64,000 nt of DNA, taken from the NCBI RefSeq assembly GCF_003581645.1, contig NZ_QXFK01000015.1:1-64000 (forward strand), given 5' to 3'. The notes beneath the pieces were generated by a model. That model was not told where the DNA came from and did no database searches. It saw only the letters and a program-made list of their open reading frames with translations. Source of the stretch: Pelagerythrobacter aerophilus (GTDB lineage Bacteria; Pseudomonadota; Alphaproteobacteria; Sphingomonadales; Sphingomonadaceae). Shown piece by piece: positions 1 to 64,000 of the stretch (position 1 is the stretch's first letter; each line of letters starts with the position of its first letter). The translations under genes and the position numbers were made by a program.

Positions 1-1133
1 AAGCGCCCTGCTTCCGGTCCGAACTGACGAATGCGAGGCCTGCCGATCGCCCCGTCCGGACGGCGGGTCCTGCTGTAGGAATAGCCGCAGGAGCAGGTAA
101 AATGACCGTGCAGCTTTCCGCGATCACGGACCAGCCTTTGCCTGGTCACGACTGGTTTCTCGAAATGCTCCGCCAGCGGGTTGAGACAGAGCCACGGCGG
201 CGGCCCGAACGGCCTTTCGACCTCCGGAACTTGCTCCAACGCAGTTTGAAGTACGAGATGCTGCGCCGGCGGCGCCAGCTTGCGTCTGTTGCGCAGCAGG
301 TCCGTCACCCAGTTCGGGCCCTCGTCAGTGCCGAGCGACAGCCCCGGTATCATCTCGAGCGTCTCGCCCCAGTAGTCGCTCACGAGCTGCTGTATTCGCG
401 AAGCTCGCAAGTGCTGCGTGCCTCTCAGCAGGCCGCGATCGGCGAGCATATGCCGGTAGTGCTGGTATTGTCCGGCCGGCCCATTCGGTTCCGGTGGCGC
501 ATCGAGAAGAGCCCGGCTCAGACGCGCTAGCTCGACCAGTTTCGGTGGCGGTGGTTTGCCGTTAGAACGGCATGACAGATCTCCGCTTTGCATTTCGGCA
601 GCCTCGTCCGGAGACATCAACGAATGCCGTTTCCGCGGGTTCAGCTCGGCCGAGGATCTGTACAGCCACGTCCCGTGTTCGGCACAGACGAGAACGCCCG
701 GTAGCTGCTGCCAGCGCAGCCACCACGCCTCGCCGGCCCGGTCCAGCACATCGGCGACGCAGTCCCGGCAGAATTGCAGGCTCCCGGGCATCGGCACCGG
801 AAACGTGGACAGGCCAAGCGTGAACTGCAGCGAGGCGCCCTGCCCCTTCATCTGCCGCAGCGCCCTCTCCCGAACCGTCTGGCTCGCGAACGCGGTGTGA
901 TAGCCATAGGTCGTGGTCGAATGGATCAGCTGGTCGAGCTGCTCGTCGGGCCAACCAAAGCGCTCGGCAACAGCTGCAAGATCGCAGGGTAGGTGACACA
1001 GGGCCACGAACTGCCGCCTGCCGGCAATCGCCCGCGCGAAGCTCGCGTAAGGAGGTCTGCCCAGATAGCGGTGCAACCGCACGAGCATGCTGTAGAAGGT
1101 CTCGCCAGGATAGGGCTCGGGCAACCAGTCCAT
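1..1133 (-). CDS. tniQ: TniQ/TnsD-family target-selection protein (3' part outside window)
   Basis: Translating the minus strand from the ATG at 1133 gives an open frame to the window edge (377 codons). It starts MDWLPEPYPGETFYSMLVR, the usual TniQ N-terminus. A zinc finger follows: Cys122-x2-Cys125 then Cys150-x2-His153. A second Cys-rich segment (FTCSCGYSYSR) lies near residues 345-355. TniQ proteins link a target-site recogniser to the TnsC ATPase; TnsD-type members bind the 3' end of glmS directly. It starts 3 bp after the tnsC stop, so the four genes form one unit tnsA-tnsB-tnsC-tniQ. Whether it is a glmS-binding TnsD cannot be judged because the C-terminal DNA-binding part is missing from the window. 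Confidence 0.9.
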   Translation of the reverse strand, partial: MDWLPEPYPGETFYSMLVRLHRYLGRPPYASFARAIAGRRQFVALCHLPCDLAAVAERFGWPDEQLDQLIHSTTTYGYHTAFASQTVRERALRQMKGQGASLQFTLGLSTFPVPMPGSLQFCRDCVADVLDRAGEAWWLRWQQLPGVLVCAEHGTWLYRSSAELNPRKRHSLMSPDEAAEMQSGDLSCRSNGKPPPPKLVELARLSRALLDAPPEPNGPAGQYQHYRHMLADRGLLRGTQHLRASRIQQLVSDYWGETLEMIPGLSLGTDEGPNWVTDLLRNRRKLAPPAQHLVLQTALEQVPEVERPFGPPPWLCLNPLAEHFEKPVVTRQRLVRDRGKLHGHFTCSCGYSYSRTRRPDGAIGRPRIRQFGPEAGR

Positions 1134-1136
1134 CGC

Positions 1137-2720
1137 TCAAGCTTCCGGCCAGATGCCGGTCAGCCCGGCTCCGCGTATAGCCTCGAGCGGCGTCAGGCCT
1201 CGCCCGGCCGCTTCTGCAACAAGCTTCCTGAGATCGCGATCCTCGAGGATGGCGGGGTCGAAAGCCACCTCGTCCTTGCGCTTCGATTTCCTGCCCCTGA
1301 TGAGCTTCCGGACGTGCTCGAAGAACCCCAGAGGGTCCTCCTGAGCGTCGTGGCCCTGCGCGCGGACCTTGTCGATCAGCTGCAGGATCAGGTCGTCGCC
1401 CAGACCTTCTGTCTGCAATTTCGACCAGATCAGCTGGTAATGGTCACCCTCGGGCACCGCGATCTTCGGCGAGGTGGACCCGCCGCTAGCGATCGGCTGC
1501 TGGATCTTGTGATCCATCAGCTGCTCGAGCGCTCCCCAGTAGCTGCGATCGAAGGCATGAAGGTCGTCGAAGCGCCTGAGGCTGGAGCTGTCACCCAGGC
1601 AAAGCGCCTCGATCATGGGGCGTACCGGCGCGAAATCGGCCTCGGCAACGCCGCGTACGAACGCGGGTGTGATGACCTCATCGCGCCCGCCGCCGACCTC
1701 GCTGCGATAGATCAGCCGCAGCTGGACCGAGACGTAGAGTTTCACCAGCAGATCTAGAATGCCGCCGGTGCACTCGAAGAACGTCTCCGCCAGTTCCTCG
1801 TCGAGTTCGGTCGCGGTCTGGGTCCATTGGAACCGCCAGAGCTGCTCGAGCAGGGATCGCCACTCGCGGTCCTGCGGCCGCGGCGTCCAGACCGCACACG
1901 CAGGGCCAACCGATCGGCGCGCCATGCGCCCCGTCTTCTGGACCTGGCCAAGCACGGACAGCGTGCCCGCGAGCAGCACAGGTATCGCGAGCTGGTTCGT
2001 GAGCCGCGTGAGGAAGGTCATCAGCTGATGCTCTTCGCCCGTGTGACGGCCGATATGCTGGATCTCGTCGATGACCAGAATGCCGACGCCGTGCCAGGCA
2101 GCGGCAAGCGCCATGCGGTTCATCAGGTCGTCGTCGGAAGCCCTGCGGGGCGCTAGCAGCGCGCCATAATCGGTGCTGCCCACAAGGCGGGTCAGTTCAT
2201 CGAAGAACTGCAGGCACAGACTGCGAATGGACCCGCGCTCAGGGCATTCCAGTTTGATCCATACGACCTGCCGCGGCAGGTTGGGCAGATCGGCGGCTTG
2301 CGGATAGCGCTTCAGCATCTGCTCGATGGTGCGGGTCTTGCCCATACCCGGGGCCCCGATGAGGAAACCGCTCCCCGCCCCGCTGTCGCAGCCGAGCGGC
2401 CGCGCCGGCAGGAGAAGGTCTTTCTTGCCGCGCTTCGCGAGCGCCGCCTGTCGCCGGATGAACTGGCCGCGCGACGGGTCCCGCCCCTCGTAGCCGGACC
2501 TCAGGAGCATCTCGATGCCCTCCGCGAAGCGGACATGTCGCGCGGCCGGGATGAACAGCTGCCTGAGGCGCAAGACGCAGTAGCGGCGCTCGACGTGGCG
2601 CAACGTCCGCTCGGCATCGGAGTGATGCGGCCTGCAGCCGATCTGGCGCGCCAGTTCGTTCATGGTCGCCAGCGGCGGGAGGACATCGAGATAGAGGTTC
2701 GCGGGCTGCGGGAGCGACAT
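1137..2720 (-). CDS. tnsC: TnsC-like AAA+ transposition regulator (left core)
   Basis: A 527-residue AAA+ ATPase with Walker A GAPGMGKT (residues 122-129) and Walker B ILVIDE (214-219). TnsC forms ATP-dependent filaments on target DNA and connects TniQ with the TnsAB transposase. The ATG overlaps the tnsB stop by one base (TGATG), so translation is probably coupled. Family membership is supported by its place between a DDE transposase with an intact triad and a TniQ gene. It resembles the right-hand TnsC in layout but differs clearly in sequence, so the two cores are not a recent duplication. Confidence 0.9.
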   Translation of the reverse strand: MSLPQPANLYLDVLPPLATMNELARQIGCRPHHSDAERTLRHVERRYCVLRLRQLFIPAARHVRFAEGIEMLLRSGYEGRDPSRGQFIRRQAALAKRGKKDLLLPARPLGCDSGAGSGFLIGAPGMGKTRTIEQMLKRYPQAADLPNLPRQVVWIKLECPERGSIRSLCLQFFDELTRLVGSTDYGALLAPRRASDDDLMNRMALAAAWHGVGILVIDEIQHIGRHTGEEHQLMTFLTRLTNQLAIPVLLAGTLSVLGQVQKTGRMARRSVGPACAVWTPRPQDREWRSLLEQLWRFQWTQTATELDEELAETFFECTGGILDLLVKLYVSVQLRLIYRSEVGGGRDEVITPAFVRGVAEADFAPVRPMIEALCLGDSSSLRRFDDLHAFDRSYWGALEQLMDHKIQQPIASGGSTSPKIAVPEGDHYQLIWSKLQTEGLGDDLILQLIDKVRAQGHDAQEDPLGFFEHVRKLIRGRKSKRKDEVAFDPAILEDRDLRKLVAEAAGRGLTPLEAIRGAGLTGIWPEA

Positions 2721-4810
2721 CAGTCGATCTCCCCCTCACCGAGATCATCGATCTGCCGATTGGAACCCAGCAAGGGCCGATCCGCTGACACGTGCTGACC
2801 GATCCGCTCGCGCAGTTCCTGCTTGGCTTCGAACCGCCGTGCGGTGCGCTCCGCGGCCTTGTTGGCACGGGCATTTTTCAGATCGCGGGGGCGCAGATCG
2901 CTCAGCCGCTCCTGGGCCGCGCCCTCGACGATGAATTGCACCCGGTTGCGGAACTCGGCGTGGTTGAGGACCTGGTCGAGGCGCCGGCCCTGCTCGGCAA
3001 TACGACCCTGCCGCCGCGATGCGTGGAGCTCGTCGAACGAGAAACCAGCATAAGCCTGGCTGAACGGTGTCAGGACCGCCTGCAGCGGCTCCTTTTCGCC
3101 AGGGATGTGCAGGTACACCGCATCGACCAGCCACGGGTGCCACGACAGTTTGAGTTTTCGCAGCGTGCCTGGCGCGTCGACCGCCTCGAACCAGCCCTCG
3201 GCCTCGGCGCGCTCGCAGGTGTAGAACAGTCCATCAAAGCGCACGCCCTGGTTGGTGATCGTCCCCGTTCCCTCCGGCATCAGGGCAATCGCAAGCTCCG
3301 CGGTCTCGAACCGCTGGAGGGCGACCCGCCCCGTGCGCATGCACCAGTCCCACATCGCCGAGGCGATGGGCGGGACGCCGTCCGCGATCATCGCGCGCGA
3401 TCGCCGGAATTTCTTCAGCTCCCGGTCGTTGAGATACAGGATGCAGGCCAGGACCACCTGCGTGACCTCGTCCAGATTCAGGATGGATTCGAGGCGGGGG
3501 TCGTCCTCACCGCGCTTGCCGGAGTCCTCGTCACGCGAACCTGGTACCTCGCCGCGGAATGCGCAGTTGATGAGATCGAAACGCTTCTCGCCGACGCCCT
3601 TCAGGTCCCCTCGGTAGGGGGCCGTGTTCTCGACGATAAGGCCCGATTTTTCGACAAAGCTGCTCGCCTTGTCGCCTTTGGCTTCGCCGCGATCGAACAG
3701 GTAGCGCATTGGCGCCATTCCGCTTGCCGGCCAGCGCCAGCGCCCGATTTCGAGCCCATATCGGCGGCACAGTTCGACCTTGTCTTCTACGCTACCCAGG
3801 ATGGCCATGCCGGCCGCCTGCCAGCACGCTTCTTCGAGGCTGATCCAAAACCCTACGATCAGCGCGGTGAACTCGTCGACGACGATGTAAAGCACCGGTG
3901 TTCCGAGGAACGCAGTTCGGTCGTGGCGCGCAACGAGGTTGGTATCGAGTTTCGTCGCATCGATGATGAACCTGCCGCCGGCGAGATTGTTGTCCTGCGC
4001 CGCGTAAGACAGCCGCGCCCGCGAGCGCATCGCGAACTTGGCGTCGCCAAGCCTGACCTTCGCGTCCGATTTCGCTCGGTTCTGCTTCCGGTACCAATGC
4101 CGAAACTGGCGCTCTGTCGGGAGAGGCATGTTCTCGTCGACCACGAAGGTGACAGGTAGGCCGGTCTCCTCGTCCAGAACGCAGCGTGTGGAAAGCCTCT
4201 CGAGCGCGCGCCTGAACGTCTCGGCGAGAGTGATGTGACGGGACCTTTTGTAGTAGCGGTTGGTGCAGGTCTCGAACGCCTTGATCATTTCTGCCGAAAG
4301 CGCAGGCGCCCGCGCGATGCCTTCCGCAGGCTTGCGGCCCCGCGGGCCGCCTGCAGGCTTGTCTTTGCCCGGCGCGCCGCATGTCTCGAAGCGCGGCATC
4401 AGCGCGTAGATCGTCATGCCGCCCCGCCAGTAGCGGTAGAGAGCGCTATGAACGGTCTTGCTGCAGATGCCGTTCTCTCGCGCGGCGCTTGCCACGAGCC
4501 TGCTGCGGCGTGAGGAGATGAAGATCTGCTCCCCGCTTGCAATCAGCGATCTGACGATCGCGAGGTGCCGGTCAGCGCGCGTCTGCTGAGCCTCGGAGCA
4601 GACAGTGTTGGGCGGCGCGTTGAACTCCTTGCCATCGAGCGGCTCGATCCTGCCCTTCTCGACGCCCAGCGCGAGAGCCGGGAGCGAATGCTCGGCAATG
4701 ACCGTCCGCGGCGCGTTCAGATCGAATAGATAGGCGCGCTCGTCAAACACGCCGACGATGCGAAAAATCCCCTGTTTGGGGATGCGCAGGATCTCGCGGA
4801 CGAAAATCAT
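2720..4810 (-). CDS. tnsB: TnsB-like DDE transposase (left core)
   Basis: 696 residues from the ATG at 4810, which overlaps the tnsA stop (ATGA); an upstream in-frame start at 4900 would lie inside tnsA and is less likely. The rve/DDE catalytic triad is visible: Asp284 in IIDATKLD, Asp373 in LFDRGE and Glu408 in GEKRFD. The spacing of 89 and 35 residues is almost that of Tn7 TnsB (D273, D361, E396). TnsB binds the repeated sites at the transposon ends, cuts and joins the 3' ends. The N-terminal 250 residues carry DNA-binding helices and the C-terminal tail is charged, as in TnsB proteins that contact TnsC. Confidence 0.93.
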   Translation of the reverse strand: MIFVREILRIPKQGIFRIVGVFDERAYLFDLNAPRTVIAEHSLPALALGVEKGRIEPLDGKEFNAPPNTVCSEAQQTRADRHLAIVRSLIASGEQIFISSRRSRLVASAARENGICSKTVHSALYRYWRGGMTIYALMPRFETCGAPGKDKPAGGPRGRKPAEGIARAPALSAEMIKAFETCTNRYYKRSRHITLAETFRRALERLSTRCVLDEETGLPVTFVVDENMPLPTERQFRHWYRKQNRAKSDAKVRLGDAKFAMRSRARLSYAAQDNNLAGGRFIIDATKLDTNLVARHDRTAFLGTPVLYIVVDEFTALIVGFWISLEEACWQAAGMAILGSVEDKVELCRRYGLEIGRWRWPASGMAPMRYLFDRGEAKGDKASSFVEKSGLIVENTAPYRGDLKGVGEKRFDLINCAFRGEVPGSRDEDSGKRGEDDPRLESILNLDEVTQVVLACILYLNDRELKKFRRSRAMIADGVPPIASAMWDWCMRTGRVALQRFETAELAIALMPEGTGTITNQGVRFDGLFYTCERAEAEGWFEAVDAPGTLRKLKLSWHPWLVDAVYLHIPGEKEPLQAVLTPFSQAYAGFSFDELHASRRQGRIAEQGRRLDQVLNHAEFRNRVQFIVEGAAQERLSDLRPRDLKNARANKAAERTARRFEAKQELRERIGQHVSADRPLLGSNRQIDDLGEGEID

Positions 4811-5616
4811 CGCCGAGCGGCCGCAAACTCGAAGTCGCTGGCCCTGAGATCGGGCGAAAACTCCTTCGTCATATCGAAGACGATCACGCGGGTGGCGCAC
4901 AAGTGCCGCACGCAGGCTATGAACTGCCGCTCGAGCAGCTTGCCATCGGCTTCCGCCTTGCGGGCAAGGTGCGATAACGGACGATCGCTTCCCGCGCGCA
5001 GCCGATCCGCCGTGAATGTCAGTGCATCCTCCCAGAACGCCTGTCCCTCACGAGGATCGAGCGCGTTCGACGAGAGAAACAGCCGGATATTGGCGCACCT
5101 TACCCGGTCGAGATCGCGGTCGGTGACGAGGCGCCATTCGACACCCTCCCCCTCCCAGTACCTCCGCTCGATCTCCAGCTTTTCCGCGGTGCGTGCCACA
5201 GCTTTGAGGCGTTTCGGGCTGCGAATATCGAACTCGCTCGCGCTCTTCACCGCCCGCGCATGGCGGGTTCTGCTTCGCCCATGTCCTATCTCGAACACGA
5301 AGTCGGTTGACAGCACCGCCGGCTCTTTCGTGCCCGGAACGATCGGATGCCGGATGCCGAGTTCGGCGGCGATACTTTGGGTCGCGTGCAGCGGCAGTGC
5401 GTACTGCTCGCGGATCTCGCCGACAGCGTCGCACCACTCGAGTTCTGTCAGCAGGCGCGTCTCCAGATCGCTCAGGAGGTGCCTTACGGCACCTCCCTGC
5501 AGGATCCGCGATGACCGCCCTTTCGACGGCACATCATGCACCCGCAGATGCGGCTCATGCGTGCGGGAAACGGCTGTACGCCGTCCGCTCTTCCGGCTTG
5601 CATTTCTTTGCACCAC
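4807..5616 (-). CDS. tnsA: TnsA-like endonuclease (left core)
   Basis: 269 residues with a GTG start preceded by GAGG at suitable spacing. TnsA is a restriction-enzyme-like nuclease that cuts the 5' strands at the transposon ends, allowing cut-and-paste movement. Candidate catalytic residues follow the TnsA order: Glu52 in LLSDLETRL, Asp105 in LSTDFVFE and Lys124 in RAVKSA. A winged-helix C-terminal part with IERRYW-type sequence follows, as in the TnsA family. It is the first gene of the left core and is translationally coupled to tnsB. The only regulatory structure seen upstream is the inverted repeat at 5632-5684. Confidence 0.9.
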   Translation of the reverse strand: MVQRNASRKSGRRTAVSRTHEPHLRVHDVPSKGRSSRILQGGAVRHLLSDLETRLLTELEWCDAVGEIREQYALPLHATQSIAAELGIRHPIVPGTKEPAVLSTDFVFEIGHGRSRTRHARAVKSASEFDIRSPKRLKAVARTAEKLEIERRYWEGEGVEWRLVTDRDLDRVRCANIRLFLSSNALDPREGQAFWEDALTFTADRLRAGSDRPLSHLARKAEADGKLLERQFIACVRHLCATRVIVFDMTKEFSPDLRASDFEFAAARR

Positions 5617-5631
5617 GGTACAACCTCAAGT

Positions 5632-5684
5632 ATCGACTCGACACACATTAAGTTACTACACACGCGTGCTAGAGTCGAGTCGAT
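5632..5684. promoter_or_regulatory. Inverted repeat with three GANTC sites upstream of left tnsA
   Basis: A perfect 11-bp inverted repeat, ATCGACTCGAC (5632-5642) and GTCGAGTCGAT (5674-5684), with a 31-bp AT-richer spacer. It ends 16 bp upstream of the tnsA start and lies between tnsA and the divergent small ORF at 5744. Three GANTC methylation sites fall at 5635-5639, 5672-5676 and 5677-5681. The position suits an operator for tnsA or a binding site for the HTH protein encoded at 6064; both roles are inference. Confidence 0.5.
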
Positions 5685-5743
5685 GCAGTTTTAGGTATAC
5701 AACACATCTGCTCATAGACGTTTTCAGGATAAGCTCTAGCGTT

Positions 5744-5986
5744 ATGCCGACAATTACTAGACGCAGTTTTCAGGATGCGATGATGGCAAACTTCGAGGTG
5801 TTTTTGACCAATCACACGAGCCTGAAAGTCGAGCTTCACTACAGAAGCCTCGACGATCTCAGCCTGGACTTGATGGGCAAGCACCGGCCGCTCATCGGTG
5901 CTCTCCTGCAGCCTGGCGAGGATGGCTTGCGCCGGAAGATCCTGATTCATCCGGCCAAGGTGGCCTGCGTCATCGAGCTCGATTGA
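5744..5986 (+). CDS. Small protein of unknown function (80 aa)
   Basis: I do not recognise this protein. The frame encodes 80 residues from the ATG at 5744; ATGs at 5780 and 5783 are alternative starts, and none has a strong Shine-Dalgarno sequence. The product is mixed-charge with no obvious membrane segment and ends in an alternating hydrophobic stretch (HPAKVACVIELD). It is divergent from tnsA and about 77 bp upstream of the HigA-like gene on the same strand, so the two may be co-transcribed. The position before an antitoxin-type HTH gene is where a toxin would sit, but it shows no RelE/HigB features that I can see. Confidence 0.45.
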   Translation: MPTITRRSFQDAMMANFEVFLTNHTSLKVELHYRSLDDLSLDLMGKHRPLIGALLQPGEDGLRRKILIHPAKVACVIELD

Positions 5987-6063
5987 GTCTTTGGCACCGG
6001 CTGCCTGCATTCTGAATAGGTAGGGCGGGCAATCTCCGCGATCCGGTTCGGTGAAGGATGCGG

Positions 6064-6369
6064 ATGATTTCCAAGATCGAAACCGCGGCGTACGACGCCG
6101 CGGATTACCTCAACGGCGCCGAGGATGTCGTCGCATACATCGATGCATACCGCGAGGACGGTTCGCCTGAGGAAACTCGTGCGGCAATGGGCGCTGTCGC
6201 TCGTACCGGTGGCATTTCAGAACTGGCGAAGCGAACCGGCATGTCAGGCGCCAGCCTTTCCAAAGTCCTTGGCGCGAACGGCAACCCGTCCTTCGAAACG
6301 GTGCGGAGCATGCTGCACGCGCTTGGCCTACGGTTGACGGTCAAAGTTTTGGAGCAGGAAACGAACTGA
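6064..6369 (+). CDS. HigA-like / Xre-family HTH protein, orphan antidote type
   Basis: 101 residues. The ATG at 6064 is preferred over 6058 because GAAGGA lies 6 bp before it. The sequence matches the layout of the putative addiction-module antidote family: an N-terminal AADYLNGAEDVVAYIDA segment, then an HTH (GISELAKRTGMSGASLSKVL) and NPSFETVRSMLHALGLRL. Members normally follow a RelE/HigB-type toxin; none is recognisable here. Placed between two transposition cores, it could act as a transcriptional regulator of tns genes, as Xre-type regulators do in some CRISPR-associated Tn7-like elements. That role is inference. Confidence 0.8.
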   Translation: MISKIETAAYDAADYLNGAEDVVAYIDAYREDGSPEETRAAMGAVARTGGISELAKRTGMSGASLSKVLGANGNPSFETVRSMLHALGLRLTVKVLEQETN

Positions 6370-6493
6370 TCGAGACGTCGTGCGCAGGCACGATGTCGGA
6401 CTTCAGCCATTCGTCCGCATAGATGGGAAAGGAAGGCTGGCCCTCGAAACTCTGCAGGGACATCTCACCAGGTCAAGATCGAGGATGAGGCGG

Positions 6494-8146
6494 TTATGGC
6501 ACTGCCAGCAGAGCGTCCAACCCCAGGCGAGCGCCGACGATCGACTCAAGGACATCCGTACCAGGCCTCAGGATAGTATCAAGATCCTCCTCGGTCGGCG
6601 TGCGCCTTTGCCTCTTCTCGACTTTTTTCCGCTTCCGCTCTTCGATCAGAATTTGCCGCTCAACTCTGACGAGGAACTCTCTGGGCTTCGAATAGATCTT
6701 GTCATCCAGGTCTTCAGACACCTTCTTCAGGATCTCGTCCTGCCGTTCGGTGATGATCTCGGCCGCGGCCATCGCGAGCCTGGCGCTTTCGACAAGGGTG
6801 TCGGCTTCGCGTGTAATTCGCTGCCGATGTTCCGCAATTTCCTCGTCGGTTGCATCGGTCAGGTCTCCCAGTTCGAGCGCCACAGGCGCCGTCTCGCTTT
6901 TCTCGCTGGCCTCCCCTTCAGCCTGCTTTCTCTCCAACTCCAGCTTTCGCGCTTCACTTGGTAGCGGCCTGAGGTCGGGGAAAGCCGCAAGCTTCGCGAA
7001 GTCTCGGCTTCTGAGTGCATCAAGATGTGCATGAACAGGCTTGAAGCACCATTCCGCTATGGCATCTATGAACCCCGGTGTGATGATCTCGTGGGCAAAG
7101 TCCTCTGAGTTTCCTGCCTTGATATCTCGTTTGCCCAACAGGATCAGTTCGCGCTGAACACGCTCGTAGAGGCTGATCGCAAGCGAGATCACGCCTTGCG
7201 AATGGTAGTATAACTGTTCGCTCAGGTCTTCGCTCAACTCGACGGGGGTTCTCGTCCACTGATACTGCCAAAGCGCCTCTGCAAACTGCCGCCAACTGCG
7301 GTCGTAGGGCAGGCGGTCCCAAACGTCGCTGGCCGCACCGCCAAATGCCAGCGCGCTCTCGAGCTCGCCTTCGACATAAGCTGCGCCTGCAAGGGTCCCG
7401 AGCAGTACGACAGGCACGTCCGCGTCGTCCTGCAGCCGCTTCAAAAGCTTCCTGACCTTCGAAACGTCACCGTTCTCGGTCGTGAGGAAATTTTGAACAT
7501 CATCAATCACGAGGCAGCCTAGCGAGTGCACCTTCGCCAGTTCCACCACCGCAGCGGGCCCCAGGTCTTTGCTCGCATTCTGAGCGAGGAACGTGTCCCT
7601 GATGCGTGGATCACCTGCCACCTCCGACAGGGCCTGAAGGAACTCCGTGCAGAACAGGGCCAGGTTTGATGGGCTTGCATGCAAGTGTAGCCAGGCAATT
7701 CTCGGCGCTTGCCCTTCCCGCTCGGTCCGCTGCTCGAAAAGGTTTAGAATCTGCCGAGTGGTCCGCGTCTTACCGAGGCCCGGCATCGCGAGAAGCAACG
7801 AGCCCTGCGCTGGCTGCCGATCAGGTTGGGACACCGGCAACGTCGCGCGATAGCTGCGTTGGCCCGGTATGAGCTCCGGGCATATTTCCAGTGGCTGGGT
7901 ATGAAACTTTTCCCGCTCCGCATGCTCCTCCCTGCTCTTCAGCAGCTCAATCAAGGCCAGACCGTAGCGCAACTGAAACTGCGTCGGCTCGAAGAAGTCA
8001 GCCAGTTGACGAAGCTTCTGAATCCGCAGGCTGTGCTCGAGCTGCCGATCCTCTGGAGACCACGGCGGGCGCGAAGACAGGTACGTTTTCAGCTGCATGC
8101 TATCGGGCACTGAGCGTTCACCGTATCGCATCGTCGGCCAAGTCAC
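6494..8146 (-). CDS. tnsC: TnsC-like AAA+ transposition regulator (right core)
   Basis: 550 residues starting at a GTG that overlaps the tnsB stop (GTGA). Walker A is AMPGLGKT (120-127) and Walker B CLVIDD (211-216). The C-terminal 150 residues are rich in Glu, Lys and Arg and probably helical or coiled-coil, ending IVGARLGLDALLAVP. No TniQ gene follows; the downstream 124 bp lead straight to the convergent HTH gene. It must therefore borrow the TniQ at the window's left edge, use a distant one, or be inactive in targeted transposition. Confidence 0.88.
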   Translation of the reverse strand: MTWPTMRYGERSVPDSMQLKTYLSSRPPWSPEDRQLEHSLRIQKLRQLADFFEPTQFQLRYGLALIELLKSREEHAEREKFHTQPLEICPELIPGQRSYRATLPVSQPDRQPAQGSLLLAMPGLGKTRTTRQILNLFEQRTEREGQAPRIAWLHLHASPSNLALFCTEFLQALSEVAGDPRIRDTFLAQNASKDLGPAAVVELAKVHSLGCLVIDDVQNFLTTENGDVSKVRKLLKRLQDDADVPVVLLGTLAGAAYVEGELESALAFGGAASDVWDRLPYDRSWRQFAEALWQYQWTRTPVELSEDLSEQLYYHSQGVISLAISLYERVQRELILLGKRDIKAGNSEDFAHEIITPGFIDAIAEWCFKPVHAHLDALRSRDFAKLAAFPDLRPLPSEARKLELERKQAEGEASEKSETAPVALELGDLTDATDEEIAEHRQRITREADTLVESARLAMAAAEIITERQDEILKKVSEDLDDKIYSKPREFLVRVERQILIEERKRKKVEKRQRRTPTEEDLDTILRPGTDVLESIVGARLGLDALLAVP

Positions 8147-10371
8147 GATGTTGCATTCAGCGGATTTGTGCGGTCATCTTTTGCAGGCGTTGTCCCCGGT
8201 GCGCGATCGAAGTTCCTTGCCCGCAACTCCCGGCGGAGTTGCTCCTGCATGCGTTCGATGTCCAGCTCAGTCTTGCGGTTGGAGGCAGCGCTCGAGATTG
8301 CTGAGGCGCGCAGCTTTTGGGGGTTCTCGAATTCGGCGTCGTCGAGATCGGCCCTGGTTTCTTCGACAAGTTCGTGAAAGGCGACGGACGACGCGATCTC
8401 CGCTTTCACTTTTCGGCTGTTCTGCTCGAGCCGGAGTTTGTGCGCTTCGCTGAAGCTCAGGTCCTTGTAAGCAGCGTAGTCTTCGAGGAGCTCACAGCGC
8501 TCACGCGACCCGTCTTGGCGGTGCCGCCAGATCACTGAGGTGTTCGACAGGTCCCAGGAGACAACCTGCTTGTTGGCCGCACCCGTTTTGTGGGCGTAAC
8601 CACCCTCGTAGAGTTCCGCACTCCGGTAATGCATCCCCTGGAAGCGCAAGCCTTTCTTCTCCGGCGTCGCGTGCCCCGTTTGCAGCAATGCGAAATCAAG
8701 TTCGGTGAGCGAAAAGCCCTTCAGCTCAGACTGGCCGTTGCTCCGCGCCCAGTTCCACATCGCCTTCGGAACAGCTGGGATCTTGGCTGCCACCATTTCC
8801 TTCGGCTGTTTGAAGCCGGAGAGCACATGATGGTTGTTGTAATAGAGAATGGCGCGAATGACGGCCCGGGTGACTTCGTCGATGTTGAACTTGGCCTTGC
8901 GACGATAATCATCGTCGCCGCGCTTCATGTGATCGAAGGCAACCGCCCCCGGCAGGATCGGCCTAAGCAGGTTGTTGATGATGTCGAAGCGCTTCTCGAC
9001 CGTCCCTTTCATGTCGCCGCGGTAGCCGGCGGTATTCTCGATGATGACGCCGGTTTTCGCGACCAGATCGGACGCCTTATATCCTTCGCCCTCACCTCGG
9101 TCGGCCAATATCCGGGCCGGCATAACGTCGCGAACGGGCCACTCTTCCGGTTCGATGTCGAGACCGTAGCGACTGCAGAATTTGACCTTATCCTCCGCCA
9201 CATTGCGCAAGGCGATACCGAAGGTGTGCCAGGACGCATTCTCGAAACCCAGGTACATGCCCACGATCATTCGGGAATAGACATCAATGACCAGATACAG
9301 CGTGGGGCGTCCGACGTAGCTCTCCCTGTCGATCAGCGAAACGCAGCCCACATCCAGCACCGTCGCATCGATCTCGAACCTGCTCCCGACACCGAAAAGT
9401 CTGCTCAGGCTCGAGCCGAAGCGAGCGCGCTTGGCCATATCATAGCCTGACGGACCGAGCCTTTCCTTCTCGTCGTCAGCGCTGCGACCACTGTTGTTGT
9501 ACCAGTACAAGAACTGGCGATAGGACGGGACCGCAACCTTGTCGGTCCAATCCTCCTCGCCCGTGCGAAGCTCCAATCCGGCGTCCTTGTTCAGCTGAGC
9601 TGTTGCTAGGTAGCCCCGAGCCTGATCGCTGCAGAACTTGAGCGAGACGCGGTCCTTGCCCTTGTAGTAGCGGTCCGTCATCTTCTTGAAGACACCCTCG
9701 ATCTCGGGTGTGATCCTGCATACTTGGCGGCCTTCGCCCACAGGACGCTTTTCCTTGCTACCGCGATAATTCTTGCGCTGACCGCGGCCGCCGACCTCCT
9801 CGTAATCAGGTATCAAAGCATCGGGCGTCATTCCCCGGCACCAGTATCGCCTGAGCAAGTTCTGGATCCTGCGTTCGGCCGAACCCTCCGCGAGCCCTTT
9901 TTTCTCCTTCCGCCGATCTGCCTTCCCAGACCTGATCAATTCGACGCGAGCCTTCGACGCTTGGGACCTGATCGCATCCACCCGGAACCGCTTGTTATAG
10001 ATGCGCGGCGCAGACCTTATGAGCGGCTCGATCAGCTTCCACGCCTCGTCGCGCCGGGCGATCTGCACATCGGTGTACTGGGTCTGCGGCTTCATGCCGT
10101 CGGATCGATAGGGTTCGGTTTCGATGATGCCCTTGCTCTCGAGCTGGCGAAGGAAATCCTGGTCGGCTTGCCAAAGCTTCGTGCTGCTCTCTGACATCCG
10201 GAATAGGATCACGTGCTCACCCTGAGCGAATACAACCCGGGCACGGGTGCCCTTTGCAACCTTTTGCGTCCGAAGGTCGTGCAGGAAGGCGAAAGGACCA
10301 CCGATCCGTTTGGACAGACGCTTCGGTTCCTTGGCCTTCTTGAAATGGATGATATCGCGCTGAAGAAGCAT
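8143..10371 (-). CDS. tnsB: TnsB-like DDE transposase (right core)
   Basis: 742 residues from the ATG at 10371, which overlaps the tnsA stop (TGATG); the longer frame to 10509 would run inside tnsA. The catalytic triad is Asp335 in EIDATVLD, Asp424 in LADRGEGEG and Glu459 in TVEKRFD, spaced 89 and 35 residues as in Tn7 TnsB and in the left core. The triad is intact, so the protein is probably catalytically competent. Motif neighbourhoods are shared with the left TnsB (PSYRQF versus PTERQF; YRGDMKG versus YRGDLKG), but the N-termini differ greatly, which suggests different end-binding specificity. Confidence 0.92.
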   Translation of the reverse strand: MLLQRDIIHFKKAKEPKRLSKRIGGPFAFLHDLRTQKVAKGTRARVVFAQGEHVILFRMSESSTKLWQADQDFLRQLESKGIIETEPYRSDGMKPQTQYTDVQIARRDEAWKLIEPLIRSAPRIYNKRFRVDAIRSQASKARVELIRSGKADRRKEKKGLAEGSAERRIQNLLRRYWCRGMTPDALIPDYEEVGGRGQRKNYRGSKEKRPVGEGRQVCRITPEIEGVFKKMTDRYYKGKDRVSLKFCSDQARGYLATAQLNKDAGLELRTGEEDWTDKVAVPSYRQFLYWYNNSGRSADDEKERLGPSGYDMAKRARFGSSLSRLFGVGSRFEIDATVLDVGCVSLIDRESYVGRPTLYLVIDVYSRMIVGMYLGFENASWHTFGIALRNVAEDKVKFCSRYGLDIEPEEWPVRDVMPARILADRGEGEGYKASDLVAKTGVIIENTAGYRGDMKGTVEKRFDIINNLLRPILPGAVAFDHMKRGDDDYRRKAKFNIDEVTRAVIRAILYYNNHHVLSGFKQPKEMVAAKIPAVPKAMWNWARSNGQSELKGFSLTELDFALLQTGHATPEKKGLRFQGMHYRSAELYEGGYAHKTGAANKQVVSWDLSNTSVIWRHRQDGSRERCELLEDYAAYKDLSFSEAHKLRLEQNSRKVKAEIASSVAFHELVEETRADLDDAEFENPQKLRASAISSAASNRKTELDIERMQEQLRRELRARNFDRAPGTTPAKDDRTNPLNATS

Positions 10372-11321
10372 CAGGCGGCATCCAGGAAGCGGTCGTTGGA
10401 CGCAGTGGTCGCAAACGGAGCTGCTGATGGGCCAGGAGCGAATTGTTCGGCCATCATGCCCGAACTGAACAGCCGGCTCATGTCGAACTCGAGGAAGCGA
10501 TATTTGCACAGCAGGCGGACCGCACGCACGACAGTCTCAACCTGGATGTTGCCGGCACGCATGAAGGGCGGCCGCAATTCCAATATCCGCGCCTTCGGCT
10601 TCGCCTGCATCTCCAGATAGGTCTGGATCAATCGGTCGGTCCAGAGGTCTCCTTCGCCGGCTTCAGGATCCTCGGTGCCGAGCAACAGTTCGATATTGAC
10701 CTTGCGAACCTTGCATGCGTCCTCATCGGTCACGAGATACCAGCCGCAGTTCTTCTCCGCCCAGTACCGCCTCTCGACCTCCAATCTGTCGATTGTATTG
10801 GTCACTTGGGTATTCGTTTTACCTGGCCTCTCCTTCACGGAGCGGCGAAGGGCGGAGACCGGCTTCACGGCGACCGCACGGCGCACGAGCGGTTCGTCTG
10901 GCCCAAAACGGAAGTCGACGACGAAATCGCTGGTCATGGGCAGGAGACCGCCATCACCGCTCAATTTGGGATGGTTGATGCCCATCTCGTCGGCAATCCG
11001 CTTGGTGACATCGCGTTCGAGCGGAAATTGCTCGCGGATCTCAACCACGTTGGGATGCCACATCAACTCCTGGAAGACTGCAGTTTCCAGATCCGACATC
11101 ATGTGCGCTTCGCGGTCCCTGTACTTCACACGAGAGACGCGACCGATCGAAGTGAAGTCGTGGATCAGGAGGAAGGGTTTGTAATCACCCTCGAGCGAGC
11201 CGCGCTTCTCGGCTTTCAGCTTTCGTGTGACCTGCTTTTCAGTCGTGATCCGCGCCCGCTTCGGATTTGGCACCAGCATCTCCATTCTTGTCGCAGCACT
11301 GAGCCTGGAGCTCACGCGCAC
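10371..11321 (-). CDS. tnsA: TnsA-like endonuclease (right core)
   Basis: 316 residues from the GTG at 11321, or 304 from the ATG at 11285 (MEMLVPNPKRAR); neither has a clear Shine-Dalgarno sequence. Likely catalytic residues in the 316-residue numbering are Glu79 (MSDLETAV), Asp132 (MTSDFVVDF) and Lys153 (AVAVKPVS). The order HDFTSIGRVSRV, then LETAVFQELMWHPNVVEIREQFPL is characteristic of TnsA. First gene of the right core. It faces the large cargo region, as Tn7 tnsA faces the right end, but no Tn7-type end is visible next to it. Confidence 0.9.
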   Translation of the reverse strand: MRVSSRLSAATRMEMLVPNPKRARITTEKQVTRKLKAEKRGSLEGDYKPFLLIHDFTSIGRVSRVKYRDREAHMMSDLETAVFQELMWHPNVVEIREQFPLERDVTKRIADEMGINHPKLSGDGGLLPMTSDFVVDFRFGPDEPLVRRAVAVKPVSALRRSVKERPGKTNTQVTNTIDRLEVERRYWAEKNCGWYLVTDEDACKVRKVNIELLLGTEDPEAGEGDLWTDRLIQTYLEMQAKPKARILELRPPFMRAGNIQVETVVRAVRLLCKYRFLEFDMSRLFSSGMMAEQFAPGPSAAPFATTASNDRFLDAA

Positions 11322-11341
11322 AATCGAGCGGAAGGACTAAG

Positions 11342-12011
11342 AGCCGATTCCTTACAGAACGTTGATGTTGGTGCTTTGATCGAGTGCGTAAGCGTAAGCT
11401 GTAAGTCGCCGGCCATTATCCCAATGCGAATGACCTTGTCGGACGGCTGCCTTTGGGCGGATTGGAACCACCATAGCGCCCCCCGCCCGACCTCGTCTGA
11501 TGATCGATCCGCCAACGATATACATTGGAGATGAGCCGCTTCGCGCCGCCGAACTCGATCGTCGGAGACTGGGCTTCAATTGCCCCGAGAGCGGACATCA
11601 GTTGCTGAAGCTGGAACGGCCGCAAAGTCGGACGAAAGGGACTGTCCGGAATCGTCAGCAGGATTGCGGTAAGCTGCCAGTCGTTCAGATGGCATGTGCT
11701 GCGCCAACGAACGGCGCCTCCGTCGGACGATCCGGAACGGCTCCTTTCAGAGGCTCCGATTGGGATAGCGGACCTTTCAGACGGCGAGCGGCGTGTCAGC
11801 GCCCCAACTAGGTCGTTCGCCCACTCTCACCATTCTCATGAAAGCAGAATTGTGTCGATCATCGCTGAGCGCTAGCAATATGGACGTTTGCGGCTATCCT
11901 AGTTCCCGAGCGTGCCCGTGGTACGCTGCCTTTACTCGTGCTTGTCTTGCAACGAGCGAACACTACGGCGGTATCACAATCGAAGTAAAGTACTTCGCAG
12001 ATTACTTGAAC
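11342..12011. other. Gene-poor stretch upstream of right tnsA
   Basis: No confident gene. The minus strand is open from about 11,830 to 11,416 with no good start or ribosome-binding site; its middle part (LNDWQLTAILLTIPDS, PFQLQQLMSALGAIEAQ) looks protein-like but matches no family I know, so it may be a decayed gene. No TnsB-type repeats like those at 37.6 and 39.3 kb were seen here, although this is where a canonical right end would lie. Confidence 0.5.
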
Positions 12012-12800
12012 CTAAAGGTCCAGCATCTTTGGATCGAGTGTCAGCAACGTTGTCACTTTGCCGTCAGGAAGCCGAAATGTTTGCTCCGTCACCATGAACC
12101 GCTCGGCCATCGAGTTGTCGAACCAGTATGATGCCCTTACCTTCGCCGGCTGCCCTGGTTCGGGACCTCCCTTGAATAACGCACGGAAGCTAGGACTTTC
12201 GGGAAGCAGGTCCGGTCGTGGGAACCATCGATCGGGGATCAGAGGGGGCCTTCGGAACCAGCGCATCCCTTCCTGCGAGTGACAAACCAGCATTGACGGG
12301 AACCGGTTCGTGCTCAGCGCCCTGATGGTCGTTGCGGTCATGCTCGTCTCGAACCTGTCGGCCAATGTCTTCACAGCCGACAACGTCAAGCGGTCAACCT
12401 CCGCGATCATGGGCCTGAAGATGTATCCGGGGAGGAGCAGGTCGGATGCATAGGCGTCGGCCTGCAGTTCCGGGTTCCCAGCCGCACGCTCGCGACGTCC
12501 GTCGCTCAATGGGCGTCCGATATCCTGAGTCCGGCAGGTGAGGCAAAGCCCTCGGTGCCGATGCCAGTGGCCGAGCTCGTGCGCGACCGAGAAGCGCTTA
12601 CGCCGTGGCGCGGCCCGGGAGTCGACTGTGATGATCGCGCGCTCAGCCTGGCCGACGATGCGGGCCTCGCATGACTCGAGCTGCCTATACTTGACCTTCG
12701 CCCCGAGCGACAGGGCGATCACCTCGATGTCGATCTCCTCAGGCTCGGTGATGCCAAGCGCCTGCAGCGCCTGTTCCGCGGCGGTGAGCCTAGGCGTCAC
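12012..12800 (-). CDS. ImmA/IrrE-type zinc metallopeptidase
   Basis: 262 residues. The HExxH motif is in VAHELGHWH (His74, Glu75, His78), followed by NPELQADAYASDLLLP, the usual second signature of the family. Where most members have EAxxFA, this one reads QADAYA, so the usual third ligand Glu appears to be Gln114; nearby Glu112 or Asp116 might substitute. ImmA cleaves a phage repressor and IrrE (PprI) cleaves the DdrO repressor; CapP in CBASS islands cleaves CapH. The start overlaps the stop of the 130-residue gene upstream, so it is the last gene of a three-gene operon divergent from the cyclase operon. A role as the protease arm of a regulatory switch is inferred. Confidence 0.85.
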   Translation of the reverse strand: MTPRLTAAEQALQALGITEPEEIDIEVIALSLGAKVKYRQLESCEARIVGQAERAIITVDSRAAPRRKRFSVAHELGHWHRHRGLCLTCRTQDIGRPLSDGRRERAAGNPELQADAYASDLLLPGYIFRPMIAEVDRLTLSAVKTLADRFETSMTATTIRALSTNRFPSMLVCHSQEGMRWFRRPPLIPDRWFPRPDLLPESPSFRALFKGGPEPGQPAKVRASYWFDNSMAERFMVTEQTFRLPDGKVTTLLTLDPKMLDL

Positions 12801-13189
12801 GTATTGGCATCGTCGCCGGCGTCGCGCTCGAGTTCGGCGAGATCCTCCAGCAGACTTTCCTCATCGCCATCGGACTTTGCACTGCGGGCGGCCAGCGTCA
12901 TGCGGAATCCCGGATCGTTGGCGGCGGCGGCGAGCTTCGCCCGCATGCGATCCGCGTCGAAGTCAAGCACCCGCGGCATGGCGCGCTCTTGGTCGATCTG
13001 CTTGCGGAGCGTCGCCAGGCGGCCCTTCCGAAGTGCCATCTCAGCCCGATTCATGGCGTTCAGCACCGCAGCGAGGTCATCCTCGCCGGTTTCCTCCGCT
13101 TCCTCGGCAGTCTCGGCGAGGATGCTCTCGATCACGAAGTCGTCGATGAGCGAGAGCCGGTCCCTGTCGCACCCGTTTTTGTCGCTCAT
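12797..13189 (-). CDS. Small acidic helical protein of unknown function
   Basis: 130 residues, strongly acidic with several Glu/Asp clusters (ETAEEAEETGEDDLA near 26-40; DGDEESLLEDLAELERDAGDD near the end) and an Arg/Lys-rich middle. No family recognised and no membrane segment. Both ends overlap their neighbours by 4 bp (sigma-like gene upstream, metallopeptidase downstream), so the three are coupled. A natural reading is that it binds the sigma-like protein or is the peptidase substrate, by analogy with other ImmA/IrrE pairs, but nothing in the sequence proves this. Confidence 0.7.
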   Translation of the reverse strand: MSDKNGCDRDRLSLIDDFVIESILAETAEEAEETGEDDLAAVLNAMNRAEMALRKGRLATLRKQIDQERAMPRVLDFDADRMRAKLAAAANDPGFRMTLAARSAKSDGDEESLLEDLAELERDAGDDANT

Positions 13190-13773
13190 TGCTCCCGTCC
13201 TTTCGGAAAAGCGCTCAGCAGTCTACGCTTAAGACGTTTACGAACGGTGGCGAGGCCTCTCGTGTCAACCTCAAGGAGCTGCTCCAGTTCCTCACCCATC
13301 ATCCCATCGCACAAGCCCTCTACGAGAAGTTGGAGTTGCTCGTCGTCCTCGATGAGGTGGTCAATCGTCGTAAGTATCTGCCCATCATCGTGCGCCGACA
13401 GAACCATGCACTCGGGCGAAGGGCCTGAGTCCACCATCTCCGGGCCATCCGTCCCGTCCGGAAGCGAACGGACCTCCCGTTGCCCCGCAGCAATGGCGTC
13501 TATCTCGGCCGACGCGATGCTCCGGATGATCTGCACCACCACTGCGACGAAGTGGGGCCCACGCGGAACGCGCCGACTCCCGCTGACCATCCGGACGAAC
13601 GCCTCCTGCATCAGATCATCGGCGGGCATGCCGCACCGGCACTCGAACCAGCAAGCGGCCTGACGGATCTTCGCGGCGTCGCTTTTGCCGAGCTGCCGGA
13701 TCGTTTCCCGCACCTCATCCACCGATAGGTGATCGGCATCCTGCGTTTCCTCCTCATAGACCGCGTCCTGCAC
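13186..13773 (-). CDS. Sigma-70-family (ECF-like) factor or relative
   Basis: 195 residues from the GTG at 13773, chosen because GGAGGA lies 9 bp before it; the open frame continues upstream to 13935 but that part reads like non-coding sequence. A region-2-like segment with PADDLMQEAFVRMVS lies near residues 50-70, and a region-4-like HTH (GMMGEELEQLLEVDTRGLA) at 155-175 is followed by a basic tail. Spacing and composition fit a divergent ECF sigma factor. It heads an operon with the small acidic protein and the metallopeptidase, and is divergent from the cyclase operon across 160 bp, so it may direct transcription of one or both. Confidence 0.75.
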   Translation of the reverse strand: MQDAVYEEETQDADHLSVDEVRETIRQLGKSDAAKIRQAACWFECRCGMPADDLMQEAFVRMVSGSRRVPRGPHFVAVVVQIIRSIASAEIDAIAAGQREVRSLPDGTDGPEMVDSGPSPECMVLSAHDDGQILTTIDHLIEDDEQLQLLVEGLCDGMMGEELEQLLEVDTRGLATVRKRLKRRLLSAFPKGREQ

Positions 13774-13933
13774 GCGCTTCTGTCCTCCTGTCTTGGTATG
13801 CGGCGCCGAACAAAATTCCGGACAAGTTTTCCCCCGTCCGAGGAAGCTCCAACACCCGCATAAGTAATTGAAGACGGCGATCGGCGACTTGGCAAGTGCC
13901 CCGATAGCCATCGATCCGATTTGGAGCAGAAGC
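13774..13933. promoter_or_regulatory. Divergent promoter region between sigma-like and cyclase operons
   Basis: 160 bp without a gene separates two divergent operons. Each side has a strong Shine-Dalgarno sequence (GGAGGA for the sigma-like gene; GGAGCAGAAGC for the cyclase). The central part is AT-richer (around 13,810-13,875). I could not assign -35/-10 boxes with confidence. Confidence 0.5.
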
Positions 13934-15460
13934 ATGGCGAAGAACTGGAAGCACGATCGGGCAGCCGATCACATCGAGAAGAAAATCAAAGACGTCGAGA
14001 CGGTGACGATCGTCGACTATGTTCGCGACATGTCGCTGGAGAACATCCCGGCGAACAAGGCGTTCAGGGTCGACGGCGTGCATCTCTACGCCGACATACT
14101 GAACTTGACCGACATGCTGAACGTCACGGCGGATGAAGGTGTCACCTGCCACCGCCGCACATTGCGCTTCCTCAATCTCCATTACCGCGCCGTTCATCGC
14201 ATTCTCGCGCGGTGCGACGCCCGTCGCGTCGATTTCCACAACCAACGCCTGCACGCCCTGATCGCGAAGCCCTACAATGCGGAGAACGATGCGGAGGCGA
14301 AGCGGGTTCGGCGAGCGGTGGCGATCGCCCAGCTTATCATCGACGTGCTTCATGAGACCGGGGACGACGACGAGCACATCCCCGACGCGGACGTCAGGGT
14401 GGGCATCGACACTGGCGAGGCCCTGGCAGTCAACAACGGTCGGCGCGGCGGCCGCGAACCCTTGTTCCTCGGAGAGCCGGCCAACCACGCAGCGAAGATG
14501 TCAGGCGGAGGTTCCAACCCGGGGATCTATCTCACCAACAACGCGCGTCTGGCCATCGGGCTCGCGGAAGCGGCCAGGCCGGCCAACACGCCGCTGACCA
14601 CGGCCGAGATCGCATCGTGCCAGGATGCGGCGGATCTCGGGGTGTCGAAGGAAACCATAATGGCGGAATGGCGCGAGGACCTTCGAAAGAACCCGATAGG
14701 CTCCTTTGAGTTTTCGCGCCACACGCCGCCGCTGCGCACCCTCGATATGACGACGCTCACGCCCGCCAACACCAAACGGCAGGAGTCGGCGTCGGTCTAT
14801 GCCGACATCGACGGCTTCACTGCCTACGTCGCGCGCCACATCGAGGAAACACCCGAAGATGTGGTCCGCGTGTTCCACGTCATCAGGGCCGAGTTGGATC
14901 GGGTGTTTACCTGCGACTTCGACGGCCGTCGTATCCGCTTCATCGGCGACTGCCTGCATGGCCTGCTCTGCGATGGCACCGTCCACACGACCGACGACAA
15001 GGAGACGGTCAGCACCGCGACGCTCTGCGCAGGAGCCTTGCGATCCAGCTTCGAACTGGCGCTCGAGAAGCTCGGCGATGAGGGGATCGACACCGACAGC
15101 CTGGGTCTCGCTATCGGCTTCGAGTTCGGGCCCATGACCATCACGAGGCTCGGCATGCAGGGCGACCGAGTCCGCTGCTCGGTCAGCCGCGGCGTCCTCA
15201 CATCCGAGGCGGAACAGACGAGGTGCTCCGGCGACGAAACCGCCATTGGACCGCTGGCGCATGATGCCGGGACGAAGGCTGTGCGCGACCTGTTCGGCTC
15301 TGGTCGCAAGGTGAAGAGCCTCGACTATAATGAGGCCGTGGAGGTGCTTGCGGAGAAGGGGGACGACACGGCGTTGGCGGCGAAGCGCGCGGCCTTTTCC
15401 ACGCCGGCCATCGCAGCGGCTTCGGAGCGCATCATCCGGCCCTACTCGGAGCGCAAGTGA
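13934..15460 (+). CDS. Class III nucleotide cyclase with two cyclase domains (PycC-like)
   Basis: 508 residues; the start at 13934 has GGAGC 7 bp upstream. Two cyclase homology domains are visible. The second (from about 285) has both metal aspartates, Asp291 in YADIDGFTAYV and Asp339 in FIGDCLHGLL. The first (from about 45) has Asp54 in LYADILNLTD but Asn103-Gln104 where the second has Gly-Asp; it keeps FLGEPANHAAK (Asn184, Lys188), which matches the transition-state side of the site. So this is probably a pseudodimer with one active site. Together with a cyclic-nucleotide-binding TIR effector two genes downstream it fits Pycsar, in which phage infection triggers cCMP or cUMP synthesis. The base specificity cannot be read here. 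Confidence 0.85.
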   Translation: MAKNWKHDRAADHIEKKIKDVETVTIVDYVRDMSLENIPANKAFRVDGVHLYADILNLTDMLNVTADEGVTCHRRTLRFLNLHYRAVHRILARCDARRVDFHNQRLHALIAKPYNAENDAEAKRVRRAVAIAQLIIDVLHETGDDDEHIPDADVRVGIDTGEALAVNNGRRGGREPLFLGEPANHAAKMSGGGSNPGIYLTNNARLAIGLAEAARPANTPLTTAEIASCQDAADLGVSKETIMAEWREDLRKNPIGSFEFSRHTPPLRTLDMTTLTPANTKRQESASVYADIDGFTAYVARHIEETPEDVVRVFHVIRAELDRVFTCDFDGRRIRFIGDCLHGLLCDGTVHTTDDKETVSTATLCAGALRSSFELALEKLGDEGIDTDSLGLAIGFEFGPMTITRLGMQGDRVRCSVSRGVLTSEAEQTRCSGDETAIGPLAHDAGTKAVRDLFGSGRKVKSLDYNEAVEVLAEKGDDTALAAKRAAFSTPAIAAASERIIRPYSERK

Positions 15461-15464
15461 GCCT

Positions 15465-16283
15465 ATGTCGCCGAGCGACGACCTCGATATCATAGCGTCG
15501 TGCGCGGCGGAGTTCGGTGCCGTGGAGATCGCCCGCACGCGCCTCGAGCTGAAGGTTCAGTTGCCGGTTCCGCTCGCCGATGGTCGGAGCCACAGCTACC
15601 GTCTTGTGATCGCAATCTTCCGCGGTGTTGCCACTGCGCAGGAGGAGAAGCCCCACCTGCTTCCCGAGTTCTGTCCGGCGCGACACATAAACCGCGACGG
15701 TAGTTTCTGCTTGTTCTGGCGGGCGGTGGACGACATCGTCATCGACAACGTCTCGGCAGCCCGCATGTGGTGGGAGACGTTGATCCGCTTCCTGCAGCAG
15801 CAGGTCAGAGCCGCGCGGCTTCGCCACTGGCCTGATGCCAAGGGACGAGCTCACGGTGAGAAGGCCGCGATCCATCAACTGCGCGCTGAACGTGCGGCTG
15901 GCCGGCTCGGCGCGCCGTTCCCTGAAGATCTGGCTGACGGGCGTTTGATCGTTGAGGTGTCCAACAGCAGCGGGCATGGACCAGCGGTGCGGCTGCTGCA
16001 CAACGGCCGCCGATTGTATTCGGTTTGGCGCCGCGACCGGCGCGTTGTGAACCAGCGGCAGCCATGCCTCTGCCCGAAGGGTGCGCAGCGTCGGCCCATC
16101 GTCCTGAAATCATGTGGCGACCACGGCGGGGCGGCCGCCGACTTGGCGCTCGAGTTGCAGTCGATGGCCGAGGAGGAACGCCGATTCTGGAATGATTTCG
16201 AGAGTACCCAGTGTTGTGGAACGATGGACGGCTGTCCGCTCGCGAAGAGGGAATCGTCCGTCCGTGCCGAACGAGTCGGTTGA
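15465..16283 (+). CDS. E2-like (ubiquitin-conjugating fold) protein with Cys-rich C-terminal domain
   Basis: 272 residues from the ATG 4 bp after the cyclase stop. The N-terminal half has the bacterial E2 signature: HLLPEFCPARHINRDGSFCLFW, with Cys82 as the expected catalytic cysteine, then a Trp-rich helix (MWWETLIRFLQQQV) and RLRHWPD. The C-terminal third has clustered cysteines (201, 203, 217, 250, 251, 257; CLCPKG, KSCGDH, CCGTMDGC) that could bind a metal. In type II CBASS, E2 domains in Cap2 conjugate the cyclase C-terminus to targets; short CBASS loci carry an E2 without E1. No E1 or JAB gene is present here. The gene probably primes or controls the neighbouring cyclase, which is inference. 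Confidence 0.75.
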   Translation: MSPSDDLDIIASCAAEFGAVEIARTRLELKVQLPVPLADGRSHSYRLVIAIFRGVATAQEEKPHLLPEFCPARHINRDGSFCLFWRAVDDIVIDNVSAARMWWETLIRFLQQQVRAARLRHWPDAKGRAHGEKAAIHQLRAERAAGRLGAPFPEDLADGRLIVEVSNSSGHGPAVRLLHNGRRLYSVWRRDRRVVNQRQPCLCPKGAQRRPIVLKSCGDHGGAAADLALELQSMAEEERRFWNDFESTQCCGTMDGCPLAKRESSVRAERVG

Positions 16284-16297
16284 TCAGGAGTTGATGA

Positions 16298-17221
16298 ATG
16301 ACGACCTTGAAGGATAGGTTCGATAAGGCCGGTGTCTTGGAGGCACTTCTCAGGCAGAGGCTGGTGCGCAACGACAGGGATCTGGCGCAGAAGTTCGCTG
16401 ACGCCGGTCGGCTCGTCGAATGTCCGCCTGGAGAGGTGCTCATCGAGCAGGGCGGCTGGGACAACGACCTGTACTTCATCCTCGTCGGCGAATTCCATGC
16501 GTTCGTGAACGGGCAGAACAAGCAGACGCGGGTGGCCGGCGAATCCGTCGGCGAGATCGCGGGGTTGAGTCGTTCGCGACCACGGACAGCAACCCTTCGC
16601 GCATCCAAGCCGAGCCTCGTCCTGAAGGTTACTCTGCAGGATATCGACAAGATCGTCGGCTCGGACGTGGAATTCTGGAAGGCGACCGCAGATGCGGTTG
16701 CGGATCAGCTGGACCACCGGAATCTGGAATGCGGCGCCGTCAATGAGCACCCCCGCATCTTCGTGATCTCGTCGAGCGAAGGCATCGAGGTGGCCCGCTC
16801 GATCCGAAAGAATCTCGATGGGGACGACATGGCCGTCTACCTCTGGGATCAGGGGACGTTCGCCGTCTCCGAATATCCGATTAGCTCCCTTGAGGACGCG
16901 ATCGAACGGGCGGACTTCACCATCGCTGTTGCCAGAGCGGACGACGCACTCGTGTCGCGCGGCAATAGCCACAATGTTCCGCGCGACAACGTGCACTTCG
17001 AATACGGCATCTCGGTGGGCCGTCTGGGTCGGGAACGTTCCTTCCTGCTCGTGGACGCAGGCGCTGAGGTGAAGCTGCCATCGGACTTGGCGGGACTCAC
17101 AACGTTGCGTTACCAGAGCACTGATAAGGACAAGTTGACGCGAACCGTCGCGAAAGCCTGCGATGATATGCGTGAGCGCATAGAGTTCATTGGCGTCCGC
17201 CGCGATCGGCCCGCAAGCTGA
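16298..17221 (+). CDS. Cyclic-nucleotide-binding / TIR-like NADase effector (PycTIR-like)
   Basis: 307 residues. Residues 30-135 form a CRP-type cyclic-nucleotide-binding domain with GEVLIEQGGWDNDLYFILVG and a phosphate-binding cassette GESVGEIAGLSRSRPRTATL (Glu86, Arg96). Residues 150-295 are a TIR-like nucleotide-binding domain of the PF10137 type (RIFVISSSEG..., ERADFTIAVARADD, then RDNVHFEYGISVGRLGRER with a candidate catalytic Glu). In Pycsar, binding of cCMP or cUMP activates the TIR domain to destroy NAD+ and abort infection. It is the third gene of the operon, 14 bp after the E2-like gene. This two-domain arrangement is the strongest sign that the locus is Pycsar. Confidence 0.88.
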   Translation: MTTLKDRFDKAGVLEALLRQRLVRNDRDLAQKFADAGRLVECPPGEVLIEQGGWDNDLYFILVGEFHAFVNGQNKQTRVAGESVGEIAGLSRSRPRTATLRASKPSLVLKVTLQDIDKIVGSDVEFWKATADAVADQLDHRNLECGAVNEHPRIFVISSSEGIEVARSIRKNLDGDDMAVYLWDQGTFAVSEYPISSLEDAIERADFTIAVARADDALVSRGNSHNVPRDNVHFEYGISVGRLGRERSFLLVDAGAEVKLPSDLAGLTTLRYQSTDKDKLTRTVAKACDDMRERIEFIGVRRDRPAS

Positions 17222-17533
17222 AGCTGCTAGATTGCCTTGGTACAATTGTGACTGAACGAACGACTGCTCGAAGCGACGCCGTTTGTCGGCTCGAACGACC
17301 GCTTTTATCGGCGGATACCGCCCCGACGCCTCATGTGCGAGAACCGGATATCCGGACAAGGAAGCTGTAGTCCAATCAGCTTACTTGGGGACCACTGCGA
17401 ACTGCTGGAGCGGCGCTAGCTCCGGGGCTGAGCTGCTCCTTGCGGATTGTGTCAGTCCCTTCCGCAATTTGCGCCATGGGCTATTGTTCGACCATATTCC
17501 TAGCCTTGCTAACGAGCTACGTGAGGTGACCAA
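17222..17533. other. Gene-free spacer after the Pycsar-like operon
   Basis: About 310 bp between the effector stop and the LysR gene. No gene, repeat or convincing terminator was seen. The 3' end should contain the LysR promoter; GAGGTGACCAA just before 17,534 is its ribosome-binding region. Confidence 0.5.
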
Positions 17534-18406
17534 ATGGACTCTCGGGGACTTGAGGTGTTCATCTGCGCAGTGCGCAAGGGCAGTCTTTCCGCCGCAGCCC
17601 GGCACCTCAAGCTGACGGCAATGTCAGCCACGAGGCGGCTGGCCACGCTGGAAGAAGAACTGGGGGTTCGCCTGCTTCACCGCACTTCTCGGTCGCTGGC
17701 ACTTACGCCCGAGGGCGAGGCGTTTCTCCCGTTCGCGTCCGAGATGCTTGACACCCAGGAAGCTGCGCTGGCGACGCTCAGTCCTACTGAAGGCGGCGCG
17801 ACTGGGCTGCTTCGTGTGACGGCAACCGCGACCCTCGGTCGCAAGAGGATCATGCCGATCGTTAATGAACTCCTCGAAGAGAATCCGCGCCTCCGGATCG
17901 ATCTCGACTTGAATGATGCCATGGTCGATATCGTTGCATCCGGCGTGGACCTTGCGATCAGAATTGCGCCACTCAAGGACTCAGGGCTGATTGCCCGGCG
18001 GCTCGCCGATAATCCCAAGCTGATCTATGCTGCCCCTGCGTACCTGGAACGGCACGGCGCGCCCCGGACCATCGAAGATCTGGCGAACCATGAATGCCTG
18101 ACATTCACCAACTTCACCCATTGGCAGTTCGTCGTGGATGGCAAGGAGCGATCGGTACCGGTGAGCGGTCGTTTCTCGTCGAGCAGCGTGGACGGATTCC
18201 TGTCGGCTTGTGTCTCGGGGTTCGGATTGGCGCAGCTCTCCGCCTGGGACGCAGAGGACGAGGTGGCGAATGGACGGCTAGTGCCTGTTCCGATTGAGGA
18301 TGCATCACCGCGCGACCTCGCTATCTGGGCGGTCTTTCCGTCGCGGCGGCAAGTCTTGCCCAAGCTCCGTGTTTTCCTGGAGAGGTTCCAGAAAAGCCTA
18401 GCCTAA
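17534..18406 (+). CDS. LysR-family transcriptional regulator
   Basis: 290 residues with the LysR winged HTH at 1-60 (LEVFICAVRKGSLSAAARHL..., then LEEELGVRLLHRTSRSLALTPEG) and a substrate-binding domain. GAGGTGACCAA precedes the ATG. It lies upstream of, and on the same strand as, the Old Yellow Enzyme and aldehyde dehydrogenase genes, and inverted repeats occur between (18,538-18,577), so it probably regulates them. The 5' end of this gene has a decayed copy at 29,531-29,640. Confidence 0.9.
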   Translation: MDSRGLEVFICAVRKGSLSAAARHLKLTAMSATRRLATLEEELGVRLLHRTSRSLALTPEGEAFLPFASEMLDTQEAALATLSPTEGGATGLLRVTATATLGRKRIMPIVNELLEENPRLRIDLDLNDAMVDIVASGVDLAIRIAPLKDSGLIARRLADNPKLIYAAPAYLERHGAPRTIEDLANHECLTFTNFTHWQFVVDGKERSVPVSGRFSSSSVDGFLSACVSGFGLAQLSAWDAEDEVANGRLVPVPIEDASPRDLAIWAVFPSRRQVLPKLRVFLERFQKSLA

Positions 18407-18537
18407 CCTGTGGCTAACCACTTCGTAGGTAGGGGCGCGCGGGACTTTGCCCGATCCGACAAAGTCGCCAAGTCAGTGCATTCGGTTTCCGCAGCGGCGA
18501 ACAAGCGCGTGTTAGTGGCCTCAGTTAGCATAACGCT

Positions 18538-18577
18538 GCACGTTACCGTGCTTCACTTTTAACGGATATAGTAACGT
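18538..18577. promoter_or_regulatory. Inverted repeats upstream of the ene-reductase gene
   Basis: GCACG-TTAC-CGTGC is a perfect 5-bp inverted repeat at 18538-18551. An overlapping pair ACGTTAC (18540-18546) and GTAACGT (18571-18577) forms a 7-bp inverted repeat. They lie 50-90 bp before the ene-reductase start, where a LysR-type operator is expected. Confidence 0.4.
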
Positions 18578-18625
18578 CAGAGGGGGCGATTTACATCCTT
18601 GCCATCGATAACCAGCGAGGTTCAC

Positions 18626-19747
18626 ATGGCACAGGAAACGCTCTTCACTCCGCTCCAGCTCGGCGCGCTCACGCTCAAGCACCGCGTAGTCATGGCCCCA
18701 CTCACCCGCATGCGCGCGAAGCAGCCGGGCGACGTTCCGCATCAACTCAATGCCGAGTACTACGGGCAGCGCGCCAGCACTGGCGGGCTCCAGATTAGCG
18801 AAGCGACCGACATCACGCCCCAGGCGCATGGTTATCGCTGGGTGCCCGGCATCTACTCGGAAGAACAGATCGCCGGTTGGCGCCTCGCTACGGATGCCGT
18901 GCACGCGAAGGGTGGGTACTTCTTCAATCAGATATGGCATGTGGGCCGCGTTTCGCATTCGACGATGCAGCCGCAAGGCGCACTCCCGGTCGCGCCGTCG
19001 GCGATCGCTGTTTCCGGCGATCACATGGATGCCCAGGGTAACGCGGTTCCGTTCGAGACTCCGCGTGCTCTTGAGACTGCAGAGATTGCCGCGATCATCG
19101 GCGATTTCGTCCAGGCCGCCCGCAACTCACGCAGAGCCGGCTTTGACGGTGTCGAGATCCACGGCGCCAATGGCTATCTGCTGGACCAGTTCCTGCACGA
19201 TGGCAGCAACCAGCGCATTGATGACTACGGTGGATCGATCGAGAACCGTTCTCGTCTGCTTCTCGAAGTCGTCGATGCAGTCGCAGCGGAGATCGGTGCG
19301 GGTCGTGTGGGTGTTCGGCTGTCGCCCTGGAGCGGCATCCTGGACATGAAGGACTCCACCGGTCTTGCACTCTGGGAGTACGTGACTGCGGAGCTTGGCA
19401 AGCGGAATATCGCCTACCTCCACCTGATCGAACCGCGCGCCGACTTTACGAACGACGAGAAGCCGCTCGACATGGATGCGCCCGATGTCGCGGCGCTGTT
19501 CAAGAAGGCGTTCGGTGGTCCGATCATCTCTGCCGGCGGATTTCTTCCGGAGACTGCGGCAGCAGCCGTTGCCTCGGGAAACTCCGATGCCATCGCATTC
19601 GGCCGTCCGTTCATCGCGAACCCGGACTTGCCCGAGCGCATCCGCAGAGGCGCTCCGCTGAACAGGCACAACCGGGCGACCTTCTATGGCGGCGGAGCCG
19701 AAGGATACACCGACTACCCGTTTCTCGTTGCCGCGCAGGCTGCCTGA
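18626..19747 (+). CDS. Old Yellow Enzyme family ene-reductase (NemA-like)
   Basis: 373 residues. A flavin-dependent reductase of activated C=C bonds such as N-ethylmaleimide, enones and nitro compounds. FMN-barrel landmarks are FTPLQLGALTLKHRVVMAPLTRMRA at the start, the substrate-binding pair in FDGVEIHGANGYLLDQFLHD and the C-terminal FGRPFIANPDLPERI. The ATG at 18626 follows AGCGAGG; an upstream start at 18599 is possible but lacks a site. It sits 52 bp before an aldehyde dehydrogenase gene, suggesting one detoxification operon under the LysR gene upstream. Confidence 0.92.
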   Translation: MAQETLFTPLQLGALTLKHRVVMAPLTRMRAKQPGDVPHQLNAEYYGQRASTGGLQISEATDITPQAHGYRWVPGIYSEEQIAGWRLATDAVHAKGGYFFNQIWHVGRVSHSTMQPQGALPVAPSAIAVSGDHMDAQGNAVPFETPRALETAEIAAIIGDFVQAARNSRRAGFDGVEIHGANGYLLDQFLHDGSNQRIDDYGGSIENRSRLLLEVVDAVAAEIGAGRVGVRLSPWSGILDMKDSTGLALWEYVTAELGKRNIAYLHLIEPRADFTNDEKPLDMDAPDVAALFKKAFGGPIISAGGFLPETAAAAVASGNSDAIAFGRPFIANPDLPERIRRGAPLNRHNRATFYGGGAEGYTDYPFLVAAQAA

Positions 19748-19799
19748 CTGATCGGGAGGCCGGTCAGGCCCGGTCTCCCTCCAGCGATGGAGAATTCCC

Positions 19800-21185
19800 A
19801 TGGCGTACAAGAGCACCAATCCCGCGACCGGCGAGACCGTTGCGGAGTTTCCCAACCACTCCGACGAGGAGATCGAGAACGCCCTTGCACAGGCGGACGC
19901 GGTCTACAGGTCGGACTGGTCGCGAGGACCTATCGAACGGCGGCTGGCGGTTCTGTCACGATTGGCCGATCTGGTCGACAGAAGGGCGGAGGAACTGGCG
20001 CGAGTTGCCGTTCGCGAGATGGGCAAGCGCATTTCCGAGGCGCGTTGGGAAGTCGAGGAAACCGCGAGGATCGCGCGCCACTTTGCCGACAATGCTGCGA
20101 GGATGCTGGCGCCCGAGAAGATCGAGACCGACCAGGGAGATGCCTGGATCGAGTTCCATCCGATCGGCGTCGTGGTCGCCATCGAACCCTGGAACTTTCC
20201 TTACTACCAACTGGTGCGTGTGGCCGCTCCCGCGATCGCGACCGGCAATCCCGTGCTGGTCAAGCCAGCAGGAATAGTGCCGCAATGTGCGAGGTTATTC
20301 GAAGAGCTGATCCTTGAAGCGCGTGCTCCCAAGGGCGTCTGGACGACGGTGTTTGCGGGTAAGGACCAGGTGGCCAAGCTGCTGCAGGACGACCGCGTCC
20401 AGGGCGTCACGCTGACCGGCTCCGAACAGGCTGGCAGTATCGTGGCCGCCGAAGCTGGTCGTAACCTCAAGAAGTCGGTGCTCGAGCTGGGCGGTTCGGA
20501 CATCTTCGCCGTGCTGGACGATGCGGATCTCGACTACGCCGCCGAGGCGGGTGCAGCCGGCCGGCTGACGGTTGCCGGACAGGTTTGCACCGCGGCGAAG
20601 CGCTTTCTTGTTCACGAGAGGGTGGCGGACAGCTTCATCGAGAAGCTCGCGCAAAGGTTCAAAGCGATGCGAGTGGGCGATCCCATGGATGAGAGTGTCG
20701 GTCTCGGCCCTCTGTCCTCGATGGCTGCGCGCGACAGCCTCGCCGAGCAGGTTCGTAATGCGGTCGCGGCGGGCGCTCGTGTCCTCCATGGCGGCAACCC
20801 GGTTCAGGGCGATGGCGCCTATTTCGAGCCGACGATCCTGACCGACGTCCGACGGGACAATCCGGCCTATTTCGAGGAGTTCTTCGGACCGGTTGCACAA
20901 GTCCACATCGTTCCCGACGACGACGCGCTGGTCGAGCTGGCGAACGACTCCCCATATGGCCTGGGCGGGTCCATCTTCTCGGCCGACATTGCCCGAGCCA
21001 AGGCACTCGCATCGCGGATCGAGGCGGGCATGGTCTGGATCAATGCGATGACCGGCGGCGGCCCGGAACTGCCGTTCGGAGGCGTAAAGCGTTCCGGATA
21101 CGGCCGTGAGCTAGCCGAGAGCGGTATCAAGGAGCTGATCAATCAGAAGCTCGTGGTGGTGGCGCCCACCAGACAGGCCGCGTGA
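19800..21185 (+). CDS. NAD(P)-dependent aldehyde dehydrogenase, succinate-semialdehyde type
   Basis: 461 residues of the ALDH superfamily, oxidising an aldehyde to an acid with NAD(P). The pocket motifs are IEPWNFPYYQ (cofactor domain, about residue 130), the catalytic base region LELGGSD (about 225) and the nucleophile in AGQVCTAAKRF (about 260). Overall it resembles the short GabD/Sad-type proteins of about 455-460 residues. It probably works on aldehydes arising with the adjacent ene-reductase. Substrate assignment is uncertain. Confidence 0.88.
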   Translation: MAYKSTNPATGETVAEFPNHSDEEIENALAQADAVYRSDWSRGPIERRLAVLSRLADLVDRRAEELARVAVREMGKRISEARWEVEETARIARHFADNAARMLAPEKIETDQGDAWIEFHPIGVVVAIEPWNFPYYQLVRVAAPAIATGNPVLVKPAGIVPQCARLFEELILEARAPKGVWTTVFAGKDQVAKLLQDDRVQGVTLTGSEQAGSIVAAEAGRNLKKSVLELGGSDIFAVLDDADLDYAAEAGAAGRLTVAGQVCTAAKRFLVHERVADSFIEKLAQRFKAMRVGDPMDESVGLGPLSSMAARDSLAEQVRNAVAAGARVLHGGNPVQGDGAYFEPTILTDVRRDNPAYFEEFFGPVAQVHIVPDDDALVELANDSPYGLGGSIFSADIARAKALASRIEAGMVWINAMTGGGPELPFGGVKRSGYGRELAESGIKELINQKLVVVAPTRQAA

Positions 21186-21402
21186 CCTATCCATCCGGGC
21201 GAGAAGTCGGAGCGGTTCCGACCTCCTACCCTTCATCGTGCTCTGGGCGGCCCCTTCTGGTTGAGGTTCGAAGCGCCGCACCAGGGCTCGGCGAAGGTCC
21301 CACCTGAGACCGATGGTCCCTTCCCGTCGCACTCTTCCCGTGCGCCATGACGCGGCGCGTCGGTCTCCGGAACACGTCCCGTGCGCACAAGGAACCAAAG
21401 CG

Positions 21403-22341
21403 ATGCTCTCATCGCCTGCAACCAATCAACTCCCGGCCTTCTCATGTCTACCTTGCCTCACCCGAGACCAAGAGGGATATATATGGGGCGCAATCGCTGC
21501 GCTGATCTGGGGCGGCTTCTTCGCATATTCGCGCCTCGGCATTGAGGCAGGCCTCAACGCGGCCGACCTCGCCTTCCTGCGCTACGGCACGGCAGGCGCA
21601 CTGATGCTGCCTTGGCTGTTGCGCAGGGACGTGAGGTCGCTCGGCGGCGTCGGCTGGTTGCGCGGAGCGGTGTTCGCGCTGCTCGCCGGTCCGCTGTTCG
21701 TCCTGGTGAGCGCTGCCGGCTTTGCCTTTGCGCCCCTTGCACACGGTGCAGTGATCCAGCTCGGCACCGTGACGCTGATGGGCACCGTCCTAGCCAGAGC
21801 CTTTCTTGATGAGCGGGTCGGCATCATGCGCGCCATCGGACTTGCGGTGATCGTCGCCGGTCTTGCCATCACTGTCGGGCCTGGTCTGCTCGACGGCGGC
21901 TCGCAGGCTTGGAAAGGAGACCTGCTGTTCGCCGGTGCCGGCCTGATGTGGGCACTGTTCACCCTGCTGCAGCACCGCTGGTCCGCCGACCCCATGGCAA
22001 CCACCGCAGCGATCTCGGTCCTCTCGCTCCTGGTCTATGCTCCTGCCTACCTTCTCATTCGCGGCCCGCAGGCTCTGATTGCCGCAGGCCCGTTTATGGT
22101 GATGGAGTTCGCCATCGTGCTGGGCGTGTTCTCGGGCATCGTTTCGCTATTCGCTTTCGGCCGTGCGGTGAGCTGTCTGGGGGCGGCTCGGGCCTCGCTT
22201 TTCCCCGCTCTTGCGCCGGGCGTCGCGATCCTCCTTGGCGTGCCGCTGGCTGGCGAGATGCCGACGCTGACGCAGGTCGCAGGCGTGGTCGTCCTGACTG
22301 CCGGCCTCATGCTGTCAATCAGACAGCGCAGCGCCGGCTAA
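21403..22341 (+). CDS. EamA/DMT-family inner-membrane exporter
   Basis: 312 residues from the ATG at 21403; the longer frame from 21313 has an unlikely hydrophilic N-terminus. About ten hydrophobic segments in two EamA repeats are visible (for example GYIWGAIAALIWGGFFAYSR and ALFTLLQHRWSADP between the halves). Members export amino acids, nucleotides, drugs or quaternary compounds. Its place next to detoxification enzymes suggests metabolite efflux. It points toward the convergent LysR gene. Confidence 0.85.
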   Translation: MLSSPATNQLPAFSCLPCLTRDQEGYIWGAIAALIWGGFFAYSRLGIEAGLNAADLAFLRYGTAGALMLPWLLRRDVRSLGGVGWLRGAVFALLAGPLFVLVSAAGFAFAPLAHGAVIQLGTVTLMGTVLARAFLDERVGIMRAIGLAVIVAGLAITVGPGLLDGGSQAWKGDLLFAGAGLMWALFTLLQHRWSADPMATTAAISVLSLLVYAPAYLLIRGPQALIAAGPFMVMEFAIVLGVFSGIVSLFAFGRAVSCLGAARASLFPALAPGVAILLGVPLAGEMPTLTQVAGVVVLTAGLMLSIRQRSAG

Positions 22342-22482
22342 GTTCCGACGGCGGAACCTGTTTCGTATGAGGCGAGTGATCTTGCGGGAAACGGTAACGA
22401 GGGCGCGGCCACCGGGCACGAGCTTGGCCGCCGTAGCCTCGAACGGATACACACTGCATTGAAGCCGAGCACCCATGCATGT

Positions 22483-23391
22483 TCAGTGCTGGCGCGACGA
22501 GCGAGCGAGTTCGCGCGCGAGGTCGACGAAAACCTTGAACGCCGCAGGCGGATTGCGTCGGCTTGGATAATAGAGGCACAGGGGCGAAAGCGGAGGTGTC
22601 CATTGCTCGAGAATGCGTACGAGCCGGCCTGCCTCGATGTCGTCGCGCACGTCGGATTCCATGAAAAAGCCGATGCCCACGGATTCAAGCACGGCGATGC
22701 GCGCCAGACTTGCCTCGTCGAGGGTGATCGGACCGTCTACATCGACCTGCACGGGCTGCCCTTCCGCCTCAAATTGCCAGCGGAACATCGCTCCGTAGGG
22801 CAACCGCGTGCGAATGCAGGCATGCGCGAGAAGGTCGGACGGGACACGCGGCCGGTCGCGATCCTCGAAATAGGAAGGCGTGGCCACCACGGCATATCGC
22901 CTGGATGGCCCCAGGGGGATCGCAATCATGTCCGTCGGGACGAGATTCTCGCTGCGCACTCCGAAATCGAACCCAGCCGCCACGATGTCGACGAGCTTCC
23001 CTTCGGTCACGATGTCGATGTGAACTTGGGGAAAGCGCCGCAGGTACTCGATCACCAACGGCGCGATGATCTCGCGCCCGGCTGTCGCGAATGTGTTGAT
23101 GCGCAGCGTGCCGGACGGCGTCTCCTGCTGAGAGCGCACGGTATCGAGAGCCTGGTGAATGTCCGTCAGAGCAGGCGTGACCTGATCGACAAACCGTCGT
23201 CCGGCATCCGTCAGCGAAACACTGCGCGTCGTGCGATTGAAAAGGCGCACGCCAAGCTGCCCCTCCAGCTTCGCAATCGCGTTGCTGAGCGCGCTCGTCG
23301 ACATTCCTAGATCGAGCGCGGCGGCGCGGAAGGATCCCCTCCGGCTTATCGCGAGGACCGCATCGAAATCGGTGAGGTTGTAGTTCCGCAT
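22483..23391 (-). CDS. LysR-family transcriptional regulator
   Basis: 302 residues from the ATG at 23391 ([19 protein letters not shown]); a longer frame reaches 23517 but would overlap the divergent promoter. HTH at 1-60 with [23 protein letters not shown] and [15 protein letters not shown]. It is divergent from the NTF2-like and SDR genes across about 118 bp, the usual arrangement for a LysR regulator and its target operon. Confidence 0.9.
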
Positions 23392-23509
23392 TGTCCCGAA
23401 AGCCGCAATTCCCCGTACCGCTTTATCCCACTTATTCGAACGCCGTTGAAGCCCTAATTCGTGACCGGACGGGAACCGCTGAGAACGCGGGACCAAACTG
23501 GAGGCACCA

Positions 23510-23839
23510 ATGACCATCGAACTACCGGGCGCGATCGCAGCCTATTTTTCCGCCGACAAGCAGGGCGATACGCGGGCGATCTCGGATTGCTTTACGCAGG
23601 ACGCGATCGTCGTCGACGAAGGCAACACCTACACCGGCCGGGATGCGATCCGGCAGTGGATCGCGAATGCGTCCACGCAGTACACCTATACTGCCGAGCC
23701 CTTCGCGCTTGCGGAAGAAGGCGGACGAACCATCGTCACTAGCCATCTTGTCGGCAACTTTCCTGGAAGTCCGGTGGACCTGCGATATTTCTTCGTTCTT
23801 CAGGATGACAAGATCGCCGAACTGGAGATCGTCCCATGA
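23510..23839 (+). CDS. SnoaL/NTF2-fold protein
   Basis: 109 residues of the NTF2-like cone fold (SnoaL-like). It starts [20 protein letters not shown] and includes [24 protein letters not shown], typical of small polyketide-cyclase-like or isomerase-like proteins. GGAGGCACCA precedes the ATG. The stop overlaps the SDR start by 4 bp, so the two form an operon, probably under the divergent LysR gene. The substrate is unknown. Confidence 0.85.
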
Positions 23840-24615
23840 TCCCGTTCGTGAACCTGGGGGGCAAGCGGGCCCTCATCACCTCCGGCACGCGGGGCGCGGG
23901 AGCTGCCACGGTAGCCCTGTTCCAAGAACTCGGCGCCCGCGTTTTGACCAGTGCCCGAAGCAACCCGGACAAGCTGTCAGACGAGCAGTTCTTTGCTGCG
24001 GATCTTACGCGTCCGGAAGGTTGCATCGGACTTGCCGCTGCCGTGCGCGAACGGCTCGGCGGCGTGGACATCATAGTTCATATGCTGGGCGGCTCGTCGG
24101 CACCGGCCGGTGGCTATGAGGCGTTGTCCGATCAGGAGTGGAGACAGGAACTCGACCTCAACCTCATGCCGGCGATCCGTCTCGACCGCGAGCTTGTTCC
24201 CGCCATGGAGGCGCGCGGGTCAGGTGTCGTGATCCACGTGACCTCGATCCAGCGAGAACTGCCACTGCCGGAGGCGACCACCGCCTACGCAGCCGCGAAG
24301 GCGGCCCTGTCGACCTACAGCAAGAGCCTTTCGAAACAGGTCTCGCCCAAGGGCGTGCGGGTCGTGCGGGTCTCCCCCGGCTGGATCGAGACCGAAGCTT
24401 CGGTCGACCTGGCCAGGCGCCTTGCGTCAGAGCATGGGGTCGACGTCGAGCAAGGCAAGCAGATGATCATGGACTCGCTTGGCGGAATACCCATCGGCCG
24501 ACCATCAAGGCCCGAAGAGGTAGCGAACCTTATCGCCTTCCTCGCGTCAGACCGCGCCGGCACCATTACCGGTACGGAATACGTGATCGACGGCGGGACG
24601 GTGCCCACGGCTTGA
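23836..24615 (+). CDS. Short-chain dehydrogenase/reductase
   Basis: 259 residues. Rossmann cofactor motif [12 protein letters not shown] near residue 16 (TGxxxGxG-like) and a catalytic Ser...Tyr-x3-Lys with [15 protein letters not shown] near 155. The C-terminus has the usual [21 protein letters not shown]. It is an NAD(P)-dependent oxidoreductase coupled to the NTF2-fold gene. The substrate is not predictable. Confidence 0.9.
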
Positions 24616-24687
24616 GGCGGAGCGTCCTGCGCCAGGAGGACGCAGGGAGGATGAAGGATCAATGCAGAACTCCAGTCAGCAGGCGGG

Positions 24688-25677
24688 ATGCGCACTTTGA
24701 GGGATGCCTTCTGGGCGATTGTGGCGCTTTCACTGGCGAGTCAGACCGCACCGACCGCGGTGCTTGCCCAGTCGATGCCTGACGGATCGCAGCCTGCTGC
24801 CTGCGTCGGGCTCAATAGAGACAATCCCGTCCCGCTGGATTCTCGTATCGGCAGGCCTGACCCCGCGATCATCGAGATTTTCTCTGGTGCAGGCGCAAGT
24901 GCCATTTCTGCGCACGAACTCACACCCCAAGAACTGACCATCGTGAAACGCGCGCTCGCAAGATTGCCGCGTCTGCATCGGGACGTTCTTCAGCATCACC
25001 TGAGGCGGCTGAGCTTCCTCGATCTTCAGCCCGGTTCCGGAAGTGCACTCACGAGCAGGGCCGGCCTCGACGAGACGCGTTCGCAGTTCGACATCACCTT
25101 GCGAGCGAGCCTGCTGGACGAAAGCCTGACCGCGTTTCTGAACACGAAGGAAGCCCGGCTGTTCGAAGATGACGGGTCGGGGTTCAGTGTCGAGTTCGAC
25201 GCTGGGCAGAGTGATGCGCTTGCCTACATCCTGTTGCATGAGGCGACGCATATCGTCGATCAGGTGCTTGGCCTCAGCGAAAAAGCCACCGGATCTTTCC
25301 GTGCTGACATCTGGAAAGATCTTCGCACTCTGTCCGAGCCGCACGCTTCCAGCCTAGCCGCAAGGACGCCATTTCGAAGGGCGCCGGCCATTCCCCGGCG
25401 GTATTCCCCTGCGTTCTACGAGTCGCTTCGCAAGAGCCCGTTCGTTTCCTTCTATGCCAGTGCCGCAGCACCCGAAGATCTGGCGGAGCTCTTCGCCTGG
25501 CAGCAGCTCGCCTCGCGCTTCAACCAGTCTCTGACACTCACCGTCCGCGACCGCGAGGGGTTCGCCCTGTATCGCTACGAACCGCTCAAAGCCCCTGAAG
25601 TCAGCTTGCGCTTCTCGGAGGTGCAAGCGCTGCTCGATCGCTACGAGCAGCACTGCGGGTCCGTGACGAAACCCTGA
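24688..25677 (+). CDS. Exported protein with HExxH motif, possible metallopeptidase
   Basis: 329 residues beginning with an N-terminal signal segment (MRTLRDAFWAIVALSLASQ..., probable cleavage after VLAQ). The segment LAYILLHEATHIVDQVLG contains HExxH near residue 185, suggesting a periplasmic zinc-dependent hydrolase. I do not recognise the family. The start at 24688 lacks a good Shine-Dalgarno sequence. It lies 72 bp after the SDR gene on the same strand and may belong to that operon. Confidence 0.6.
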   Translation: MRTLRDAFWAIVALSLASQTAPTAVLAQSMPDGSQPAACVGLNRDNPVPLDSRIGRPDPAIIEIFSGAGASAISAHELTPQELTIVKRALARLPRLHRDVLQHHLRRLSFLDLQPGSGSALTSRAGLDETRSQFDITLRASLLDESLTAFLNTKEARLFEDDGSGFSVEFDAGQSDALAYILLHEATHIVDQVLGLSEKATGSFRADIWKDLRTLSEPHASSLAARTPFRRAPAIPRRYSPAFYESLRKSPFVSFYASAAAPEDLAELFAWQQLASRFNQSLTLTVRDREGFALYRYEPLKAPEVSLRFSEVQALLDRYEQHCGSVTKP

Positions 25678-25814
25678 GTAGCCGAACGTCGCGGAAACTT
25701 CGCCCAGCTCGAGGGCCGAGAACCAGCCCCGGCCCTCTCCGGCGGCGGGACTGAACCACCCTAGAGGGGGGCTGCGGCCTGCGGAACCGGGGGAAGTCCG
25801 CATCGCCGCAGACT

Positions 25815-27431
25815 TCAGATCCCGTGGGTGTCGCGGATAAATTGCGCCGCCCGTTCCCCCACGATCGCGCAAGGTGCCTGGGTGTTTCCCGTAGAAACTC
25901 TCGGCAGGATCGACCCGTCGGCCACCCGGAGGCCTTCGACGCCCCGCACCTTGAGCGCCGCATCGACCACCGCCATGTCGTCGCGCCCCATGCGCGCCGT
26001 GCCGCTTTGGTGCCAGTAGGTCACCGCGGAATCGCGGATGAAGCGATCATCGACCGGGTTGCCCTCGCCGGGGATTGCCTCCCGCTTGACGAAAGGCCTG
26101 AAGGCGGCGGCGGCACCCAGTTCCCGGGTGAGCGCGACGCACACCCGCGCGGCCTCGACGTCCGCCGGATCGGACAACATGTTGGCATCCACAATCGGAG
26201 CTGCATGCGGATCGGACGAGGTAAGGCGCACTTCGCCGCGGCTTTGCGGGCGAGCCAGTCCGCCGAACATCGTCCAGCCGTGCTCCGGCACGCCGAGAGC
26301 GGCGGTGCGCTCGCTCGGCACCGGGAACTCGACCTGACAGAATAGCAGGTCCGGCGCTTCCAGTTCCGGCCGCGTTTTCCAGTAGAGGGTGGCCTCGCTC
26401 CCGCTGTTACGCGGCGCCAGCGGGCGGTGATACTCCCAGGTGCAGCAGAAGGCGACGTGATCCTGGAGGTTCTTCCCGACACCGGGAATGTGCTCGACCA
26501 GCGGGATGCCATGGCGGGCAAGCTCTGCGCGATCACCCAGTCCCGAGAGCATGAGCAGCTTGGGCGTGTTGATCGCGCCAGTGGAAACGATCACTTCGTT
26601 TCCCGCCATGACCGGGCGAACCTCGCCGTTTCTTTCGATCTCCACCCCGACTGCCCGGCGGCCGTCGAAGAGGACGCGCCGGACGAGCGTGTCGGTCAGG
26701 ATCGTCAGGTTCGGCCGGTCCGCCAAGGGCCGCAGATAGGCGCGATACAGCGAATTGCGCCGTCCATCGCGCACGAGCAGGTCGGTATAGGCTGCGCCGC
26801 CTTCGCCTTCCATCATGCGGCCATTGGGGCTGTCGAAGCGCGGGATGCCAAGCTCCTGCGCCGCGTCCAGCAGGGCGCCCGCAAGCGGACTTGGATTACC
26901 GGCAGGCTGGACCCAGACAGGGCCACCGGTGCCGCGATATTGCGGGTCCGGCTTGCCCTGCCAGTTCTCGATGCAACGATAAATCTGGCGCACAGCATCG
27001 TGTCCCCAGCCCGGATCGCCGGATGCGGCGGCATAATGGTCCCAGTCGCTGCGATGCCCCTGCGCCCAGACCATCACATTGATGCTGGAGCCACCGCCGA
27101 GGCCCTTGCCCATGGACATCGACAGCGCGCGTCCATCCAGATGAGGATTGGGTTCGGCCTGGAAGCCCCAGTCGCGCTCGCTTGCGAGATTGGCAGGCCA
27201 TTGGGCCGGGTCGAGCACGCTCTCGGACTCGTCGCTTCCGCCTGCTTCGACGAGAAGCACTCGGCAGTCCGGATTTTCGGCGAGGCGGCGGGCGATGACC
27301 GATCCCGACGATCCGGCGCCACAGACGATGAAGTCATAGGCCGGTCGAAGGTGAGCGGTCAGGCGCACCTGGTTCTCGCGGGCACGGCGTTCGAAGTCTG
27401 CGGTTTCGCTGGTAACATTCCGGTCTGTCAT
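25815..27431 (-). CDS. GMC-family FAD oxidoreductase (choline/alcohol dehydrogenase-like)
   Basis: 538 residues from the ATG at 27431, with AAGGA upstream; the frame extends to 27737 but that part looks non-coding. The FAD-binding motif DFIVCGAGSSGSVIARRL is near residue 32, followed by GMC signature 1 (GKGLGGGSSINVMVWAQGH) and signature 2 (STGAINTPKLLMLSG). The active-site His-containing YWHQSGTARMG is near the end. Such enzymes oxidise choline, long-chain or polyether alcohols. It has no obvious operon partner; the next gene on the same strand is 226 bp away. Confidence 0.92.
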   Translation of the reverse strand: MTDRNVTSETADFERRARENQVRLTAHLRPAYDFIVCGAGSSGSVIARRLAENPDCRVLLVEAGGSDESESVLDPAQWPANLASERDWGFQAEPNPHLDGRALSMSMGKGLGGGSSINVMVWAQGHRSDWDHYAAASGDPGWGHDAVRQIYRCIENWQGKPDPQYRGTGGPVWVQPAGNPSPLAGALLDAAQELGIPRFDSPNGRMMEGEGGAAYTDLLVRDGRRNSLYRAYLRPLADRPNLTILTDTLVRRVLFDGRRAVGVEIERNGEVRPVMAGNEVIVSTGAINTPKLLMLSGLGDRAELARHGIPLVEHIPGVGKNLQDHVAFCCTWEYHRPLAPRNSGSEATLYWKTRPELEAPDLLFCQVEFPVPSERTAALGVPEHGWTMFGGLARPQSRGEVRLTSSDPHAAPIVDANMLSDPADVEAARVCVALTRELGAAAAFRPFVKREAIPGEGNPVDDRFIRDSAVTYWHQSGTARMGRDDMAVVDAALKVRGVEGLRVADGSILPRVSTGNTQAPCAIVGERAAQFIRDTHGI

Positions 27432-27657
27432 CAGGGGTCCTTGATCTGAGCATTGCTCCGCAAGCGCGCGGCGGCAGCACGCCACCGGCGCTAATCGGAG
27501 GTTCGGGTTGTGCTTGAGGCTCGGCTGGTGTTGCCGGCCTGCGGTCCAAGCCTGCCGTGCGGCTTGGTCGTCACGTCCGCGACGGCCATGGGGTCGACGC
27601 ATGAAGGGGCGGGCTAGCGACCGGCGTTTGCCTGGTTGCCAGCCTCCCTTGTTTCGC

Positions 27658-28488
27658 TCAGCTACGGAAGAAGGCGAGGAGATCCGGGTTGATGATCTCC
27701 GGATGCGTCTGCGCCATGCCGTGCGGCAGGCCATCATACGCCTTCAAGGTTCCGTTCTTGAGCAGTTCGACTGCCTTCGGACCATGGTGGGCAAAGGGGA
27801 CGATCTGATCGTCCGTGCCGTGCATCACCAGCACGGGAACGTCGATCGCCTTTAGGTCCTCGGTAAAGTCGGTTTCCGAGAATGCTTTGATGCAGTCGTA
27901 CTGCGCTTTGGCGCCGCCGGCGAGCCCTTGACGCGACCAGTTGTCGATGAGTCCCTGGCTGACCTTCGCCCCGTCGCGATTGAAGCCGAAGAACGGGCCG
28001 CTGGCGATCTCGCGATAGAACTCTGCGCGATTGGTGATGAGTTGCGCGCGGAAGCCGTCGAACACCTCGATAGGGACACCGTCTGGGTGCGCGTCCGACT
28101 TCACCATCACCGGCGGCACGGCGCCGACGAGCACCGCCTTGGCCACCCGACCCGGCGCGGCGCGAGCGACATAGCGGGCCACCTCGCCGCCACCGGTGGA
28201 GTGGCCGACGTGAATGGCGTCTCTGAGGTCGAGCGCGGCCGCCAGTTCGGCGACATCAGCGGCATAGGTATCCATCTCGTTGCCGGTGTCGGTCTGGCTC
28301 GAGCGTCCGTGGCCGCGCCGGTCATGGGCGATGACCCGATAGCCCTGGCCTAGGAAATAGAGCATCTGGCTGTCCCAGTCATCGCTCGACAGCGGCCAGC
28401 CGTGGTGGAACACGATCGGCTGCGCGTCCTTGCTGCCCCAGTCCTTGTAGAAGATTTCGGTTCCGTCTTTGGTGGTGATCGTCGCCAT
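27658..28488 (-). CDS. Alpha/beta hydrolase, non-haem chloroperoxidase/esterase type
   Basis: 276 residues from the ATG at 28488 (GGAGATCTTATC upstream). It shows the features of the cofactor-free haloperoxidase group: [15 protein letters not shown] (oxyanion-hole HG), [13 protein letters not shown] (nucleophile Ser near 97), [11 protein letters not shown] (acid) and [12 protein letters not shown] (His). Likely a cytoplasmic esterase or perhydrolase. It is followed upstream by another alpha/beta hydrolase gene on the same strand. Confidence 0.92.
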
Positions 28489-28630
28489 GATAAGATCTCC
28501 TTGCTTTCGAGCGGCAGAAGCGCCGCTACTGAGGGTTTCTAGCCGTCGCTCGGCAGCGGCACGCTTGTTGGAAGTCACACAACGAGGGGCGAAGCCGGCA
28601 TGCTCCGGCTGTTGCGTTCCGCCCACCTGC

Positions 28631-29440
28631 TCAGTTCGCGCGTGCGGCCGTCGTCTCACCAGCTTGCTGTCGGGTCTCTCGTGCCGCGCGCTCGATCACC
28701 TCGGACACCGCCTGCGCCTGGGTCATGAACAGCGCGTGGCTTCCGGGCACCTCGGTGATGTCGGCGTTCATGCGCCGCGCGATGTGCAGCAGCATGCCTT
28801 CACCAAAGGCCTGATCCTCGCGAGCAATCACGGCCCAGCTGGGCTTGCTCCGCCACGCGGCTTCGCTGATCGGAGTGGTGAATACTGCCATGTTGATCGG
28901 TACCTGCGAATCCCGCAGGAACGCCGCGTCGCTGTCGCTCGCGTCGGCCGCGAAAGCAGCCTTGAACTTGTCCCGGTTCACGAAGCCGAAGCCATCGCTC
29001 TGCGTGTCGATCACGAACTCGGTGGCAGCGGGGAAGCCTTCATACTGCTGGGCAGTCGTCTCACCCGTGTCGGGAGCAAGCGCCGAGACATAGACGAGGC
29101 CCGCCACCTTCGGATGGTTTCCGGCTTCGGTGATCACCGTGCCTCCCCAACTGTGTCCGACCAGTATGACGTGCCCGGGCTGACGCTCAATCACGCGCTT
29201 GGTGGCGTCGACATCGTCTTCGAGCGAGGTCAACGGGTTCTGCACGATGGCCACGCGATAACCTTTTGCGACGAGCCGATCATAGACGCCGCGCCAGCCC
29301 GACCCATCGGCAAAGGCGCCATGAACCAGCACGATGCTGGTTTGTTCTCCAGCCCTGTCGTCCGGCTGCGCATGGGCGGTATTAACAACCGCCAGGGCGG
29401 TCGCCGCGCCTAGAGCTATCTGGCGAATTTTACTTGGCAT
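28631..29440 (-). CDS. Exported alpha/beta hydrolase (EstC-like esterase)
   Basis: 269 residues from the ATG at 29440, chosen for the strong GGAAGGAG upstream; the longer frame to 29488 is less likely. A signal peptide is visible ([20 protein letters not shown], cleavage after AHA). Catalytic features are [27 protein letters not shown] (Ser) and SHALFMTQ (His). Predicted periplasmic esterase. Upstream are a palindrome and the remnant of a divergent LysR gene, so regulation by a now-lost LysR protein is likely. Confidence 0.9.
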
Positions 29441-29500
29441 GTCGGGCTCCTTCCTCATGGGAGCGTCGAAATATAAAAGTTCCGGCACTGCTTACTATAC

Positions 29501-29516
29501 GCCTAAACTGTTAGGC
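29501..29516. promoter_or_regulatory. Palindrome upstream of exported hydrolase (possible LysR operator)
   Basis: GCCTAA-ACTG-TTAGGC is a perfect 6-bp inverted repeat 61 bp upstream of the hydrolase start and 15 bp before the LysR remnant. It sits within TATACGCCTAAACTGTTAGG, an arrangement typical of LysR-type binding sites in divergent promoters. Confidence 0.45.
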
Positions 29517-29530
29517 TTGATAACGGGATG

Positions 29531-29640
29531 CGTGAAGTGACCAACTGCGCCCTGACGACTTGAGTTGTTCATCTATGCGGTGCGCAAGGATGGTCTTGCC
29601 GCAGCCGACGCCTGCAGCTGACAAGAAATGGCTTCAGTCA
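29531..29640 (+). pseudogene. Remnant of a LysR gene 5' end
   Basis: This stretch aligns by eye with 17,521-17,630, the start of the intact LysR gene: GTGAAGTGACCAA versus GTGAGGTGACCAA, then GACTTGAGTTGTTCATCT versus GACTTGAGGTGTTCATCT, then GTGCGCAAGG and GCCGCAGC in the same order. The start codon is lost, small deletions break the frame, and similarity fades after about 110 bp. It lies divergent to the exported hydrolase, the place expected for its regulator. Confidence 0.7.
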
Positions 29641-29900
29641 AAATTTGTTCGAAAGCAGAATGATAAGGCTAATTTCGATAGTGAACGTACCGCCGCTTTC
29701 GGGAAGCTAATTTCGCTGTGCCAAGGGCTGCTTTCTTGGCGAGACAAGCCAGAACTGCTTGAGCTGCAGTGAACGGCGGCTGTCGGCACTTGGGCGCCTG
29801 GAATCTGCCCTTCCGGAGACGACGCCATTGTGGTCATCATGTGAAGCTGCGAACGGTGCTTGATGTTTCGTAAACCGATCCTCTCCGCGACAGCTCTAGT

Positions 29901-30230
29901 ATGATATACATCGCACGGCTCATTCTTCTGCTGGCGGTATACACCGGGTCATTTTTGTTGGCGGAGCGGACAGGGTATCTCGTAATTGCGGTTGTCGGAG
30001 GAGCTACCGCTGGGGTGCTCGAGGGCCTCATTCAAACTGGCCGAATCTTCGTCACACCCGTGCCGACATCAACACTCGCAAGGGTATTGAGCGCAGTTCC
30101 GTTTATCGCTGCCGTGATTGTTGTGGTGGCTAATGGTATTTCTTGGCCCACTGTGATTGCCTATGCGGCACCGTGGTTTTTAGGAACCGCCGCGGTGTTT
30201 ACATTCGATGCGTATGACGGTGGAGCCTGA
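29901..30230 (+). CDS. Small membrane protein of unknown function
   Basis: 109 residues with about four hydrophobic segments (LILLLAVYTGSFLLAER; YLVIAVVGGATAGVLEGLI; LARVLSAVPFIAAVIVVVAN; VIAYAAPWFLGTAAVFTF). No family recognised and no clear ribosome-binding site. It stands alone between decayed sequence on both sides, so it may be a surviving single gene. Confidence 0.6.
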   Translation: MIYIARLILLLAVYTGSFLLAERTGYLVIAVVGGATAGVLEGLIQTGRIFVTPVPTSTLARVLSAVPFIAAVIVVVANGISWPTVIAYAAPWFLGTAAVFTFDAYDGGA

Positions 30231-30687
30231 TGTCGGCTCTCCACCAAATCCCGCGCGCCAGGCTACCCGGCACCATTCTTAGTACCAGCCGTATACCAGC
30301 CGTTCGAGCGGTTAGCTCGGGTGGATGAACGTATGGCTGGTTACGGCGGGTGACCTTCGCCTGTGGAACGGCGGCTTATATCGGCGAGAGCCGCCGTCGC
30401 TGAGAGGCGGAATGGAAGTCGGGTTTCCGCCTCTCGCCGCCCGTAACCTGCCGATCAGCAACCGGCCCATAGCTGCCGCTAGAACCCACTTGCGCGAAAT
30501 GACGGGGATGGGGCCGATTGGAGACAAGCCGCTCATAGAAGCCAAACGAAGAGAGCGGACGTCTCCAGCCTATTCAGAGCAGTCTCTTTCCGAGAGATCG
30601 AGATTTGATGGTTAGACTGCCATGTCTCCCCCGTTAGCCAACGCATCGCTTAGGATCGCAAATTGTTGGCAGAGCGCCGAGGCACGT
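30231..30687. other. Gene-free stretch with two tandem hairpins
   Basis: No believable gene. Two adjacent inverted repeats are present: CGGCGGCT (30369-30376) with AGCCGCCG (30389-30396), and GAGAGGCGGAA (30402-30412) with TTCCGCCTCTC (30425-30435). Neither is followed by a T-run, so they are not typical intrinsic terminators. GAACGGCGGCT-type sequence here also occurs near 29,770, and a related form near 37,140, suggesting worn copies of an intergenic repeat. Confidence 0.45.
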
Positions 30688-31663
30688 TCAATTGGTCACG
30701 ACGAGCGACTGGACCCATCCTTGCCCACCCCAAACCGCACGGCCGATTGCCGGCGATTGGTCTGGATCCGCCACCACGCAAATCGCCGAGCGCTCCATCT
30801 CGCGGTCCGACGCCGGCACCGCCGGGCCGATCGCCATGCCAATCACCGGGTCGGTGTCGTGCTCGTAACGCCATTTCAGAGTTGTGCTGGTGACTGCAAC
30901 GAAACGGGTTTGGCAATTGGCGCTCAACGCGAGCGTTCGCCGATGGGCCCATCGCGCAGCTGCGAGATTACAGTCGAGAATCGGAACGAGAACCCAGTCT
31001 GGCTGGAAATTTTCGATGAGCTGCGCCGCAATCGAGAGCTGCGTATCTTGGCAGATTAGGACGATGACGTGCCCGAACCAATCCATGTCAGCGATACGGA
31101 CGGTCCTCGCAGCGGCGTTATTCTCCAAGACCGAACTCGAATGACAGCAAAGACCCAGCACCTTGGCTTGGTCGGCCCCGATCGACGCCGGCCAGAGCTT
31201 GCGTTGACGGTATGGCTCCTTGCCGATGCTGTTGAAGAGGACTGCCTCATTGAAGCGCTGGCCATCTTCTTCTTCGAGACTGTGTTGTGTGCCAAGCAAG
31301 AGAAAGTCTGGGCGCGCCGGGAATCGTCACAAGACCTCGGGTGATCGACCGGCGGTGTACGTCGGACATCACGAGCTCAGACGCAACGGCGATATCATGG
31401 CCGACGTTCGCCGCGAGCGCTGCGAGGAAGCGGTCGCCACCGTCGAGGTCCTGGGACGGCTCATAAAAGGCGAAGCGACTGCCGCCGATCTCGACCGGAT
31501 GAATGTCGAGGTCGGCGGCCTCGAAGACTTCTCGACGGAACGAGCCTTCGCCATCAACATTCAGCTGGTGATCCGTCTGCGCAGGCAGAATCACCAGCGG
31601 AAGGTTTCCATTGCCAACCAGCACCTCCTTCGCGCCGTTCGACCCTGACCGGGATTTCCACAT
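30688..31663 (-). pseudogene. Frameshifted nitrilase-superfamily (C-N hydrolase) gene, 5' end missing
   Basis: Two overlapping minus-strand frames join into one protein near 31,250-31,300: the first ends ...RGLVTIPGAPRLSLA and the second continues GTQHSLEEEDGQRFNEAV. The joined product keeps the nitrilase triad order: Glu in VASELVMSD, Lys in YRQRKLWPASI, Cys in VLICQDTQLS, then VLVPILDCNLAAARWAHRR. The N-terminal side stops where the NhaA gene begins, so the front is lost. Nitrilase domains with this kind of sequence occur at the C-terminus of UG1/DRT1 defence reverse transcriptases; that this is such a remnant is only a guess. Confidence 0.65.
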
Positions 31664-33431
31664 CGGCCCGGCGGATCCCAGGGTGGTGATGATAAAATAC
31701 GGCGACTACCTCGACCCGCTCACTGGACGGGCGAGGGACATCCTCCTGCGAACCGCTGGCCGGCTGCCTGAGGCGACCGCCTTCGCTTACCGCCAGTTGC
31801 CATCCGATTCGGGACCGGCCCTGCTCGCCGCCCGCGCCGCGGTGGCGGCTGGGAAGCAGGACGCCTTCTGGAAGATGCACGACGCACTCTTTCGCTCGTC
31901 CGAACAAATGGCCGAAGACCGAATTGTCGAGATCGCCGCACAACTCGACTTGGACATTCTGCAGTTCAAGGCGGATCTTGCATCGCCCGAGACCCTGCAG
32001 CGGATCGAGGAGGACAGGGCATCGGCCGAAGCTGCCGGTGTCGAGCGCACTCCGGCCTTATTCATCGACGGTCGGCGGTACCAAGGGGTATGGGACGAAC
32101 TCGCTCTATTGGAAACGATCGAGCGTCCGCTCGGTCTGCGGATCAGGTTCGCCGGACAGGCCTTCGCGGAGTGGGCGGCATCCGCGGGCGTGGTGCTCGT
32201 CGCTGCGACGATCCTCGCTTTGGTGGTCGCCAACAGCGGCTGGCGCGAGCCCTATGAACTGCTGCGGGAAACGCCGCTCGGTCTCAGTTTCGGCGACGCG
32301 ACCTTCGCGCTCCCGCTCCACGCGTGGATCAACGACGGTCTGATGGCGCTGTTCTTCCTGCTGGTCGGCATTGAGATCAAGCGCGAGCTCGTGACCGGCG
32401 AGCTCTCCGATTTTCGCCGGGCGAAATTGCCGATCATCGGCGCGATCGGCGGGATGGCGGTGCCCGCGCTGATTTACGCCGCAGTCACGGTGGGAACACC
32501 CGAGATCGTCGGCTGGGGCGTGCCGATGGCGACCGATATCGCTTTCACCCTCGGGCTCATGGCGCTCCTCGGCAACCGGGTTCCGAGTTCGCTGGTGATC
32601 TTCGTCTCCGCGCTGGCGATCGCCGACGACCTTGGGGCCATCCTCGTAATCGCGTTGTTCTACTCAAGCGGAATCGCTGTGGGACCGCTCCTCGTCGCGG
32701 CAGGATTGTTCGGCGCGATGATGCTGCTCAATCGCGGCAGCATCTATACGCGGACGCCGTACCTTTTGTTGGGCGCGGCGCTGTGGGCCTTCGTTCACGA
32801 GTCGGGCCTCCACGCGACGCTCGCTGGCGTACTGACTGCGATCGCCATTCCCTCCCGCGCGGCAGCCAATCTCCAAGGCGTCGCGGCGCAGACGACTGCA
32901 ATATTTCAGTCGCAGCTCCGCCGTGCCGATGCAGTCGTAGAGGAACGCACCGAGATCGAGCCCGGTGCGCTCAAGGCGCTGCAGCGGGCGATTGGGCGGC
33001 TGCGCGAGCCGGGCTATCACCTTCAGCATGCGCTGGAGAACTGGTCGAGCTTCCTCGTCCTTCCGCTGTTCGCCTTCTTCAACACCGGCATCGTTATCGC
33101 GGGCGCCAGCTTTGCCCCGCTGTCGGGCGCAAACCTCGGGGTGATCCTCGGATTGTTGGTCGGCAAGCCGCTGGGCATCGTCGGGCTATGCTGGCTCGCG
33201 GTGCGCTTGCGTCTTGCCGAACTTTCTTCGGAAATCAGCTGGGCGCAGCTTACCGGCGCGGGCATCCTCGCGGGGGTCGGGTTTACGATGTCGATCTTTA
33301 TTGCGGGCGCAGCTTTCACCGGCCCCGAGTTGCAAACCGTGAAGCTCAGCATCCTGCTGGGTTCGCTGCTGGCGGCGGCTTTCGGCACTCTTATTCTCGC
33401 CCGAACATCTTGGACCAACCGACGAGACTGA
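31611..33431 (+). CDS. nhaA: Na+/H+ antiporter NhaA with N-terminal thioredoxin-like domain
   Basis: 606 residues. The first 175 form a DsbA/thioredoxin-like domain (VVMIKYGDYLDPLTGRAR; later VERTPALFIDGRRYQG with the cis-Pro region). The usual CxxC is replaced by DPLT, so it should not be redox-active. Residues 185-600 are NhaA, with the hallmark MATDIAFTLGLMALLG and ALAIADDLGAILVIALFY containing the paired aspartates used in ion exchange. NhaA expels Na+ in exchange for protons. The fusion is about 200 residues longer than E. coli NhaA. The exact start is uncertain; the 5' end overlaps the nitrilase remnant. Confidence 0.9.
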   Translation: MPTSTSFAPFDPDRDFHIGPADPRVVMIKYGDYLDPLTGRARDILLRTAGRLPEATAFAYRQLPSDSGPALLAARAAVAAGKQDAFWKMHDALFRSSEQMAEDRIVEIAAQLDLDILQFKADLASPETLQRIEEDRASAEAAGVERTPALFIDGRRYQGVWDELALLETIERPLGLRIRFAGQAFAEWAASAGVVLVAATILALVVANSGWREPYELLRETPLGLSFGDATFALPLHAWINDGLMALFFLLVGIEIKRELVTGELSDFRRAKLPIIGAIGGMAVPALIYAAVTVGTPEIVGWGVPMATDIAFTLGLMALLGNRVPSSLVIFVSALAIADDLGAILVIALFYSSGIAVGPLLVAAGLFGAMMLLNRGSIYTRTPYLLLGAALWAFVHESGLHATLAGVLTAIAIPSRAAANLQGVAAQTTAIFQSQLRRADAVVEERTEIEPGALKALQRAIGRLREPGYHLQHALENWSSFLVLPLFAFFNTGIVIAGASFAPLSGANLGVILGLLVGKPLGIVGLCWLAVRLRLAELSSEISWAQLTGAGILAGVGFTMSIFIAGAAFTGPELQTVKLSILLGSLLAAAFGTLILARTSWTNRRD

Positions 33432-33493
33432 TCGGCGGGTGCCCCTTTGCGGCAGGGATCACCCCGCCAGCGGAATCGGTGAGGGTGGGAGCA

Positions 33494-34600
33494 TCATTCG
33501 CCTCCAAATAGCCCGCGGAACCGCCGCGGCTGCGACCTCAGATATTGCGGCGGCGCCTTCACCGTAGCGCCGAGATGTGCAGCAGCGTGCCACGGCCAGC
33601 GCGGATCGTAGAGGATCGTGCGGGCAATCGCGATCATGTCGGCGTCGCCCGTGCCGACGATCGCTTCGGCCTGCTCGTACTCGTGGATCAGGCCGACCGC
33701 GACGACCGGCATGCCGCACGCCTGTTTGACCACGCGGGCGAGCGGCACTTGGTAGCTCGGGCCCACGGGGATGTCCTGCCGGGGATCGAGCCCGCCGCTC
33801 GAGACGTGAATGGCGGCACAGCCACGCGCCTCGAGGGCTCGTGCGAAGGCGATCGTCCCTTCGACATCCCATCCGCCCTCAACCCAATCGGCGCCGGAGA
33901 CCCGCACCGACACCGGACGATCGGGCGGAAAGGCCGCGCGGACGGCATCGAACACCTCGAGCGGGAAGCGCATGCGGTTTTCGAGGCTGCCGCCGTACTC
34001 GTCATCGCGCCGGTTCGACAGCGGCGAGAGGAACTCGTGAAGCAGGTAGCCGTGCGCGCCATGCAGCTGCACCGCGCCGATCCCAAGCCGGGCCGCCCGG
34101 CGCGCTGCTTCGGCGAAGGCTTCTCGGATGGAAGCGAGTCCTTCGCGATCGAGCGCCATCGGCGGCACTTCGCCCGCTGCGAAGGGAAGCGCGGAAGGCG
34201 CCTCGGTTTGCCAGCCGTTGGCGTGGTCCGGCGGTAGCTGCGCTCCACCTTTCCACGGTACCTCGGTGGAAGCCTTGCGGCCCGCATGCGCAAGCTGGAT
34301 CGCGATCGGCATGTCCGACCAGCGGCGTACGCTGTCGAGCACCCGCGCAATCGCGCCCTCGGTCGTATCATCCCACAGGCCGGCGTCTCGGTACGTGATG
34401 CGCCCCTCCGGCACGACCGCGGTCGCTTCGATGGTCAGCAACCCTGCGCCTGACAGCGCCAGGTGCCCCAAGTGGATCAGGTGCCAATCGGTCATGCACC
34501 CGTTCTCGGCCGAATACTGGCACATCGGCGCGATCACGATGCGATTGCGGAGAGTGAGATCGCCGACCGTAATCGGCGTGAACAGGCCAGGTCCGCTCAT
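33494..34600 (-). CDS. Old Yellow Enzyme, YqjM-type NADPH:flavin oxidoreductase
   Basis: 368 residues from the ATG at 34600; a longer frame to 34732 is unlikely. Hallmarks of the YqjM subgroup are APMCQYSAENG (the redox-tuning Cys and Tyr near 25-28), QLAHAGRKAS, LHGAHGYLLHEFLSPLSN (the His pair) and the NRRDDEYGGSLENR motif. It reduces activated alkenes. This is the second Old Yellow Enzyme of the island and belongs to a different subclass from that at 18.6 kb. Confidence 0.92.
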   Translation of the reverse strand: MSGPGLFTPITVGDLTLRNRIVIAPMCQYSAENGCMTDWHLIHLGHLALSGAGLLTIEATAVVPEGRITYRDAGLWDDTTEGAIARVLDSVRRWSDMPIAIQLAHAGRKASTEVPWKGGAQLPPDHANGWQTEAPSALPFAAGEVPPMALDREGLASIREAFAEAARRAARLGIGAVQLHGAHGYLLHEFLSPLSNRRDDEYGGSLENRMRFPLEVFDAVRAAFPPDRPVSVRVSGADWVEGGWDVEGTIAFARALEARGCAAIHVSSGGLDPRQDIPVGPSYQVPLARVVKQACGMPVVAVGLIHEYEQAEAIVGTGDADMIAIARTILYDPRWPWHAAAHLGATVKAPPQYLRSQPRRFRGLFGGE

Positions 34601-34830
34601 GCTGGCGTCCGCCCGGCAAAGTGGGCGCTGAGTGAACGCTGCTTGAGCATCACGGATCTCCGGGAGGTCTTGGGGAACGGTAACCAACGCCCGATCTGCT
34701 TGGTTCGATCCGCCCACCCGCTTTCGAACCACATGACCCGTGGCCCTTGTGGGTTGGCTGACGGCAACTTCGCCCCGGTCCGGGCGTTGTCAAACCGAAC
34801 CCAGAACCTTCGTCTTCAGGAAAGCCATAC

Positions 34831-35886
34831 ATGACAACTCCCGCCTACGGGGCAAACGCCGCGGATAAGCCGCTCGAGCCCATGCAGATCGAGCGCCGGA
34901 CACCCGGCCCACAAGACGTGCAGATCGACATCGCTTATTGCGGCGTCTGCCACTCCGACCTGCACCAGGTCCGCTCGGAATGGGGAGGCACGCTTTACCC
35001 GTGTGTGCCCGGTCATGAAATCATCGGCCACGTAAGTGCCGTTGGGGGTGAGGTCACCAAGTTTAAGGTCGGGGACATCGTCGGAGTCGGCTGCATGGTG
35101 GACAGTTGCCAGCAATGCCCCTCCTGCCGCGATGGCGAGGAGCAATACTGCACCGGAGGTGGTTTCGTCGGCACCTATAACGGTGTGACCGAGGATGCCC
35201 CCGGGCATACCCTTGGCGGCTATTCGGAACAGATCGTGGTCAACGAGAACTTCGTCCTCCACATCCGCCATTCGGAAGATCAGCTTTCCGCCGTCGCGCC
35301 GCTGCTGTGCGCCGGGATAACCACTTACTCGCCGCTTCGCCACTGGAACGTCGGTCCCGGCAAGAAGGTCGGCGTCGTGGGCATCGGCGGGCTAGGCCAC
35401 ATGGCTATCAAGATCGCCCACGCGATGGGCGCACACGTGGTTGCCTTCACCACGTCCGAGAGCAAGCGTGCCGATGCAACGGCGCTGGGTGCGGGTGAGG
35501 TGATCAACTCGCGCAACGCTGAAGAGGTTGAGGGCCACGCGGGCACGTTCGACTTCATCCTCGACACGGTTGCGGCCAGCCATGATCTCGATGCTCTGAC
35601 CGCCCTTCTGAAGCGCGATGGTACGCTGACGCTGGTTGGCGTGCCCGAGCATCCGCACCCTTCGCCCGACGTAGGCAACTTGATTTTCCGGCGCCGGGCG
35701 ATCGCAGGATCGCTGATCGGCGGCATCGCCGAGACGCAGGAGATGCTCGATTTCTGCGCCGAACACGGGATTGTCGCAGACATCGAAATGATCCCCATCC
35801 AGCAGATCGACGAGGCCTACGACCGGATGCAGCGCAGCGATGTGAAGTACCGCTTCGTGATCGACAACAGCACGCTGGCGTCCTGA
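34831..35886 (+). CDS. Zn-dependent NAD(P) alcohol dehydrogenase, YahK/CAD type
   Basis: 351 residues of the medium-chain dehydrogenase family. Catalytic zinc ligands are in CGVCHSDLHQ (Cys near 38) and GHEIIGHV; the structural-zinc cysteines are in CQQCPSCRDGEEQYC. The nucleotide motif GIGGLGHMAIK lies near residue 186. Resembles aldehyde reductases such as YahK, which reduce a wide range of aldehydes with NADPH. It is divergent from the YqjM-type gene and upstream of the broken oxidoreductase gene. Confidence 0.93.
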   Translation: MTTPAYGANAADKPLEPMQIERRTPGPQDVQIDIAYCGVCHSDLHQVRSEWGGTLYPCVPGHEIIGHVSAVGGEVTKFKVGDIVGVGCMVDSCQQCPSCRDGEEQYCTGGGFVGTYNGVTEDAPGHTLGGYSEQIVVNENFVLHIRHSEDQLSAVAPLLCAGITTYSPLRHWNVGPGKKVGVVGIGGLGHMAIKIAHAMGAHVVAFTTSESKRADATALGAGEVINSRNAEEVEGHAGTFDFILDTVAASHDLDALTALLKRDGTLTLVGVPEHPHPSPDVGNLIFRRRAIAGSLIGGIAETQEMLDFCAEHGIVADIEMIPIQQIDEAYDRMQRSDVKYRFVIDNSTLAS

Positions 35887-35920
35887 TTGCACCGCATGGT
35901 CTGTAGCTGAGGAGTTCCCC

Positions 35921-36928
35921 ATGAAAGTAATGGCAGTACGATAGCCAGCCGGCCTCGACCGATTGATGATGGAGGATCGTGCGGAACCCGCCGGCCCAGG
36001 GCCAGGCGAAATTCGCGTCGCCCTTCACGGCAGCTCGCTGAATTTTCATGACCTAGGGGTTGTCCTTGGCCGCATGCCTGCCGACGATGGGCGGATCCCG
36101 CTGGCTGATGGCGCCGGTGTGGTCGAGAGCGTTGGCGCCGGCGTGACTGAATTCGCACCCGGCGACTTGGTCGTGTCGTGCTTCTTCCCGGACTGGCAGG
36201 ATGGCACGCCCACGATCGGGGACTTCAGCCGCACCCCCGGCGACGGCATCGATGGCTTCGCCCGGGAGTATGTGGTGCTTCCCGCAACCGCCTTCACCCA
36301 CGCGCCGGAAGGGTATGACGCAGTCGAGGCGGCGACGATCACGACGGCGGGCCTGACGGCATGGCGGGCGCTCGTGGTCGACGGCAAGCTCAAGGCCGGC
36401 GATACGGTTCTGCTGCTCGGAACCGGCGGTGTCTCAATCTGGGCGCTCCAGGTCGCGAAGCTTATGGGGGCGACGGTGGCAATCACCTCGTCCTCAAGTG
36501 AAAAGCTTGAGCGGGCACGAGATCTCGGCGCCGACTTCGTGGTCAATTATCGCCAGCAGCAGGATTGGGGTCGTGTGGTGCGCGATTGGACCGGGGGGCG
36601 CGGCGTGGATCATGTGGTGGAGGTTGGCGGCCCCGGGACGCTCGGGCAATCGATCGAGGCGGTGCGCGTGGGAGGGCATATCTCGCTCATAGGAGTGCTG
36701 ACCGGTGGTGTTGGTGAGGTGCCGACCGCGGCGCTGATGTCCAAGCAGGCGCGGCTTCAGGGACTAATTGTCGGCAGCCGGCGCGAGCAGCAGGACTTCG
36801 TCCGCGCGCTTGGCCGTGGTGGGATCCGGCCGGTCGTTGACCGCCGCTTCGCGCTCGATCAACTCGCCGATGCGTTTCGGTTCGAGATGAGCGCCGAACA
36901 CTTCGGTAAGATTGGTGTCGAGTGGTAA
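35921..36928 (+). pseudogene. Zinc-free MDR quinone/alcohol oxidoreductase with amber codon at position 8
   Basis: The natural start appears to be the ATG at 35921 after GAGGAG, giving MKVMAVR, then a TAG at 35942-35944, after which the same frame continues PAGLDRLMMEDRAEPAGPGPGEIRV as in intact relatives. The remaining 321 codons from the TTG at 35963 are open, with the MDR nucleotide motif LLGTGGVSIWALQVAKL and DRRFALDQLADAF near the end. Loss of the first 14 residues would remove the first beta strand. It is a recent nonsense mutation, a sequencing error, or a gene that restarts at 35963-35969 without a good ribosome-binding site. Confidence 0.8.
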
Positions 36929-37609
36929 GAAGCAAGCATTAGTCGTGAGTGCGACCGGTCAGGTGCCGAGCTTATCAGCAGCGATAGATCCTTTCGGATT
37001 GCGTGGCGCCGCCACCTGCCGATAACGCGAGCGCGGCTGCTCGGAATGGCTCTCATGGCGGCGGGGCTGTACTTCGCCAGAGCCACGCCTCAGCCGGCAA
37101 CGTGATCGGTAAGGATTTGGAAACCTCATCTGCTTCACTGAACGGACGGCGGCTTTCACCAAAGCCGCTTCGCAGCTGAACGTCGGCAATGTCGGCGGGA
37201 GGTGCCGAAATCGCGAGCGCCGCTCAACGTCAGCTTCATCTCATCCTGGCTTCAGAAGCCACCGCTCTTCTGGCTGGTTGCCGGCGTTTATCCGCCTTTC
37301 GGGCGCGGCCATCAGATGATCGGCAGGCACTCCCCCTCGCGCCTTTCTTGTTGGCCCGATAAGCGGCGGCTCCATTAGGGGCCCCCGCAACGGCCAGCTA
37401 ATCGCCCGCCTCCCCGGAACACAGCAGCTCGCCAGGACCGCTGTGGGGATCACCCGTGAAGGAGCGATGCGGCTCGCGGAGTGCGTGTAGGTGGACGCGC
37501 GTAAAACGAGCGGACTTCACGTTCAGGTAACCATGAATTTGGCTGCCATAGCCACGCCGTGGAACAGCAAAAGCCTAGGTTTTCTGCGGGACTCAGGCGA
37601 AAAATTTTT
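36929..37609. other. Gene-free stretch before the inner Tn7-type end
   Basis: About 680 bp with no credible gene. It contains a GGACGGCGGCTTTCACC-type segment near 37,140, related to repeat-like sequence at 29.8 and 30.4 kb. A TGTAGGTGGAC at 37,486 resembles the first bases of the transposon ends but is not followed by the binding-site repeats. Confidence 0.5.
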
Positions 37610-37685
37610 GGAACTTCTTTTTTGTTCCAGATTCCGAAACGGAATATCTTTTTTGTCTCCGGAAAAACTCTTTTGTCCTCCTACA
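37610..37685. repeat. Inner Tn7-type transposon end with three TnsB-type sites
   Basis: Read leftward on the minus strand from 37685 it begins TGTAGGAGGACAAAAGAG, close to the Tn7 terminus TGTGGGCGGACAATAAAG. Three copies of a site of the form GACAAAAAAGnnnTTCC follow: 37661-37685, 37637-37660 and 37610-37628. The element it bounds lies to the left. The sequence differs from the outer end by several substitutions, so it is not a fresh duplication. The flank GCTTC is a candidate target duplication, but the partner copy is not in view. Confidence 0.8.
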
Positions 37686-37701
37686 GCTTCAGACGAATGG
37701 T

Positions 37702-38658
37702 TTGAACCTCAGCCTAGGCGAAGATCGCCTTATTCGGATCTTCGCCAAGCATTTCGATGCCCGTCGCTGCTCGGTGCACTCGATCGGCGCAGGCAAGTCC
37801 GGTGCCCGTCCCTTGCGGCTCCAAATGTTCGATCAGACCGGCGCCGCTATCCGCCCCGTCGTAGCGAAGGTTGGAGAGCTGGCTAAGATGCAGGACGAGG
37901 ATGCGCGATATGACGCCAATGTCGTGCTCCTCGACGGTTCGGCGACGCCTCGCAAGATGAAGCTACTGGAGTTTGGCGCTGGCGCGACAGCCGGCATCTT
38001 CTACCAGCTGGCTAACGGCCATGATGCGTCCATGTTCAAGACCATGGCGGAACAGGACGCGTTGGCGGCGAAAGCGGTCTCAGCTACCCAGGAGGCACTC
38101 GCGGATTGGTCGAACGGGAAGAATGAGGAGCGTCGAACAATCGCCTCCATCCGAAGGTCATGGGTGAGGGATGATCGAGCAGAGCAGCTTCATGCCGAGT
38201 TCGGTCTTGGCTGGGCGGCCGAATTTGAAAGCCGGGAGATCCAGACCCGGTGGTGTTGCGTGCATGGTGACCTGCACGGGGAGAATATTCTCGTTTCGCC
38301 TGAGGGAAAGGTTCTGGTGATCGACTATGGCGATGTCGGCCCAGGCGCCGCTGGCTACGACCCGGTCGCGCTAGAACTGAGTGCAGTGCTACAGGCGAAC
38401 CCGACGCTGGGACCGGCCTGGCCAACCATCGATGCCTGTCGTCAGTGGCATGATCTGGACGCCTATCTTGTCGGTTGTCCAATGCCGATGTTCATCCGCG
38501 CATGCCGAGAATGGTCTCACAATGTCGTCGTTGGGAACCGCGAACTGGCCGCGTGCGCGTACAGCTATTTGCTCCGCCAGCTAAAATATCCGGACACCGA
38601 CAAGGACAGGATTCTGGCCCTGCTCGATGGGGTCCACGCGTGCTGGGCAGATAGCTGA
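37702..38658 (+). CDS. APH/choline-kinase-fold phosphotransferase
   Basis: 318 residues from a TTG start at 37702. The kinase-like fold is shown by a glycine-rich SIGAGKSGARPL segment with RPVVAKVG (probable ATP lysine) and the catalytic loop VHGDLHGENILV, followed by VLVIDYGDVG (metal-binding Asp). The substrate cannot be predicted: the group includes antibiotic kinases, but relatives also occur in NTP-dependent conflict systems. The reading frame stays open upstream through the adjacent transposon end, so the true N-terminus may have been replaced when that end arrived. It lies between the two Tn7-type ends. Confidence 0.7.
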   Translation: MNLSLGEDRLIRIFAKHFDARRCSVHSIGAGKSGARPLRLQMFDQTGAAIRPVVAKVGELAKMQDEDARYDANVVLLDGSATPRKMKLLEFGAGATAGIFYQLANGHDASMFKTMAEQDALAAKAVSATQEALADWSNGKNEERRTIASIRRSWVRDDRAEQLHAEFGLGWAAEFESREIQTRWCCVHGDLHGENILVSPEGKVLVIDYGDVGPGAAGYDPVALELSAVLQANPTLGPAWPTIDACRQWHDLDAYLVGCPMPMFIRACREWSHNVVVGNRELAACAYSYLLRQLKYPDTDKDRILALLDGVHACWADS

Positions 38659-39294
38659 CCGTGATCGACGGGCGTTGCATTATTGCACCGGACAGTTCGA
38701 ATTGGTCGCTGGGCTGGAGCCATTCGCTCGTCTAAACCTGATGTCCGGCGGCGCGCGACCAGCCGGAATGGGCGGCTCACCGCCTGAGAATGCTGCCGCC
38801 ACCCGCATCTTGGTTGCCAGCTACGATCTCGAGAGCAAGCTGCTCCCGGCCGTCCGAAAGCGCCTTCGGGCTGACGACTGCGCGCGATCGAGGAGCTGCG
38901 CGATCAGTATGGGGGCCAAGGAACGAGCCGGAGCATGGATCTAGGATCCCCGAGGGTCGTGGCCCGAGGCGGCACAAGTCGGGTGCGGCGATGAGGGCTT
39001 TTGACAAACGCGATTGGGCTCACGGTCCAGTTGAGACGCGTCAACGATGGCGTGGCTGGAGAGAGCGTCATAGTTGTAGCGATATCGCTTTTTTGGATCA
39101 ATCGATCTCGACCGGCCCAATGCGCAAGTCGATGTCAGTACCTAAGTCGCTCGTGCGGTAGCCGGGAGTGCTGCCGGGTGTCCGCGTACGCCCGCAAATG
39201 CCAAAGTTCACGTTCCGGTAACCGCGCTTCGCGAGCTTCACCTTCACAAGTCTGGGGCGCATCCTCCTGATTCTGAACGAAACTGCCGGATTTC
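38659..39294. other. Gene-free stretch between kinase gene and outer Tn7-type end
   Basis: About 640 bp. Short open frames exist on both strands but none has a ribosome-binding site or a recognisable product. No transposase gene or left-type end was found here, so whatever element lay next to the outer end has lost most of its content. Confidence 0.5.
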
Positions 39295-39376
39295 AAAACG
39301 GAAGAACTTTTTTGTCTCAAACCCCAGAAATGGAAAAACTTTATTGGAAACGGAAAGACTTTTTTGTCTTCCTACA
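39295..39376. repeat. Outer Tn7-type transposon end (right end) with three TnsB-type sites
   Basis: Read leftward on the minus strand from 39376 it begins TGTAGGAAGACAAAAAAGTC, strikingly like the Tn7 right end TGTGGGCGGACAATAAAGTC. Three tandem sites follow: 39348-39376, 39328-39347 and 39295-39318, each of the form ACAAAAAAGnnnTTCCGTTT. The terminal A is followed by AGGTA, a candidate 5-bp target duplication. The end lies 21 bp from the glmS stop codon, matching the 23-25 bp spacing of Tn7 insertion downstream of E. coli glmS. Confidence 0.9.
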
Positions 39377-39397
39377 AGGTATTCTAGGTCCTGAGCC
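39377..39397. other. attTn7 junction downstream of glmS
   Basis: The 21 bp between the transposon end and the glmS stop codon (39398-39400 on the minus strand). TnsD-type proteins read the last codons of glmS and direct insertion about 25 bp past them. Because glmS is intact and the terminator region is displaced, transcription of glmS now runs into the transposon end. Confidence 0.8.
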
Positions 39398-41221
39398 TCA
39401 CTCGACCGTGACGGACTTTGCGAGATTGCGGGGTTGATCGACGTCGGTGCCCTTCACACAGGCCGTGTGATAGGCGAGCAGTTGTACCGGCACGGCGTAG
39501 ACCAGCGGCGCGATCAGTGGGTGGACCTTGGGCATCTGGATCGTCGCCAGACATCCCTCGCCGGCTTCCAGCAGCCCTTCGGCGTCGGAGATCAGCACGA
39601 TCTTGCCGCCTCGCGCGCGGACCTCCTGCATGTTCGACACCGTCTTCTCGAACAAGGGGCCCGAAGGTGCGAGGACGATCACCGGTACCGCTTCGTCGAT
39701 CAGCGCGATCGGCCCGTGCTTCATCTCGCCCGACGCATAGCCTTCCGCATGGATATAGCTGATTTCCTTCAGCTTCAGCGCCCCTTCGAGAGCGAGCGGA
39801 TAGTCCGGCCCGCGTCCGAGGTAGAGCACGTCGCGCGCCGGCGCGATCAAGTGCGCCATGCTCGCGATGTCCTCGTCGTGATCGAGCGCGGCGTTGAGCG
39901 CAGCCGGCGCTTCCAGCAGGTGCTTCACCACTTCCTGCTCCTCAGCCCGGTCCATGCGGCCTTTCTTCACCGCCAGATGCGCGGCAAGCGCGGCGAGCAC
40001 CGCGAGCTGGCAAGTGAAGGCCTTGGTGCTGGCGACGCCAATCTCCGGGCCGGCATGGGTCGGGAGCAGCAGGTCAGCCTCGCGTGCCATCGAACTGGTC
40101 GGCACGTTGACCACCACGCCGATCGTCTGCCCGGCCGCCTTGCAATGGCGCAGTGCCGCCAGGGTGTCTGCCGTCTCGCCGCTCTGAGAGATGAACAACG
40201 CTAGGCCGCCCTCTTCCAGAACCGGATCGCGGTACCTGAACTCGCTCGCCACATCGATGTCCACCGGCACGCGTGCGAAGTGCTCGAACCAGTACTTCGC
40301 GACCAGTCCTGCATAGTAGGAGGTCCCGCAGGCGACGATCGTCACCCGTCTGATCGTCGAAAGGTCGAAGTCCATCTGCGGCAGCGCGACGGTGTTGTTC
40401 GCCTGATGCACGTAACTGCGCAGGGTCTGCGCAACGACGGTCGGCTGCTCGAATATCTCCTTCTGCATGAAGTGGCGGTAATTGCCCTTCTCCACCGCGG
40501 AGGCCGAAGCGCCCGAGGTGGTGATCTCGCGTTCCACCGGGTTGTTCTCGGCATCGAAGATCTGCGCTCCGTCGCGCCGCACGACGACCCAGTCCCCCTC
40601 GTCGAGATAGGTGATCTTCTGAGTCAATGGCGCCAGCGCCAGCGCATCGGAGCCAAGATAGGTCTCGCCCTCGCCGTATCCGACGACTAGCGGCGAGCCG
40701 AGCCGGGCACCGATCAGCATGTCCGGATGGTCGCGGAAAGCGATCGCGAGCGCGAAGGCCCCGCGCAGCCGTGGCAGCACAGTCTTGACTGCCTCTTCCG
40801 GTGAAGCGCCATTCTCGATCTCTTCGGAGATGAGGTGCGCGACCACTTCACTGTCGGTCTGGCTTTCGAGCTTGCGGCCCTTGGCAATCAATTCATCGCG
40901 CAGCGGCTTGAAGTTCTCGATGATGCCGTTGTGGACAAGGGCGACATGGCCGGTCGCATGGGGGTGCGCATTGTTGGCCGTCGGTGCGCCATGGGTGGCC
41001 CAGCGCGTGTGCGCGATACCGATCGTACCGGGCGCGGAGCCGTGTTCGAGCTCCTTGATCAGGTTGGCGAGCTTGCCCTCCGCACGGCGGCGTACGAGAT
41101 TGCCGTCGTTCACGGTGCAGACCCCGGCGCTGTCGTAGCCGCGGTATTCCATCCGCCTCAGGCCGTCGACCAGCCGGTCCGCAACCTGATCCCTACCGAC
41201 GATGCCGATGATTCCGCACAT
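39398..41221 (-). CDS. glmS: Glutamine-fructose-6-phosphate aminotransferase
   Basis: 607 residues, full length. It makes glucosamine-6-phosphate from fructose-6-phosphate and glutamine, the first step to UDP-GlcNAc for peptidoglycan and LPS. The N-terminal glutaminase has the catalytic Cys2 (MCGIIGIVG), RWATHG and HNGIIEN; two SIS isomerase domains follow with ACGTSYYAG and SQSGETADT. The C-terminus KGTDVDQPRNLAKSVTVE is the conserved end used as the attTn7 recognition site. Just upstream are toxin-antitoxin genes on the same strand, only 15 bp away, so glmS may be co-transcribed with them. Confidence 0.98.
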   Translation of the reverse strand: MCGIIGIVGRDQVADRLVDGLRRMEYRGYDSAGVCTVNDGNLVRRRAEGKLANLIKELEHGSAPGTIGIAHTRWATHGAPTANNAHPHATGHVALVHNGIIENFKPLRDELIAKGRKLESQTDSEVVAHLISEEIENGASPEEAVKTVLPRLRGAFALAIAFRDHPDMLIGARLGSPLVVGYGEGETYLGSDALALAPLTQKITYLDEGDWVVVRRDGAQIFDAENNPVEREITTSGASASAVEKGNYRHFMQKEIFEQPTVVAQTLRSYVHQANNTVALPQMDFDLSTIRRVTIVACGTSYYAGLVAKYWFEHFARVPVDIDVASEFRYRDPVLEEGGLALFISQSGETADTLAALRHCKAAGQTIGVVVNVPTSSMAREADLLLPTHAGPEIGVASTKAFTCQLAVLAALAAHLAVKKGRMDRAEEQEVVKHLLEAPAALNAALDHDEDIASMAHLIAPARDVLYLGRGPDYPLALEGALKLKEISYIHAEGYASGEMKHGPIALIDEAVPVIVLAPSGPLFEKTVSNMQEVRARGGKIVLISDAEGLLEAGEGCLATIQMPKVHPLIAPLVYAVPVQLLAYHTACVKGTDVDQPRNLAKSVTVE

Positions 41222-41236
41222 AGAGCCGTATTTCCT

Positions 41237-41617
41237 TCAGAGTGTGTAAGGTATGCGGATCCCCGGCATCTCAGCCGGGAAATCCCTGGTATTTCGAGTT
41301 ACGAGAACGCGCCCGCGCACCAGCGCCGTGGCGAGGATAACCGCGTCGGGCAAGCGGATACCTTTGCGTTCGCGGCGCAAAGCCGCCGCCCGATCGGAAA
41401 TTTCCGAATCGATCTCGTCGATTGCGAAACCGGACAGGAAGCGCTCCATGTCGCGCAACTCGGCGCCCGAACTCTTCGACATGATCTCGATCCAGGCCAT
41501 CCGACTCAACCAAGCCCGTCCGGTCTGGCTCACCGCCCTGCGCAGTTCCGCCCGCCCCTGCTCGATGCCGAGAAGCACATCGATGACAATACCGGTGTCG
41601 AAAGCGAAGCCGCTCAT
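41237..41617 (-). CDS. vapC: PIN-domain toxin, VapC type
   Basis: 126 residues. PIN-domain ribonuclease with acidic residues in GFAFDTGIVIDVLLG (Asp), WIEIM (Glu), LPDAVILATA (Asp) and TRNTRDFP (Asp). VapC toxins cut tRNA or rRNA when freed from the antitoxin. The start overlaps the stop of the antitoxin gene by 4 bp and the stop lies 15 bp before glmS. A VapC gene between antitoxin and an essential gene would be kept in the same transcript. Confidence 0.9.
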   Translation of the reverse strand: MSGFAFDTGIVIDVLLGIEQGRAELRRAVSQTGRAWLSRMAWIEIMSKSSGAELRDMERFLSGFAIDEIDSEISDRAAALRRERKGIRLPDAVILATALVRGRVLVTRNTRDFPAEMPGIRIPYTL

Positions 41618-41961
41618 GGTTTTGTGCCGCCTTTGCGGGAAAGGTGCTCGTGAACCTGTCGTTGCCGATCGTCCTCGGCATCGAACAACGCGGGAAACTC
41701 GGTCCGCGTCTCGTCGTAGTCATCGTCCCATGGTCGGGCCGAAGAGGCGCGCTCGCGCCGCTGCCATGCCACCGCATCGCCGATATCCGCGCGACCCGCC
41801 CAAAGGCCGAATCCGCAGCCTATCCAATCGGCCGAGCTCTCTTCGCGATAGGCGCTCACTGCCTCGCGCAAGACCGCCGCCCGCGACTTCCCCTGCTCTT
41901 CCGCTAAACGGTCGAGCCATTTGATGTCGTGTTCGGGTAGGTCAGCGAGGATTCGGGGCAC
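41614..41961 (-). CDS. Ribbon-helix-helix antitoxin (VapB-like)
   Basis: 115 residues from a GTG at 41961. The first 45 residues look like a ribbon-helix-helix DNA-binding domain (RILADLPEHDIKWLDRLAEE, then SRAAVLREAVSAY). The rest is acidic and would wrap the toxin. A palindrome that begins 9 bp upstream of the start is the probable autoregulatory operator. It is longer than typical VapB (about 75-80), with a charged tail before the toxin start. Confidence 0.85.
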   Translation of the reverse strand: MPRILADLPEHDIKWLDRLAEEQGKSRAAVLREAVSAYREESSADWIGCGFGLWAGRADIGDAVAWQRRERASSARPWDDDYDETRTEFPALFDAEDDRQRQVHEHLSRKGGTKP

Positions 41962-41969
41962 GGTGATAT

Positions 41970-41994
41970 CGCGATATCATATCATGATATCGCG
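41970..41994. promoter_or_regulatory. Palindromic operator of the antitoxin-toxin operon
   Basis: CGCGATATCA (41970-41979) and TGATATCGCG (41985-41994) form a perfect 10-bp inverted repeat with a 5-bp spacer, overlapping further GATATC repeats nearby. It ends 9 bp before the antitoxin GTG, the usual place for autorepression by an RHH antitoxin-toxin complex. The same promoter may drive glmS. Confidence 0.7.
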
Positions 41995-42183
41995 TCAATG
42001 GCCTCGGTCATTTTTTCTGCAGGGAATCGATCCACCAAGGCAATGCGGTTTTCTCCGCCGCGGCATTTCGCGCCGGCACCAGGTTCTCTGGCAGCGGCTG
42101 CTGCTCGGCGAGTCATGGTTTACTGCGCCTTAAGCATCGAACGTTAACCTGGAAAGACAGGCGTATCGATGCTGGAGAGCTGA

Positions 42184-43536
42184 ATGACCTTCATCAAAAA
42201 GGCGGCGGGTGCTGCGTTGACTGCCCGCACTTCGGCAGGAGCGGCAATTGCGCCCGCACAAGCAGCCTTGCCGGTGCTGGCAGCGATGGCCATACTGCTC
42301 GCAGCACCGACCTTTGCTCTCACAAGCTGGCTTCTTGCGGCCGACCACCCCGCCATCTTGTTCTACGCATTCCCGGTGATCGCGGCCGAGATTGCCGTGA
42401 TCATTCTCGCTGTGGCTGCCGGTTTCGACCTGCGCGCAGGATTCTTGCGCCTTCATCCGACAACACGCATCGGCGCAAGTGTCTGGCTTTCCGCAATCCT
42501 GTGTGCGAATCTGATTGCGGCACCGATGCGGACTGCAGCCATCCCGTTGCTGTTTACCACTCTCGTCCACGCAGGCTTTGCCCTTGCGCTGTGGAGCCTC
42601 CTCACGAGCCGCTGGGCAGCGCATATGAAGCGCTTTCTCTATTGCGCGGCGGCAGGCGTCGGCCTGTTTGGCGCGATCTTTGCCGCGATCATTCTCGCCG
42701 AACTGAACAATCCCGCCTTCGATTGGCTGGGTGTGGGCATCGGGATTACCAACATCAGGCAGTTGGGCTTTTACGGAATCACATTGGTCGGCGTTGCGCT
42801 GGGCCTCGGCGCACCGACCCGTGGCTGGCATTGGGCGCTGGCCGCCGCGGGCACGGCTTTCGGATTCTGGCTGACGATTTTGAGTGGTAGCAGGGTTGCA
42901 TTCGTTGCTGCGATCATCGCGGCCACTATCATCTGTGTGTTGAGCGAGAGAAGGCGCTGCATGTCGGTAGCGGTGCTCGTCATCCTCGCACTCGCCACGG
43001 CAATTCCTTCCTCATATCTGTTGATTCCCCATGAAAGTTGGGGCTTCGACAGGATCATCGATCGAACCTTCTCCGGGGATGCAAATGACTATGCGTCGGG
43101 GCGATTGGTGATCTGGAAGGAAACCTGGGCTGCGATCCTGGACAGTCCGTTCCTGGGGCATGGGGAAGGCCAGTTCCGATCCCAGATCGTGAGCGCCGGC
43201 AACGGTTTGAACCATCCGCATAACGCGCTCCTCCAGTTTCTCTATCAATGGGGCTTGATCGGCACTTCCGCACTTGCCTTGATGCTGGCAGCGACGGTTC
43301 GAGACCTGCGCCGCGCGGCGCGGAGCGATGTCTGGTTGGCTTCGATCGGAGTGGTCGCCGGATTGCTGGCGATGGCGATGCTCGAGGGCTCGCTCTACCA
43401 CACCTATCCCGTGATGATCGTCGTTTTGTGCCTGGTGACTCTGAACGCCACTGCAACCTCAACGTCGGCGGAACCGCGAGCGTTTGCCGAACCGCGACAG
43501 CACTGGGCTGCGGATCAGCCAGCCTTAGGAAAATAA
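42184..43536 (+). CDS. O-antigen ligase / Wzy_C family membrane protein
   Basis: 450 residues with about ten to twelve hydrophobic segments. The conserved C-terminal part has the periplasmic loop FLGHGEGQFRSQIVSAGNG followed by NHPHNALLQFLYQWGLIG, matching the GxGxxxF...HxHN signature of O-antigen ligases and related exopolysaccharide polymerases. It probably joins or polymerises a surface polysaccharide. No other polysaccharide genes are adjacent, so the assignment to ligase or polymerase remains open. Confidence 0.85.
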   Translation: MTFIKKAAGAALTARTSAGAAIAPAQAALPVLAAMAILLAAPTFALTSWLLAADHPAILFYAFPVIAAEIAVIILAVAAGFDLRAGFLRLHPTTRIGASVWLSAILCANLIAAPMRTAAIPLLFTTLVHAGFALALWSLLTSRWAAHMKRFLYCAAAGVGLFGAIFAAIILAELNNPAFDWLGVGIGITNIRQLGFYGITLVGVALGLGAPTRGWHWALAAAGTAFGFWLTILSGSRVAFVAAIIAATIICVLSERRRCMSVAVLVILALATAIPSSYLLIPHESWGFDRIIDRTFSGDANDYASGRLVIWKETWAAILDSPFLGHGEGQFRSQIVSAGNGLNHPHNALLQFLYQWGLIGTSALALMLAATVRDLRRAARSDVWLASIGVVAGLLAMAMLEGSLYHTYPVMIVVLCLVTLNATATSTSAEPRAFAEPRQHWAADQPALGK

Positions 43537-43624
43537 TAAACTTTCCGAATTATTCACCAAGTTCCGGCAGCCCCGTCGCCAAGCAGCGTTGGCGGGTCGA
43601 ACGGGTGGATCAAGGGGTTTGGGA

Positions 43625-45136
43625 ATGACGGCTTTCGGCAGGAAGAACGGGCCGGGTGGGATGCCCGGGGCACGTCCCTCCTTCGGTGTGGCGCGGCCCA
43701 TGAAGGGAGGCGAAGGACGCCGTGCGCCGGAGTCCGGCGGCGAGCAATTTCCACCTCTTCCGGGCGATAATGCCGCCGCCCCATCGGAAACCGCTGCGCC
43801 GAACAAGTCCGACGCCCTGACGCGCCTGGCGGACCGCGCCAACGCGGTTCACCAACAAACCGAGATCGGCGGCTTCGAGGCGAGCGTCCACAAGATCAAG
43901 GAACAGGTCCTCCCCCGCCTGCTCGAGCGCGTGGATCCCGAAGCGGCCGCGACCCTGACGAAGGACGAGTTGAGCGAAGAATTCCGCCCGATCATCATGG
44001 AGGTGCTGGCCGAGCTCAAGGTCACGCTCAACCGGCGCGAGCAGTTCGCGCTGGAGAAGGTGCTGATCGACGAACTGCTCGGCTTCGGCCCGCTGGAGGA
44101 GTTGCTCAACGACCCTGATGTCTCGGACATAATGGTCAACGGCCCCGACCAGACCTACATCGAAAAGAAGGGCAAGCTGGTCGTCGCGCCGATCAAGTTC
44201 CGCGACGAACAGCACTTGTTCCAAATCGCGCAGCGCATAGTGAATCAGGTCGGCCGCCGCGTCGATCAGACGACCCCGCTGGCCGACGCGCGCCTCAAGG
44301 ACGGCAGCCGCGTCAACGTGATCGTGCCGCCGCTCTCGCTGCGTGGCACTGCGATCTCGATCCGCAAATTCTCCGAGAAGCCGATCACCATCGACATGCT
44401 GCGCGACTTCGGGTCGATGAGCGACAAGATGGCAACGGCGCTCAAGATTGCGGGCGCCTGCAGAATGAACATCGTCATCTCCGGCGGCACCGGCTCGGGC
44501 AAGACGACGATGCTGAACGCCCTGTCGAAGATGATCGACCCGGGTGAACGCGTGCTGACGATCGAGGACGCTGCCGAGCTTCGCCTGCAGCAGCCGCACT
44601 GGCTGCCGCTCGAAACCCGTCCGCCGAACCTCGAGGGGCAGGGCGCGATCACCATCGGCGATCTGGTCAAGAACGCTCTGCGTATGCGCCCGGACCGCAT
44701 CATCCTGGGCGAAATCCGCGGCGCGGAGTGCTTCGACCTGCTTGCGGCGATGAACACGGGCCACGACGGATCGATGTGCACCCTGCACGCCAACAGCCCG
44801 CGCGAATGCCTCGGCCGTATGGAAAACATGATTCTGATGGGCGACATCAAGATCCCGAAGGAGGCGATCAGCCGCCAGATCGCGGAATCGGTCGATCTTA
44901 TCGTGCAGGTGAAGCGCCTGCGCGACGGTTCGCGCCGCACGACCAACGTCACCGAGGTTATCGGGATGGAAGGCGACGTGATCGTCACCCAGGAACTCTT
45001 CAAGTTCGAGTACCTGGACGAGAGCGAAGATGGCAAGATCCTGGGAGAGTTCCGCAGTTCGGGCCTGCGTCCCTACACGCTGGAGAAGGCACGCCAGTTC
45101 GGGTTCGATCAGGCCTACCTCGAAGCCTGTCTCTAG
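43625..45136 (+). CDS. cpaF: CpaF/TadA-family type IV pilus assembly ATPase
   Basis: 503 residues from the ATG at 43625 (GGGGTTTGGGA upstream); the frame extends to 43589 without a good start. The ATPase part has DEQHLFQIAQRIVNQVGRRV, Walker A ISGGTGSGKTTML near 280, an Asp box VLTIEDAAELRLQQ, a Walker B-like RPDRIILGEIRG and the histidine box. It powers assembly of Flp/Tad pili or secretion. The gene is alone: cpaE is not upstream and tadB/C are not downstream, and the next gene is convergent 3 bp away. Confidence 0.95.
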   Translation: MTAFGRKNGPGGMPGARPSFGVARPMKGGEGRRAPESGGEQFPPLPGDNAAAPSETAAPNKSDALTRLADRANAVHQQTEIGGFEASVHKIKEQVLPRLLERVDPEAAATLTKDELSEEFRPIIMEVLAELKVTLNRREQFALEKVLIDELLGFGPLEELLNDPDVSDIMVNGPDQTYIEKKGKLVVAPIKFRDEQHLFQIAQRIVNQVGRRVDQTTPLADARLKDGSRVNVIVPPLSLRGTAISIRKFSEKPITIDMLRDFGSMSDKMATALKIAGACRMNIVISGGTGSGKTTMLNALSKMIDPGERVLTIEDAAELRLQQPHWLPLETRPPNLEGQGAITIGDLVKNALRMRPDRIILGEIRGAECFDLLAAMNTGHDGSMCTLHANSPRECLGRMENMILMGDIKIPKEAISRQIAESVDLIVQVKRLRDGSRRTTNVTEVIGMEGDVIVTQELFKFEYLDESEDGKILGEFRSSGLRPYTLEKARQFGFDQAYLEACL

Positions 45137-45139
45137 GCA

Positions 45140-45370
45140 CTAGCTGGCGAACAGCCCTTTCACCGCCAGCACGATCAGACCGCCGCCGACCAGCGTGGAG
45201 GTCAGGAAGATGGCGCGCCACGGGACCCAGCCTACGCTGTCTATCCGGCTGCGCCGGTTTCGCCGGATTTCCGCGAGCGTCGCGACAAGTGCGATACCGA
45301 TGCAGCCGAGACCCCAGAGACCGATGATTTCCGCCTCGCTGGCGAACGTCAGAAAGTGGCCGATGCTCAT
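45140..45370 (-). CDS. Small membrane protein of unknown function
   Basis: 76 residues from the ATG at 45370 (MSIGHFLTFASEAEIIG). Two hydrophobic segments, IIGLWGLGCIGIALVATLAEI and AIFLTSTLVGGGLIVLAV, flank an Arg-rich loop (RRNRRSR). Not recognised. It is convergent with cpaF and divergent from the entericidin-like gene. Confidence 0.65.
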   Translation of the reverse strand: MSIGHFLTFASEAEIIGLWGLGCIGIALVATLAEIRRNRRSRIDSVGWVPWRAIFLTSTLVGGGLIVLAVKGLFAS

Positions 45371-45489
45371 CGCGGCGCGATATGGGCGGTGCTCCGACGC
45401 TCGGCAAGCGGAGGGCTGCCGGAACCCCGGCCGCGACATGGCGTTTTTTCTCCATCTGCTCTCAGCGAGCACTGAAGGAGTACCATGCC

Positions 45490-45618
45490 ATGATCCGCAA
45501 GATTCTACTCGCCGCGGGGATTGCCGCGTTCTCTCTCGCCGCCACGGCCTGCAACACGGTCAAGGGCGTAGGCGAAGACATCGAGTCCGTCGGTGAAGCC
45601 GGCGACGAGGTCGTCTGA
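45490..45618 (+). CDS. Entericidin-like small lipoprotein
   Basis: 42 residues: MIRKILLAAGIAAFSLAATA with a lipobox before Cys21, then CNTVKGVGEDIESVGEAGDE. This matches the entericidin A/B family of tiny envelope lipoproteins. GAAGGAGTACC precedes the ATG at 45490. Function in alphaproteobacteria is not well defined. Confidence 0.9.
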   Translation: MIRKILLAAGIAAFSLAATACNTVKGVGEDIESVGEAGDEVV

Positions 45619-45689
45619 TCTGACGCGATAGACAGCCCGGCTCTGGGCCACAGGCGCCCGTCGGAGCGATCCGGCGGGCGTATTTGTAG

Positions 45690-46286
45690 CTAGCTGCGGC
45701 GGCGATAGACCAGAATGAGGTTGTTGGCCGGCATCGCGTACCGAGCGGATCGGATGAAACCCTCGTCCCGCGCCTGCGCGTCCACTGCCGCACGGTCGCG
45801 TAGTCCCCATGCGGGATTGCGAGAGCGAAGGTTAGCATCGAACGCCAGGTTCGATTCTACCGTCTCGACTTCGGGTTCCGTGAAGGGGCCGTAGACGATC
45901 AGCGGCGCATCCTTTGGCAGGATCGCCGCCGCGCCTGCGAATAAGCCTTCGGTGGCCGCCCACGGGCTGATGTGGATCATGTTGATGCACACGACAGCGT
46001 CTGCCTGCGCGGCCGGCCACGGTAGCGAGGATGCGTCCAGTTCGATGGGCGGCAGCAGGTTCCCAGTGCCCTCCTCTTCCCGCCACACCGCAATCGAAGC
46101 GAGTGCGTCGAACTCACGATCGCTCGGTTGCCATACCAGATGCGGAAATCGGCGCGCGAAGAACAGCGCGTGCTCACCCGAACCGCTGGCGATCTCGAGC
46201 ACGGTCCCGTGCGCCGGCAGCTCGCCGTCGAGCACGGCCGCGATCGGCCCGCTGTTGCGCCCGGTGGCGGGTGCGTGGCGCTTCAT
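45690..46286 (-). CDS. DUF938-family SAM-dependent methyltransferase
   Basis: 198 residues from the ATG at 46286, which overlaps the upstream gene by 4 bp. The SAM-binding motif is VLEIASGSGEHALFFARRF near residue 29; the family signatures CINMIHISPW and YGPFTEPEVETV-x-SN are present. Substrate unknown. It is the last of a run of minus-strand genes from the racemase through dgt. Confidence 0.88.
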   Translation of the reverse strand: MKRHAPATGRNSGPIAAVLDGELPAHGTVLEIASGSGEHALFFARRFPHLVWQPSDREFDALASIAVWREEEGTGNLLPPIELDASSLPWPAAQADAVVCINMIHISPWAATEGLFAGAAAILPKDAPLIVYGPFTEPEVETVESNLAFDANLRSRNPAWGLRDRAAVDAQARDEGFIRSARYAMPANNLILVYRRRS

Positions 46287-46744
46287 TCCCACCTGCCCGA
46301 AGCACGCGCGCGGCGTTCCCTTATGGCGAGCCAAATCAGAAGACCGATCGGCCCGACCAGAAAGGTCGCGAGCAGGATAGGCGCCTGCGCGATCCGGGAG
46401 AAACCTTTCGCATCGGCGTCGCGCGCGATCCATAGGCCGACGAACAGGTCGAAGGCGAGATAGTGCGTCCAGCCGAGCACGATCGCACCGTCGGAGCGGA
46501 ACAGCGCCTTGATGCCCGCAAGCGAAATTTCCGTAAGATCAGGCGATGTCGCCCCTACGTCGCGCAGCGGATCGACCGTGCCCGTCACCAGCAGGACGAG
46601 CAAGACCGCATAAATCAGGCATAGCAGAGCAATACCGAGGTAGAGCACGCTGGCCATGGCGAACGGGCGACGCGGGAGGAACAGTAGAATAGCCCACGCG
46701 GCGAGCGCTACGAGATTGGTCGCACCGAAGATCGCTGGCCACAT
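46283..46744 (-). CDS. ABA4-like (DUF4281) membrane protein
   Basis: 153 residues with four membrane segments and the family sequence IVLGWTHYLAFDLFVGLWIARDA. ABA4-like proteins in plants act in neoxanthin formation; in carotenoid-producing Sphingomonadales the role is unknown. Coupled to the methyltransferase gene by an ATGA overlap. Confidence 0.85.
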   Translation of the reverse strand: MWPAIFGATNLVALAAWAILLFLPRRPFAMASVLYLGIALLCLIYAVLLVLLVTGTVDPLRDVGATSPDLTEISLAGIKALFRSDGAIVLGWTHYLAFDLFVGLWIARDADAKGFSRIAQAPILLATFLVGPIGLLIWLAIRERRARASGRWE

Positions 46745-46765
46745 CGCACATCCCCCCTTTCTGCG

Positions 46766-47461
46766 TCAGGCATCGACGGGCTGCGGGAACTCGCGCGCGG
46801 CCCGGCGAATACCGTCATTATCGTGGATGAAGCGGCCAGCCGCCTTGCGCATCGTCAGCCCCAGCGCTGCCTCCGCGACGGTTTGCACCGGGATCGAGCG
46901 GAACTGCCGCATTCCGCCGCGAAGGAAGAAGTCAGTCAGCGGGCTCATGGCAATGCCGATCCGCTCGCCCGGGCGGCGCTCACCACCGCGAGCTCCTCGC
47001 AGCAGGCCGGGGCGCAGGATGTCGAGGCGCTTCAGCCCCACTTTGGCAAGATCGCGCTCCATCTCGGCTTTCACGCGCAGGTAGAACGTCTTGGACGCGA
47101 GCGAGGCGCCGGCCGAGCTGACCACGACCATCCGCTCGATACCGTGCTCCTTCGCCGCGCGCGCCGTCTCGAGCACGAGATCGTGATCGACCGCGCGAAA
47201 GGCTGTCTCGTCCTCCCCCGCCTGACGCCAGGTCGTGCCCAGCGCACAGATCAGCGCCTTGGGCCGCACAGCCTCGAACACCTCGCCCCAGTGCGCTGGA
47301 TCGGCGACGAACATCTCCATTCGCACACCTTGCGGCAGCGGAACCTCGCGCCGTGAGAGCCCCACGAGACGGAAGTCCTCGCGCCCGATCGAGAGGTTGA
47401 TGATCGTATTGCCGATCAAGCCCGTCGAGCCGACCAGCCCGATGCGCAGCAACTCAGACAT
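46766..47461 (-). CDS. NAD(P)-binding Rossmann protein (atypical SDR, TIP30/HTATIP2-like)
   Basis: 231 residues with the nucleotide motif GLVGSTGLIGNTI at 8-20, ICALGTTWRQAG and VVVSSAGASLASKTFYLRVKAEMER, the latter resembling the YxxxK region of TIP30-like atypical SDRs. Its start overlaps the dgt stop by 8 bp, so it is translated as part of the dgt operon. Substrate unknown. Confidence 0.85.
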   Translation of the reverse strand: MSELLRIGLVGSTGLIGNTIINLSIGREDFRLVGLSRREVPLPQGVRMEMFVADPAHWGEVFEAVRPKALICALGTTWRQAGEDETAFRAVDHDLVLETARAAKEHGIERMVVVSSAGASLASKTFYLRVKAEMERDLAKVGLKRLDILRPGLLRGARGGERRPGERIGIAMSPLTDFFLRGGMRQFRSIPVQTVAEAALGLTMRKAAGRFIHDNDGIRRAAREFPQPVDA

Positions 47462-48614
47462 TGCTCAGACCTTCGGGTCTGCGGCCGAATATCCGTGCGT
47501 ACTGATCGATCGCGAAGCGGTCCGTCATGCCCGCGATAAAATCGCCGATATGCCTTGCCCGCGCTGGTTGCTCCGCAGGCAAGGCGGCACGCCAGGGAGC
47601 GGGCAGTGCTGCAGGGTCGGCGGCGTAGGCGGTATAGAGCCGCGCGACGACGTCCCGCGCGCGCTCGGCGGTCGCGAGCTGTTCGGGGTGGAAATAGAGC
47701 CGCTCGTACATGAAGCGTTTCAGCCGCCGCTCCCGCGCTTCCATCGCGGGTGAGAATGTAGCAAGAGCGCGTCCGGCGGCGCGCACGTCGTCGATCGTCG
47801 CCACGTCTCGCGTGGCGCGCTGCGTCTGCGCGATAACGTCATTCACCATCAAGCCGATCTGCACCCTCACCAGTTCGCGCAACTGGCGCTCGCGCGGGGC
47901 GTTGGGGAAGCGCTTTTCGACCTCGCGCCACTGGTCTGCGACGAAATCGAGCGAGAGCAGGTCGTCAAGGGCGAGAAAGCCGGCTCGCAGCCCGTCGTCT
48001 ATGTCATGGTTGTCGTAGGCGATGTCGTCCGCCACTGCGGCGACCTGCGCCTCGAGCGAGGGATAGCGGCTGAGATCGAGCGGGAATGCGGCATTCAGTT
48101 CGGTCAGCGCCCAGCCCGGCTCCGCAACGGGGCCGTTGTGCTTTGCCAGACCTTCCAGGAGTTCCCATGTGAGATTCAGACCGTCGTGTTCGCAATAGGG
48201 GCTTTCGAGCCGCATCAGCACACGCAGGGCCTGCGCATTGTGGTCGAACCCGCCCTCGCCTTCCGTCGCCTGCCGCAGCGCATCTTCTCCGGCATGACCG
48301 AACGGCGGATGTCCGATATCGTGCGCCAGGCACAGCGCCTCGGTCAGGTCTTCGTCGAGCCCCAGGGCACGCGCAATCACCCGTCCGATCTGCGCGACTT
48401 CGAGGCTATGCGTCAGCCGCGTACGATAATGATCGCCATCGGGTGCGATGAAGACTTGCGTCTTGGAGCGAAGACGGCGGAAGGCGATTGAATGGATGAT
48501 CCGGTCGCGGTCGCGCTGGAATTCGCTGCGCGGACCGCGCACCCCGGAGCGATCCTCGGGAAATTCACGGCCGCGCGAGGCGGCAGGGTCGGCAGCAAAC
48601 GGCGCGCGGGTCAT
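47454..48614 (-). CDS. dgt: Deoxyguanosinetriphosphate triphosphohydrolase-like protein
   Basis: 386 residues of the HD superfamily. The metal site is built from RTRLTHSLEVAQIGRV (His), CLAHDIGHPPFGHAGE (His-Asp) and AVADDIAYDNHDIDDGL (Asp). It hydrolyses dNTPs to deoxynucleosides and triphosphate, helping to control dNTP pools. Length and the N-terminal segment GPRSEFQRDRDRIIHSIAFRR fit the alphaproteobacterial group of type 2 dGTPase-like proteins. Confidence 0.95.
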   Translation of the reverse strand: MTRAPFAADPAASRGREFPEDRSGVRGPRSEFQRDRDRIIHSIAFRRLRSKTQVFIAPDGDHYRTRLTHSLEVAQIGRVIARALGLDEDLTEALCLAHDIGHPPFGHAGEDALRQATEGEGGFDHNAQALRVLMRLESPYCEHDGLNLTWELLEGLAKHNGPVAEPGWALTELNAAFPLDLSRYPSLEAQVAAVADDIAYDNHDIDDGLRAGFLALDDLLSLDFVADQWREVEKRFPNAPRERQLRELVRVQIGLMVNDVIAQTQRATRDVATIDDVRAAGRALATFSPAMEARERRLKRFMYERLYFHPEQLATAERARDVVARLYTAYAADPAALPAPWRAALPAEQPARARHIGDFIAGMTDRFAIDQYARIFGRRPEGLSNV

Positions 48615-48677
48615 GCGGCGCCGCCTAGGTCAGCCAAGCACGGGCGGCAACGGGAACAATCGAGCAACGCCGTCCGA

Positions 48678-49373
48678 TCAGCTTTCCTCCATGATCCAGT
48701 CGACCGCGGCCTCGCAGTGAATACGTGAGGAATCGAATATCGGCAGCACGTTGGCATCGACATCGACGATCATCTCGAGCTCGGTGCAGGCAAGTACGAT
48801 CGCCTCGGCGCCGTCCTGCTCCTTGCGGGTGATCATGGTCTTGAGCGCACGCTGCGCATTGCGGGAGGCCTTGCCCAGCATCAATTCGTCGTAAATGATG
48901 CGGTCGAGCTGCTCGACGTTATCCATGTCGGGCGCCAGCAGGTCGATCCCATGGGCGACGAGCCGCTGACGATAGAAGTTCTCGGTCATCACGTTGCGCG
49001 TACCGAAAAGCGCGGCATTCCCGACGCCATCCTCCTTCATCCGCTTGCCGACACACTCGGCGATATGGATGATCGGAATCGCGACCTGTGCTGCCACTTC
49101 GTCATAGATCTTGTGCATGGAATTGGCCGCGATCACGATGGCTGTCGCGCCCGCCCCTTCAAGCTGACGCGCGGACTCTCCGAGGACCTGTGCGGCCCGC
49201 TCCCAATCCTCTCGCTCGTGCAGGCCATGGAGCCGCCTGAAATCGAGGCTGTCGATTATCAATGGTGCGCTTGCCATCGGCTCCGCGCGACGCTGCACCA
49301 GACGGTTGATCCAGTCGTAGTAAATGCGGGTCGAAACCCAGCTCATGCCGCCGATCAGCCCCAATTTTCGCAA
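48678..49373 (-). CDS. Aspartate/glutamate racemase family protein (YgeA-like)
   Basis: 231 residues. Asp/Glu racemase fold with MRKLGLIGGMSWVSTRIYY at the start and the second active-site Cys196 in IVLACTELEMIV. The first active-site position, Cys in classical racemases and Thr83 in E. coli YgeA, reads Ala83 here (IVIAANSMHK). It may therefore act as an epimerase by a different residue or have another activity. It heads the minus-strand run leading to dgt. Confidence 0.88.
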   Translation of the reverse strand: MRKLGLIGGMSWVSTRIYYDWINRLVQRRAEPMASAPLIIDSLDFRRLHGLHEREDWERAAQVLGESARQLEGAGATAIVIAANSMHKIYDEVAAQVAIPIIHIAECVGKRMKEDGVGNAALFGTRNVMTENFYRQRLVAHGIDLLAPDMDNVEQLDRIIYDELMLGKASRNAQRALKTMITRKEQDGAEAIVLACTELEMIVDVDANVLPIFDSSRIHCEAAVDWIMEES

Positions 49374-49513
49374 ACGTCGATCCTTCCTGAAACGAAATCG
49401 TTCGCGCGGCCTTAGCGAAGTCCGATGTCAGCCGTCCACAGGCCGCGTGCACGGTTGAACGCTTGTCGCCGGCGCGCGCCGACTTGTCGCGACGGGCGGC
49501 GCTCAGTGGCTCG

Positions 49514-50542
49514 CTACGGCTCCAGACTGGAGATCCAGCGCTCTACGGCTTCGACCCCCTCGGGATCGACGGTCGCCTTGCCGAGTTCGGGCATGGCGAC
49601 GCCGGGCTCGGCACTGGCCATGCGGTGGGTGAGGATCGATTCCTCGGGCTTGCCCGGAACGACGTCGAACCGCAGGCCTCCCGAACCCCGCCCCGCCGCG
49701 ACGGGTCGCTTCATGATCCCGATGGCCGCCGGGTCGCGTTGCTCCCAGCGCAGATCGAGACCGGAGTTCGATGCCGTGGCGGATGGCCGGTGACAGTGGG
49801 CGCAGTTGACGTCCAGATAGGCGCGCGCCGCGTCAGCCGCGCTCGCTCCTTCGCGCGCTTCCCATAGCGGCAGCACATCGGCGCCGTCGGGCACGCGATC
49901 GAGCATGCCGCGCGCGACCATCTCGCTCAGCCAGGCGTGCGACAGATTGCGCGCCTTGGGACCGATCGGAATTACATCACCGGCGAGACCGTGACATTCC
50001 TTGCACTGGTTCTTGTTCGGCACGCGGTAGCTGATCGCCTCTCCGCGCGGAGTGACGAGATCGACCCGCGCGCCGGCAACCGCCAGCCGCGCCTCGGTCT
50101 GCTCCTCATTCCAGAGATAGGGCAATGCCAGCCAGCCGTCGGCGCGATGGAGCAGCACGCGCGTCTCGATCAGCCGGCGCACCCCGCCCTCGCCAAATGC
50201 GAAGGTCTTGATCAGCGCCGCTCCGACCGGGATCTCGAGCAATCCCTCACCGTCGGCCGAAGCGCTCGCACCCAGCGGCAGATAGATGAACCGCAGCTTC
50301 TCCGCACCGTCCGAATAGAGCGGCGTGTTGAGGCGGTAGGGAGTGACCCGTGCGGCGGGCGCTTGGGCCGGCGCATCGGCGAAGAAGCCGAACTCGGCGA
50401 GCGTTCGCGGCAACCCCTCCATTACCGCCGCATCGTTCACGGCGACGGGTCCGACCGCCGTCGCACGTTGTCCCGAATGCGCAGCGATGCTGCCGGTGAG
50501 GGCCAGGACCCCGGCCCCGAGCAGGATCGCCGCCCGTTTCAC
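49514..50542 (-). CDS. Periplasmic diheme c-type cytochrome-like protein (SO2930 family)
   Basis: 342 residues with a signal peptide (MKRAAILLGAGVLALTGSIAAH). Two haem-attachment motifs are visible: CKECH in NKNQCKECHGLAG and CAHCH in DVNCAHCHRPS. The rest matches the SO2930-type family, which is usually encoded beside a parallel beta-helix protein, as here: the ATG overlaps the beta-helix gene stop by 4 bp. Likely periplasmic electron-transfer or substrate-binding role; the substrate is not known. Confidence 0.88.
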   Translation of the reverse strand: MKRAAILLGAGVLALTGSIAAHSGQRATAVGPVAVNDAAVMEGLPRTLAEFGFFADAPAQAPAARVTPYRLNTPLYSDGAEKLRFIYLPLGASASADGEGLLEIPVGAALIKTFAFGEGGVRRLIETRVLLHRADGWLALPYLWNEEQTEARLAVAGARVDLVTPRGEAISYRVPNKNQCKECHGLAGDVIPIGPKARNLSHAWLSEMVARGMLDRVPDGADVLPLWEAREGASAADAARAYLDVNCAHCHRPSATASNSGLDLRWEQRDPAAIGIMKRPVAAGRGSGGLRFDVVPGKPEESILTHRMASAEPGVAMPELGKATVDPEGVEAVERWISSLEP

Positions 50543-51747
50543 TTGATCCGCGCCTCGAGGTCCGCGCTCGCACCCCAGCCTTCACTCGAGATCGGCTGGC
50601 CCGGACGCTCGACCTCGAGTGGCCCCGGCTGCGCACCTGCCATGCCCTTGCCCTGTTCGGTCAGGTTGAGCGACCAGCCCTTGAGATCGGGATGAACCCT
50701 GAGCGGGGTATACTCGGCACCGCCGTCGAGCAGGCCGTCCCACATGACCGGCGGCAGCGCCCCGCCGAACGCAGCCGTCAATTGCTCCGCGCCTTCGAGC
50801 TGCGGGTCGGTGCCGCCTGCATCGACTGCGTTCCACGCAACCGTGACCTCGCGCGGATAGGGATTGTAGCTCGCATCCTCGAACGGGAGCGGATAGGCGA
50901 TCACCATGACCGGCGCAGTGGGATTGTCGTAGAGCAGGTTCTGCCCGACCCAGACGTTCTCGTTCGCCATTACCATCACGCCTGTGCCGCGCGGCACGGT
51001 GGCGACGATATTGCCCTCCGGCGCGAAATTGGGCGTGGTGTTCGCGGCGACGAGGTTGTCGCGCACGATCACGTTGCCGCCCCCCATCACCGGCAGGTTC
51101 GGCAGATCGAACACCAGGATGCCGCCAGTGTTGCGGCTGACGAAGTTGCGCTCGACGATCGCGTCGCGGCTGTTCTCGATCTCGATCCCGGCGACGTTGT
51201 CGGTCGCGACCGAATTGCGCACGGTGATCTTGCTCGACTGACCGACATAGATCCCCGCGTCCGATGCACCCGAAACCTCGGTGCCGTCGATCAGGATATT
51301 GGTGCTCTCGACCGGATAGATCCCGTAAGCGCCGTTCGTCGGCTTCGGTCCTCCGGTCCAGGTGACGCGGATCGCGTGATAGACGATGTTATCGGCGCCC
51401 TTGGACTTGATCCCGTCGCCCTTGGGGTTCTCGACCGCGAAATCGCGCAGCGTGACGCCGTCGGAGGTCACGAGCAGGCCTTCGCCCGATCCCTGCTGGC
51501 CGGTGTAGTCGAGGATCGTCGCCTCCATCCCCGCGCCCCGCACGGTGACGTTGTCGACATCCAGCGAAAGCCCGTCGGCCAATTCGAAACGGCCTGCGCC
51601 GAGCGCAATCTCGTCGCCCGGCTGGGCAAGGATCAGCGCCTCCTGGAGGCGCTCCTGAGCCCCTTCCCCGGGCTCGACGGCGATAGTCTCGGCAAGAACG
51701 GGTGCGGCGCTCGCAAGCGCAAGTGCGACAATCGACAGTCTGATCAT
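50539..51747 (-). CDS. Periplasmic parallel beta-helix repeat protein
   Basis: 402 residues with a signal peptide (MIRLSIVALALASAAPVLA). The body shows right-handed beta-helix repeats (for example GIKSKGADNIVYHAIRVTW, then NILIDGTEVSGASDAGIYVG and NSRDAIVERNFVSRNTGGI). It is the regular partner of SO2930-type diheme proteins, and the two genes overlap by 4 bp. Confidence 0.9.
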   Translation of the reverse strand: MIRLSIVALALASAAPVLAETIAVEPGEGAQERLQEALILAQPGDEIALGAGRFELADGLSLDVDNVTVRGAGMEATILDYTGQQGSGEGLLVTSDGVTLRDFAVENPKGDGIKSKGADNIVYHAIRVTWTGGPKPTNGAYGIYPVESTNILIDGTEVSGASDAGIYVGQSSKITVRNSVATDNVAGIEIENSRDAIVERNFVSRNTGGILVFDLPNLPVMGGGNVIVRDNLVAANTTPNFAPEGNIVATVPRGTGVMVMANENVWVGQNLLYDNPTAPVMVIAYPLPFEDASYNPYPREVTVAWNAVDAGGTDPQLEGAEQLTAAFGGALPPVMWDGLLDGGAEYTPLRVHPDLKGWSLNLTEQGKGMAGAQPGPLEVERPGQPISSEGWGASADLEARIK

Positions 51748-51817
51748 GTGAGTCTCTCCCCTGCAACCTATTCTGCCGCGCAGTGGGAGGATTGCAAGCT
51801 GTCCGTGGAGGAGAGGC

Positions 51818-53287
51818 TCAGTCGAGCGCTTTGACGATCTCCTCGACCATCTTCTTGGCGTCGGAAAGGAGCATCATGGTCTGGTCCATGTAGAACACGT
51901 CGTTGTCGACGCCGGCATAGCCTACCCCGCCCATCGAGCGCTTGATGAAGAAGACCTGCTTGGCCTTGTCCACGTCGAACACCGGCATGCCATAGATCGG
52001 GCTGGACTTGTCGGTCTTGGCCGCGGGATTGACCACGTCGTTCGCGCCGATAACGAAGGCGACATCCGCCGTCGCGAATTCGGAGTTGATATCCTCCAGT
52101 TCGAACACTTCGTCATAGGGAACGTTGGCTTCGGCCAGGAGCACGTTCATGTGCCCGGGCATGCGGCCTGCGACCGGGTGGATGGCGTACTTCACCTCCA
52201 CGCCCTTTTCCTTGAGCATGTCGGCCATCTCGCGCAGCGCGTGCTGAGCCTGGGCGACGGCCATCCCATAGCCGGGGATGATGATGACCTTCTCCGCCTG
52301 TTCGAGCATGAAGGCCGCATCGGCGGCGCTGCCCTGCTTGTAGGGCCGCTGTTCTTTCGGCTCGCCGCTCGCAGCGGTAGCATCAGCACCGAAGCCGCCC
52401 GCGATCACCGAGATGAAGCTGCGGTTCATCGCGCGGCACATGATGTAGCTGAGGATCGCGCCCGAGCTGCCGACCAGCGCACCGGTAACGATCATCGCGG
52501 TGTTGTGCAGCGTGAACCCCATCGCTGCTGCCGCCCAACCCGAATAGCTGTTCAGCATCGAGACCACGACCGGCATGTCCGCCCCGCCGATCGGGATGAT
52601 CAGCAGAAAGCCGATGACGAACGCGGCGGCGACGATCGCCCAGAACAGCCAGCCCTCGCCCGGTCCGGCGTTCGGCGCGAGCGCGTAAGCCGCCGTCATG
52701 CCGAGAATGGCGACCAGCGTGCCGAGATTGATCACATGCCGCGCGGGCAGCAGGATCGGCGCGCCGCTCATATTGCCGTTGAGCTTGGCAAAGGCGATCA
52801 CCGAACCGGAGAATGTGATTGCGCCGATCGCTGCTCCGAGCGCCATTTCGACGCGGCTCACGGCTAGAATACTGCCATCAAGCCCAAGGATGTCGAACGA
52901 TCCGGGATTGAGGAATGCGGCCGCGGCCACGAGTACCGCCGCCAACCCGACCAGCGAGTGGAACGCGGCGACGAGTTGCGGCATGGCCGTCATCGCGATG
53001 CGGCGCGCAATGACGAAACCGATCGCGCCACCAATCGCGATGGCGGCGACAATCTCGACGAGCCCTGCGATCTCGTGCGTAACAAGCGTGGTCACGACCG
53101 CGATCAGCATGCCCGCCATGCCGAAGCGGTTGCCGCGCCGGCTGGTCGAGGGGCTCGACAAGCCTCGGAGCGCGAGAATGAACAGGACGCCGCTGGCGAG
53201 ATAGGCGAGCGCGACCCACGGGTTCACCGCATGTGCCGCGTCCGCGGCGATCGAGAGGTCGGAAACCGCGTCCGGCGGGAGCGTCAT
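51818..53287 (-). CDS. pntB: NAD(P) transhydrogenase beta subunit
   Basis: 489 residues. N-terminal membrane helices (GGAIGFVIARRI, then MPQLVAAFHSLVGLAAVLVAA) and the NADP(H)-binding domain III with GYGMAVAQAQHALREMAD and GANDVVNPAAKTDKSSPIYGMP. The proton-translocating transhydrogenase makes NADPH from NADH using the proton gradient. Its start is 1 bp downstream of the alpha-2 stop, in the typical alphaproteobacterial split operon pntAA-pntAB-pntB. Confidence 0.97.
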   Translation of the reverse strand: MTLPPDAVSDLSIAADAAHAVNPWVALAYLASGVLFILALRGLSSPSTSRRGNRFGMAGMLIAVVTTLVTHEIAGLVEIVAAIAIGGAIGFVIARRIAMTAMPQLVAAFHSLVGLAAVLVAAAAFLNPGSFDILGLDGSILAVSRVEMALGAAIGAITFSGSVIAFAKLNGNMSGAPILLPARHVINLGTLVAILGMTAAYALAPNAGPGEGWLFWAIVAAAFVIGFLLIIPIGGADMPVVVSMLNSYSGWAAAAMGFTLHNTAMIVTGALVGSSGAILSYIMCRAMNRSFISVIAGGFGADATAASGEPKEQRPYKQGSAADAAFMLEQAEKVIIIPGYGMAVAQAQHALREMADMLKEKGVEVKYAIHPVAGRMPGHMNVLLAEANVPYDEVFELEDINSEFATADVAFVIGANDVVNPAAKTDKSSPIYGMPVFDVDKAKQVFFIKRSMGGVGYAGVDNDVFYMDQTMMLLSDAKKMVEEIVKALD

Positions 53288-53288
53288 C

Positions 53289-53573
53289 TCAGTTGCGCTC
53301 CTTCTTCTTGTACATCGCGAGCATGCGTTCGGTCACCGCGAAGCCGCCGAAGATGTTGACGCTGGCCAGCACGACACCCGCAAGGCCGAGCCACTTGGCC
53401 CCCGGCACTTCGGCCGCGGCCGCCGCGATCAGCGCGCCGACGATAATGACGCTCGAAATCGCGTTCGTCACCGCCATCAGCGGCGTGTGCAGCGCGGGGG
53501 TGACGGACCAGACAACGTAATACCCGACAAAGCAGGCGAGAACGAAGATCGACAGGATCGAGATGAAGTCCAT
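53289..53573 (-). CDS. pntAB: NAD(P) transhydrogenase alpha-2 subunit (membrane part)
   Basis: 94 residues with three membrane helices (ISILSIFVLACFVGYYVVW; LMAVTNAISSVIIVGALIAA; LAGVVLASVNIFGGFAVTERML). It is the separate membrane domain of the alpha subunit. It lies 13 bp after the alpha-1 stop and 1 bp before pntB. Confidence 0.95.
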   Translation of the reverse strand: MDFISILSIFVLACFVGYYVVWSVTPALHTPLMAVTNAISSVIIVGALIAAAAAEVPGAKWLGLAGVVLASVNIFGGFAVTERMLAMYKKKERN

Positions 53574-53586
53574 CAGATTGCCGCCC

Positions 53587-54708
53587 TCATCCCTTCAGTC
53601 TCTCGCTCACAACTTCGCCGCCGCGCGTCAGCCGCACCGCGTCGCCGATTTCCTCGTCCAGCACCGGTCGTCCCTGCTCCTTGTCCCAGAAGGCGGAGAG
53701 GAAATTGTAGTGGTTGCGGGCGAAGAGCGCGCTGGCATCGGCCGCAAGGTGCGCGGCGGTGTTGGAATAGCCGACGATCTTCACGCCGTGCTTCTCGACC
53801 ACCTGATCGGCCGCGGAGCCTTCGACATTGCCGCCCTGCGCCACCGCGAGATCGAAAATCACGCTGCCCGGTTTCATCGTCGCGATCTGCGCGTCGGAGA
53901 TCAGGCGCGGTGCGGCGCGGCCGGGGATCAGCGCGGTGGTGATGACGATGTCCTGCTTGGCGATGTGACCGGAAACCAGCTCGGCCTGCGCCTTCTGGTA
54001 TTCTTCGGACATCTCGGTCGCATAGCCGCCGCTGCCCTCGCCCTCGATCCCGGCAACGCTTTCGACGAACACCGGCTTGGCACCGAGCGACTGGATCTGT
54101 TCTTTCGTCGCCGAGCGCACGTCGGTCGCGGAAACCTGCGCACCTAGCCGCCGTGCGGTCGCAATCGCCTGCAAGCCGGCGACGCCCACGCCCATCACGA
54201 AGACTTTGGCCGCCTGCACCGTGCCCGCGGCAGTCATCATCATCGGGAATGCACGGCCATAGGTATCGGCGGCAGCGATCACCGCCTTGTAACCGGCGAG
54301 ATTGGACTGGCTGGAGAGCACGTCCATGGACTGTGCCCGCGTAATGCGCGGCATGAATTCCATCGCCAGCGCTTCGAAACCCGCAGCAGCGTACGCGCCG
54401 ACACGTTCCCGATTGCCGAATGGCTCGAACAGCGCTGCGACCCAGGCCCCGGCTTTCGCGCCCTGAAGCAAGGCGACGTCAGGCGCCTGAATGCCGAGAA
54501 CGATATCCGCCCCCTTCACCGCATCGGCGGCAGAGCCGAGTTCGGCGCCAGCCTCACGATAAGCCGCGTCGGAGATGGAAGCGAATTCGCCAGCACCCTC
54601 TTCAACGGCCACCGCCGCGCCAAGCGCGACGAACTTCTTCACCGTTTCGGGCGTGGCCGCGACCCGGGTCTCGCCCGGTGCGCGTTCCTTGAGGACGGCG
54701 ATCCGCAA
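53587..54708 (-). CDS. pntAA: NAD(P) transhydrogenase alpha-1 subunit (NAD-binding)
   Basis: 373 residues from a TTG at 54708 (MRIAVLKERAPGETRVAATP), matching the family start; longer reading to 54780 would run into the preceding small gene. The NAD-binding domain has FVMGVGVAGLQAIATARRLGA, and RAQSMDVLSSQSNLAGYKAV is the mobile-loop/dimer region. Located 11 bp after the oxidase subunit IV stop. No clear Shine-Dalgarno sequence precedes the TTG, so translation may be coupled to that gene. Confidence 0.93.
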   Translation of the reverse strand: MRIAVLKERAPGETRVAATPETVKKFVALGAAVAVEEGAGEFASISDAAYREAGAELGSAADAVKGADIVLGIQAPDVALLQGAKAGAWVAALFEPFGNRERVGAYAAAGFEALAMEFMPRITRAQSMDVLSSQSNLAGYKAVIAAADTYGRAFPMMMTAAGTVQAAKVFVMGVGVAGLQAIATARRLGAQVSATDVRSATKEQIQSLGAKPVFVESVAGIEGEGSGGYATEMSEEYQKAQAELVSGHIAKQDIVITTALIPGRAAPRLISDAQIATMKPGSVIFDLAVAQGGNVEGSAADQVVEKHGVKIVGYSNTAAHLAADASALFARNHYNFLSAFWDKEQGRPVLDEEIGDAVRLTRGGEVVSERLKG

Positions 54709-54719
54709 AACGGCGACGG

Positions 54720-54845
54720 TCAGCTTGAGATCAGTATGACGATGATCAACGCGACGATCGCGATCGCCGGAACGGACCACTTCAAAAGGCCGATGAAGCC
54801 TGCGTAGGTCGCGTTCGCCGCCTTCATGTCGTTACCCGAAGCCAT
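54720..54845 (-). CDS. aa3-type cytochrome c oxidase subunit IV (41 aa)
   Basis: Short gene on the minus strand: MASGNDMKAANATYAGFIGL, then LKWSVPAIAIVALIIVILISS. This is the small bacterial aa3 oxidase subunit IV family, with conserved SGNDMKAA and TYAGF followed by one membrane helix. It stands away from the main oxidase genes and immediately before the transhydrogenase genes, an arrangement common in Sphingomonadales. It is too short for most gene callers. Confidence 0.9.
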   Translation of the reverse strand: MASGNDMKAANATYAGFIGLLKWSVPAIAIVALIIVILISS

Positions 54846-54999
54846 CTGTAATCATTTCCCCAAGAAGATTGTTGCGCGAAGCTCTATCGCGACCGCTTCC
54901 CCGCATCAAGCCTCCGGCAGACGGCAACTGCCTTAATCGGACCTTTACCCCCGCCCCCTAGATCGAAGGCCTGTGCCGTAGCGGGACGATTTGGGGACG

Positions 55000-56418
55000 A
55001 TGGCCGAGAACGAATCACGTCTTTTGATGCTGATCGACGATGAGCCGGCACAAAGCCGGCTGATTGCCGCGCTCGCTGCCCGCGAGGGCTGGCGCACGCT
55101 CGTGGTCAAGGATTCGGAGACCGCCATCGCGACGCTCGGCACGCGCGAGGGCATGCAGCTTTCGGCGATCATCCTGGATCAGTGGGTACCCGGTGACGAT
55201 GCCTGCAGTCTGATCGAGGAACTGAAGAACCGTCGGCCGGCCCTGCCGATCCTGATGCTGACCACCAGCGCATCCCCGCTGCTCGCGGTCGAGGCGATGC
55301 GTGCGGGCGCGACAGATTATCTGATCAAACCGGTGGCGCCTGACCGCCTGATGCAGGCGTTGCGGAGCGCGACCAAGCGCGAGGCGCCCAAGGACGAGCT
55401 CCAGCCGCTGACCGAGAAAATGCCGGCCACGCTCGATTTCGATGCCATGATCGGCACGTCCCCGTCGTTCCGCACCGCCCTCGCCCGCGCGGCCAAGGCA
55501 GCGCGCGGACACGGCCCGGTTTTGATCGAGGGCGAAACGGGCACGGGCAAGGAAATGCTGGTCCGCGCGATGCACGGCGCTTCGCCGCGCGCAAAGGCGC
55601 CGTTCCGGATCATCAACGTGGGCGGCGTACCATCGAGCTCGATCGAATCGATGCTGTTCGGGCACGAGCAAGGCGCCTTCCCTGGCGCATTCGATCGCCA
55701 GATCGGCGCCCTGCAGCATTGCGACGGGGGCACGCTGTTCCTCGACGAGATCGACCGGCTCGATCGTTCGGTGCAGGCGAGACTGGCTGACTCTCTCGAA
55801 CAAGGGATCGTTCGTCCGACCGGCGCGCGGCACGGCTTTCGCGTCGACATTCGCCTGCTCACCGCGAGCAATCTACCGCTCGCGGAACTCGCCGAAGGGG
55901 GTCATTTCGACGAAAGGCTGCTCGACGCGATTGCGCCGACGACCATCGTGTTGCCGCCGCTGCGCGAACGGCAGGGTGACATACCCGCCCTCACCCGCCA
56001 TTTCCTTGCGCGGATCGGAGAGCAGCCGGGCCTCCGGCATCATTCCGTCACCGACAGCGCGCTACAACTGCTCGCCGCGTTCGACTGGCCCGGCAATGTG
56101 CGCCAGCTCCAGTCGGTGCTATTCCGCGCCGCCGTCTATTGCGAGGGAGAGACGCTCACGATCGAGAGCTTCCCGCAACTGCTCGAGCTCGTGGGCGATT
56201 TCGGCCACAGCGCAAGCACAGCACAGGAAGGCGCCGGCGTGCTGCTCTATACCGAGGACGGCAATCTGCGCCCGCTCGAAGAGATCGAGGCCGACGTGAT
56301 CCGCCTCGCCATCGGCCACTATCGCGGCCGGATGACGGAAGTCGCCCGCCGCCTCGGCATCGGCCGTTCGACGCTCTACCGCAAGCTGGGGGAACTCGGG
56401 ATCGACAACGCGGCATAG
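55000..56418 (+). CDS. NtrC-like response regulator with altered GAFTGA motif
   Basis: 472 residues. REC domain at 5-120 with Asp60 in IILDQWVPG and Lys110; AAA+ domain at 145-375 with Walker A GETGTGKE (178-185), Walker B GTLFLDEID and the arginine-finger region LPPLRERQGD; a Fis-type HTH at the end (MTEVARRLGIGRSTLYRKL). The sigma-54-contacting loop reads GAFPGA (225-230), not GAFTGA, and the Thr is the residue needed for contact with sigma-54. It may therefore act as a repressor or activate another sigma form, like other divergent NtrC proteins. No sensor kinase is adjacent. Confidence 0.92.
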   Translation: MAENESRLLMLIDDEPAQSRLIAALAAREGWRTLVVKDSETAIATLGTREGMQLSAIILDQWVPGDDACSLIEELKNRRPALPILMLTTSASPLLAVEAMRAGATDYLIKPVAPDRLMQALRSATKREAPKDELQPLTEKMPATLDFDAMIGTSPSFRTALARAAKAARGHGPVLIEGETGTGKEMLVRAMHGASPRAKAPFRIINVGGVPSSSIESMLFGHEQGAFPGAFDRQIGALQHCDGGTLFLDEIDRLDRSVQARLADSLEQGIVRPTGARHGFRVDIRLLTASNLPLAELAEGGHFDERLLDAIAPTTIVLPPLRERQGDIPALTRHFLARIGEQPGLRHHSVTDSALQLLAAFDWPGNVRQLQSVLFRAAVYCEGETLTIESFPQLLELVGDFGHSASTAQEGAGVLLYTEDGNLRPLEEIEADVIRLAIGHYRGRMTEVARRLGIGRSTLYRKLGELGIDNAA

Positions 56419-56437
56419 CCGCCTTAACCGGCACACC

Positions 56438-57199
56438 ATGGCCGACCAGTTCGATTTCACCGGACGCAGAGCACTCGTAACCGGAGCGGCTTCCGGCATC
56501 GGCGCGGCAGTGGCGCGTTGGCTGGACGATCACGGCATCGCGCATCTCGTCCTCGTCGACCGCGACACCGAAGCTCTCGAGGTGCTGGAACTTGCTTGTT
56601 CATGCGAGCGCGTGACGGGCGACGTGGCCGATCCCGTGCTGTGGGAGCGGATCGCGGGCCTGTCGCCGCTCGATCACGCGGTGATCAATGCCGGAATTTC
56701 AGCGGGCGCACCGATCGCGAATTGCGATTTCGCCGAGTGGCGCCAGGTGATGGCGGTCAACCTCGACGGCGCGTTCCTGTCGCTCCAGGCAGCGATGCGC
56801 GCGATCCCGGGCGCAGGCAGCGTGGTCGTCACCGCCTCGGTAAGCGGATTGAAGGCGGAGCCCGGCACGGCAGCGTACGGCGCATCCAAGGCAGCGCTCA
56901 TCCAGCTCGCAAAAGTCGCCGCGAAAGAGGGCGCGCCCCGCAGCCTCAGGGTCAACGCGATCGCTCCGGGCGGGGTCGATACGCCGATCTGGGATCAGAC
57001 GCCGTTCTTCCGCGATCTCGTCGCTCAGCACGGTGGAAATCGCGGGGCAGCGCTGAAGGCCATGGCCGAAATGGCGACGCCGCTCGGCCGCTATGCCACG
57101 GCGGAGGAGGTCGCCGCACAGGCAGGTTTCCTGCTCTCGGACGCCGCGGCGACGATCACCGGAGCGGTCCTGGTGAGCGACGGCGGATATTCTCTTTAG
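56438..57199 (+). CDS. Short-chain dehydrogenase/reductase
   Basis: 253 residues. Cofactor motif TGAASGIGAAVARW at 14-27; catalytic Ser and YxxxK in SVSGLKAEPGTAAYGASKAA near 130-150; ends SDAAATITGAVLVSDGGYSL. It lies 19 bp after the response regulator and is convergent with folP, whose stop codon overlaps its own. Substrate unknown. Confidence 0.92.
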   Translation: MADQFDFTGRRALVTGAASGIGAAVARWLDDHGIAHLVLVDRDTEALEVLELACSCERVTGDVADPVLWERIAGLSPLDHAVINAGISAGAPIANCDFAEWRQVMAVNLDGAFLSLQAAMRAIPGAGSVVVTASVSGLKAEPGTAAYGASKAALIQLAKVAAKEGAPRSLRVNAIAPGGVDTPIWDQTPFFRDLVAQHGGNRGAALKAMAEMATPLGRYATAEEVAAQAGFLLSDAAATITGAVLVSDGGYSL

Positions 57200-58308
57200 G
57201 CCGGAACGTCGGAAAAGTCGGTCAGCGCAGCGTCGCGCAAACCGCGCCAGATGTTGCGCGCCTGGACCGTCTCAAACACGTCGTGGACGCGCAGGAGCTG
57301 AACGCCCGCGTTCATTCCGGCAATAGCGAGCGCAAGGCTGCCGCCGAGACGTTCGTGAGCGGGAACTTCGTTGCTGAGCGCGCCGATCATCCGCTTGCGG
57401 CTGCCGCCGAGCAGCAGGGGTTGCCCCAGCGCGTGGAACAGCGGCAGTGCGTTGATGAGCGCGAGGTTCTCGCCCACGCTCTTTCCAAAACCGATACCGG
57501 GGTCGAGCACGATCCGTTCGCGGGCTACTCCCGCCCCGATCGCCGCGTCGCGCCGTTCGCGCAGCCAGTCGAACACGTCGAGCATTATGCATTCGTAATC
57601 AGCATCCGCATGGAGATCGTCGCCAGCACCCGGTGCATGCATCAGCACAACTGGGCACGCACGGGCCGCCACCAGCTCCAGACTCCGGGGATCGTGACGC
57701 AGCGCCGAAACGTCGTTGATCATGTGCGCCCCTGCATGGAGCGCGGCGTCCATTACCGCTGGGCGCCGTGTGTCGACGCTGATCGCTGCTCCCATGGCAG
57801 CGCAGTATTCGACCGCGGGAATCACCCGTTCGAGTTCGTCCCCCTCCCACACCGCGGGCGCGCCCGGCCGCGTGCTCTCGCCGCCGATGTCGACGATCGC
57901 CGCGCCCGCTTCGAGCATCGCGGCGGCATGGGCCCGGCCTTCTTCCGGGCGGTCGAGAAACTTCCCGCCGTCGGAGAAGCTGTCCGGCGTGACGTTGAGG
58001 ATACCCATGATCTGCGGCTGATCCAGCCGCACGGTCCGCGCGCCCATTGCGATCGGCGGATGCGCCATGCGCAGGTTCGCCCACTGCGCCTCCGCCTCCG
58101 CTCCGAGGGCGTCGGGCAGTTGGCCAAGAACGTCATCGACTGTCGCCGGGGTGAAACGCCAGCGTTCGACCACTTCGCCATCACGCCGCAGGATCGCTGC
58201 GAAGCGATGCGCATAGGCCATGCCGCCAGCGAGGCGGATGCAATCACCCTCCTCGCTCTGCGGGCTGAGTGTGGTGCCAATCGGGCGGAGATAGATCTGG
58301 TCGGGCAT
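57196..58308 (-). CDS. folP: Dihydropteroate synthase
   Basis: 370 residues. It condenses 6-hydroxymethyl-dihydropterin pyrophosphate with p-aminobenzoate in folate synthesis, the sulphonamide target. The TIM-barrel signatures are ILNVTPDSFSDGG (near 105), DIGGESTRPGA and DPGIGFGKSVGENLALI. About 90 residues longer than E. coli FolP because of an N-terminal extension (MPDQIYLRPIGTTL... to about 95), which is regular in this bacterial group. Confidence 0.97.
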   Translation of the reverse strand: MPDQIYLRPIGTTLSPQSEEGDCIRLAGGMAYAHRFAAILRRDGEVVERWRFTPATVDDVLGQLPDALGAEAEAQWANLRMAHPPIAMGARTVRLDQPQIMGILNVTPDSFSDGGKFLDRPEEGRAHAAAMLEAGAAIVDIGGESTRPGAPAVWEGDELERVIPAVEYCAAMGAAISVDTRRPAVMDAALHAGAHMINDVSALRHDPRSLELVAARACPVVLMHAPGAGDDLHADADYECIMLDVFDWLRERRDAAIGAGVARERIVLDPGIGFGKSVGENLALINALPLFHALGQPLLLGGSRKRMIGALSNEVPAHERLGGSLALAIAGMNAGVQLLRVHDVFETVQARNIWRGLRDAALTDFSDVPA

Positions 58309-58376
58309 GTGGAGTCCTCGCTACCCAATCCATCATCCCAGCGAAAGCGGGATGACGGTAGAGAGGACGAGACGGA

Positions 58377-59707
<1,331 letters not shown>

Positions 59708-60331
59708 TCAGAACAGTTCCATCTGTGCGACGGGCGCGAAGCTGCGCCGATGGAGCGGGGTCGGTCCGTGGTTGCGCAGCGCCTCGACATGGTCTGGCGT
59801 GCCGTAGCCCTTGTTGCGTTCCCAGCCGTAATGCGGGTGCTCGCGCGCCGCCTCGATCATCATGCGGTCGCGCCATTCCTTGGCGACGATAGAAGCGGCC
59901 GAGATCGCCGGCTCCTTCGCATCTCCGCCCACGATCGGCCGCGCCGCCCAGCGCCATTCGGGCCGGCGGCCATGCGGGGTCAGATTTCCGTCGACGAGCA
60001 CTTCGTCGGGATCGCGCGCGAGCACTTCGGCGAGCCGCGCGACGGCCAGCGTCATCGCCAGCATCGTCGCACCGAAGATGTTCAGCCGATCGATCTCCTC
60101 CACTTCGACCACGCCGACGCCCCAAGCGCAGCGGCGCCGGACCGCGAGGTCGATGCGCCCACGGGTCGCGGCGCAGAGCTTCTTGGAATCGTCGAGGCCC
60201 GCCGGTCGCGGCTTGCACAGCGCAACGGCAGCCGCCACAACCGGTCCGGCCAGCGGCCCGCGCCCCGCCTCGTCGACGCCGACGATGAGGGGACCGGACC
60301 CGAACGTGTGATGGGGAGTTCCACTGAACAT
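59708..60331 (-). CDS. rnhB: Ribonuclease HII
   Basis: 207 residues from the ATG at 60331. Metal-binding residues in IVGVDEAGRGPLAGPVVAAA (Asp-Glu), LDDSKKL and VLVDGNL; also the KGYGTPDHVEAL end. It removes RNA primers and ribonucleotides in DNA. Its start codon overlaps the start codon of the divergent gene by two bases, so either promoter lies within the other gene or the true start is slightly further in. Confidence 0.93.
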   Translation of the reverse strand: MFSGTPHHTFGSGPLIVGVDEAGRGPLAGPVVAAAVALCKPRPAGLDDSKKLCAATRGRIDLAVRRRCAWGVGVVEVEEIDRLNIFGATMLAMTLAVARLAEVLARDPDEVLVDGNLTPHGRRPEWRWAARPIVGGDAKEPAISAASIVAKEWRDRMMIEAAREHPHYGWERNKGYGTPDHVEALRNHGPTPLHRRSFAPVAQMELF

Positions 60332-61529
60332 GACGAAATCTGCGATTCTTGCCGCGCTTCTATCGCCGTGCGCGCTCGTCTCTGCAAGCTGCAGTGCGGA
60401 ACCTGTGGGGGATAGCGCCTCGCCCGAAGCGACCGCCACTGCCGAAGTCGGCGAGGAAGTGACCGTCACTTCCGCCAGCGATTTCAATGCCGTTTCCCTC
60501 GGTGCGTTCGACGAGCCCTGGGCCGCCGATTTTGCACCGGGCACCAGCGTGCTGTTCGTCACCGAGAAGGCCGGGACGATGAAATTCGTCGATACCGTGA
60601 CGGGTCGGACCGGTACCGTCACCGGCATGCCGGAGGTCGACTACGGCGGGCAGGGCGGCCTCGGCGATGTGGCGTTCCTTCCTTCCGAAAGCTCGGAGGC
60701 GCTCGATCGCCGCACGATCTATCTCACTTGGGCTGAAGCGGGCGATGGGGACACGCGCGGCGCCGCGCTCGGCAAGGGCACGCTCGTCTGCGAGCAGGCC
60801 GATGCCTGCACTGTCGACGGTCTCACGGTAATCTGGCGCCAGCAGCCGAAAGTCACCGGCCGCGGCCATTACTCGCATCGCATCGCCTTCTCGCCCGACG
60901 GGCAATATCTGTTCCTTGCTTCGGGCGAGCGGCAGAAGATGCAGCCGGCGCAGGACCTGTCGAACAATCTCGGCAGCGTCCTGCGGCTCACGCTCGACGG
61001 TCAGCCGGCGCCCGGAAATCCCTTCGCCGAGCGCGGCAGCCCGTCGGACCAGATCTGGTCGTACGGCCACCGCAATATCCTCGGGCTGCAGTTCGATGCG
61101 CAGGGGCGGCTGTGGGATCTCGAGCATGGGCCGCAGGGAGGCGACGAACTCAATCTTGTGGAGAGCAGCGACAACTACGGCTGGCCGATCGTTTCGGAAG
61201 GCATCCACTACAACGACGATCCGATCCCGGATCACAGCACTCGTCCCGAGTTCCATGCCCCGGCGATCAGTTGGGATCCGGTCATCGCGCCGGGCGATTT
61301 CACCTTCTATTCGGGCAAGCTCTGGCCGGAGTGGCAGGGTCAGGCGATCATCGGCGCCATGAAGCCGACTGCCGTCGTGCGCGTCGCGATCGAAGGCGAC
61401 AAGGCTACCGAGGTGGCTCGCTACCCGTTCGAGAAGCGTGTACGGGAGATTGTCGAAGGGCCCGACGGTGCCTTGTGGATCCTCGAAGATGGCGAAGACG
61501 GGCGTCTCATCAAACTCACGCCCGGCTGA
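60330..61529 (+). CDS. PQQ-dependent aldose sugar dehydrogenase-like lipoprotein
   Basis: 399 residues beginning with a lipoprotein-like signal (MTKSAILAALLSPCALVSAS, Cys at 21). The beta-propeller of the YliI/Asd family is shown by YGGQGGLGDVAF, YSHRIAFSPDGQYLFLASG, WSYGHRNILGLQFD and LEHGPQGGDELN, then DNYGWPIVSEGIHY. These enzymes oxidise aldose sugars with PQQ in the periplasm. GGGGAG lies 11 bp before the ATG. Divergent from rnhB with overlapping start codons. Confidence 0.9.
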   Translation: MTKSAILAALLSPCALVSASCSAEPVGDSASPEATATAEVGEEVTVTSASDFNAVSLGAFDEPWAADFAPGTSVLFVTEKAGTMKFVDTVTGRTGTVTGMPEVDYGGQGGLGDVAFLPSESSEALDRRTIYLTWAEAGDGDTRGAALGKGTLVCEQADACTVDGLTVIWRQQPKVTGRGHYSHRIAFSPDGQYLFLASGERQKMQPAQDLSNNLGSVLRLTLDGQPAPGNPFAERGSPSDQIWSYGHRNILGLQFDAQGRLWDLEHGPQGGDELNLVESSDNYGWPIVSEGIHYNDDPIPDHSTRPEFHAPAISWDPVIAPGDFTFYSGKLWPEWQGQAIIGAMKPTAVVRVAIEGDKATEVARYPFEKRVREIVEGPDGALWILEDGEDGRLIKLTPG

Positions 61530-61607
61530 GCCGCGAAGCTGCGCCCCGGATGGGCGAAGGCGAATTTGATCGACAGCGGCGCGCGCCGCCCCTAACGGCG
61601 CGCGCCT

Positions 61608-62123
61608 ATGGCGACCATCGTCCCCCTTGCCAACATCGACCCGGCGCTGATCGAGGCGCTGCTCGACCGTGCCTTCGGACCGGATCGCCACGCGCGCACG
61701 GCCTACCGGATTCGGGAGGGCACCGACTGGCTCCCAGCCCTGAGCTTCGCTCTGGCGGATGAGGATTATCTGGTCGGCACGATTCAGCTCTGGCCGGTCG
61801 CTCTGACCGACCCGGACGGCCGCCCGCACCCGATGATCATGGTCGGCCCGGTGGCGGTCGTGCCCGAACGGCAGAACGAAGGTTTCGGCAAGGCGTTGAT
61901 GCTTGCGGCCCTCGGCGCGCTGGAGCCGGGCGCTCTGCCGCAAGTGATGATCGGTGATCCGGAATACTATGGCCGCTTCTTCGGCTTCACCGCCGCGCCG
62001 ACGGGCGGCTGGCACTGCCCCGGCCCCTTCGATCCCGAGCGCCTGCTGGTCCGTTGCGACAATCCGGCGGTTCTTCCGGCCAAGGGAATGCTGGGCCCGT
62101 GGCCCGGGACCTTGGCGAATTGA
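61608..62123 (+). CDS. GNAT-family N-acetyltransferase
   Basis: 171 residues. The acetyl-CoA-binding motif appears as VAVVPERQNEGFGKALMLAAL near residue 85-105, followed by VMIGDPEYYGRFFGF, typical of the YhbS-like subgroup. Substrate unknown. It is followed after 24 bp by the DUF1285 gene and may be part of a run leading to the CCA-adding enzyme. Confidence 0.9.
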   Translation: MATIVPLANIDPALIEALLDRAFGPDRHARTAYRIREGTDWLPALSFALADEDYLVGTIQLWPVALTDPDGRPHPMIMVGPVAVVPERQNEGFGKALMLAALGALEPGALPQVMIGDPEYYGRFFGFTAAPTGGWHCPGPFDPERLLVRCDNPAVLPAKGMLGPWPGTLAN

Positions 62124-62147
62124 CCGCGCCGTGGCATCGGACACGCG

Positions 62148-62696
62148 ATGCCATACCAACCGCCTCCCGAACTTGCCGGCCTGACGCTCGACGAAATCGC
62201 CGAGCAGGTTGCCTCGCGCAAGCTGCCGCCGGTAGAGGAGTGGCGGCCGGAGAGGACCGGCGACAGCCAAATGCGCATCGCGGCCGACGGCACCTGGTAT
62301 CACGACGATACCCCGATCACCCGCCCGGCAATGGTGCGCGCCTTTTCCGGCCTGCTCACGCGCGATGAAGATGGAGCACACTGGCTCGTCACCCCGTTCG
62401 AAAAACTGTCGGTCGACGTCGAGGATGCGGCTTTCATTGCGACCGACGTGGTTCGGCGCGGGGACGATCTCGCCTTCCGCCTCAATACCGACGAGCTGAT
62501 CGTCGCCGGCGCCGACAACCCTTTGCAGGTGATCGGCGAGATCGAGACACCCGCCGTCTATCTCGCCGTGCGACGCGGGTGTGAGGCGCGGCTGAACCGC
62601 AGCACCTGGCAGCAACTCGCCGAGATCGCATTGGCCGAAGGCGATGGGCACACGGTGGCGAGCGGGGGCGAAACCTTCGCTCTTCTGCCGCAATGA
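62148..62696 (+). CDS. DUF1285-family protein
   Basis: 182 residues of a family often found beside Nudix and CCA-adding genes in alphaproteobacteria. Conserved segment DGTWYHDDTPITRPAMVRAF near 45-65 and VTPFEKLSVDVEDAAFIA. No catalytic role is established. The stop overlaps the Nudix start by 4 bp. Confidence 0.88.
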   Translation: MPYQPPPELAGLTLDEIAEQVASRKLPPVEEWRPERTGDSQMRIAADGTWYHDDTPITRPAMVRAFSGLLTRDEDGAHWLVTPFEKLSVDVEDAAFIATDVVRRGDDLAFRLNTDELIVAGADNPLQVIGEIETPAVYLAVRRGCEARLNRSTWQQLAEIALAEGDGHTVASGGETFALLPQ

Positions 62697-63298
62697 ATTC
62701 GCTCTTCGACCGCCTCGAAGCCCTGTTCGAACAGGGGCACCGCGCGGACATTCCCGATCTGTTGACCGACGAGCGCTTTGCCGATGCCGGTCGCACGGCA
62801 GATGCCGCGGTCCTGATCGCGGTGACCGATCGCCCCTCGCCCGGTCTAATCCTGACGCAGCGCCCACACGACATGCGCGATCACCCCGGACAGGTCGCCT
62901 TCCCCGGCGGCAAGATCGACCCGGGTGAAACCGCGATCGAAGCCGCCCTGCGCGAGGCCGAGGAGGAACTCTCCATGCGCCCCGGAGACGTGCGCGTGAT
63001 CGGCACGACCGACCAATACCAGACGGGCACCGGGTTCGATGTCACGCCGGTGCTCGGCGTCGTGCCGCCCGATCTGCCGCTGGTCGCCAATCCCGGCGAG
63101 GTCGAGGCATGGTTCGAGGCCCCGCTCGACCTGCTGCTCGACCGCGCCAACTGGACGGAGCACGAGGTATTCTGGCGCGGGGCGACGCGGCGCTACCTCG
63201 AATATCACTACGACGGTTTCCGCATCTGGGGCGTGACCGCGGCGATCATTGCCAACCTTGCCCGGCGGATCGAATACAAGGCGCTGTTCGATGGCTGA
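62693..63298 (+). CDS. Nudix hydrolase, CoA pyrophosphatase type
   Basis: 201 residues. The Nudix box GGKIDPGETAIEAALREAEE is complete, and the preceding LTQRPHDMRDHPGQVAFPGG is the CoA-specific signature. It cleaves CoA or oxidised CoA to phosphopantetheine and ADP. It overlaps DUF1285 upstream and the CCA-adding gene downstream (8 bp), forming a tight operon. Confidence 0.93.
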   Translation: MNSLFDRLEALFEQGHRADIPDLLTDERFADAGRTADAAVLIAVTDRPSPGLILTQRPHDMRDHPGQVAFPGGKIDPGETAIEAALREAEEELSMRPGDVRVIGTTDQYQTGTGFDVTPVLGVVPPDLPLVANPGEVEAWFEAPLDLLLDRANWTEHEVFWRGATRRYLEYHYDGFRIWGVTAAIIANLARRIEYKALFDG

Positions 63299-64000
63299 GT
63301 ACCTGCCTTCCGCGGAATGGACGCAGCGCCAGGATCTTGCCGCGCTCGTCGCAGCCCTAGGCGCGGACAACGTTCGCTGGGTCGGCGGCGCGGTGCGCGA
63401 TACGCTGCTCGGGCATGATGTACGGGATATCGACGCTGCCACTCCGCTCGAGCCCGCTGCGGTGATGGAGCGGTTGCGGGCAGCCGGGATCAGGGCCGTT
63501 CCGACCGGGATCGACCATGGCACCGTCACCGCGGTCCTGCCCCGCGGTCCGGTGGAAATCACCACGCTCCGTCACGACGTTTCGACCGACGGGCGCCGCG
63601 CTACGATCGCCTTCGCGCAGGATTGGCGCGAAGATGCCGCCCGGCGCGATTTCACGATCAACGCGCTCTACGCCGCGCCGGATACGCTCGAGATCTTCGA
63701 CTGGTTCGGCGGGCTCGCCGATCTCGCGGCGCAGCGTGTGCGGTTCATCGGCGAGGCGCGCCAGCGCATTCGCGAGGATCACCTGCGCATTCTGCGCTAT
63801 TTCCGCTTTCAAGCGCGCTTCGGCGCCGAACTCGACGCCGAGGCGGAGGAGGCTTGCGCGGAGCTTGCCGCCACTCTCAAGGGCCTTTCACGGGAACGCG
63901 TCGCGGGCGAATTGCTCAACCTGCTCGGCCTGCCCGATCCAGGCGACACGGTGGCGAGGATGCTGGCGCTTGGAGTGCTGCCTGTGGTTCTGCCGGAAGC
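63291..64000 (+). CDS. CCA tRNA nucleotidyltransferase, 5' part (runs off window)
   Basis: 236 codons are visible from the ATG at 63291. Nucleotidyltransferase head: WVGGAVRDTLLGHDVRDIDAA with the metal aspartates, then RRDFTINALYAAPDT and RIREDHLRILRYFRFQARFG. It adds or repairs the CCA end of tRNAs. The rest of the gene lies outside the window. Confidence 0.95.
   Translation, partial: MAEYLPSAEWTQRQDLAALVAALGADNVRWVGGAVRDTLLGHDVRDIDAATPLEPAAVMERLRAAGIRAVPTGIDHGTVTAVLPRGPVEITTLRHDVSTDGRRATIAFAQDWREDAARRDFTINALYAAPDTLEIFDWFGGLADLAAQRVRFIGEARQRIREDHLRILRYFRFQARFGAELDAEAEEACAELAATLKGLSRERVAGELLNLLGLPDPGDTVARMLALGVLPVVLPE

Follow-up and report, generated by a model that had tools for sequence, protein, structure and literature searches.

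The window, a 64,000-nucleotide stretch at the start of contig C2 of Pelagerythrobacter aerophilus, contains an island at attTn7 in which two TnsABC operons lie in tandem, core 2 at 1137-5616 and core 1 at 6494-11321 (Table 1). All six of their ORFs are open. Pfam cut-offs are passed by TnsA (PF08722), TnsC (AAA_22, TniB) and TniQ/TnsD. The Mu-transpos_C model reaches 17.8 and 19.0 bits against the two TnsB proteins, under its cut-off of 21.7, and both proteins align to the solved Tn7 TnsB across most of their length. NCBIfam has no match for TnsA, TnsB, TnsC1, TniQ or orf68 (the last is without a Pfam match as well) and gives TnsC2 one weak match under the cut-off, TIGR02928 (orc1/cdc6). The true starts of TnsB2 and TnsB1 may be nearer 4810 and near 10371, respectively. 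The island is Tn7-like by its homologues of TnsA, TnsB, TnsC and TniQ/TnsD and by DDE triads in both cores in three genera, and it departs from the Tn7 architecture of one TnsABC per element.

Table 1. Features of the attTn7 island in the window
Feature	Coordinates	Strand	Evidence
TniQ/TnsD-like target selector	3..1133	-	PF06527 1.5e-12, PF15978 1.7e-31; Tn7 TnsD match E 2.9e-22
TnsC2, core 2 AAA+ ATPase, canonical	1137..2720	-	Walker A, DE Walker B, ARR; Tn7 TnsC E 3.2e-49
TnsB2, core 2 DDE transposase	2720..4900	-	D314, D403, E438; Tn7 TnsB E 6.7e-66
TnsA2, core 2 endonuclease	4807..5616	-	PF08722 9.1e-16; catalytic residues
orf68, small divergent gene upstream of tnsA2	5780..5986	+	found in all three dual-core elements
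HI1420-type addiction-module antidote gene, between cores	6058..6369	+	TIGR02684 1.1e-23, PF21716 3e-19
TnsC1, core 1	6494..8146	-	Walker A kept, Walker B DD, without RR pair; Tn7 TnsC E 3.1e-22
TnsB1, core 1 DDE transposase	8143..10509	-	D381, D470, E505; Tn7 TnsB E 1.6e-72
TnsA1, core 1 endonuclease	10371..11321	-	PF08722 2.6e-14
R2, second right end	37610..37685	-	three TnsB-type sites, terminus TGTAGGAGGAC
R1, right end adjoining glmS	39297..39376	-	three sites, terminus TGTAGGAAGAC
glmS, 3' end = attTn7 target	39398..41221	-	SIS + GATase domains

Composition and ancestry of the two cores

The earlier note described two complete, strongly divergent cores, and most of that description stands. 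Intact D-89-D-35-E triads are found in TnsB1 (D381-89-D470-35-E505) and TnsB2 (D314-89-D403-35-E438), and the candidate TnsA residues are kept in both cores (E79/D132/K153 in core 1 and E52/D105/K124 in core 2). The claim of intact Walker motifs holds for Walker A, which is present in both TnsC1 and TnsC2, and fails for Walker B of TnsC1, which reads DD instead of DE. Identity between the cores is 35% for TnsA, 31% for TnsB and 29% for TnsC, with 26% in the TnsB N-terminal part (26-35% within a genome) and 24% in the TnsC tail, the two regions said to differ strongly. Across genera, the catalytic domain of TnsB1 is 55-59% identical, close to the 60-63% of TnsB2.

Two other genera carry the same order at glmS: core 1 without a TniQ, then core 2, then TniQ. 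These loci are in Allopontixanthobacter confluentis (L053/L054, genome G252) and Croceicoccus mobilis (L069, genome G415, with identical coordinates in G603); glmS counterparts in the compared genomes are 71-97% identical. Because the double set recurs in this way, it seems to be a specialised pair that has been retained and not an accident. Only three dual-core loci were found, one of them bounded at both ends (G252). A core 2-type TnsC (at least 59% identity) occurs in 3 of 397 family genomes, and the same three also carry core 1; among 14 Croceicoccus genomes the only dual-core locus is the one already known. The small orf68, of 68 residues, was detected in the three dual-core loci and in no others. 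Close plasmid relatives were absent, all 458 and 460 matching records being under 60% identity, and the best identity among the 40 matches listed in each search was about 34%. Candidate companion genes of core 1 at 12-14 kb (an M78 protease, a 130-aa protein and a sigma-like gene) had no match in the G252 and Croceicoccus stretches.

The trees group the three core 1s in one clade (support 100/96 for TnsB, 98/89 for TnsA and 99/96 for TnsC) and the three core 2s in another (100/100, 100/99 and 100/100), which bears out the view that the pair is not a recent duplication. Both groups join one single-core Sphingomonas element in a larger clade (100/100 TnsB, 99/98 TnsA, 98/96 TnsC). The note had held that the two-machine idea would fall if one core proved disrupted or if the two were sisters with no relatives of their own. 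Both cores are open. The sister relationship is partly borne out, by the joint clade and by an AU test that does not reject a TnsB tree joining both cores (p = 0.124). Each core nevertheless has orthologues in the two other genera, so that their closeness reflects an old duplication whose copies stayed together and, as judged from the trees, does not refute two machines.

TnsC1 is the subunit that stands apart. The RR pair of its ARR motif is missing, as it is in all three TnsC1s, whose Walker B Glu position is D, D and H; with this pair missing and Walker B reading DD, core 1 does not have a canonical ATPase. Among 40 TnsC columns that are near-invariant across 29 single-core rows, the core 1 proteins retain 23, 27 and 22 and the core 2 proteins 35, 38 and 35 (sign test p = 3e-4; at three further thresholds p ranges from 1e-8 to 0.06). 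Tree tips are 1.7-4.4 long for TnsC1 versus 0.3-0.5 for TnsC2, which makes TnsC1 the fastest-evolving subunit, and the nearest structure to its AF2 model is Tn7 TnsC. TnsC1 is probably impaired in ATP hydrolysis. That TnsA and TnsB of core 1 are more canonical than those of core 2 depends on the threshold (p = 0.006-0.84 for TnsA and 0.035-1 for TnsB).

The rapid evolution of TnsC1 would fit decay too. Core 1 might be a relic or passenger, what is left of an old element that was stacked or duplicated and lost its inner ends, with core 2 and TniQ doing all the work. The loss of canonical ATPase residues from its fastest-evolving subunit agrees with this, as does genome G004, where core 1 is cut down to a tnsA1-tnsB1 scrap. 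On the other hand, all core 1 ORFs have stayed open in the three genera, with protein identities of 23-43% between them, the TnsA and TnsB catalytic residues are kept, the TnsB1 catalytic domain is conserved across genera at the level given above, and tnsA1 has a dN/dS of 0.10, although this was measured over 243 codons against the G004 fragment, a gene now truncated. We consider a decaying core 1 unlikely.

Ends, inter-core stretch and target selector

The two ends in the window, at 39376 and 37685, lie 1.69 kb apart and are right ends that share one type and one orientation, not two different kinds of end. With up to 3 mismatches allowed, the end motif has six matches in the window, all of them in the R1 and R2 clusters, with 0.45 expected by chance. 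In G252 a right end (27804) and a left end (85220) lie 57.4 kb apart, are flanked by the 4-base direct repeat ACTG and enclose both cores. Predicted TnsB sites are at about 0/20/52 in R and about 0/75/132 in L. Tn7 ends have clustered R sites, spaced L sites and TGT..ACA termini, and the dual-core family resembles E. coli Tn7 in all three; by its asymmetric ends with repeated predicted TnsB sites and TGT/ACA termini it is Tn7-like. The flanking repeat of Tn7 is 5 bases, whereas here it is seen as 4 (GCGT in G004 and ACTG in G252, the two delimited elements), not clearly 5.

A right end directly follows glmS in our genome, G252, Croceicoccus and G004, so the element inserts just downstream of glmS, at attTn7. 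R1 is near-identical to the end in G004, where one element has a TGTAGG right end together with TGTTGTGA at its left end. A left-end partner sharing the terminal 8 bases of R1 was sought and none was found. The left end of our element is on contig C19, either between C2 and C1 or on a separate circle; the bases that flank it there are not those found beside R1 or R2, and no flanking direct repeat was found for this element. The left end in G252 has a TGTTGTGAGAC end directly next to it, and Croceicoccus carries an 11-base terminus twice. Together with the doubled right ends, these features indicate that remains of further insertions exist in the dual-core family.

Such remains are what one would expect of two separate elements stacked or nested side by side at attTn7, each with its own ends, which was one of the two explanations first offered. 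Two further observations point the same way. The inter-core stretch of our genome has 19 near-repeat 12-mer pairs in direct orientation, where 20 dinucleotide shuffles average 5.2 and reach at most 17, and inverted end-like 14-mers around core 1 (10, 21 and 69) exceed the maxima of all 10 single-base shuffles (9, 17 and 55). Part of the direct-repeat excess comes from ATCCTGAAAAC, present ahead of orf68 in two exact copies that resemble promoter or operator sequence, and the inverted 14-mers form no evident clustered set, so a nested element around core 1 with other ends was rejected. Known end-site clusters are absent between the cores in all three loci: GACAAWAAAGTYNTTCC (up to 4 mismatches) has no match in the 877 bases of our genome, the 418 bases of Croceicoccus or the 15.5 kb of G252. 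A second consensus gives three single, unclustered 4-mismatch matches in G252 (50746, 53468 and 53985), where the scan is weak since the end sites of G252 themselves score just 2-4 mismatches. There are indeed second or leftover ends, such as the two right ends of the window with 1.69 kb between them, but stacking fails to explain two cores that keep an identical order in three genera and that a single R/L pair spans in G252, and we regard it as improbable.

Two independent machines with different sets of ends and a shared TniQ are more improbable still: the TnsB N-terminal parts differ enough that a different DNA preference is possible, but all ends that can be delimited have one site type (motif scans of the window, C19, 60 kb of C1, G252, G004 and Croceicoccus) and both window ends are right ends.

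The TniQ gene runs off the contig, with 377 of 423 aa in the window. Full-length copies of 423 aa are present on both C1 and C19, and an exact 1331-base repeat containing most of TniQ occurs at four contig ends, which implies two TniQ genes in the genome. The claim of only one TniQ is thus correct for the dual-core unit and not for the genome. Compared with the three dual-core TniQs, 27 of 31 single-core selectors continue for another 100-188 residues and the remaining four for just 0-59; the idea that a short TniQ is exclusive to dual-core elements was dropped when 31 single-core selectors were compared instead of 10. Passages of one study report that Tn7 TnsD proteins with C-terminal deletions fail to bind DNA (PMC2918618). 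From the predicted proteins, the TnsD C-terminal region needed for attTn7 binding in Tn7 is absent from the dual-core TniQs.

A probable paired-core element and its relation to known systems

The other explanation first offered, one island with two transposases and a shared target selector, agrees with the common gene order in three genera, the single R/L pair around both cores in G252 and the lack of an end cluster between them. Very probably selection maintains the two cores as a pair within a single element. Our main reading, to which we give a probability of about 0.5, is a single glmS-homing family of sphingomonad Tn7-like elements with two paralogous TnsABC cores, one TnsD-type selector and one end type.

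Within this reading, core 2 would be the targeting core, with TnsC2 as the partner of TniQ, and core 1 would add a second TnsAB and a TnsC1 that binds ATP with little or no hydrolysis. The cores might act jointly on the same ends, through mixed TnsC assemblies or with one TnsAB per end or step; we favour such joint action over two independent transposons only tentatively. Part of one account links loss of target immunity to missing ATP hydrolysis (PMC11208146). A non-hydrolysing TnsC1 could weaken target immunity so that copies stack at the same site, although relief of immunity through TnsC1 is a speculative proposal. Equally speculative is a doubly heteromeric Tn7 transpososome in which an ATP-locked TnsC1 would co-assemble with TnsC2-TniQ at glmS, both TnsAB pairs would serve the same element, one per end or step, and insertion, being less sensitive to immunity, would build stacked attTn7 islands.

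The paired-core element shares with E. coli Tn7 its glmS target and TnsB, TnsC and TnsD proteins that match the solved Tn7 proteins, and differs in its two TnsABC sets, shorter TnsD and non-canonical TnsC1. Among the single-core elements of Alphaproteobacteria, its nearest relative in the three trees, in Sphingomonas sp. Leaf33 (L091), also lies at glmS, with TnsA facing glmS. Unlike the dual-core elements, it has one TnsABC and two TniQ matches, the first in a 573-aa protein, and the dual-core end motif has no match after its glmS. Dual TniQ-TnsD Tn7-like elements, as described in part of PMC10293859, likewise double a transposition component inside one element, but what they double is the selector; in the dual-core unit it is TnsABC that comes twice, with a single selector.

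In excerpts from surveys, Tn7 variety lies mostly in target selector and cargo. What is novel here is the doubling of the transposase-ATPase core itself, as two old clades with one selector and one end type. The family offers a natural system for asking how subunits divide TnsC hydrolysis, target immunity and end pairing, and it raises the question of how a TnsD without the usual C-terminus still finds glmS. If TnsC1 does relax immunity, this would help to explain how islands grow at attTn7.

A probable single element with two TnsABC cores

The gene next to the first right end is glmS, which identifies the locus as attTn7. The 64 kb window holds six matches to the end motif GACAAWAAAGTYNTTCC with at most three mismatches, against 0.45 expected by chance and fewer than six in each of 100 shuffles. 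These fall into two clusters of three with identical orientation, both of them right ends. One (R1) adjoins glmS and the other (R2) lies 1.69 kb away. An inverted cluster of three sites, with spacings of 75 and 56, occurs on C19, another contig of this genome. In G004, a genome of the same genus, an element with GCGT at both flanks pairs a near copy of R1 as its right end with a left end of the C19 terminus type, and these two termini therefore belong together.

Coordinates of features (window unless another contig, genome or locus is named)
Feature	Position	Direction	Remarks
core 1, tnsABC operon	11321-6494	leftward	all ORFs open
core 2, tnsABC operon	5616-1137	leftward	all ORFs open; then TniQ/TnsD-like gene
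orf68 to tnsA2 stretch	5617-5779		both ATCCTGAAAAC copies
HI1420-type addiction antidote gene	6058-6369		between cores
Pycsar-type defence cargo	12012-17221		capP-like M78 protease adjoins
R2 cluster	ends 37685
APH/TCAD9-like kinase gene	37702-38658		between two right ends
R1 cluster	ends 39376
glmS	39398-41221
inverted end-site cluster	C19 30299-30457
DUF3644-TnsC2 tail fusion	L008:14136-15401		on contig C19, immediately preceding TniQ copy 2
Xre/MbcA/ParS-type antitoxin-like gene	L007:1754-2251; L009:1752-2249; C19 22847-23177		after each TniQ copy; Pfam match for C19 copy
Hachiman-like HamB	L018:8607-13246		Allopontixanthobacter; between right end and core 1
G004 element	G004:C1 about 1298000-1362650		64.7 kb; both ends present

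The earlier note's description of two divergent, tandem cores with intact DDE triads holds for both open operons. The TnsB triads (D381, D470, E505 in TnsB1; D314, D403, E438 in TnsB2) share spacings of 89 and 35, and both cores retain the E, D and K of TnsA and the Walker A motif of TnsC, with identities between cores of 35% (TnsA), 31% (TnsB) and 29% (TnsC). In the Pycsar-type cargo, the PycC cyclase (E 1.9e-229) is accompanied by an E2-like protein as well as a TIR effector.

Both cores are probably part of one element, not two. In Allopontixanthobacter confluentis (G252) a right end follows glmS, core 1 comes next, and 15.5 kb with other genes separates it from core 2 and TniQ, after which comes a left end (sites spaced 75 and 57). 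A single right and a single left end enclose both cores, with ACTG at both flanks. No GACAAWAAAGTYNTTCC site with at most four mismatches lies between the cores in the three dual-core loci (877, 418 and 15,534 bases in this genome, Croceicoccus mobilis and G252). A second consensus has three single, unclustered four-mismatch matches in the G252 stretch (50746, 53468, 53985), about the level of shuffles of that length for the first motif (2.55). The earlier note had weighed two stacked elements against one island, and of these the island is the better supported.

Against a single element stand repeats around and between the cores. Inverted 14-mers around core 1 exceed all 10 single-base shuffles (10, 21 and 69 versus maxima of 9, 17 and 55), and direct near-repeat 12-mer pairs number 19 in the inter-core stretch of this genome, where 20 dinucleotide shuffles average 5.2 and peak at 17; in that of Croceicoccus they number 6 (mean 2.0, maximum 9). 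Part of the direct-repeat excess here comes from ATCCTGAAAAC, which is present twice immediately ahead of orf68 (5720 and 5766). The 10-mer ATCCTGAAAA occurs four times in about 460 kb (six stretches searched), always between orf68 and tnsA2: twice here and once each in Croceicoccus and G252. We read this 10-mer as a candidate control or ribosome-binding sequence of orf68 rather than an end, and the stretch as a candidate control region.

Distribution and the TniQ selector

At the Croceicoccus mobilis locus a right end follows glmS, and both cores come after it, core 1 first, with TniQ behind core 2; the contig stops about 1.6 kb past TniQ, before any left end comes into view. Two short peptide patterns, searched in a collection with one genome for each of 84,980 species, gave 74 loci. 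Three of these (two genomes) are in dual-core elements, and the other 71 have one TnsB each within stretches of at most 10 kb per side, often less. TnsC2 relatives occur in 4 of 397 family genomes: this genome, G252 and G603 (Croceicoccus, at the same locus coordinates), all with core 1, and G011, with a single core of another line. TnsB matches occur in 4 of 396 genomes of the order (this genome, G252 and two with single cores) and in 3 of 59 relatives (this genome, G011 and G006). Tandem TniQ/TnsD genes are known from the literature, taking PMC10293859, PMC8649781, PMC12150760, PMC2918618, PMC11208146 and PMC13370975 together. No element with two TnsABC cores appeared in the open full-text literature searched, which falls short of proving absence.

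The window lies at the very beginning of contig C2, whose edge cuts TniQ. An exact 1331-base repeat with most of TniQ opens C1, C2 and C19 and also closes C19, so this genome has two TniQ copies whichever way the contigs join. Their flanks differ (C1 versus C19, 94% over 2.27 kb). On C19, a DUF3644 domain (PADLOC candidate defence protein PDC-S19) continues in frame into a C-terminal TnsC2 tail of ~117 residues (94% identical), either as a recombination scar or as a swapped tail. An orphan fragment of the antitoxin-like gene lies further along C19. A weak HamA match (E 7e-4) accompanies the Allopontixanthobacter HamB (E 6.6e-51).

Dual-core TniQ proteins are 413-423 residues long. When all 34 selectors (31 single-core, 3 dual-core) are aligned, 27 of the 31 single-core proteins run 100-188 residues past the dual-core stop point (133 in Sphingomonas sp. 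Leaf33; 118-138 in a comparison of 10 chosen rows); four extend just 0, 24, 47 and 59, and the dual-core proteins 0, 0 and 1. Judged from this alignment, shortness is typical of dual-core TniQ, not unique to it. C-terminal deletions of Tn7 TnsD, even to 1-498, lose attTn7 binding and retain TnsC binding, and TnsC residues 1-293 mediate TnsD binding (PMC2918618). All three dual-core loci carry an orf68-type gene that encodes 68-71 residues and diverges from tnsA2; the other two copies are 41% and 34% identical to the one here, and the remaining loci and stretches searched gave nothing better than E 1.

Divergence and relationship of the cores

Between genera, the AAA+ part of TnsC2 is 68-74% identical, that of TnsC1 24-35%. 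Walker B is DE in Tn7 TnsC and the 10 single-core TnsCs displayed, versus DD, DD and DH in the TnsC1s, which also lack the RR found in the same proteins (as ARR; GRR in Leaf33). Of 40 near-invariant TnsC columns, core 1 keeps 23, 27 and 22 and core 2 keeps 35, 38 and 35 (Fisher p = 0.005, 0.003 and 0.003, the three genera not being independent). An AF2 model of TnsC1 from a six-row alignment that included TnsC2s has moderate confidence (mean pLDDT 62.8, pTM 0.50), and its best matches are Tn7 TnsC, so the fold is probably kept. Conserved columns retained in cores 1 and 2 are 20, 20, 20 and 16, 12, 12 for TnsA (of 24) and 42, 43, 40 and 35, 38, 40 for TnsB (of 47). By this measure TnsA1 and TnsB1 are at least as canonical as TnsA2 and TnsB2; the lean toward core 1 is threshold-dependent and is not relied on.

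In trees of 36 (TnsA, TnsB) and 35 rows (TnsC, minus one short row), one clade unites the three core 1s and another the three core 2s. Both clades and single-core Leaf33 make a group of seven (support 100/100 for TnsB, 99/98 for TnsA, 98/96 for TnsC). Leaf33 joins core 1 in TnsB (94/83), core 2 in TnsC (96/85) and neither in TnsA (92/85), which leaves the order of the splits unsure, and several long-branch rows, TnsC1 among them, are placed unsurely. The two clades fit the earlier note's view that the cores are no recent duplication. The cores are close, and a TnsB tree joining them in one clade is not rejected (p = 0.124, run for TnsB alone).

All that survives of core 1 in the G004 element is a rearranged remnant of tnsA1 and tnsB1, and TniQ was not found in G004 with the profile that detects it in this genome; the element is apparently unable to move by itself. 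Compared with the copy here over 243 codons, its truncated tnsA1 shows 14 synonymous changes and 5 others (dN/dS 0.10), some of which may be younger than the loss of the gene.

Proposed working

TniQ and TnsC2 have the conserved parts for mutual contact, and both TnsAB pairs look capable of cutting and joining. From its motifs, TnsC1 looks capable of binding ATP, not of good hydrolysis. The discussion of PMC11208146 connects a lack of hydrolysis with loss of target immunity. All three dual-core loci hold a second end or the remnant of one: R2 here, a TGTTGTGAGAC end beside the G252 left end, and a doubled 11-base terminus in Croceicoccus. Although they are no test of it, these extra ends fit the idea that immunity is weakened.
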